Of a stretch of DNA of 30,004 bases, positions 1 to 30,004 are shown piece after piece. The DNA is from a virus. The notes below the pieces were generated by a model. The model had not been told where the DNA came from. It saw only the letters and a list, made by a program, of their open reading frames with translations, and did no database searches. Position numbers and translations under genes: made by a program. Each line of letters begins with the position of its first letter. Position 1 is the first letter of the stretch. The stretch lies in the IMG/VR virus record IMGVR_UViG_3300032240_000404, positions 1 through 30,004 of that record. One strand, written 5' to 3'.

Positions 1-1
1 A

Positions 2-1720
2 GGTGTGTTGCATCACTTTGGTGGCGAACCCGGCATTCTTGCCAGCATGCGCCTGAAAGACCGTAAAGGCCCCAACGGTGAGAAGCTGTTGCACCTTGAA
101 GAGTTGCAGTCCGACTGGCATCAAGAAGGGCGAGACAAAGGCTATACAACACTCACACCAAAAGAATTGGAAGAGTTAAGGGCATTGACCAGAAGAGAAG
201 TGGAAGAAGATGGATTGTTTCCTCATGACATGTCTCGCTCCAGAGAACTTGAAGCAAAAATTGGCGAAGTCCCCAATGCCCCATTCAAAAAAAACTGGGA
301 AGAGATGGCGCTCAAGCGTCTGGTGCATCACGCCGCAGAAAAGGGCTACCACGGCATTGTGGTGACTCCCGGTCAAGAACAGGCTGATAGATACCCTAGA
401 CGAGAAGAAACTGAAAAGCTTGCCCAAGAAAAAGGCATGAAGTCTTTTTACGATAGCAAAGTGCCCAACATCCTCAACAGCATCGGCAAGAAGTACGGCG
501 TGAAGACTGAGTTGCATGGACACAAGTTGCCCGGCGACCCATCACAGCGCGGCGATGCATCAGAGCGCCTTGGTGTGGCTCATGTACCTCTTGCTGGCAT
601 GAACCCAGAGCAAGTGCAGGCATTCAATCAAAGACTGGATGACGCAAACGCAAAGCACCTGCATCACTTCCCTATCACAGAAGACATGCGAAAAGACGTA
701 TTAACCAATGGCCTGCCCTTGTATGCAGAGGGCGGCATCATCCATAAAGCCGGAGGCGGATCAATGCGTGGCTACACAGTTGGCTCGTCAGTGATTAAAG
801 ACACCAGCAAGACGGTGCAAAATCAGGGCGGTATGAATGCCACGGTGGCTAAAGCCAATCAAGCACAAGCTGAGGCAGGTGCCGCAATTGCCGCAAGCAT
901 GAGCCCAGCACAACAGAATGCAATGCAATCAATTGCTCTAGCAATGATGCCCGGCCCAATTGGACTTATTGCCAGACTTGTGATGATGGCGCAACAAAAC
1001 AATAGCGCAGAAGGCCCAGCATCTACTCCAGCACAGGCCGCTACACAAAGTTCTAATGCGGACTCACCGGGAAGCACGGCATCAAAAGCCGCCGTCATAT
1101 CAAACGCAATGGATAACAATTTGGGAATAATCTCAAACCCCGCGCCTGCTGAAAGTACATCTGGAGATACATCAGGAAGCTCTGTTGGCGAAGGATCTGG
1201 AATAGGTATTGGTTCTGGCGCTACAAGCGCAGGATCAACTGGTATTGCGGCAAACGCATCTGTTGGAGCCCAAGCCGTTGGCATGACAAGCGGCCCAAAT
1301 GGCCCTGCTGGTGCCGTAGGTGAAGGTAGCGCAAGCGGCGATGGCGGCTCATCGTCTGGAGGAGGCGGAGGTGGTGGAGGCGGAGGAGGCTGTTGCTTCA
1401 TCATGCTAGAAGCTCGCTACGGCAACGGCACCATGGACTTTGTAGTGCGTCGCTATCGTGATGAAAAGATGACCGATAGAAACCGTCGTGGCTATTACAA
1501 GCTTGCTGAAGTATTTGTTCCTTTGATGCGGAAATCCAAACTGTTTAAGTTTATGGTTACTAAAACATTTGCCGATCCATTGGTAAGCTATGGCAAGTAT
1601 TACTATGGTGAAAATAGATGGGGTTGGATATTTAAGCCGCTTGAAAAATTCTGGCTTGGGTTGTTTGATACGCTGGGAACAAAGACTAAATTCATTCGTG
1701 AGAATGGCGAGGTTGTGTGA
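2..1720 (+). CDS. 3' part of a large phage polyvalent protein with poly-Gly linker and CFI-box C-terminus (partial)
   Basis: The reading frame is open to the left edge, so this is the C-terminal part of a longer protein; the GTG at 5 is probably not its start. About residues 1-245 match a conserved domain I associate with phage polyvalent proteins: LEELQSDWHQEGRDKGY, then NAPFKKNWEEMALKRLVHHA, GMKSFYDSKVPN and an ending ITEDMRKDVL..GLPLY. A YAEGG/KAGGG element follows, then an Ala/Met-rich helical stretch (about 275-335) and a Ser/Gly/Ala-rich linker. Twelve glycines at 451-462 precede Cys-Cys-Phe-Ile. The last 110 residues (CFIMLEARYGNGTMD, RRYRDEKM, GYYKLAEVFVPLM) resemble CFI-box C-terminal domains. 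The enzymatic role is unknown; transfer with the DNA or action early in infection is only inferred from the polyvalent family. The stop overlaps the next start (TGATG). Confidence 0.75.
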   Translation, partial: GVLHHFGGEPGILASMRLKDRKGPNGEKLLHLEELQSDWHQEGRDKGYTTLTPKELEELRALTRREVEEDGLFPHDMSRSRELEAKIGEVPNAPFKKNWEEMALKRLVHHAAEKGYHGIVVTPGQEQADRYPRREETEKLAQEKGMKSFYDSKVPNILNSIGKKYGVKTELHGHKLPGDPSQRGDASERLGVAHVPLAGMNPEQVQAFNQRLDDANAKHLHHFPITEDMRKDVLTNGLPLYAEGGIIHKAGGGSMRGYTVGSSVIKDTSKTVQNQGGMNATVAKANQAQAEAGAAIAASMSPAQQNAMQSIALAMMPGPIGLIARLVMMAQQNNSAEGPASTPAQAATQSSNADSPGSTASKAAVISNAMDNNLGIISNPAPAESTSGDTSGSSVGEGSGIGIGSGATSAGSTGIAANASVGAQAVGMTSGPNGPAGAVGEGSASGDGGSSSGGGGGGGGGGGCCFIMLEARYGNGTMDFVVRRYRDEKMTDRNRRGYYKLAEVFVPLMRKSKLFKFMVTKTFADPLVSYGKYYYGENRWGWIFKPLEKFWLGLFDTLGTKTKFIRENGEVV

Positions 1721-3834
1721 TGACAAATACAAATGAAGGCGGGTTCATTGAGGCGATAGGTGTCAATCACCTTGGTCGTGCGTTTAACAATGACGTAATG
1801 AACACCCTCGCCCACTTCCGCGATTCCTATATGGCAACACATCCAGAGGGATTAAAAGAGTTGGAGTGGTACTACAAGCATTCCCCACAAATCTCACATG
1901 CATTGCTTAGTAGCCCACATGGCAGGCAGGTCTCACAAGAAATTTTCACCAGATTTATTTACCCTGCTTACAAAGAAATTAAGCAAGGTCGCCTCAAACA
2001 AGCGCACGGGTTTATCAAAAAGTTCATTAAGTATTCCCAAGACCCTGTGCATCATGACAAGGTTGAAAAGGCCATTACCCATAAAGCAGAAGGCGGAACC
2101 ATGGATACCCCAGATTTAGCTCAATCAAGATTGGGCATGAACCAAAGATCAAATCCAGCACTGATGGACAACATCGGTATTGACGAAGCTTTGGACATGA
2201 GCCCCAAGCAGTTCATCAACCCTGATCCAAAAATGGCAGGATCACTTCCCGTGGGCGGTGTGGACAAGGTGGGTGGCCTACCTATTGGCGGCGTGGATCA
2301 AAGCCCGATGCCCGGCATGCAGTTCGCTCCACAAGCTCCACAACAGCCCCAGCAGGACGCAGGCGCTCCACAAGGAGGTTTGCCACCGTCCGCTGGTGCC
2401 AGTTCACCTGCACAGCAACAACCCGGCAACATGTTGAGCTTGACACCGCAGGGTCGAGCACTGGGCGCTATGGCACCGCAGGGCATGCCAAACAAAATGG
2501 CAAGTGGCGGCAGTGTGTCACCGCAGGATATGGCTGAGACGATCATGCGTTTGGAGAAGCACATAGAAAGCAGAGCCAAGGGCGGTGGCGTGGGTCACTA
2601 TGCGTCGAAGGGTGGAGTGAAGGACGAGCGCAACCACCCCGCTGTATTCCCACCAAGCCCCACAATCCCCAAGCAAGATATTGCCGCCATGGCTGAACGC
2701 ATGGCACGCCAAATAACAGGCGAAACGAATCCCAACAAGAAAACAAAACAACAAATTGAGCGGGAAAAGAATTTGCCAGTTGATTTGCGCACAACAGGCA
2801 CGCTTCAGCACATGCCTGAGATCAATATGGAGGAGCACAAAGGAGCCCACCTTATTGGCATCCCCGGCGATACTAGCGTTGGCGGGTTAGAACAAAAAGC
2901 GCATGAATTGGAGCCAGCAAAAGCCGCCGTACATTTGCATGGAATTGGCGAAAAAGAATTTGAGCACTCTGTGCCAATGTTTGGCGGAATGCATTACGGC
3001 GCTTATGGACATCCAGAAGCATGGGCAAGCAATAGGGCTGGCGTAGAGCCTTTGCAAACATCCGTTGAAGCCATTCATGAACTTGATCCTGAAGCAAAAA
3101 TACTGGGTCAATATGTCAAGATGACCCCGCAGTCTTTGGACTTTGCTTTGCATAATCTTGATGCCTTGTTGGCGTATCAAGAGCCGCACAAGTTTCCCAA
3201 AGAACACAAGGAACACATCAACAAATTGTTAAAAGAGCCATACCTTGGATATAAGGCATATGAGGCTTCGCCCGGCATTGAAGACCCGCTGGAATTGCTG
3301 TTGCATTCTCAATTGAACAGCGACTTCAGAAAGAAGATTGTCAAAGTCTTATCAACCAAAAAGAATTTACCAAAAGGCTCGCGCACTTGGGAAGATGTTA
3401 TTTATGCAATCAGTCATCCAGAATTGCGCAATCTAGAAACAGGAGTGTCTGGCGGCACTATGGTTCAAATGGATCCGCATCGCAAAGCAGTGGAATTGAT
3501 ATCTTCGCACCCTAGTTACAAACACGACCTGCCATCCAAAATCATTGGTCAAAGAAGTATGATGGCCCCCGCAGAGATTGCATACCCACGATCAACTTAC
3601 TACGCCAAAGAACACATTAAAACATTGCCTGTTAAAAAGCAGAAGCACACGCAAGTCTTTGGTACGGCGAAGAGTATTGGCTTTAGAGAACCTATTGATG
3701 AGCAATACATCAATCAGTTGGGTGAATATGAAACTCAATTAAGGCGCAGACTACTCGGCAAGAAAAAAGGCGGCAATGTCAGCCTGAATGAAATGAAACT
3801 TGAGTTGGCACGCAAATCAAAAAAGGTTAAATGA
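1720..3834 (+). CDS. Multidomain phage protein: FRD/YY helical domain, Pro/Gln linker, polyvalent-associated domain
   Basis: I chose ATG 1720, which overlaps the previous stop by one base; GAGG at 1709-1712 is a suitable ribosome binding site. Residues 1-125 (LAHFRDSYM, GLKELEWYYKHSPQISHALL) look like the helical half of CFI-box domains, echoing the C-terminus of the upstream protein. KAEGG, then a Met/Pro/Gln-rich linker (about 145-260), ASGGS and RAKGGG follow. The C-terminal 420 residues are a compact domain with WASNRAGVEPL and ILGQYVKMTPQSLDFALHNLDALL, a pattern I have seen in phage polyvalent proteins, though I can name no reaction. The protein ends KKKGGNVSLNEMKLELARK, similar to the KGGK-I-SL ends of genes at 16.5-17.8 kb. 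Its place directly before the portal gene suggests a virion-associated or injected protein. Function is not assigned. Confidence 0.7.
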   Translation: MTNTNEGGFIEAIGVNHLGRAFNNDVMNTLAHFRDSYMATHPEGLKELEWYYKHSPQISHALLSSPHGRQVSQEIFTRFIYPAYKEIKQGRLKQAHGFIKKFIKYSQDPVHHDKVEKAITHKAEGGTMDTPDLAQSRLGMNQRSNPALMDNIGIDEALDMSPKQFINPDPKMAGSLPVGGVDKVGGLPIGGVDQSPMPGMQFAPQAPQQPQQDAGAPQGGLPPSAGASSPAQQQPGNMLSLTPQGRALGAMAPQGMPNKMASGGSVSPQDMAETIMRLEKHIESRAKGGGVGHYASKGGVKDERNHPAVFPPSPTIPKQDIAAMAERMARQITGETNPNKKTKQQIEREKNLPVDLRTTGTLQHMPEINMEEHKGAHLIGIPGDTSVGGLEQKAHELEPAKAAVHLHGIGEKEFEHSVPMFGGMHYGAYGHPEAWASNRAGVEPLQTSVEAIHELDPEAKILGQYVKMTPQSLDFALHNLDALLAYQEPHKFPKEHKEHINKLLKEPYLGYKAYEASPGIEDPLELLLHSQLNSDFRKKIVKVLSTKKNLPKGSRTWEDVIYAISHPELRNLETGVSGGTMVQMDPHRKAVELISSHPSYKHDLPSKIIGQRSMMAPAEIAYPRSTYYAKEHIKTLPVKKQKHTQVFGTAKSIGFREPIDEQYINQLGEYETQLRRRLLGKKKGGNVSLNEMKLELARKSKKVK

Positions 3835-6284
3835 TGGCAGACGATATCAACATAGACGAACAAGAAGACGGCTCGGCGGTCGTCGATATGCCCGAGATGG
3901 ACGTTGAGGAGCAACCCGACGGTTCAGCTATTGTCGAAACCGAAGACGGCCCCGAATTCAATCCAGAGTTCTACGACAACCTTGCCGATGTAATTGATGC
4001 CAACGAGTTGTCCGAGTTGACCATGCGTTACATGGATCTGCTGGAGAGCGACAAGCAGGCGCGTGAGTTGCGCGACAAGCAGTACGAAGAGGGTATCAAG
4101 CGCACAGGCATGGGCAACGATGCGCCCGGCGGTGCCACCTTCATGGGTGCCAGCAAAGTGGTTCACCCCGCCATGGCTGAGGGTTGTGTGGACTTTGCCT
4201 CACGCGCCATCAAAGAAATGTTCCCGCCTGATGGCCCTGTTAAGTCAAAGATTGTCGGCAAGCAAGACGACATCAAGTCTGCAATATCAGAGCGCAAGGT
4301 CAACTACCTGAACTGGCAGATCACCGAACAGATTGAAGAGTTCCGCGACGAGCAAGAGCAAATGTTGACTCAATTGCCGCTGGGCGGCTCGCAGTATTTC
4401 AAGATTTGGTTTGACGAAGAGAAGAAGCGCCCATGCGTGGAGTTCCTGCCGATTGATCGAGTCATCCTGCCATTTGCGGCAACCAACTTCTACACCGCCC
4501 AACGTGCGGCTGAAGTGCACGAGATTACAACTCATGAGCTTGAGCGCCGCATCAAGTCGGGCATGTACCGTGATATCAGTTACATCAAAGCCTCTGAGTC
4601 AATTGAAGAAGGCAAGGTAGCTCAGGCCAACAACAAGGTTGAAGGCAAGCGATTCCAAGAAAACAAAGACGGCTTGCGCAAGGTCTTTCACATTTACACC
4701 TATTTGGAACTGGAAGACGACAAGCACACCAAAGGCAAGATGGCACCGTACATCTTGATGATTGACGAGTTGGACAACGAGGTGCCTGGCCTGTACCGCA
4801 ATTGGGAAGAGAACGACGAGACGATGACCAAGTTGGATTGGATCGTAGAGTTCAAATTCATCCCATGGCGTGGTGCCTATGCCATTGGCTTGCCTCACCT
4901 GATCGGCGGCCTCAGCGCGGCGCTGACGGGCTCCCTGCGTGCTTTGTTGGACTCGGCGCACATCAACAACGCCGCCACCATGCTCAAGCTCAAGGGCGCA
5001 AAGATCTCTGGTCAAAGCCAGCAAGTTGATGTCACCCAGATCGTGGAGATTGAAGGCGCACCCGGCGTGCAGGACATCCGCCAAATCGCTATGCCCATGC
5101 CGTTCAACCCGCCCAGCCCCGTGCTGTTTGAGTTGCTGGGCTTCTTGGAAAAGGCCACCAGCAGTGTTTTGACCACGGCTGAGGAGAAGATAGCCGACAT
5201 CAGCGCACAGGCTCCTGTGGGCACCACGCAGGCCCTGATTGAGCAGGGTTCACAGGTGTACTCATCCATCCACGCACGCCTGCACCAATCACAGGCTCGC
5301 GTGCTGAAGATCCTGTGCCGCTTGAACCGCTGGCACTTTAACGACATGCAGAAGTCGGATGTCGTCACTGATCTGGAAGTCACCCGCGAAGACTTTGCCA
5401 AGAACACCGACGTGGTGCCAGTCTCTGACCCGCACATCTTCTCTGAAACCCAGCGCATGGCTCAGAACCAAGCTGTGTTGGCGCTGGCTGAAAAGCATCC
5501 TGACCAGTTCAACATGGGCAAGGTAATCAGTCGCCTGCTCAAGCAGATGAAGATTCCTAACATCAACGAGATCATGGTGGATCAGCCGTCGCCTGAACAG
5601 CGCACTTCTGCGGATGAGAATGCCGCCATGCTGATCGGTCAGCCTGCCTATGCATACATTCAGCAAGATCACATTGCGCACATTCAAGATCACTTGCAAT
5701 TTGCAATGAACCCGTTCTTGGGCCAGTCGCCATTTGCCGATCCGAACTACCTTAATAACCTGATTGAGCACGTCAAGCAACACATGACCTTGTGGTACTT
5801 GAACCGATCTAACGGATATGTGCAAAAAGCCACAGGCAAACCGTTGGAAAATTACAACGATCCCAAATACACCCCAGTGGTTGACAAGCTGTACACGGTG
5901 GTTGGTGCCCATGTGATGATGGACACGCAAGAAGTATTTAAAGACTTCATGCCGTCGTTTGAGAAGTTGGTGCAGATGGCGCAACAGCGCAAGAATCAGC
6001 CACCACAGTTGCCGCCTGACGCTCAGGTTGTTAGAGACACATCCATGGCAGAAACACAGCGCAAGACTGCGGCAGATCAAGCCAAGCAAGCATATGAGCA
6101 AGCCAAATTGCAAATGGATCAACAACTGCATGCGATGGACAACCAGACCAAGGTTGAAATTGAGAATGCCAAGCTGACTCACCAAACGATTCAGCACGCA
6201 ACCGAGTTGGCGTTTACGCCACCACCCGCCGCACCTGCGGCACCACAACCACCACAAGGAGCCCCAAATGGCATCGGACAATGA
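3831..6284 (+). CDS. Portal protein (podovirus-type)
   Basis: The portal is the dodecameric ring at one capsid vertex through which DNA is packaged and ejected. At 817 residues this fits large podovirus-type portals. The core is recognisable from MGASKVVHPAMAEGCVDFASRAIKEMFPP, followed by LGGSQYFKIWFDEEKKRPCVEFLPIDRVILP, WIVEFKFIPWRGAYAIGLPHLIGGLS and TAEEKIADISAQAPVGTTQALIEQG. The acidic N-terminus repeats DGSA(V/I)V at residues 13-18 and 30-35, a motif also found in the scaffold candidate. The last 110 residues are Gln/Ala-rich and probably coiled coil (MAETQRKTAADQAKQAYEQ), ending in a Pro-rich tail. The start overlaps the upstream stop (ATGATG, 3831 or 3834) with AAGG just upstream. Confidence is high for portal, lower for the exact family. 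Confidence 0.88.
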   Translation: MMADDINIDEQEDGSAVVDMPEMDVEEQPDGSAIVETEDGPEFNPEFYDNLADVIDANELSELTMRYMDLLESDKQARELRDKQYEEGIKRTGMGNDAPGGATFMGASKVVHPAMAEGCVDFASRAIKEMFPPDGPVKSKIVGKQDDIKSAISERKVNYLNWQITEQIEEFRDEQEQMLTQLPLGGSQYFKIWFDEEKKRPCVEFLPIDRVILPFAATNFYTAQRAAEVHEITTHELERRIKSGMYRDISYIKASESIEEGKVAQANNKVEGKRFQENKDGLRKVFHIYTYLELEDDKHTKGKMAPYILMIDELDNEVPGLYRNWEENDETMTKLDWIVEFKFIPWRGAYAIGLPHLIGGLSAALTGSLRALLDSAHINNAATMLKLKGAKISGQSQQVDVTQIVEIEGAPGVQDIRQIAMPMPFNPPSPVLFELLGFLEKATSSVLTTAEEKIADISAQAPVGTTQALIEQGSQVYSSIHARLHQSQARVLKILCRLNRWHFNDMQKSDVVTDLEVTREDFAKNTDVVPVSDPHIFSETQRMAQNQAVLALAEKHPDQFNMGKVISRLLKQMKIPNINEIMVDQPSPEQRTSADENAAMLIGQPAYAYIQQDHIAHIQDHLQFAMNPFLGQSPFADPNYLNNLIEHVKQHMTLWYLNRSNGYVQKATGKPLENYNDPKYTPVVDKLYTVVGAHVMMDTQEVFKDFMPSFEKLVQMAQQRKNQPPQLPPDAQVVRDTSMAETQRKTAADQAKQAYEQAKLQMDQQLHAMDNQTKVEIENAKLTHQTIQHATELAFTPPPAAPAAPQPPQGAPNGIGQ

Positions 6285-6423
6285 ACAACGAGGCATCAAT
6301 GTGCCTCAACACAAGCGACTAGCACAAGGCGAAAAGCTGGACGGCACTAGCTACCAACCCAAAGGCGGTACTAGTCAGACTAGTAAACCCCAAGGCGGAC
6401 TGTCGCACGCCAAAAAGAAATGA
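6268..6423 (+). CDS. Small basic hypothetical protein (51 aa) with KGG/QGG motifs
   Basis: This 51-residue frame starts at ATG 6268 inside the last codons of the portal gene, behind a strong AAGGAG at 6256-6261 with six bases of spacing. It ends in ATGA, which begins the next gene. The protein is polar and basic (MASDNEQRGINVPQHKR..., ending GGLSHAKKK) with PKGG and PQGG elements like those of other accessory proteins in this window. Two TSQTS codons lie in a 17-bp perfect palindrome that recurs in the tail-fibre gene at 19.7 kb. Tight coupling and the good ribosome site make it a real gene; its role is unknown, and a minor head or portal-associated peptide is only a guess. Confidence 0.68.
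   Translation: MASDNEQRGINVPQHKRLAQGEKLDGTSYQPKGGTSQTSKPQGGLSHAKKK
6369..6385. repeat. 17-bp palindrome, copy 1
   Basis: TACTAGTCAGACTAGTA is an inverted repeat with 8-bp arms around one central base. The same 17-mer occurs at 19723-19739, 13 kb away in an unrelated gene. The five bases upstream also match at four positions. Both copies lie in the same reading frame and encode Thr-Ser-Gln-Thr-Ser. Confidence 0.85.
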
Positions 6424-6593
6424 TCGAAGCTCTGATTCACAGAATCAAGATACGCCAGAGTGAGTTGCAGGTATCCCTAGCAGTAGGGACACCGATGACT
6501 TGGGAAGCGTATCAACGCATGGTGGGAGAGTATCAAGGGCTTCAAACAACCCTTGACATGATCGACAACATGTTGGAAGAGGAAGAAAACTAA
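6420..6593 (+). CDS. Small helical hypothetical protein (57 aa)
   Basis: ATG 6420 overlaps the preceding stop by four bases (ATGA), so translation is probably coupled. The 57 residues (MIEALIHRIKIRQ..., MTWEAYQRMVGEYQGLQTTLDMI, ending LEEEEN) look like two helices with a strongly acidic tail. I recall similar short proteins between portal and scaffold genes in other phages, always without a function. A head-assembly accessory role would fit the position but is not shown. Confidence 0.66.
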   Translation: MIEALIHRIKIRQSELQVSLAVGTPMTWEAYQRMVGEYQGLQTTLDMIDNMLEEEEN

Positions 6594-6646
6594 CCCCAGC
6601 ACTGCAAAGTGCGTTTATGCACCTGAGATATGGTGTGGAGAAAAAA

Positions 6647-7099
6647 ATGAGTGAAATAAAACCAATCCCTACGATTGAGGGCAAAGCAGGTGTGTCTGAC
6701 CCAGTTGAACTGGCGTGGGCATTCCCCGAAGTAAACCCCGGACAACGTCCATATGGGGGTCGAGTGATAGTGCAACTGCGGCGAGTTAAAAAGAAAGCAG
6801 GGCGCATCATCATCGTTGATGAAACCAAGGAAAGCGAAAAGTGGAACAACATGATCGGACGGATCGTGGCTATTGGCCCACTGGCGTTTAAGAACCGAGA
6901 CACCATGCAACCGTGGGCTGAAGGCTCATGGGCTGAGATTGGCGACTTTGTTCGAGTTCCAAAATGGGGCGGTGACCGTTGGGAGCGACCAGTTCCCGGT
7001 GAAGACGGTGAAGATCCTGTTTTATTCATGACGATCAACGACCACGAACTGATTTCGGAAGTCACAGATGACCCGTTGTCGTTCAAAGCTTACGTTTAA
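6647..7099 (+). CDS. GroES-like co-chaperonin (Cpn10 fold)
   Basis: The 150-residue product begins at ATG 6647, six bases after GGAG at 6637-6640; a longer start at 6617 has no such site. Residues 31-140 follow the Cpn10 plan: RPYGGRVIVQLRRVKKKAGRI, a mobile-loop region (IIVDETKESEKWNNM), IGRIVAIGPL, and later WAEIGDFVRVPKWGGDRW. Cpn10 proteins cap GroEL and help fold substrates; phage versions (T4 gp31 is the known case) adapt the host chaperonin to the capsid protein. Its location between portal and scaffold genes supports that role here. The pairing with host GroEL is inferred. The loop between residues 84 and 100 is longer than in bacterial GroES. Confidence 0.8.
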   Translation: MSEIKPIPTIEGKAGVSDPVELAWAFPEVNPGQRPYGGRVIVQLRRVKKKAGRIIIVDETKESEKWNNMIGRIVAIGPLAFKNRDTMQPWAEGSWAEIGDFVRVPKWGGDRWERPVPGEDGEDPVLFMTINDHELISEVTDDPLSFKAYV

Positions 7100-7108
7100 G
7101 GGGAAAAC

Positions 7109-8098
7109 ATGGCAACAGCAGAACAAAAAGAACTTGCACTGGAAACCATAGAGGCGGATGACGGCTCTGCGGTGGTGGAAGTTGACGAAAAATTACTTCA
7201 ATTGGACGAACTTGAAGAGCAAAACGGGTTTGAACGGGCAAAAGACGGCGGAAGTGTGGATAAATCCACCGATCCTCACGATGAAGATCATCCAGATGAT
7301 GATGATGAGCTTCGCAATGCCAAGCGCAATCGTCGCCGGGCAAAAAGAGACTTGGTTCGCAAGACAAATCAAGAAAAAGATGTCCAACTGACGGCTCTGA
7401 AACGCGAAAACGAAGAATTCAAGCGTCGCTTGAGCCTAGTTGAGCGCAGTGCTAAGACCGAAGGCTTGATGCGCATTGACAAAAACCTTGAAGATGCCAA
7501 TTACAGGGTGGAATATGCCAAGATGAAGCTTGCCGAAGCGACTCAAAACGCTGATGGGCAAGCTATGGTGGAGGCTCAAACGCTGTGGAACGCCGCCCAG
7601 CGGGAAGTCGATCAATTGACGCATGTGCGCCGCCAAGCTGATCAAGACTTGCGCCAGCCACAACAACAGAGTGCCGATCCTACGGTTCAGCGTCTTGCCC
7701 AGCGTTGGATGGCTAAAAACGCTTGGTACAACCCATCAGCAACTGACCCCGATAGTCGCGTCGCCAAAAAAATTGACGAACTGATGGGCGCACAAGGGTG
7801 GGATCCTACCGATCCCGACTATTGGGATGAGCTTGACAGCCGTTTGCATAAAGAGTTGCCACACCGCTACAATGAAACCAATGACGACGATTCCCGTAAT
7901 GTCAGACGACCGAGGAATATTGTGGGTAGCTCAGGACGTGAAGCATCTGCCGCTTATGGTGGTTCAAATCGAACCCAATTCGTACTATCGCCTGATAGGG
8001 TGAAAGCTATGAAAGAAGCTGGTGCTTGGGACAATCCTGATCGCAAAGCAAAGATGATTAAGCAATTTATTGCTTATGACCGTGCTAACCGCAACTAA
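7109..8098 (+). CDS. Putative capsid scaffolding protein
   Basis: The 329-residue protein starts nine bases after the GroES-like gene stops, with AAGGGG as ribosome site. It is very acidic at the N-terminus (DDGSAVVEVDEKL, then HDEDHPDDDDE), then has a long charged helical or coiled-coil stretch (about residues 70-190: RRAKRDL, LKRENEEFKRRLSLVER). A predicted globular helical part follows (AQRWMAKNAWYNPS, GWDPTDPDYWDEL), and a basic C-terminal helix (FVLSPDRVKAMKEAGAW, ending FIAYDRANRN). Acidic coiled coil plus basic C-terminal helix, placed between portal and major capsid genes, is the usual profile of a scaffold. The DGSAVV motif at 18-23 is shared with the portal N-terminus. There is no catalytic motif suggesting a fused protease. 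Confidence 0.72.
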   Translation: MATAEQKELALETIEADDGSAVVEVDEKLLQLDELEEQNGFERAKDGGSVDKSTDPHDEDHPDDDDELRNAKRNRRRAKRDLVRKTNQEKDVQLTALKRENEEFKRRLSLVERSAKTEGLMRIDKNLEDANYRVEYAKMKLAEATQNADGQAMVEAQTLWNAAQREVDQLTHVRRQADQDLRQPQQQSADPTVQRLAQRWMAKNAWYNPSATDPDSRVAKKIDELMGAQGWDPTDPDYWDELDSRLHKELPHRYNETNDDDSRNVRRPRNIVGSSGREASAAYGGSNRTQFVLSPDRVKAMKEAGAWDNPDRKAKMIKQFIAYDRANRN

Positions 8099-8115
8099 TC
8101 TAAGGGGAAAACAAA

Positions 8116-8661
8116 ATGGAATCACGTCTTAAAAAATCTCTCAACGCTGGTGCTCGCCAAGACCGCACGAACGGGGAAGCATCCCACCAAGCGCCTGAGG
8201 ATAAGTTCATTTCTACGCAGGAACTAGATAACATGTGGAGCGAGGAATGGACGCAATCAGCATTGCCAAAACTACCCAACGTCGATGGGTGGCACCTTTG
8301 CTGGCTTTCAACCACCAACAGCTACGACAGCATAGATAAGCGCATGCGCCTTGGATACGTTCCAGTTAAATCTGAAGAGTTTCCGGGCTATGAAAATTAT
8401 CGAGTGAAGTCGGGTGAGCATGTTGGGTACATCTCATGCAACGAGATGTTGCTATTCAAACTTCCAATGGCGACTTACCAAAAGGTTATGACTTTGATGC
8501 ATCACGACAAACCTCGTGAAGAAGCAGAAAAAGTCATGATTCAAGCGGCAAATCTCCAAGGGGCGTATGACAGCAACGGTCGTGCATTGGTTAAAGCCGA
8601 AGGCGATGGTATTGGCTCTATTGAACAGCAACCCAACCGAACACCCGTATTTTCGGGCTAA
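8116..8661 (+). CDS. Conserved hypothetical head-module protein
   Basis: It lies between the scaffold candidate and capsid genes, behind AAGGGG. The 181 residues include a disordered polar N-terminus (1-35), a central globular part with GWHLCWLSTTNSYDSIDKRM, GYVPVKSEEFPGYENY and GEHVGYISCNEMLLFKLP, then a helix (KPREEAEKVMIQAANLQ) and a flexible tail. I recall the central pattern from other phage head modules, always unnamed. A minor structural or assembly role is likely from position alone. Confidence 0.7.
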   Translation: MESRLKKSLNAGARQDRTNGEASHQAPEDKFISTQELDNMWSEEWTQSALPKLPNVDGWHLCWLSTTNSYDSIDKRMRLGYVPVKSEEFPGYENYRVKSGEHVGYISCNEMLLFKLPMATYQKVMTLMHHDKPREEAEKVMIQAANLQGAYDSNGRALVKAEGDGIGSIEQQPNRTPVFSG

Positions 8662-8675
8662 CAAAGGAGTTAAAC

Positions 8676-9275
8676 ATGTCAAGTACATCCGCTCCGTTTG
8701 GCTTGCGTCCTGCGTTCCATCCCTCAGGTCTGGATCGCGCTCAGGCGCTTGCTGGCGGCATCACATCAGGTTACGCTCAAAACATTTTGAAGGGTCAACC
8801 TGTCGCTTACTCTGCTTCGGCAGGTGTTATTGTTCCCCTCTTAACCAATCCTGCCGCTGGCTCCGCTGTTGCGTGGTCAGGTGCATTCTCTGGTGTTGAG
8901 TGGACTGATACAACTGGTCGTCGCCGTGTATCAAACTACTGGCCTGCAAGCACCGCCTACACAGCAGGTTCTTGCGTAGCTTATTTTTACAACGACAACA
9001 ACATCGTTTATGAAATTCAAGCCGACGGCTCAATGGCGCAAACCACTATCGGTGGTGAGTACAACTTCACCAACGTGACCTCTGGTTCTACCACTACTGG
9101 TCTGTCGCAAGCCACTTTAGGCTCTGCTACAGCCGCCAGCAATGGTGTCCAAGGCCAAATGCGTATTGTTGATCTTGCACAACAAGTGGACAACGCTTGG
9201 GGGGATTCATACACGGTTGTCCGTGTTGTGAATTCATATTCACAATTCTTCGGTGGCTTTACTGCTGTCGTTTAA
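8676..9275 (+). CDS. Putative capsid-associated (decoration or cement) protein
   Basis: A good AAAGGAG precedes ATG 8676. The 199-residue product begins SAPFGLRPAFHPSGLDRAQ and contains GVEWTDTTGRRRVSNYWPAS and NNIVYEIQADGSM, a pattern I associate with virion structural proteins encoded next to major capsid genes. It is Gly/Ser/Thr-rich, predicted beta, and has no signal peptide or membrane segment. The 10-nt gap to the major capsid gene and a similarly strong ribosome site imply high co-expression. Being a minor capsid or decoration protein is inferred from position and composition. Confidence 0.65.
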   Translation: MSSTSAPFGLRPAFHPSGLDRAQALAGGITSGYAQNILKGQPVAYSASAGVIVPLLTNPAAGSAVAWSGAFSGVEWTDTTGRRRVSNYWPASTAYTAGSCVAYFYNDNNIVYEIQADGSMAQTTIGGEYNFTNVTSGSTTTGLSQATLGSATAASNGVQGQMRIVDLAQQVDNAWGDSYTVVRVVNSYSQFFGGFTAVV

Positions 9276-9285
9276 GGAGTAAATT

Positions 9286-10200
9286 ATGGCCGCACCAATG
9301 CGAAGTACGGACTTTAGAAGCATCGTTGAACCAATTTTGAACGAGTGCTTCGATGGAGTCTATGACCAACGTGCCGACGAATGGTCACGCATCTTCCGCG
9401 AAGAAGATGGTATCCCTCGTAACTACCACGAAGAGCCTGTCCTTTATGGATTTGGAGCCGCACCCCAGTTGCCTGACGGTACTCCTGTCAGCTACCAACA
9501 AGGTGGTGTATTGTTCTTACAGCGTTACCTCTACAAAGTGTATGGCTTGGCCTTCTCTTTGACCAAGGTACTCGTTGAAGACGGCGACCACATCCGTTTG
9601 GGTCAAGTTTATGCACGCCACTTGGCACAGTCTTTGGTGGAAACCAAGGAACTGTTAGCCGCCAACGTGCTGAACACAGCCTTCAACTCCAGCTACCCCG
9701 GTGGCGACGGCGTGTCTTTGATTAACACTGCCCACCCCATCGTGAATGGTACTTTCAGCAACCAGTTGACTACCGCCGCTGTTCTGTCTCAAACATCTCT
9801 CGAACAGATGTTGATCCAGATCCGCTCAGCAGTTGACAACAACGGCAAGAAGATTCGTTTGGTTCCACGTCAATTAATCGTGGCACCCGGCAACATCTTC
9901 CAAGCTGAAGTGTTGTTGAAATCTGTTCTGCGTACTGGTAACGCAAACAACGACATCAACCCCATCAAGTCAATTGGCTTGCTGGACGAAGGTGCCGCAG
10001 TCATTTCTCGTTTGACATCTGCAACTGCATGGTGGGTTCAGACCGATGCTCCAGAGGGCTTCAAGCTCCTGATGCGTCGTCGTTTGGAGAAAACCATGGA
10101 AGGTGACTTCGAGACTGACACAATGCGCTACAAAGCGACAGAGCGTTATGCGATCAACTTTACTGATCCCCGTTGCGCTTTCGGCACGCCCGGCGTGTAA
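9286..10200 (+). CDS. Major capsid protein (Mu gpT-like, HK97-type fold likely)
   Basis: The 304-residue protein has features of phage major head subunits: N-terminal FRSIVEPILNECFDGVYDQ, a central segment on tag-free helices (ARHLAQSLVETKELLAANVLN), GGDGVSLINTAHPI, LRRSAVD-type helix (LEQMLIQIRSAVDNNGKKI), RLVPRQLIVAPGN and a C-terminal strand block (WWVQTDAPEGFKLLMRRRLE, YKATERYAINFTDPR). The GKKIRLVPRQLIVAP segment is typical of gpT-like capsid proteins. TAAGGAG overlaps the upstream stop, giving a strong ribosome site, and a terminator follows directly. There is no N-terminal prohead protease domain or obvious cleaved delta region. Confidence is good for major capsid, moderate for subfamily. 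Confidence 0.83.
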   Translation: MAAPMRSTDFRSIVEPILNECFDGVYDQRADEWSRIFREEDGIPRNYHEEPVLYGFGAAPQLPDGTPVSYQQGGVLFLQRYLYKVYGLAFSLTKVLVEDGDHIRLGQVYARHLAQSLVETKELLAANVLNTAFNSSYPGGDGVSLINTAHPIVNGTFSNQLTTAAVLSQTSLEQMLIQIRSAVDNNGKKIRLVPRQLIVAPGNIFQAEVLLKSVLRTGNANNDINPIKSIGLLDEGAAVISRLTSATAWWVQTDAPEGFKLLMRRRLEKTMEGDFETDTMRYKATERYAINFTDPRCAFGTPGV

Positions 10201-10236
10201 AAAAAGTGGGGTCGGTGTAACAGCCGACCCTTTTTT
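10199..10236 (+). terminator. Rho-independent terminator after the major capsid gene
   Basis: GGGTCGG at 10209-10215 pairs with CCGACCC at 10224-10230 around an 8-nt loop, followed by six T at 10231-10236. A run of A at 10199-10205 lies opposite, so it may also work on the other strand. It begins at the capsid stop codon. Confidence 0.88.
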
Positions 10237-10271
10237 GAAACCTGAGTGGTTCAAGCCACAAGGAGAAAAAA

Positions 10272-11522
10272 ATGCCTCAATTTAGTGATGATCTGTTCTT
10301 GGGTACAGCCCAAGGTTATATTGGCACCAACAACACAAACGTGGAATCTGTCATCTCTGGCTCCGTAAGCGGAACCACAATGACAGTGACCGCAATGTTG
10401 TCTGGCGAATCTTTAGTTCTTGGACAATACATCAATGGTTCTGGTGTAACAGCCAACTCTTACATTACTGCGTTTGTTACAGGTGCAGGCGGCACGGGTA
10501 CTTACACCCTAAACGCATCCTCAGCGGCAACAGGCACAATCACAATGTATGCGGCTGGTAATGCAGGATTGAATGATCCTTCACCGATGGAAGTTGGTGT
10601 TGGCCCATTGGGTCGTACATATGTATGGGACGTGATTCCACAAACCCTGCAAGCCGCAAACATTGCCGCATCGCAGACTCCTGCCGCCGCAGGTAACTTG
10701 ACACTGACAGCAGGTACTTCTGCTAGATCAGTGACTCGTACTGATGGTGTTGCAGTAATTCAGCTTGACGTGCCTCGTGCATTGCAAGTTGTATCAGGTA
10801 CTGCCGTTGCCGCGACCTTGGCTGGCGTTGCAATTACAGGTACTGGCGGTCAAATTTCCTACACTTCGCAGGCTGGTTTGGTAAGCGGTCAACGCATGAC
10901 CATCTCTGGCACTTTGGGTGGCACAGGAACAATCACTGGCTACAGCAACCCCACAACCTACATCCTGACCGCTGTAACAACCACTACTGCCACCCTGACC
11001 ACTACGGCAGGCGCGGCAGTTGTGACCACCGCAGGTACGCCAACAGGCTTGACCTACACCTTGGGCGTGGCTCCTCAGGCTATGACTGTTTCTGGTTATG
11101 ACTACTACGGGCAAGCAATGTCCGAGGTGATCACTTCCAGCGCCGCAGTCAGCACCGCAGTAAACGGCAAAAAAGCGTTCTATCAAATCTCTTCGATTGC
11201 TACTGCTGGCGCAACAGGCACGACCATAACTGTTGGCACAACCGACATTTTGGGTTTGCCACTGCGCATATTTGACGCAGGCTACTTGGCTCGTATTGGT
11301 TACAACAACACTGTTGCCAACGATACTGGCGGTAACAGCGCATTTGTTGTTGCAGACATGACCACTCCGGCGACCACCACCACTGGTGATGTGCGCGGTA
11401 CTTACGTCCCATCCTCGGCAACAAACGGTATCAAGCGTTTGGTGATGGTGATTGCACTGCCTAGTATCGCTACTGGCCCCAATGCAACTCGCACTGGTGC
11501 TCTTGGTGTAACTCAAGCCTAA
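10272..11522 (+). CDS. Beta-rich virion structural protein
   Basis: Starts behind CAAGGAG after the capsid terminator. The 416 residues are mostly Thr/Ala/Gly/Val, without a signal peptide. Residues about 25-95 form an inserted module (VISGSVSGTTMTVTAML, GSGVTANSYITAF, GTGTYTLNASS) that I recognise as a common phage beta insertion. A second stretch (about 190-265, GQRMTISGTLGG... TTATLTTTAG) is similar. The conserved frame lies around them: NDPSPMEVGVGPLGRTYVWDVIP, and a C-terminal half with SGYDYYGQAMSEVITSSAA and IFDAGYLARIGYNNT. Position next to the capsid gene suggests a capsid decoration or head-associated protein. It could instead be a tail component; the exact role is open. Confidence 0.66.
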   Translation: MPQFSDDLFLGTAQGYIGTNNTNVESVISGSVSGTTMTVTAMLSGESLVLGQYINGSGVTANSYITAFVTGAGGTGTYTLNASSAATGTITMYAAGNAGLNDPSPMEVGVGPLGRTYVWDVIPQTLQAANIAASQTPAAAGNLTLTAGTSARSVTRTDGVAVIQLDVPRALQVVSGTAVAATLAGVAITGTGGQISYTSQAGLVSGQRMTISGTLGGTGTITGYSNPTTYILTAVTTTTATLTTTAGAAVVTTAGTPTGLTYTLGVAPQAMTVSGYDYYGQAMSEVITSSAAVSTAVNGKKAFYQISSIATAGATGTTITVGTTDILGLPLRIFDAGYLARIGYNNTVANDTGGNSAFVVADMTTPATTTTGDVRGTYVPSSATNGIKRLVMVIALPSIATGPNATRTGALGVTQA

Positions 11523-11534
11523 TAGGAGGACGAC

Positions 11535-13244
11535 ATGTCTAATTTCAAACCAATGGTGAAGATGTACACCGATGAGCCTGCTGTGAGCTTGAAGCTCAAA
11601 AAAGGCGGCAAGGTGCATCACAAGGGTGCCAAGCATCACAAAGAGCATGATGAGCATGGTCACAAGCCTATGCATCATGCTATGGGTGGTATGCACCACG
11701 AAGCAGAAGCAGGTCACAGCCCTAAAAAGCCGTCACATGCGGCACGTCACAAGGCCATGAACCCCAACTTGTATGCCAAAGGCGGCAAGGTGGCTCATAA
11801 GCTCATGGGCGGCGTAATGCCTGCTGGCGCTCCTCAAGGCATGGGTATGAGCCCTCAAGGCATGCCCGGCATGACTGGCGTAGGCATGGGCTCACCAACA
11901 ATGCCCAAAGCATTGCGTCCTGCCGCAATTGCCAATATGGCACCTAGCGCACAAGCTCAACGTGCCGCGATGGTCAAGAAGGCATTGATGGGCATGAAAA
12001 AAGGCGGATCTGCTGACCACAAGCACATTGAAGCCTTGGAAAAAGAACTCCATCATCATGAGTCCATGAGCATGGAACATGCCCACCACAAGAAGCACGG
12101 TGGCATGGCGCACCACGCCCATGGTGGTAAGGTGCACCACATGACTGGTCATGCAGAAGGCACCCATGAGCACCACAAAGCCATGGCAAAGCACTATGCA
12201 GAAAAATGCAAAGACGGCGGCACACCGCACATGCACAAGATGCATGAGCACCACAAGCACATGGCAAAAATGTGCAAGGGTGGTAAGTATGCTGAAGGCG
12301 GCGCAATTGACCGTGACATGACCAAGACCACGCTCAAAAACAGCGTGAAGCCATTTGTATCCCGTGCCGACACCTCACGCCCTGACCACTCTCCTGCTCA
12401 CACGGGCGAGATCCACAAGGGCAATGGCGGTGGTTACAAGCGTGGCGGTACTACAGGCGCTAAAACGCCTATGTACAAGACCAAAGAGTACGCCAAAGGT
12501 GGTCGCACCACTGGTTCACACATCCCAAGCGAGACAAACGAGAGCGAGACTCGCGGCAAGATTCGTCTTGGTGGCACCATTGAGGATAATGAGCACTATT
12601 ACGAAAATACCGACATGCACTCAGCCAAACCTGACCGCTCACAAGGCAAGACAGGTGAAGTGCATATGAGCAATGCTGGTGGCTTTAAGCATGGTGGCAA
12701 GGCTCATCACAAGATGCATCACAAGGCTGATGGCGGTGCTATCGACAAGTACCAAACTCGCAACACCGTAGAAGGCGGCGACTGGGAAAACCACCCTGCT
12801 AATACCACCCCTACAGGCAAGAAACACACCGTCACAGGCGTTGTTAAGCTTGCCAATGCAGGTGGCTATAAGCATGGAGGCAAAACCTCAAAAAAAGCCT
12901 ACGCCACGGGGGGTGAAGTGAATGATATGGGGAAATCTGTAAAGATGCCTCTTCGTATCAAACACCCACCTGTGGCGAATAGCTTGCAGTCTGGCACCTA
13001 TAAGCGTGGCGGCAAGGTTCACCATCATGCTGATGGCGGCGAAGAAAAAGGGGAAAAGGAATTTTCACCTTGGGCAAAACTAAACAAGTCTCCAAAAGAA
13101 CGTCATAATTTAGTAAATGCACCTGTTTCGTCATACAGTGAAGAAGCCGTAAACAAATCAATTGCAAGCTCCAACCGTTCTGGTCGCAAGATCAGCGGTA
13201 AAGAGGCAAAAGCAATCCACAGCCTGCTTAAAGGTCGTCACTGA
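11535..13244 (+). CDS. His/Lys/Gly-rich repetitive KGG protein
   Basis: Strong AGGAGG at 11524-11529 precedes ATG 11535. The 569-residue product is low-complexity, with dozens of His, Lys and Gly and few large hydrophobics. Residues 1-270 contain HHKGAKHHKEHDEHGHK, a Met/Pro/Gly segment (about 90-130) and repeated HH, HK pairs. Residues about 269-500 hold four imperfect repeats, each an Asp/Ser/Thr-rich stretch ending in NAGG(Y/F)K-x-GGK. K-x-GG, AKGGK and AEGG elements recur throughout. The tail is a short basic SGKEAKAIHSLLKGRH. Metal binding or nucleic-acid binding would fit the composition, but no fold or family with a known role is recognised. Location among virion genes suggests an internal or ejected protein (inference). 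Confidence 0.72.
   Translation: MSNFKPMVKMYTDEPAVSLKLKKGGKVHHKGAKHHKEHDEHGHKPMHHAMGGMHHEAEAGHSPKKPSHAARHKAMNPNLYAKGGKVAHKLMGGVMPAGAPQGMGMSPQGMPGMTGVGMGSPTMPKALRPAAIANMAPSAQAQRAAMVKKALMGMKKGGSADHKHIEALEKELHHHESMSMEHAHHKKHGGMAHHAHGGKVHHMTGHAEGTHEHHKAMAKHYAEKCKDGGTPHMHKMHEHHKHMAKMCKGGKYAEGGAIDRDMTKTTLKNSVKPFVSRADTSRPDHSPAHTGEIHKGNGGGYKRGGTTGAKTPMYKTKEYAKGGRTTGSHIPSETNESETRGKIRLGGTIEDNEHYYENTDMHSAKPDRSQGKTGEVHMSNAGGFKHGGKAHHKMHHKADGGAIDKYQTRNTVEGGDWENHPANTTPTGKKHTVTGVVKLANAGGYKHGGKTSKKAYATGGEVNDMGKSVKMPLRIKHPPVANSLQSGTYKRGGKVHHHADGGEEKGEKEFSPWAKLNKSPKERHNLVNAPVSSYSEEAVNKSIASSNRSGRKISGKEAKAIHSLLKGRH
12340..13020 (+). repeat. Four degenerate in-frame repeats in the KGG protein
   Basis: Units lie roughly at 12343-12450, 12586-12705, 12739-12885 and 12940-13017. 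Each has a polar segment with Pro/Ser/Asp, usually a T-G-E/K-x-H or TG-x-V element, then NAGGYK or GGGYK and a basic GG(K). Spacing varies, so this is protein-level repetition rather than a recent DNA tandem array. Confidence 0.6.
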
Positions 13245-13251
13245 ACAAGTC

Positions 13252-13277
13252 AGGGGGGCTTCGGCTCCCCTACTTTT
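13252..13277 (+). terminator. UUCG-capped hairpin, probable weak terminator or mRNA-processing element
   Basis: AGGGGGGC at 13252-13259 pairs with GCTCCCCT at 13264-13271 (one G-U pair) around TTCG at 13260-13263, a very stable C(UUCG)G loop. Only four T follow (13274-13277), so termination may be partial. It sits between the KGG protein gene and the next gene's AAGGA. Confidence 0.7.
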
Positions 13278-13288
13278 AAGGAATAAAC

Positions 13289-15946
13289 ATGTCACAAATC
13301 GTTGCATACACTGGCCCAACATCACAGTCAGACAATCAACTTCGCACTCAAACATCATCACGCTCTGCGGCATATGACCCAGTAGACAAACTGCGCGTAT
13401 CCCAGCCACAGGCATTGATTGATACCGACTTTGAGTATGGTCAACAGCCAACAAAGTGGGAATCAATTAACCTTCAAAACAATCGTCAAGGCGCGTATTA
13501 CATTCCGCAAATACAGACGGCTGTTCTTAACAATGCCTCAAATAAAGGCATTCAAACAACAAACGGAAGCCGTACTGTTACTGTTTTCATGGCGGATACT
13601 AGTGCTTACTCTGTTGGCACTCCAATTTTTATTCAGGGCGCAACAAACCCCAACATCAATGGCTGGTGGCTAGTTACGACTGTTTCTGCAAGCACTTCTG
13701 TGTCGTTCTTGATTGATGCCAATGCAACAGCAACGACCAACGTGTTCAACCCCGGCAAGTCCTATGTGTACCCCGGTTACTTTTACAGCAACTGCGGCTT
13801 CCAAGTTGGTAGCAACTGCATTACTGCAAGCGCAACCACAACTCCTCTTTGCACAACCACCTATCCTCACGGGTTGAATGTAGGTGACTACATTTACATG
13901 GTTGGCTTTGCCACCGACACCAATGTAAATGGTGCATGGATTGTTGCAACAACCCCAACAGCCAGCACATTTACTTTTACAACCGCAGTGGCGGTTACCA
14001 GCCCGACAAACAGTGCAGGCCAGACCAATGTATATATGCGCCCTGCTGGATGGGTTGAGTCTCGTCCATATGATGGTGGCGTGGCATTCTCTGCTGGTGG
14101 TACGATTACCAACCAACAGTTGATTCGTCAGACCCGTCGTTACTTTCGCTACCAGTCTGGTAAGGGCATTCAATTCTCAACTGGCTCTGCATTGTGTCCA
14201 ACTCTGTTTCAGCCAGTGTTGACTGCTGTTGGCACCACGGTGACGGTTACCACCTCTGCACCGCACAACCTTGCGGCAGGCGGAACAGTTCAAGTGTCTG
14301 GCGCAACTCCTGCACAGTACAACGGCACGTTCACAATTTTGTCTGGTGGTTTTTCCAAAACCACGTTTACATATCAGACCACCGTACTAAACACACCTCC
14401 GTCAACACCTGCGACTGGTAATGCAATTCGCGTTAATCCAATCACATGGTACGGCGCTCAAAACTCAGTAGGTATCTTTGATCAGCAAAACGGCATATTT
14501 TTTAGATATGACGGTCAAAACCTGACTGCTGTTGTTCGCTCATCAACCATTCAAACGGCTGGCTATTGCCAAGTAACGCAAGGAAATGCAACGGTTACTG
14601 GTGTTGGAACTAACTTCACCACTGCGTTGGTTCCGGGTCAATTCTGCGTGATTCGCGGTCAGTCATATCGTGTTATTGCAATTGCAAGCGACACATCTTT
14701 GACCATTGCCCCTGAATATCGCGGAAACAGTTACGACTCCACCAATTCGCCAAATGGCGGATATATCATGTCTGTCACCACGGACTACATATATCCTCGC
14801 TCTACTTGGTTTGATCCAATGGATGGCACTGGCCCATCGGGCTATAACCTTGACTTAAGCCGCATGCAAATGTGGTACGCCGATTACTCTTGGTATGGCG
14901 CTGGCTCAATTCGCTGGGGCTTGAGAGGCAAGGATGGCGCAGTGACATACTGCCATCAAGTCCAGAATAACAACGTGCAATATGAAGCTTACATGCGGTC
15001 TGGCAACCTGCCAGCGCATTACGAGTCTTCAGGCTTGACACCGACAACATATTTGACTGCGTCAATTGGCACCACGGACACCACAATTCCTGTGGCTGAC
15101 GCAAGCTTGTTCAATACAAGCGGACTGGCAAAGCTCACAGCAAGCGGAATTTCTGGCGCAATTGAGTATGTCACCTACACAGGCAAGACTGCAACGTCAT
15201 TGACTGGATGTGTTCGTGGTCAAACTGGCGGTGCGGCGGCAACAGCGTTCACTTACAGCGCAACAGCATTTGTGACCGTTGAATATGCAACTGCTGACTC
15301 TGTGCCTTCAATCTCGCATTGGGGCTCATCGGTCATCATGGATGGTCAGTTCAACGACGATAAATCGCTGATTTTCAACTACGGCATGACAACCCCATTG
15401 GCGGTTACCTTAGCGGGTTCCTATGCGCTGATGGCAATCCGTATTGCTCCATCAGTAGATAACGGCACTACAAACACCTTGGGATTGAAAGAAAACATTA
15501 ACCGCATGCAGTTGCAACTTGACTCGGTGTCAATCATTGCATCGACTTCGCAGGTGTTGATTAACTTGATTTTGAACGGTCGTCTTGCGGCGGCTTTTTC
15601 TGGAACTGGCGCTCAAGCCACATTTGTTTCACCTCAACAACTTGCTAACGGATTTACTTCTTCTTTGGCGCAAATTGCTGTAAATGGAGCAACTGGAACT
15701 ACGGCAACAATCACGGGTGGCGAATCATTGGCGGCTTCGTACGTTCCAATTGGCATCAATACGTTGGATTTGTCAGGTGTGCGCGATTTGGGCAATTCAA
15801 TCTTGGGTGGCGGTGTAAACAACACTGTGCCAACAACTCAAGCTGGCTTATACCCTGATGGGCCAGACATTTTGTATGTAGTTGCAACCACAACTGGTGC
15901 GGCAAACATTCAAGCTCGTTTGTCTTGGAAAGAAGCACAGGCTTAA
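13289..15946 (+). CDS. Large virion structural protein with inserted beta domains
   Basis: 885 residues starting behind AAGGA at 13278-13282. The N-terminus carries [29 protein letters not shown] (about 31-58), which I recognise as a conserved start of large phage structural proteins. Three inserted beta modules follow, with [29 protein letters not shown], and [23 protein letters not shown] at about 100-360. The middle has [23 protein letters not shown] and [22 protein letters not shown]. The C-terminal third has [20 protein letters not shown], a conserved virion-protein signature. Signal peptide and membrane segments are absent. It is probably a major virion component, but whether head fibre, whisker or tail is unclear. 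Confidence 0.72.
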
Positions 15947-15947
15947 T

Positions 15948-16460
15948 ATGCCAAGCAAGTCACCCGCTCAACACAAGCTCATGGAAGCCGCCGCCCACAC
16001 AAAAGGTGGGTTTGGCGGTGTCCCTCAGAAAGTCGGCAAAGAATTTGTCCGCGCCGATAAACACATGAAAGAAGGTGGTCTTTATGCCAATATCAATGCA
16101 AAGCGTGAAAGAATCGCTGAAGGCTCTGGTGAGCGCATGCGTAAGCCGGGTGCAAAAGGTGCTCCAACTGCTCAAGCCTTCAAGCAATCAGCCAAAACCG
16201 CCAAATTAAAGGATGGAGGCGCTTCCCTTGCCGTTGGCAGAGGTGAGAAGCTCCCAACCTCCAAAGGCGCTGGATTGACCAAAAAGGGGCGTGAAAAGTA
16301 CAACCGTGAGACTGGATCACACTTAAAGGCTCCACAGCCACAAGGTGGCGCACGCAAGGATTCGTTCTGCGCCAGAATGAGCGGCGTGGTAGAGCATTCC
16401 AAGGGTGACGCACCAAGGGCGAAAGCATCGTTAAAACGCTGGGACTGTCCCGGTTGGTAA
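15948..16460 (+). CDS. DUF6321-like basic protein
   Basis: ATG 15948 directly follows the upstream stop (TAATATG); a start at 15882 would run inside the previous gene. The 170-residue protein is Lys/Gly/Arg-rich: KGGFGG and KEGG at the N-terminus, then the conserved block [31 protein letters not shown], and [12 protein letters not shown]. That block is what I know as DUF6321, found in many phages, of unknown function. The protein ends in Trp like the three small proteins downstream, and its stop TAA touches the next AAGG ribosome site. A DNA-binding or minor virion role is inferred from basicity. Confidence 0.75.
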
Positions 16461-16470
16461 AGGAAAAATC

Positions 16471-16902
16471 ATGTTTTTAAAATCAAGCCCAGCAGTCAAA
16501 AGCGCAGTCAAAAACGCCATGGAGCGCATGGAAAAAGGCGAGTTTGACAAAGCTCCGACCCGAGAAGAAACAGAGGGCCGCATGGCGGCTCGCAAAAAAG
16601 ATAGCGAAAACAAAGAGCGTGAAAACGCAAAACGTGATGCCGCTGATTTGCCCAATCTGCAAAAACAACATGCAGAGATGCAAGAAAAATATAGCAAAGG
16701 CAAGAACTACGAGTACGCCGACCGAGAGCAAAACCTGTCAGATGAAGAGCTTGAAGCTCGGGGTATGCGCGGAAGCATGAACCAATTGGCTCAACGCATT
16801 CACAATGTCAAAAAGCATGGCTTCAAGCAGGGTGGCAAGATAAATCTGAAGGATTGCAAAGTGTCTACCCACGAAAAAAATAGCAAGCACAAAAACTGGT
16901 AA
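16471..16902 (+). CDS. Small basic protein with C-terminal KVSTH..W tag (first of three)
   Basis: 143 residues, starting at ATG 16471 behind AAAGGA. A charged helical N-terminal two thirds (SAVKNAMERMEKGEFDKAPTR, AARKKDSENKERENAKRDA, LPNLQKQHAEMQEKY) is probably coiled coil. SDEELEARGMRGSMNQLAQRI follows. The C-terminus GGKINLKDCKVSTHEKN, ending KHKNW, matches the tails of the next two proteins. The stop TAA is the first part of the TAAGGAG that serves the next gene. No known domain is recognised. The shared tail suggests a common partner or location. Confidence 0.7.
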   Translation: MFLKSSPAVKSAVKNAMERMEKGEFDKAPTREETEGRMAARKKDSENKERENAKRDAADLPNLQKQHAEMQEKYSKGKNYEYADREQNLSDEELEARGMRGSMNQLAQRIHNVKKHGFKQGGKINLKDCKVSTHEKNSKHKNW

Positions 16903-16912
16903 GGAGTAAATC

Positions 16913-17209
16913 ATGGCTGATCGCAAAAAACCACACGAATTTACAGTTGGCGAAAAAGCTGATGGCACCCGCGTCTATATGATTGATGGAGCCGTAGTGC
17001 CGGACAAAACAACATGGGCAAATTTGCGTCAAAAAAATGCGGACGTTGCAAGTCAAACCATGGACGAAGTTGAAAAAGAAGCTGACTCAGCCATGAACAA
17101 CTCAGGAAATTCAGAGTTGGACAGCATGTTTAGCAAAGCCAAGGGTGGCAAAGTAAAAAAGAGCAAAGTTACAACTCATCACAAAAACCACAAGCATCCC
17201 GCTTGGTAA
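16913..17209 (+). CDS. Small protein with C-terminal KVTTH..W tag (second of three)
   Basis: 98 residues, ATG 16913 behind TAAGGAG. The N-terminus (KPHEFTVGEKADGTRVYMID, then GAVVPDKTTW) resembles a small beta unit. A polar helix follows (TMDEVEKEADSAMNNSG), then SMFSKAKGGKVKKSKVTTHH ending KHPAW. Unlike its neighbours, the tail lacks the Cys before KVSTH. The stop TAAGGA again overlaps the next ribosome site. Function is unknown. Confidence 0.68.
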   Translation: MADRKKPHEFTVGEKADGTRVYMIDGAVVPDKTTWANLRQKNADVASQTMDEVEKEADSAMNNSGNSELDSMFSKAKGGKVKKSKVTTHHKNHKHPAW

Positions 17210-17218
17210 GGATTCATC

Positions 17219-17755
17219 ATGCCAAATTGGAAGTCAAAATCAGATACTGAAGTTTGGTGGTCAAACCAGCCCGGCAATCGCGGCAGGACATACCCCGGCG
17301 ATGATATTGCCGAAAAACAGTATCAGCGCAACCAAGCCGCTGGTGAAAACAATTTAAGCAGGCTCCGCAATTTTTTCTTTGGTAAAAGCGACGAAAGGAA
17401 GCGCGCCGTCGAGGATGCGGTGAATGCTCGTCGTGATGCAGGCACTTCAATGAAGTTGGAGCCCTATGTTGCTCCCAACCGTGATAGCGGGATCAGCATA
17501 AATGAATTTGGCGATCGACCGTCTTTTGTTCCTCCGCGAAGAGACAAGCGAGGTAATATAAGTCTTTATGAAGTAAACGAACCTGTGCCAACAGAAGGCC
17601 GTGCCGATTACGAAGATGTCAAGCCCGTTGATTACGACAGCTATGGCTTGAAAAAGGGCGGAAGTGCCAAAAAACACGCCAAGGGCGGTAAAATCAGTTT
17701 AGATAATTGCAAAGTATCTACGCATCAAAAGAACAAAAAGCAACCAAATTGGTAA
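17219..17755 (+). CDS. Small protein with C-terminal KVSTH..W tag (third of three)
   Basis: 178 residues, ATG 17219 behind AAGGA. The N-terminus is aromatic and polar (PNWKSKSDTEVWWSNQPGNRG), then RLRNFFFGKSDERKRAVEDA, and a Pro/Arg/Asp-rich middle without predicted fold (FVPPRRDKRGNISLYEV). The C-terminus is KKGGSAKKHAKGGKISL, then DNCKVSTHQKNKKQPNW, matching the first protein of the trio. The stop TAA continues into AAGG of the next gene. No family is recognised. Placement before an adaptor-like gene suggests a virion protein. Confidence 0.7.
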   Translation: MPNWKSKSDTEVWWSNQPGNRGRTYPGDDIAEKQYQRNQAAGENNLSRLRNFFFGKSDERKRAVEDAVNARRDAGTSMKLEPYVAPNRDSGISINEFGDRPSFVPPRRDKRGNISLYEVNEPVPTEGRADYEDVKPVDYDSYGLKKGGSAKKHAKGGKISLDNCKVSTHQKNKKQPNW

Positions 17756-17764
17756 GGTGAAAAC

Positions 17765-18838
17765 ATGGCTTACAGCGGCACCGTTGGGCAAACTGTAATT
17801 ACAGTACAGAACTTCATTGACCAAGGTGCACGCTTGGCGGGTAAGCTTGCCGAAGAACTTACCGTTGAGCAGGTTCAAGCCTCCAAGCAGGCGCTCTTTT
17901 TTGTCTTGAGCAATCTGATCAATCAAGGCATTAACTACTGGGCGATCAATCAGCAGGTATACGGCCTTCAGCCGAATCAATTCGAGTATCTGCTACCTGT
18001 GGGTGGTGTGGATGTTTTAAACGTCCTGTACCGCACCATGACGCGCCCCAGCGGGTCTTATTCCAGCAGTGCAGGCGGCACCACTGGAAACATCTACGAT
18101 GGCGACACATCCACCTACAGCCAGCAAACTTCTGCCAATGGCAATTTTGTCGTCTATTACGGTTCTAGCAACACTCAGTACATTGGATCTATTGGCATCA
18201 TGCCCTATGTGTCTGGCGGAGGATCGGCGGTATGGAATTACTACCTGCAAAGCTCGACCGACGGAACGACGTGGACAACCCTTTACACAGGCACCAACGT
18301 CACGGTGACGGATGGACAGTGGATATTCCAAAATATTGATCCCGGTGCCAATGTCGCCTACTACCGCATTCAAGCCTTTGGCGGCACCACCTTGGCTCTG
18401 TATGAGTGGTATTTGGGCACAAACAGTACAGAGATCATGATGGCTCGCTTAAACCGCGACGACTACACCAATTTGCCCAATAAGAACTTCACAGCCAATC
18501 AGCCGTATCAGTTCTGGTTCAATCGTCAACTGCCGCAGGCAAAGATTACCTTATGGCCTACCCCCTCAAATGCCTTTGTGCAAATGGTGGTGTGGTACTC
18601 GCGCCAGATTGACGACGTGGGGGCATTGAGCGGTCAACTGGAGATTCCACAGCGATGGAATCAGGCAATTCAATACATGCTGGCTCATGAGATGAGCTTG
18701 ATCCTGCCTTCGGTTGAAATGCCAAGAATCCAATATTTGGACATGCAGGCTCAGAAGTATTTCATCATGGCTGAGAACGAAGAGCGCGACAAGTCGCCGA
18801 TTTATTTCAGCCCCAACATTTCCGTGTACACAAAGTAA
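17765..18838 (+). CDS. Adaptor-like structural protein (P22 gp4-like pattern) with inserted discoidin-like domain
   Basis: 357 residues. The outer parts (about 1-93 and 220-357) follow the pattern of head-to-tail connector proteins: helical TVEQVQASKQALFFVLSNLIN, YWAINQQVYGLQPNQFEYLLP, DVLNVLYR, then LNRDDYTNLPNKNFTANQP, ITLWPTPSNAF and a C-terminal helical segment with RWNQAIQYMLAHEMSLILP. Residues about 94-219 look like an F5/8 type C (discoidin-like) beta-sandwich: GNIYDGDTSTY, IGSIGIMPYVSGG, YYLQSSTDGTTWTTLYTG and VAYYRIQAFGG. These domains usually bind glycans or other surface ligands. A role at the portal-tail junction is inferred; the P22 gp4 assignment is by pattern only. Confidence 0.68.
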   Translation: MAYSGTVGQTVITVQNFIDQGARLAGKLAEELTVEQVQASKQALFFVLSNLINQGINYWAINQQVYGLQPNQFEYLLPVGGVDVLNVLYRTMTRPSGSYSSSAGGTTGNIYDGDTSTYSQQTSANGNFVVYYGSSNTQYIGSIGIMPYVSGGGSAVWNYYLQSSTDGTTWTTLYTGTNVTVTDGQWIFQNIDPGANVAYYRIQAFGGTTLALYEWYLGTNSTEIMMARLNRDDYTNLPNKNFTANQPYQFWFNRQLPQAKITLWPTPSNAFVQMVVWYSRQIDDVGALSGQLEIPQRWNQAIQYMLAHEMSLILPSVEMPRIQYLDMQAQKYFIMAENEERDKSPIYFSPNISVYTK

Positions 18839-18840
18839 TC

Positions 18841-19227
18841 ATGCCAAGATTCCTTGATACCACTGGAAATGCAGTAATAGCAATCTTCATTTGCGACAGA
18901 TGCAAGATGAAAAGGGCTATTATTGAGGCACAACCTGACCCCAATTTTCCGGGCCTCAAGGTGTGCCAGCAAGGGTGCGCAGATCAGAAAGATCCATACC
19001 GCCTACCTGCTAGACAAACAGAGCGAATTGCGCTCCAATTTCCTCGTCCCGATGTCAGTGTTGCCACAGATGACAATGGATTGGTATTGACACCCACGGG
19101 AACAAACATTCCCGGCGGCAACCCAAGCCAGATCTATATCAGCACACAGAATGGAAGTTCTGTGCCTCAGCAGAATGGCAACATAGACATCATCACTCCA
19201 GCACCACCTACACCGACGAGCCAATAA
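18841..19227 (+). CDS. Small Cys4 (zinc-ribbon-like) phage protein
   Basis: 128 residues starting two bases after the adaptor-like gene. Residues 15-72 carry FICDRCKMK (Cys18, Cys21), KVCQQGC (Cys42, Cys46), then DPYRLPARQTERIALQFPRP. The Cys pairs can hold a zinc ion. I recognise this unit from other phages, where it sits next to adaptor and fibre genes, with no function known. The C-terminal half is Pro/Thr/Asn-rich and unstructured. It ends just before the fibre start. Confidence 0.68.
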   Translation: MPRFLDTTGNAVIAIFICDRCKMKRAIIEAQPDPNFPGLKVCQQGCADQKDPYRLPARQTERIALQFPRPDVSVATDDNGLVLTPTGTNIPGGNPSQIYISTQNGSSVPQQNGNIDIITPAPPTPTSQ

Positions 19228-19228
19228 C

Positions 19229-21073
19229 ATGAGCGGACAAGTAACGATAACCCAACTGCCAACCGCTTCTGCTCTTACAGGGGCGGAAGCAGTTCCTGTC
19301 GTTCAAAATGGAGTGACAGTCCAAACTACTGCGAGCGCAATTTCTGGCGCAGGCGCGTTGAACTATCCATTTTTGACAGTAGGTTCAGCCGCTGGCCTAA
19401 CTCAAGGCAGATATCTCTCGGCATCCACAGGGCTGTCTTTGTCAGATACTGGCGCTGGTGGCATGCTGACTATCAACATGACAGGGGCGGCATCAAGCTT
19501 AAACAGCGCAAGCACAGGATTTATCGTCAAGGACAGCGCCAGCACGGTCGCCAGCCGATCATTTGCAGTTGGCTCGGGCATGACCATATCCAATGCTGAC
19601 GGCATATCTGGCAACCCTACGTTTGGCTTGAGCACCATTTTGCAAAATCTTGCCAGCACTTCATCAGCAGGCATATTGGCATTAAATGGCACCACGATTA
19701 CGGCGTACACATTGCAGGGCGTTACTAGTCAGACTAGTATTGCCAACGGCAATGGAGTTGGTGGAGCCCCAACGATTGGACTGGCAAGCAACCCTGTAGT
19801 GCCCGGCACTGGATCAATCACCATTCCAAGTGGCACAACTGCACAGCGAACTGGATCAACTGCTGGCCTGCGCTACAACACCGACACAGGCTTGTTTGAA
19901 GGTTATGGCTCAAGTGGCTGGGCGGCTTTTTCGGGTGGAGGTGGAGGTGGAAGTGTTACCTCAATTGCCACTGGGACGGGCCTTACAGGTGGGCCTATTA
20001 CAACGACAGGCACGATTTCGCTTGCTAATACTGCCGTTTCCGCAGGTTCCTATACCTACGCCAGCATCACCGTGGATGCGCAAGGCAGGTTGACCAGCGC
20101 ATCATCTGGAAGCACTTTAGGCATTGCAGGTGGTGGTACTGGTCAAACAACTGCGAATGCCGCATTCAATGCGCTGGTGCCAAGCCAAACCAGCAACTCT
20201 GGCAAATACCTGACAACTGACGGAACCAATACATCTTGGGCAACAGTCTCAGGTGGCGGCGGTGTCTCAAGCATCACCTTTGGCACAACCGGGTTGACTC
20301 CAAACACAGCAACAACAGGTGCTGTGACTGTTGCTGGCACCTTAGCTGTTGCCAATGGCGGCACAGGCGTGACCGCATCAAGCGGAGCAACTTCAGTTGT
20401 CTTGCGCGACGCAAGCGGCAACATCACTACAAATTCAATATTTGAAGGCTTTTCAAATGTAGCCGCCGCAGGTACAACGACTGTACTTACAGTCGCCTCA
20501 GTTCCGAACTATGTAGTCACCGGATCGGGCGGTCAGACATATCAATTGCCTGATGCCACTACATTGCCAAATGGTGCCGACTTCACATTTAACAACAATC
20601 AAAGTAGCGGAACAATTGTTGTTAAAAACAATTCAAGCACAACGATTGTCACTGTACAGTCTGGTTCATTTGTAACTGTCAGCCTGTTGAGCAACTCAAC
20701 TGCCGCAGGTTCTTGGGATTACCATGCTGGCATTCCATCAGGCACTTCATGGTCTACGAATACCCTGAGCACAGGCGCGGCAATCACATCGACACAAGCG
20801 GTTACTGGTAGCACGCTTATTTCTAACGTGGCGACTGGCACCGCTCCGTTGACCGTGACCAGCACCACGCAGGTGGCAAACCTGAATGCGGCAACCGCAG
20901 GAACAGCAACCAATGCAACAAACGTGGCGTTATCAGCAGGCACGGGTGCGACCAATTATTTGACATTCTCTGCAACCGCAACGGGCAATCAGCCCTTAAC
21001 AACCAATACTCTCCTCACCTACAATTACACCAACAATACCATCACAGCAGGTATTTCAGGTGGAGCTTTCTAA
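19229..21073 (+). CDS. Tail fibre protein 1
   Basis: 614 residues beginning MSGQVTITQLPTASALTGAE, a common fibre start (joining segment). It is Gly/Ser/Thr/Ala-rich and repetitive, with SGTGIS/GTGLTGGPITTTG-type repeats, AGLRYNTDTGLFEGYGSSGW (a domain seen in several fibres), AGGGTGQTT and ANGGTGVT. A C-terminal part has YQLPDATTLPNGADFTFNNN and KNNSSTTIVTVQSG, typical of fibre beta domains. The end is GISGGAF, also seen (GISAGAF) in the gene at 26.3 kb. The fibre probably trimerises and contacts the host surface. The host receptor cannot be told. Confidence 0.76.
   Translation: MSGQVTITQLPTASALTGAEAVPVVQNGVTVQTTASAISGAGALNYPFLTVGSAAGLTQGRYLSASTGLSLSDTGAGGMLTINMTGAASSLNSASTGFIVKDSASTVASRSFAVGSGMTISNADGISGNPTFGLSTILQNLASTSSAGILALNGTTITAYTLQGVTSQTSIANGNGVGGAPTIGLASNPVVPGTGSITIPSGTTAQRTGSTAGLRYNTDTGLFEGYGSSGWAAFSGGGGGGSVTSIATGTGLTGGPITTTGTISLANTAVSAGSYTYASITVDAQGRLTSASSGSTLGIAGGGTGQTTANAAFNALVPSQTSNSGKYLTTDGTNTSWATVSGGGGVSSITFGTTGLTPNTATTGAVTVAGTLAVANGGTGVTASSGATSVVLRDASGNITTNSIFEGFSNVAAAGTTTVLTVASVPNYVVTGSGGQTYQLPDATTLPNGADFTFNNNQSSGTIVVKNNSSTTIVTVQSGSFVTVSLLSNSTAAGSWDYHAGIPSGTSWSTNTLSTGAAITSTQAVTGSTLISNVATGTAPLTVTSTTQVANLNAATAGTATNATNVALSAGTGATNYLTFSATATGNQPLTTNTLLTYNYTNNTITAGISGGAF
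19723..19739. repeat. 17-bp palindrome, copy 2
   Basis: TACTAGTCAGACTAGTA, identical to 6369-6385, here in the tail fibre 1 gene (codons for TSQTS in GVTSQTSIANG). Confidence 0.85.
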
Positions 21074-21082
21074 GGAAACATC

Positions 21083-22462
21083 ATGTCACAAAGTGGATAC
21101 ACACCGATTCTGATTTACGCAAGCGGCACGGCTTCGGCAGTTCCTCTTGCCGCCAATATGACGAGCAGTGCGGCAGGCGCAGAGTTGGCGCTGAACTATG
21201 CCGATGGCAAGCTTTATTTCAAAAACAGTTCAGGTGTTGTCACTTTGTTGGCAACTGCTGGCAACGGCGTTACAACTTTCAGCGCAGGCACAACTGGCTT
21301 TACGCCGTCAACGGCTACATCTGGTGCAGTGACCTTGGCTGGCACATTGGCAAACACCAATGGCGGCACAGGTCAATCAAGCGCCTTCACTCAGTACGGC
21401 ATCACCTATGCCAGCACCACTACTGCGCTGGCAACCACAGCGGCAGGAACATCCACCACTGTTTTGCATGGCAACGCTTCAGGCGCACCAACATTTGGCG
21501 CTGTGTCGCTGACTGCTGACGTATCTGGAACACTCCCTATTGCCAATGGCGGAACAAACTCGACGGCTACGCCAACTGCTGGTGGTATTGGGTACGGCAC
21601 TGGAACGGCGCATGCATACACTGCGGTGGGTACAGCAGGTCAAGCTCTTATCTCTGCGGCGGCAGGAGCCCCGGCATTTGGCACATTGGGCGTTGCAGGC
21701 GGCGGAACAGGTGCGACAACACTTACGGCAAACAACGTATTGTTGGGCAATGGCACTTCAGCACTTCAAGCTGTAGCGCCGAGCACAGCAGGCAATGTGC
21801 TCACATCAAATGGCACAACATGGACATCAGCGACACCGTCTGCTGGCTTCTCTAATATAGTCGTGCTGACATCCAGCAATGCTTCATATTCCATTCCAGC
21901 CGCTAAGATTAAAGTCACTGTGGTTGGTGGTGGTGGTAATGCAGGCGGAGGCTCTGCTGGCGCACAGGCGGGAGCAGGTGGTGGTGGCGGCGGCGGCACG
22001 GCAATAAAAGTTCTTTCTGGACTTACTGTTGGTAGCACATTAAATATTACTGTTGGCGCGGCGGCTGGCACATCCAGCGTTGCATCAGGAACTCAATCAA
22101 TATCAACCGTAAGTGCAACTGGCGGCACATCTACTTCTAACACCTCAGCTAGCATAGCTTCGGGAGGAGCAGGAGGAGCGGGAAGCGGAGGTGATTTAAA
22201 TATTGGAGGAAGCGGCGGAGGGTGGGGTGTTACAAACCAAGGTTGCCCCAACGCTAATCTAGCTGCCGGTAATGGGGGCGCTAGTATGTTTGGTGGCGGA
22301 GTTATTACTCCCGTAGGATATGCAGTAGGTGCAACCACCAAGCAAAATGGAACGGCTGGCGCGGCATATGGCGGCGGTGGTAGCGGAGGATGGAATTTTA
22401 ATGCAGGTTCCGCCTCTAGCGGAGGCGCAGGTGCGGCAGGCGTTGTAATTGTGGAGTATTGA
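21083..22462 (+). CDS. Tail fibre protein 2 with glycine-rich tip
   Basis: 459 residues behind TAAGGA. The N-terminal part has ADGKLYFKNSSGVVTLLA, then a segment paralogous to fibre 1 (AGTTGFTPSTATSGAVTLAG). GGTG-type repeats follow: NTNGGTGQSS, IANGGTNSTA, VAGGGTGATT. From about residue 285 the chain is a Gly-rich domain of roughly 170 residues (VVGGGGNAGGGSAGAQ..., GGGGSGGWNFNAGS) ending AAGVVIVEY. This matches Gly-rich phage adhesin tips (Gly_rich_2-type; the S16 gp38 adhesin with polyglycine helices is a known comparison). The tip is therefore the likely receptor-binding part. Variable loops between Gly stretches would set specificity (family knowledge). Confidence 0.76.
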   Translation: MSQSGYTPILIYASGTASAVPLAANMTSSAAGAELALNYADGKLYFKNSSGVVTLLATAGNGVTTFSAGTTGFTPSTATSGAVTLAGTLANTNGGTGQSSAFTQYGITYASTTTALATTAAGTSTTVLHGNASGAPTFGAVSLTADVSGTLPIANGGTNSTATPTAGGIGYGTGTAHAYTAVGTAGQALISAAAGAPAFGTLGVAGGGTGATTLTANNVLLGNGTSALQAVAPSTAGNVLTSNGTTWTSATPSAGFSNIVVLTSSNASYSIPAAKIKVTVVGGGGNAGGGSAGAQAGAGGGGGGGTAIKVLSGLTVGSTLNITVGAAAGTSSVASGTQSISTVSATGGTSTSNTSASIASGGAGGAGSGGDLNIGGSGGGWGVTNQGCPNANLAAGNGGASMFGGGVITPVGYAVGATTKQNGTAGAAYGGGGSGGWNFNAGSASSGGAGAAGVVIVEY

Positions 22463-22463
22463 A

Positions 22464-22712
22464 ATGGTTAAAGCATACGCATGGATAAACAAATCAACTC
22501 ACTTAATTGAAAACATGATTATGTGGGACGGCGTTTCACCGCTCGTAGTGCCAGACGGATACGAGGTTGTTGAGGCACCAGAGCTTCATGGCGAATGGAG
22601 TTGGCTGGGCATTGGATGGAAGTATTTAAATGGAGAGTTTATTGAACCAGCAAATCCCAATCCACCTGTTTCCCAACAAGTAATTGGCGGAGCGCCTAGT
22701 GTCATTGCTTAA
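22464..22712 (+). CDS. Small fibre-downstream protein (82 aa)
   Basis: ATG 22464 is one base after the fibre stop, eight bases after GGAG at 22452-22455; a GTG-like start further upstream would sit inside the fibre. MVKAYAWINKSTHLIENMIMWDG, then GYEVVEAPELHGEWSWLGIGW and a Pro/Asn-rich tail. Short proteins of this sort commonly follow phage tail-fibre genes; a fibre assembly or tip role would fit but is unproven. Confidence 0.66.
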   Translation: MVKAYAWINKSTHLIENMIMWDGVSPLVVPDGYEVVEAPELHGEWSWLGIGWKYLNGEFIEPANPNPPVSQQVIGGAPSVIA

Positions 22713-22965
22713 TACCCCACTCAACACTGGAAAACTTTTCGGTACTGTGTACACCTTTGAAAAAATGGGGGACAAGTTGCCTATGCACACCCATACTGAT
22801 GGCAATGCCCACATTACCATAGTGGCGCGAGGCAAGATCAAAGCTCACGGCAATGAATGGGAGGCTGAGTACAGCGCAGGCGCAGTGATTGATTTTCCGT
22901 CAGACCAGAGTCATGAGTTCACTGCTTTGGAAGACAACAGCCGAATCGTAAACATTACCAAATGA
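22699..22965 (+). CDS. Small cupin-fold protein
   Basis: I chose GTG 22699 (GGAG at 22689-22692, six-base spacing), giving 88 residues and a 14-nt overlap with the gene before; a TTG start at 22684 would contain its own ribosome site. The chain shows cupin motif 1, HTHTDGNAHITIVARGKIKAHG (His30, His32, His38), and motif 2, GAVIDFPSDQSHEFTAL (His72). These residues would bind one metal ion. The protein is one minimal double-stranded beta-helix. Cupins appear in some phage tail regions, possibly as structural or sugar-related proteins; the substrate is unknown. Confidence 0.72.
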   Translation: MSLLNTPLNTGKLFGTVYTFEKMGDKLPMHTHTDGNAHITIVARGKIKAHGNEWEAEYSAGAVIDFPSDQSHEFTALEDNSRIVNITK

Positions 22966-22972
22966 GGAAAAC

Positions 22973-23152
22973 ATGGAAAAACTTGCAATCTCAACACAAT
23001 TGCTGAATCAAATCTTTGCGTACATTGGCACACGCCCATATCAAGAGGTGTTTCAATTTGCCGATGCTTTGCAAAAAGAAGTTGCAAGCCAAATAAAACA
23101 AGAAGCTCCTGCTGAAACTTCTACAGAGGCACCAGTCGATGGACAGCCTTGA
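22973..23152 (+). CDS. Small hypothetical protein (59 aa)
   Basis: ATG 22973 is eight bases after the cupin stop, behind GAGGAAA. The 59 residues form one amphipathic helical part (LAISTQLLNQIFAYIGT, EVFQFADALQKEVASQIK) and an acidic Ala/Pro/Thr tail. There is no membrane segment. The last 14 nt overlap the next gene. No family is recognised. Confidence 0.62.
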   Translation: MEKLAISTQLLNQIFAYIGTRPYQEVFQFADALQKEVASQIKQEAPAETSTEAPVDGQP

Positions 23153-23333
23153 AAAAGAGTTTGCTGTGCATGAAGCCATTTGCGCCCAGCGGTATGAGGC
23201 CATTCAAAAGTCTTTAGCTGACGGCGACAAGCGCATGACGAAGATCGAATATTTGCTGTATGCGGTCATGTTGTGCGTGTTGTTCGGCCCGGGCGTGGCG
23301 GGTGAGTTTGTCAAGAAATTGTTGGGGTTGTAA
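23139..23333 (+). CDS. Small single-pass membrane protein, possible holin or lysis accessory
   Basis: 64 residues with a polar N-terminal helix (EKEFAVHEAICAQRYEAI) and one hydrophobic stretch at about 36-55 (IEYLLYAVMLCVLFGPG), ending VKKLLGL. This length and topology occur among small phage lysis-region proteins. It overlaps the gene before by 14 nt. The TAA stop is in the same frame as the following gene, whose upstream extension begins directly after it. A role in lysis is inferred from the neighbourhood only. Confidence 0.65.
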   Translation: MDSLEKEFAVHEAICAQRYEAIQKSLADGDKRMTKIEYLLYAVMLCVLFGPGVAGEFVKKLLGL

Positions 23334-23426
23334 ATTGACCCAATCACGATCCTCCTTGCCGCTAAAGCCTGTGCCGTTGCAATCCGCGAAGGAACCGAGC
23401 TTTACAAGCAATGTAAAGAGTCATTC

Positions 23427-24023
23427 ATGGAGGTCAAGTCCTCTGTTGATGAAGCTGTTGGTGTTGCCAACGAGGTCAGAGGATTCTGGGCAAAGCTCTT
23501 TGGATCAAAGCCAAAAGCCGCAGAGCCTGTGGCGCAAGCGAAGAGAAAAAAGGAAGCCTATGTAACCGTTGACGAAACCAAGGTGATGTCAGATATCGTT
23601 GAACAATTGACGACGTTCTTTCGCCTTCAGGAGCAGTTAGCGGCGCATATCAGGGCTGAGGAATTGAAGAGCAAGACGGTCTATGACCCGAATGCCAATC
23701 TGATGGAAGCCGCCTTGAAGCGGATCATGGCGCAGGATCAGATGGCGGCTCTGGAGGTGGAGATCAGGGAGGCGATGGTTTACAGAGCCCCGCCCGAGAT
23801 GGGTGCCCTGTATAGCCGCACGTTCGAGACTCGTGACATCATCATGCAGGAGCAGGAGCAAGCAAGGCTAAAGGAGGAGGCGAAAGAAAGGGTGCGTCAA
23901 TGGCAACGGTCGGAAGAAAGAAGAGACCTGCAAGCCAACTCAGCGTATCTCGTAATAACAGCAATCCTTACGATATACCTCTGGCTCTGGTTCCTGTACG
24001 TCGCACAACGGGGGAAGATTTGA
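23427..24023 (+). CDS. Coiled-coil protein with C-terminal membrane anchor; start uncertain
   Basis: From ATG 23427 the product has 198 residues: a helical N-part (SSVDEAVGVANEVRGFWAKLF), KPKAAEP linker, long charged helices (IVEQLTTFFRLQEQLAAHIRAEE, LKEEAKERVRQWQRSEERRD) and a C-terminal membrane helix (VITAILTIYLWLWFLYV). The frame is open upstream to the stop at 23331-23333. Translation of that part begins (I)DPITILLAAKACAVAIREG, which looks like the conserved N-terminus of this phage family (usually MDP-I-T). That would require ATT 23334 as start. AAAGAG lies before ATG 23427, so either start is possible. Function unknown. Confidence 0.66.
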   Translation: MEVKSSVDEAVGVANEVRGFWAKLFGSKPKAAEPVAQAKRKKEAYVTVDETKVMSDIVEQLTTFFRLQEQLAAHIRAEELKSKTVYDPNANLMEAALKRIMAQDQMAALEVEIREAMVYRAPPEMGALYSRTFETRDIIMQEQEQARLKEEAKERVRQWQRSEERRDLQANSAYLVITAILTIYLWLWFLYVAQRGKI

Positions 24024-24238
24024 TGGGCTGGATTGCATGTAGCGTTTTGGTTGCGGTGCTCTTACCCCTTGGAGCCATGTTGTACCTCGACATTCTGCAA
24101 GCCAAACATGAAGTCAAAGAGCAGTTGGAAAAGGTTGAAAAATTGAGAAGGGAAGTCGAGAAGAGCAGGCGCGACAAGCCATCTGAATTTACCGACAATC
24201 CAATTTTTGACAGAAGGAATAAACGTGAACATTTTTGA
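24023..24238 (+). CDS. Small membrane protein with coiled coil (spanin-like layout)
   Basis: ATG 24023 overlaps the preceding stop by one base (TGATG); a longer frame from 23900 would overlap that gene by 124 nt and is not preferred. The 71 residues have an N-terminal membrane helix (3-22, WIACSVLVAVLLPLGAMLYL) and then a charged helix with heptad spacing (KHEVKEQLEKVEKLRREVEK). Together with the lipoprotein gene that overlaps its end, this recalls an inner-membrane/outer-membrane spanin pair, but it is very short for that. Function is not assigned. Confidence 0.62.
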   Translation: MGWIACSVLVAVLLPLGAMLYLDILQAKHEVKEQLEKVEKLRREVEKSRRDKPSEFTDNPIFDRRNKREHF

Positions 24239-24425
24239 AATTTGGATACTGTCAATGTTCGTTGTGTTGCTCTTTGGGTGTCAAGACACTTATCGTTACC
24301 CATGCCAAGACCCAAAGAACTGGGGCAAAACCGAATGCGAGCCACCCCAGTGTGAAGCCTCTGGAACTTGCACGAAAGATTTGATAACGAAGGAAATGTA
24401 TGACAACTTCAAGAAGAAGCCCTGA
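24225..24425 (+). CDS. Small Cys-rich phage lipoprotein
   Basis: I chose GTG 24225, with AAGGAA at 24214-24219; the gene overlaps its neighbour by 14 nt. The 66 residues carry a short signal peptide (IWILSMFVVLLFGC) with lipobox Leu-Phe-Gly-Cys19. The mature part is DTYRYPCQDPKNWGKTECEP, PQCEASGTCTKDLI and a basic end. This Cys/Pro-rich unit is familiar from other phage lysis regions, but no function has been fixed to it. Lipidation would place it at the inner face of the outer membrane. Confidence 0.7.
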   Translation: MNIFEIWILSMFVVLLFGCQDTYRYPCQDPKNWGKTECEPPQCEASGTCTKDLITKEMYDNFKKKP

Positions 24426-24735
24426 ACAATGGCAAGCCCTGAGCCAGTTTTGGACGTTGATGTTTTTCAACGTAGCAATTGTCGGCATGATCTTTGGCCT
24501 GCTGTACTGCGTGATGTTCGTCACCCAGCCCATGGTGGGCCAAGCCAAGAATGATGCCTTTTTGCTTGAACTACTCAAGACCGCAGTGATCTCCATGATC
24601 TCCATTATTGGCACCTTGCTGGCGGTCAATCATGGCAGTCAGGCCACCGTAGCAACACCGCCCAAACCACCTGTTCCTGCGATTCCTGCCAAGCCTCTGA
24701 GCACTAATTTGCCACCCACTACGGATGTTCCATGA
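24400..24735 (+). CDS. Holin candidate (two membrane helices)
   Basis: 111 residues from ATG 24400, after AAGGAA, overlapping the lipoprotein gene by 26 nt. Two hydrophobic segments at about 19-41 (TLMFFNVAIVGMIFGLLYCVM) and 58-77 (LLKTAVISMISIIGTLLAV) are followed by a Pro-rich tail (TPPKPPVPAIPAKP). Size, topology and position before spanin and endolysin genes fit a holin, the protein that permeabilises the inner membrane on a timed schedule. There is no named family match, so holin remains an inference. Confidence 0.62.
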   Translation: MTTSRRSPEQWQALSQFWTLMFFNVAIVGMIFGLLYCVMFVTQPMVGQAKNDAFLLELLKTAVISMISIIGTLLAVNHGSQATVATPPKPPVPAIPAKPLSTNLPPTTDVP

Positions 24736-25217
24736 GTATTTTTAATCCATACATTCTGATTGCCATCACACTCAGTGTCATCGGTGCCTTTGGCGGCGGG
24801 TACTACAAGGGTGGACATGATGAAGTGACTCGGCAACAATTGGAAATTGCCAAGCTGAATGCTGAGTCACGAGTAAAAGAGCAGGCGCTGGTGTCTGCTG
24901 TAAACGCCCAAGCCAACCAACTTCAGAAAGCAAATCAAAATGCAAAACTTCTACAGCAAAAGCACAATGCTGATATTGAGTCTGGCATGCTCAAGTTGCG
25001 GGTGGCTGTCAAAGCCTCCGACTGCCCCATACCAGCCTCCACAGATGCCCCCATTACCAGCGGAGCTAACCTCGGAACCACCACAGCCGAACTTGACGGA
25101 GAGACTTCTAAAGCTCTTATCGCCCTCACCAGCGAAGGAGACGAAGCCATCCGAAAGCTCGCAACCTGTGTTGCCCTCTACAACGAAGCCAGAGAAACCC
25201 TAAGGAGTAGACCATGA
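24732..25217 (+). CDS. Rz: Rz-like inner-membrane spanin
   Basis: ATG 24732 overlaps the holin candidate by 4 nt (ATGA). The 161 residues have an N-terminal membrane anchor (about 7-25, YILIAITLSVIGAFGGGYY), a long periplasmic helix (TRQQLEIAKLNAESRVKEQ, ANQLQKANQNAKLLQQKHN), and a C-terminal helix (GDEAIRKLATCVALYNEARE) typical of Rz/DUF2514-like i-spanins. i-spanins span the periplasm with their o-spanin partner and fuse the two membranes at lysis. The o-spanin candidate is nested in the +1 frame, as in lambda. The stop overlaps the endolysin start. Confidence 0.74.
   Translation: MSIFNPYILIAITLSVIGAFGGGYYKGGHDEVTRQQLEIAKLNAESRVKEQALVSAVNAQANQLQKANQNAKLLQQKHNADIESGMLKLRVAVKASDCPIPASTDAPITSGANLGTTTAELDGETSKALIALTSEGDEAIRKLATCVALYNEARETLRSRP
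24940..25203 (+). CDS. Rz1: Rz1-like outer-membrane spanin lipoprotein, nested in Rz
   Basis: An 87-residue frame lies wholly inside the Rz gene, +1 to it. It starts MQNFYSKSTMLILSLACSSC: a short signal with a Cys at residue 17 or 20 for lipidation (the lipobox SLAC is not ideal). The mature part is Pro-rich (PPTAPYQPPQMPPLPAEL, EPPQPNLTERLLKLL), as expected of Rz1 o-spanins. A random +1 frame would be unlikely to give signal peptide, Cys and Pro-rich mature part together. The start could also be ATG 24967. No strong ribosome site is seen, consistent with nested Rz1 genes. Confidence 0.68.
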   Translation: MQNFYSKSTMLILSLACSSCGWLSKPPTAPYQPPQMPPLPAELTSEPPQPNLTERLLKLLSPSPAKETKPSESSQPVLPSTTKPEKP

Positions 25218-25642
25218 ACTTGTCAGAAAACTTTACCTACGAGGAACTCACCCATACAGACCACAGAGAGTTCGACAACACACCCAATGAAGCCGAAATG
25301 GCAAATCTGGTGCGTTTGGCGGCGTTTCTGGAACAGGTTAAAGAAGTACTGGGTGGCGCACCAATCATCATCAATTCAGCGTTTCGTTCTGCCGAAGTCA
25401 ATAAGGCCGTTGGTTCAACCGACAAATCACAACACCGCCACGGTTGTGCCGCCGACATTCGCGTGCCCGGCATGACCCCTGATGAAGTTGTGAGCGCCAT
25501 CATTAACTCAGGATTGCCCTATGACCAGTGCATAAGAGAGTTCGATCGGTGGACACATCTGTCTATTCCTAACACTGAAGACGCAGAACCACGCAACATG
25601 GCATTGATCATTGACAAGGCGGGCACCAGAGCCTACGCCTGA
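25214..25642 (+). CDS. Endolysin: M15-family peptidase
   Basis: 142 residues, ATG 25214 overlapping Rz by four bases (ATGA). This is a Peptidase_M15_3-type fold: NSAFRSAEVNKAVG with Phe57-Arg58-Ser59, SQHRHGCAADI with zinc ligands His74 and Asp81, and RWTHLSI with the third ligand His115. Such enzymes cut the peptide cross-links of peptidoglycan. There is no cell-wall-binding domain or signal peptide, so release depends on the holin. The length is normal for a single-domain M15 endolysin. The gene follows the spanins rather than preceding them as in lambda. Confidence 0.85.
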   Translation: MNLSENFTYEELTHTDHREFDNTPNEAEMANLVRLAAFLEQVKEVLGGAPIIINSAFRSAEVNKAVGSTDKSQHRHGCAADIRVPGMTPDEVVSAIINSGLPYDQCIREFDRWTHLSIPNTEDAEPRNMALIIDKAGTRAYA

Positions 25643-25693
25643 CTTGTAGGAATGCCGTCATGATGGGAAAATGAACATAACAGCGGGGAAAAT

Positions 25694-26335
25694 ATGAGCA
25701 ATACACCATCATGGGTCATGACTTATGACAGCCTGAATTACTACGTTCTGCAATATCTGGAGCGTTCTGATCAGGCGACCATCAATGCCATTCCCACGTT
25801 CATCACACTTGCTGAGTTTGAGATTGCCCAAGAGATCAAGACCTTGGGCCAACTTCAGATTGTTGAAGCCAACATGACGGCGGGAAGTCCCAACCTGCAA
25901 AAGCCTGCACGTTGGCGCAAAACAGTGTCAATGAACTACACCGATGCCAGCGGGAATAAGAACCCTGTGCTCTTGCGCAAGTATGAGTACTTGATCAACT
26001 ACTCGCAGAACAGTTCAACCACTGGTGCGCCGCTGTACTATGCAGACACAAGCTGGGACTGGTGGTTCATTTCCCCGACCCCCGACCAAGCATATGCGCT
26101 TGAGGTTCTGTACTACGAGCGCATCCAGCCGCTGAGTTCAACAAATCAAACCAACTGGCTGACACAGAATGCACCAAATGCCATGCTGTTTGGCACTTTG
26201 TTGCAAGCAATGCCTTTCCTTAAAAACGACCAACGACAGATCTTCCAGCAGAAATACATGGAGGCCATCAAGTCTCTGAAAACTGAGGATGTTTCTAGAG
26301 TTGGAGATCGCCAAGCACTTGCCGTGGACAGCTAA
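25694..26335 (+). CDS. SU10-type head-tail adaptor protein
   Basis: 213 residues behind GGGGAAAA. The chain follows the SU10 adaptor family: MTYDSLNYYVLQYLERSD, IPTFITLAEFEIAQEIKTLG, KPARWRKTVSMNY, a RKYEYLINY helix, TGAPLYYADTSWDWWFISPTPD, YYERIQPLSSTNQTNWL and TLLQAMPFLKND. These proteins form a ring beneath the portal and link it to the tail. It is followed by a fibre-like and a nozzle-like gene, which makes 25.7-30 kb a tail-building block. A second adaptor-like protein is encoded at 17.8 kb. Confidence 0.8.
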   Translation: MSNTPSWVMTYDSLNYYVLQYLERSDQATINAIPTFITLAEFEIAQEIKTLGQLQIVEANMTAGSPNLQKPARWRKTVSMNYTDASGNKNPVLLRKYEYLINYSQNSSTTGAPLYYADTSWDWWFISPTPDQAYALEVLYYERIQPLSSTNQTNWLTQNAPNAMLFGTLLQAMPFLKNDQRQIFQQKYMEAIKSLKTEDVSRVGDRQALAVDS

Positions 26336-26337
26336 TC

Positions 26338-27657
26338 ATGACTTCATATGTAAACCCATACACAGGACAGACAATCAACCCATCACAAGTGGGGTACGAA
26401 AGTCTGTCGATCAGTTCAGACACCACACTGACTTGGCCTGTCAACGGCACCACTTCAAGCAACGTAGTCGCCAACATCATTGAAGTGACTGCTACTGCGG
26501 CAAACCTGAAGTTGATCTTGCCTGCGGCAACTCAAGTATCCACTGGTCAAGCCATCATCATCCGAAACATTGGCACTGGCGGCAACTATGCGTTCAACGT
26601 CGTCACCAATGTCGCCAATACCGTTATTGTCAACATCCCAGTGTCGGCATCTGGCACGGTATCAAATACCTATTACATCTACGTCACCAACAACTCAACA
26701 ACTGATGGCACATGGTCAAACATTGCCATGGGCATTGGTACTTCGTCAGCCAGCGCATCAACGCTTGCAGGCTCAGGACTTGCCGCAATCAGCAATACGC
26801 TGAACGAGCAAACGCTCGTATCAAACTTTTCTTCAAACTACACGTTCATTGCCGCAGATCGCGCGGAATTGTTTACATGGGCAGGCGGATCGGGAACCGC
26901 AACTCTTCCAAATCCTATTGCCAGCACAGGCGGCGTGGGCGCTGGTTGGTTTGTGATTGTCAAGAACAACGGCACAGGCATCTTGACGGTGGCTGTATCT
27001 GGCGGAGCGATCAAGATAGATCCGCTGTCTTCAGGAAGTTCGCCTTCGGGCGGCACAGCATCAGTTCAAATTCAAATTGCCAATTCAAGCGTATTTGTGA
27101 CCGATGGATATAACTGGTTTACCTATGCACTGGCACAGACCAACGTGTTCAACTACACGCAGTACGTTGCGCCCGTAGATTCAATTGTGTCTTCACCGTT
27201 TGTTGTTTCGCAGGCAAACGCAAAGAGCGTAATCCAACAGTACCAAGGTGTTCTTGGCCTTAACCTGACAGTGCTGTTGCCTCAAACTGTGCAGTTGTAC
27301 TCATTGAGGAATATCACAACAGGCTCAAATACTTTGACCTTTGGTATTTCCAATAACTCTGGCACTGCCGCGTTGGGCACTACGCTAACAGTTCCCGCTA
27401 ATCAAACGATTATTGCAATCAGTGATGGCACCAATCTCTACAACGCCAACTCTGCAACATCGAGCTACATTGCAACTTTGTCGGTGGGCAATGGATCGGC
27501 ATCAAATCCATCAATTACTTTCCAAAGCGATCTGACAACTGGCATCTACTTAGTTGCATCTGGTCAGTTGGGATTTGCGATAGCTGGTGTTAATGCAGGC
27601 ACGCTCACAGCAAGTGGTCTTGTCATGCCCGTGGGCATCAGTGCTGGAGCGTTTTAA
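26338..27657 (+). CDS. Fibre/collar-like virion protein
   Basis: 439 residues two bases after the adaptor gene. The start NPYTGQTINPSQVGYESLSI and the following beta unit (LKLILPAATQVSTGQAIIIRN, GGNYAFNVVTN) recur in other phage virion proteins, with three such units over the chain, e.g. FTWAGGSGTATLPNPIAS with VKNNGTGILTVAVSGG. The last part (GNGSASNPSITFQSDLTTG, then GLVMPVGISAGAF) is a common fibre C-terminus. It ends like fibre 1 (GISGGAF). Short-tail fibre, collar or nozzle appendage are all possible. Confidence 0.68.
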   Translation: MTSYVNPYTGQTINPSQVGYESLSISSDTTLTWPVNGTTSSNVVANIIEVTATAANLKLILPAATQVSTGQAIIIRNIGTGGNYAFNVVTNVANTVIVNIPVSASGTVSNTYYIYVTNNSTTDGTWSNIAMGIGTSSASASTLAGSGLAAISNTLNEQTLVSNFSSNYTFIAADRAELFTWAGGSGTATLPNPIASTGGVGAGWFVIVKNNGTGILTVAVSGGAIKIDPLSSGSSPSGGTASVQIQIANSSVFVTDGYNWFTYALAQTNVFNYTQYVAPVDSIVSSPFVVSQANAKSVIQQYQGVLGLNLTVLLPQTVQLYSLRNITTGSNTLTFGISNNSGTAALGTTLTVPANQTIIAISDGTNLYNANSATSSYIATLSVGNGSASNPSITFQSDLTTGIYLVASGQLGFAIAGVNAGTLTASGLVMPVGISAGAF

Positions 27658-29984
27658 TGACGACTCAAAAAGTTGCCGTCCTACAGGTAAAGTCAGGCAT
27701 CCAGCGCGATGGAACAGAGTTCGCCGCCGCCTCTTATCGTGATGGGCAATGGGTGCGTTTTCAATATGGTCGCCCACGCAAAATGGGCGGATACAACGGT
27801 GCCTTTTTAAATTCGCCCGGCATAAGCCGAGGCATGATCTTGCAATCACAGAACGGCATCACATACGTTATCTCTGGATACAGTGATAGCGTTCAAAAAT
27901 GGGCGATTGCCAATGATCAAGCCATTGGAACTGGCCCTCAGCAAATTTACGTCATTGGTAGCATCACAACATCTTCAATCACCACTGCTGGCGCAGGCTA
28001 CACCAATGGCACATATACAGGCGTATCGCCTGTTACCACAAGTGGCAATGGCACAGGAGCCACATTCACTGTAGTGGTGTCCACGAACAAGGTGACAAGC
28101 ATCACTTTGACTGCCAGTGGTACAGGATATGGTTATGGCGATACTTTCACATTCTTGAATTCAGCAATAGGCGGAGCAACTCCGACAACTGCTTTTGTGG
28201 GCACGATCAATTCAGTCACCTACTACGGCGTGAACGTCGCCCCATCAAGCAATTACTACCAGTCCAATGCAAATACTTTGTGGCAGTGGGATATTGGCTA
28301 CGACCCATATGGATCAGGCAATTTGAACTTGATCGGGCATCCCGGCGTGAATTTGGCGAACATTGACAACACAGTCAACACCAGACCTTTGGTTGGCCCC
28401 TTTACAGGCTCGTCACTGACTCCCGTTGGTGTATTCACTGCGACTGGAACAACCACGAACGGATCAACCCTCGTGACGTTTGCAAGCACAAACGTGGCAA
28501 TGGGGGCGGGTGTATCAGTTGCTGGAACAGGCATCCCGGCAAGCACAACGATTGTTTCCGCAGGCTTTGTTAACAACAATATTACTTTGGCCTCTGTTGC
28601 GGTTACAGGCTCATCAGGTCAATTTTCATGCGTATCCACCACATTGACGTTAGGCCAACAAATTCTGGTCACGGGAACATTAACAGGTACTGCGACAGGC
28701 ATTACGCAGGGAACGTATTACATTATTGCCACGAATGGACTCACGACTTTCACTTTGTCCACGAGCCCGTCTGGCGTGGCAATCTCTACAACAGCGGGAA
28801 CAACTGCTGGTTTAGTATTTGTGGCGCAAGTAGCCAGCACATGGTCAATAACTTTATCTGCTAACGCCACGGCATCTGGTACTGTTCTGCTGACATTCGA
28901 TAACAACATCAGCATATCTGGCGGTGTAGTCATGCTGTATCCATACTTGTTTGTATACGGCAACAATGGCTTGATCCAAAACTGTTCAGCAGGCAACTTC
29001 AACAATTGGACATCTGCTGATGCCAACTCCAACAATATAGCGTCTACCAAGATCATCAAAGGCATGCCTCTGCGCGGCGGTACAACTTCGCCATCAGGTT
29101 TGTTCTGGAGCACCGACTCGGTCATTCGTGTCACTTACGCGCCTCAATCAGTGGGTACATCAACGCTGTACTGGCGGTATGACCTGATCACACAACAGTC
29201 ATCCATCATGTCCAGTCAGTGTGTGATTGAGTATGACGGCATCTATTATTGGGCTGGCGTAGATCGCTTCTTGATGTACAACGGCGTTGTCCAAGAGGTG
29301 GAGAACACTCAAAATCTCAACTGGTTCTTTGATGGCCTGAACGTGTCACAGCGTCAAAAAGTGTGGGCCAGCAAGATCCCTCGATGGGGTGAGATTTGGT
29401 GGTTCTACCCGCGCGGCACATCTACCGAATGCAACGATGCAATCATCTACAACGTGCGCGAAAAGACATGGTACGACGCTGGCTTGGCTGATGGGGCGAA
29501 TCGCTCGGCAGGATACTTCTCTGAGGTGTTCCGCAAGCCTATTTGGGCTGGCAACGTAGCCAACAGCACAGGCAACTACACCTTGTGGGTGCAGGAGTCT
29601 GGATCAAACCAGACCTATCTGAACAACGTCAATGCCATCAACTCGTACTTTGAAACTAACGTCTTGGGCTCCAATGTGGGGCTGGTCGGTAATGCACAAG
29701 GCCCCGGCGATAACCTATGGACTCGTCTGGATCGGGTCGAGCCTGACTTTCAGCAAAGCGGCACCATGAGCATGGTGGTGACGGGCAAAGGCTTTGCAGA
29801 CGATACTGACATTACGTCTACTCCATACAACTTTGAGCCCACCACGCTTAAAATTGACCTCAAAGAACAGCGTCGTGAGATGCGCCTGCGGTTCATCAGT
29901 AATACCGTAAACGGGGATTATTTCATGGGACGTGTGGTGCTCAACGTCGAAACAGGCGATGTTCGCGGAACGGGCAACCCATGA
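27657..29984 (+). CDS. Tail nozzle-like (P22 gp10-like pattern) structural protein
   Basis: 775 residues; ATG 27657 overlaps the preceding stop by one base (TAATG). The N-terminus SGIQRDGTEFAAASYRDGQW and RKMGGYNG fits the start of gp10-type tail proteins. About 104-186 (GAGYTNGTYTGV, GTGYGYGDTFTF) and 262-415 are inserted beta modules. The rest has blade-like repeats expected of a beta-propeller: GGVVMLYPYLFVYGNNGLIQ, GLFWSTDSVIRVTYAP, YYWAGVDRFLMYNG, EIWWFYPRGTST, YNVREKTWYDAGLADGANR. The order adaptor, fibre, nozzle supports a tail-hub role. The P22 gp10 link is by pattern, not by search. Confidence 0.66.
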   Translation: MTTQKVAVLQVKSGIQRDGTEFAAASYRDGQWVRFQYGRPRKMGGYNGAFLNSPGISRGMILQSQNGITYVISGYSDSVQKWAIANDQAIGTGPQQIYVIGSITTSSITTAGAGYTNGTYTGVSPVTTSGNGTGATFTVVVSTNKVTSITLTASGTGYGYGDTFTFLNSAIGGATPTTAFVGTINSVTYYGVNVAPSSNYYQSNANTLWQWDIGYDPYGSGNLNLIGHPGVNLANIDNTVNTRPLVGPFTGSSLTPVGVFTATGTTTNGSTLVTFASTNVAMGAGVSVAGTGIPASTTIVSAGFVNNNITLASVAVTGSSGQFSCVSTTLTLGQQILVTGTLTGTATGITQGTYYIIATNGLTTFTLSTSPSGVAISTTAGTTAGLVFVAQVASTWSITLSANATASGTVLLTFDNNISISGGVVMLYPYLFVYGNNGLIQNCSAGNFNNWTSADANSNNIASTKIIKGMPLRGGTTSPSGLFWSTDSVIRVTYAPQSVGTSTLYWRYDLITQQSSIMSSQCVIEYDGIYYWAGVDRFLMYNGVVQEVENTQNLNWFFDGLNVSQRQKVWASKIPRWGEIWWFYPRGTSTECNDAIIYNVREKTWYDAGLADGANRSAGYFSEVFRKPIWAGNVANSTGNYTLWVQESGSNQTYLNNVNAINSYFETNVLGSNVGLVGNAQGPGDNLWTRLDRVEPDFQQSGTMSMVVTGKGFADDTDITSTPYNFEPTTLKIDLKEQRREMRLRFISNTVNGDYFMGRVVLNVETGDVRGTGNP

Positions 29985-30004
29985 TCTCCTACGACCCTCG
30001 CGGC
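29981..30004 (+). CDS. Start of a further gene (partial, truncated by window edge)
   Basis: ATG 29981 overlaps the nozzle-like stop by four bases (ATGA) and begins MISYDPRG before the window ends. Eight codons are too few to name a product. The coupling pattern supports it being real. Confidence 0.5.

Follow-up and report, generated by a model that had tools for sequence, protein, structure and literature searches.

A conserved C-terminal tail on unrelated small proteins of an uncultured phage lineage, and its possible role as a particle-loading tag

The window analysed here is the complete 30,004-base IMG/VR record IMGVR_UViG_3300032240_000404, a phage contig with a podovirus-like head module (Table 1). 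Its genes code for a portal protein, a GroES-like protein, a scaffold-like protein, a major capsid protein, a lysine-rich GG-repeat protein and a large virion protein (phrog_5838), together with a DUF6321 protein, three small ORFs that carry the tail described below, an adaptor-like protein and fibres. The major capsid protein is 94% identical to that of MW202545, a Manatee Spring genome, and 76% identical to that of Caulobacter phage RW; judging from these named relatives, the carrier phages are an uncultured lineage of mostly freshwater habitat. The N-terminal half of the DUF6321 protein matches phrog_16759/16028 and its C-terminal half is PF19846, a profile that exceeds its gathering score at this gene only (58.3 bits vs 28.5) and to which the three tagged ORFs show no match. 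The adaptor-like gene forms the 3' border of the tagged slot. Its product contains an F5/8 type C (galactose-binding-like) insert, slightly under the Pfam cut-off, and a second adaptor, of SU10 type, lies at 25694-26335. No Rfam elements were found within positions 15900-17900.

Table 1. Features of the window that bear on the tagged slot (strand given relative to the record).
Feature	Position	Strand	Remarks
Protein upstream of portal	1717..3834	+	ends KKGGNVSLNEMKLELARKSKKVK
Portal protein	3831..6284	+	phrog_1216, E 3e-23
Major capsid protein	9286..10200	+	PF25209, E 1.3e-11
Lys-rich GG-repeat protein	11535..13244	+	14 hydrophobic-x-x-GG-x copies vs 2 expected
DUF6321 protein, 170 aa	15948..16460	+	ends RWDCPGW
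Tagged ORF 1, 143 aa	16471..16902	+	17-member alignment A3
ORF 1 tag, GFKQGGKINLKDCKVSTHEKNSKHKNW	16819..16899	+	profile match, E 7.7e-19
Tagged ORF 2, 98 aa	16913..17209	+	16-member alignment A2
ORF 2 tag, short variant, KAKGGKVKKSKVTTHHKNHKHPAW	17135..17206	+	profile match, E 1.7e-9
Tagged ORF 3, 178 aa	17219..17755	+	alignment A4
ORF 3 tag, KHAKGGKISLDNCKVSTHQKNKKQPNW	17672..17752	+	profile match, E 2.3e-17
Adaptor-like protein (tail/head-tail; MAYSG...)	17765..18838	+	relative annotated 'tail adaptor' in MW202545

The original prediction, that three adjacent ORFs end in a common C-terminal tail, is borne out, with the tails exactly as first quoted, and alignments A2-A4 reveal that the tails are conserved in homologues. 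The shared tail spans about 23 residues and reads [FY]xxGGK[IV]xLxxCxV[ST]TxxKxKxxxxW-stop; the middle gene, ORF 2, carries a shorter variant without the LxxC stretch (GGKVKKSKVTTHHKNHKHPAW), and ORF 3 consists of a conserved N-terminus of about 70 aa, then a variable linker, then the tag. When ORFs are searched with a profile of the tag, the matches fall almost exclusively at the extreme C-terminus, and the last position is W in 92% of collected tags, with F making up most of the remainder. None of the family models in Pfam, NCBIfam or PHROG that matched covers the tag, and full-text searches of a literature library found no description of it. A tmRNA-type tag was rejected, the tail being gene-encoded and ending in W.

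A pattern that describes only the first half of the tag (GGK[IV]xLxxCxVxT), leaving the downstream sequence unspecified, was run at the DNA level on IMG/VR viral contigs and on 84,980 cellular genomes. Among the 101 viral matches, the reading frame of 99 closes 22-25 residues downstream of the GG, with W as the last residue in 82, F in 16 and C in one, so that a terminal W or F is found in 98. The cellular genomes yielded 55 matches, by estimate about the number expected by chance, and none of these ends in W (viral vs cellular W-ending, Fisher p about 3e-26, with counts taken per contig and kinship ignored). Since the pattern is silent on what follows it, and yet the viral matches end alike while no cellular match ends in W, we conclude that the tag is not a product of chance. 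Terminal W is likewise concentrated in the slot itself, ending 16 of 17 matched slot genes in 12 related genome stretches vs 1 of 138 other head and tail genes. No close tag matches were found among 50,697 public phage records, where a 23-residue query has low power, and tblastn with the 23-residue consensus gave no match, short queries seldom reaching significance. Whole-protein tblastn with ORF 3 as the query likewise recovered no relative from viral contigs or phage records; loci had to be traced by way of the tag pattern and the DUF6321 neighbour, and this use of DUF6321 or the strict pattern leaves divergent tags under-sampled.

The collection comprises 155 distinct tagged proteins from about 165 loci, with ORF starts taken as the longest possible and counts made per contig, ignoring kinship. 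When the tag is removed before clustering, the bodies form 30-46 clusters according to the linkage chosen, 36 of them in the clustering adopted, and we count about 30-36 body families. The number is given as a range because single linkage chained the largest cluster, in which KSKSEKAF proteins are joined to relatives of ORF 1. Profile comparison joins a few of the body clusters, but not the three of the window, between which hhalign probabilities are 0.13-0.22%; the bodies are thus unrelated, as first proposed, and not full-length paralogues. Predicted secondary structure differs between the models of ORF 1 and ORF 2: that of ORF 1 is all-helical (pLDDT 75 overall, 41-53 in the tail), and that of ORF 2, at low confidence (pLDDT 62), has three strands and a long helix. 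The tails are predicted to be disordered on these two different folds. Foldseek searches with both models against the PDB returned nothing at E <= 0.001. Weak Pfam, NCBIfam and PHROG matches to the tagged bodies are sub-cut-off or marginal and are not believed; OrfB_IS605, ArfGap, Imm42, TRAP_S1, phrog_38725 and phrog_18412 were rejected as body identities on these grounds.

Tags are present in 11 of the 21 genomes or records searched whole, and in each of these (tagged records of about 30-55 kb) they lie within a cluster of about 1 kb, the single exception being a weak match in a 1609-aa frame that covers the first 11 profile positions only. In the stretches read out, the cluster sits between the GG-repeat/DUF6321 genes and the adaptor gene. 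It behaves as an exchangeable cassette of 0-6 genes, flanked by the head genes on one side and the adaptor on the other, for which we recorded 48 gene orders. A comparison of the window with another locus (L003) illustrates this: the outer tagged genes are common to both, and the middle genes are unrelated, each with a variant of the tag. About half of the related records searched are without the long tag, which indicates that the tag system is dispensable. The portal, capsid and adaptor genes are equally conserved in tagged and untagged relatives; comparison of gene content led us to reject a receptor unique to tagged genomes, the head genes being the same in both.

Three lines of evidence suggest a link between the tagged proteins and the virus particle. 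The first is a homology of bodies. Locus L081 encodes a tagged body (MPLIKSKSEKAF...) that has a homologue in ORF22 of Pbunavirus SCUT-S1 (51% over 45 aa); mass spectrometry of purified virions detected the ORF22 protein with 7 peptides at 77% coverage (PMC6521218). The L081 body carries the short tag only (GGKCEW-type), and its Pbunavirus and Obolenskvirus relatives are tagless; likewise, the small virion protein of the phrog_2423/Pbunavirus gp20-like kind is homologous to the body of some tagged genes, but has no GGK...W tail. The small KSKSEKAF protein and the L081 body also show homology to the N-terminal part of a protein annotated as Obolenskvirus head maturation protease (L232, 4001-5329).

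The second line is the recurrence of GG elements elsewhere in these genomes. The lysine-rich GG-repeat protein has the same KGGK head as the tag and is conserved in the genomes examined; most of its relatives carry FKPMVKM near the N-terminus. Relatives of the protein upstream of the portal are multidomain proteins (polyvalent-type, PcfJ) that end [FY]K[KR]GG[KR]V..., and polyvalent proteins of phages are believed to enter the virion and to be injected (PMC5512222). These upstream proteins are of the same style as polyvalent proteins and have related KGGK elements, but they differ from the tagged proteins in being large and multidomain, with a different and probably helical extension after KGGKV (DTMxxEL). 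Large proteins in this position were seen at L238 (1135-5916), L243 (22-4970) and L237 (441-6631), with a PcfJ domain in two of them and GGxV...D.M..EL elements both between domains and at the C-terminus. The third line is composition: like the GG-repeat protein, tagged bodies are rich in lysine, at a mean of 10.6% vs 0.7-3.4% in capsid, h199, fibres and adaptor, the portal and scaffold-like proteins being at 6-7%. This richness partly reflects the GG-repeat style, and an internal location does not follow from it.

Taken together, the virion-protein homologue of one body, the KGGK ends on polyvalent-type proteins and the lysine-rich bodies suggest, as the most economical reading, that the tail may load head-internal or ejected cargo into the particle, much like the T4 capsid-targeting sequence (CTS) but placed at the C-terminus; we would put this at somewhat below an even chance. 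Counting against it are the dispensability of the system and the short tag of the body with the virion-protein homologue. A short, disordered, basic motif with an aromatic end would recruit unrelated small lysine-rich proteins into the assembling particle by binding a head component (capsid, scaffold or portal), with the head interior or the portal vertex as the destination. The tagged proteins would then be packaged and perhaps ejected, and their bodies could be active at an early stage of infection or on the packaged DNA. A broader version of this proposal, which we consider rather doubtful, is that the tail represents an undescribed C-terminal loading code, in which one 23-residue tail would serve dozens of swappable cargoes and its KGGK head would also be found on large injected polyvalent proteins.

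The tag resembles known terminal cargo tags and differs from them in protein end, sequence and phage group. Encapsulin cargo-loading peptides are short and C-terminal and load unrelated cargo into HK97-fold shells, apparently with a sequence different from that of the phage tag. The T4 CTS is N-terminal and is removed by the gp21 prohead protease. As in the T4 CTS (IPI-IPIII, Alt), a short conserved terminal sequence is found on otherwise unrelated proteins; in contrast to the N-terminal CTS, the phage tag is strictly C-terminal, is unrelated in sequence and ends in Trp. The CTS sends diverse, fast-changing small proteins into the prohead core, and T4 internal proteins contact DNA through lysines (PMC3012670). 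A further parallel is with McdB, in which an invariant Trp in the C-terminal region docks on a polyhedral shell and other aromatic residues partly replace it (PMC11321042), much as the last residue of the phage tag is W, or F for most of the remainder; by this analogy the terminal Trp of the tag may be an anchor. However, McdB is a bacterial adaptor family that binds the outside of a microcompartment, and no McdB family appears among the Pfam, PHROG and NCBIfam matches of the window proteins.

The same parallel can be read another way. The tag may instead dock non-packaged accessory proteins on some factor of phage or host origin inside the infected cell, as in assembly chaperoning at the portal or adaptor, or in host takeover. 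The variability and dispensability of the slot, together with its position between head genes and adaptor, would suit an accessory slot, and an invariant C-terminal Trp is a known docking residue in binding of McdB to the carboxysome (PMC11321042). Against this, one body family is a virion protein elsewhere, and related KGGK elements stand at the end of proteins that belong to a presumably packaged kind; we regard non-packaged docking as unlikely. Less probable still is that GGK marks a proteolytic processing site, with the tail cut off after delivery and the same element separating domains in the polyvalent-type proteins. GG motifs do punctuate multidomain proteins, P1 DarA and DdrB are processed, and processing of T4 internal proteins is well established, but no prohead protease was recognised among the window head genes with Pfam and PHROGs, and the 23 residues after the GG are conserved through the last one, which a discarded remnant need not be.

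The evolutionary history of the tag bears on a third alternative, namely that the tail is chiefly a recombination joint, whose conserved gene ends allow body swaps by homologous recombination without any tag function. The 48 gene orders would fit such a role, as would the 22 of 134 tags whose DNA more closely resembles a tag from a different body family than tags from their own, with identities of up to 96%; these do show recent body exchange or tail copying in a minority of tags. However, codon use at the invariant residues is nearly free (diversity of 2.46 of 2.58 bits for Leu, 1.96 of 2.00 for Val and 1.92 of 2.00 for Thr), and DNA identity between tags on different bodies is only 0.61 within one genome and 0.58 between genomes, a pattern that indicates selection on the protein. 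Exchange looks like a consequence and not the cause, and we give the recombination joint very little credence. The same body in different genomes has a tag DNA identity of 0.71, which, against 0.58-0.61 on different bodies, points to a mostly old association of tag and body and not to recent tail copying. Gene birth by tail copying, which had been offered as one explanation, is therefore mostly unsupported, and in its recent form it was rejected as the general origin. Equally improbable is a basic tail that binds DNA and neutralises charge for small internal proteins without a specific receptor: the mean net charge of +4.6 over about 23 residues would suit it, but invariant G, G, L, C and T and a terminal W or F at fixed spacing are unneeded for neutralising charge.

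Should the tail prove to be a loading signal, every tag-bearing gene could be predicted as virion cargo without experiments, and uncultured freshwater phages would yield testable effectors from dozens of gene families that are now unknown. The T4 solution of one address for many cargoes would then have arisen independently at the opposite protein end, and the tag would offer a short peptide with which the loading of proteins into a different phage capsid could be attempted. If the broader loading code were true, a large set of unknown early-infection effectors would be discoverable by sequence alone.

The tail is an optional feature of two other gene types. One is the KSKSEKAF protein, whose versions in Pbunavirus, Obolenskvirus and Serratia phage MTx have no tag and whose versions in this lineage close with GGKCEW, GGKSGW or a similar sequence. 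The other is the small N-terminal partner of DUF6321: phage DSL-LC05 encodes it as a tagless gene of its own, and in several relatives it has a GGK...CW end. DUF6321 itself is split in two genes at seven loci (L031, L042, L045, L051, L053, L067 and L079), the first half ending GGK...CW (GGPIGSCW in L051) before a new start. The usual end of DUF6321 is RWxC, with RWKC in the tagless relatives L088 and L091, RWxCPGW in the window version and RWKCADGGKIKKHDIKGW at L077. The original prediction had linked the CPGW end to those of the tagged ORFs. A terminal Trp is indeed common to them, but it is all that they have in common, and CPGW was rejected as a copy of the tag.

All four gene ends in the window read TGG TAA (A)GG, as had been noted (stops at 16458, 16900, 17207 and 17753), and overlap of the stop codon with the next Shine-Dalgarno sequence is both real and enriched: it is seen in 96 of 155 tagged ORFs (62%) vs 27 of 138 other genes (20%; p about 1e-13). 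The suggestion that the stop is built into the next ribosome site stands to this extent, but not as a separate signal. The overlap occurs with TAA, TGA and TAG, and also after tails ending in F, and so does not reflect a fixed DNA element; for the same reasons TGGTAAGG was rejected as an independent DNA element, all three stop codons being used, also behind Phe. The TGGTAAGG junction is a terminal Trp plus an ordinary compact stop/Shine-Dalgarno overlap behind a conserved last residue. The first reading of this locus was right that different bodies share a tag, for which docking or packaging is still the best explanation, and went too far with tail copying, for the most part, and with a separate TGGTAAGG signal.

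Another C-terminal signature is present on fibre-like proteins of the window (19229-21073 and 26338-27657), which carry G-I-[SAF]-[GA]-G-[TA]-F at the stop. They end ITAGISGGAF and MPVGISAGAF, and such ends are also found on many fibre-like proteins of relatives.
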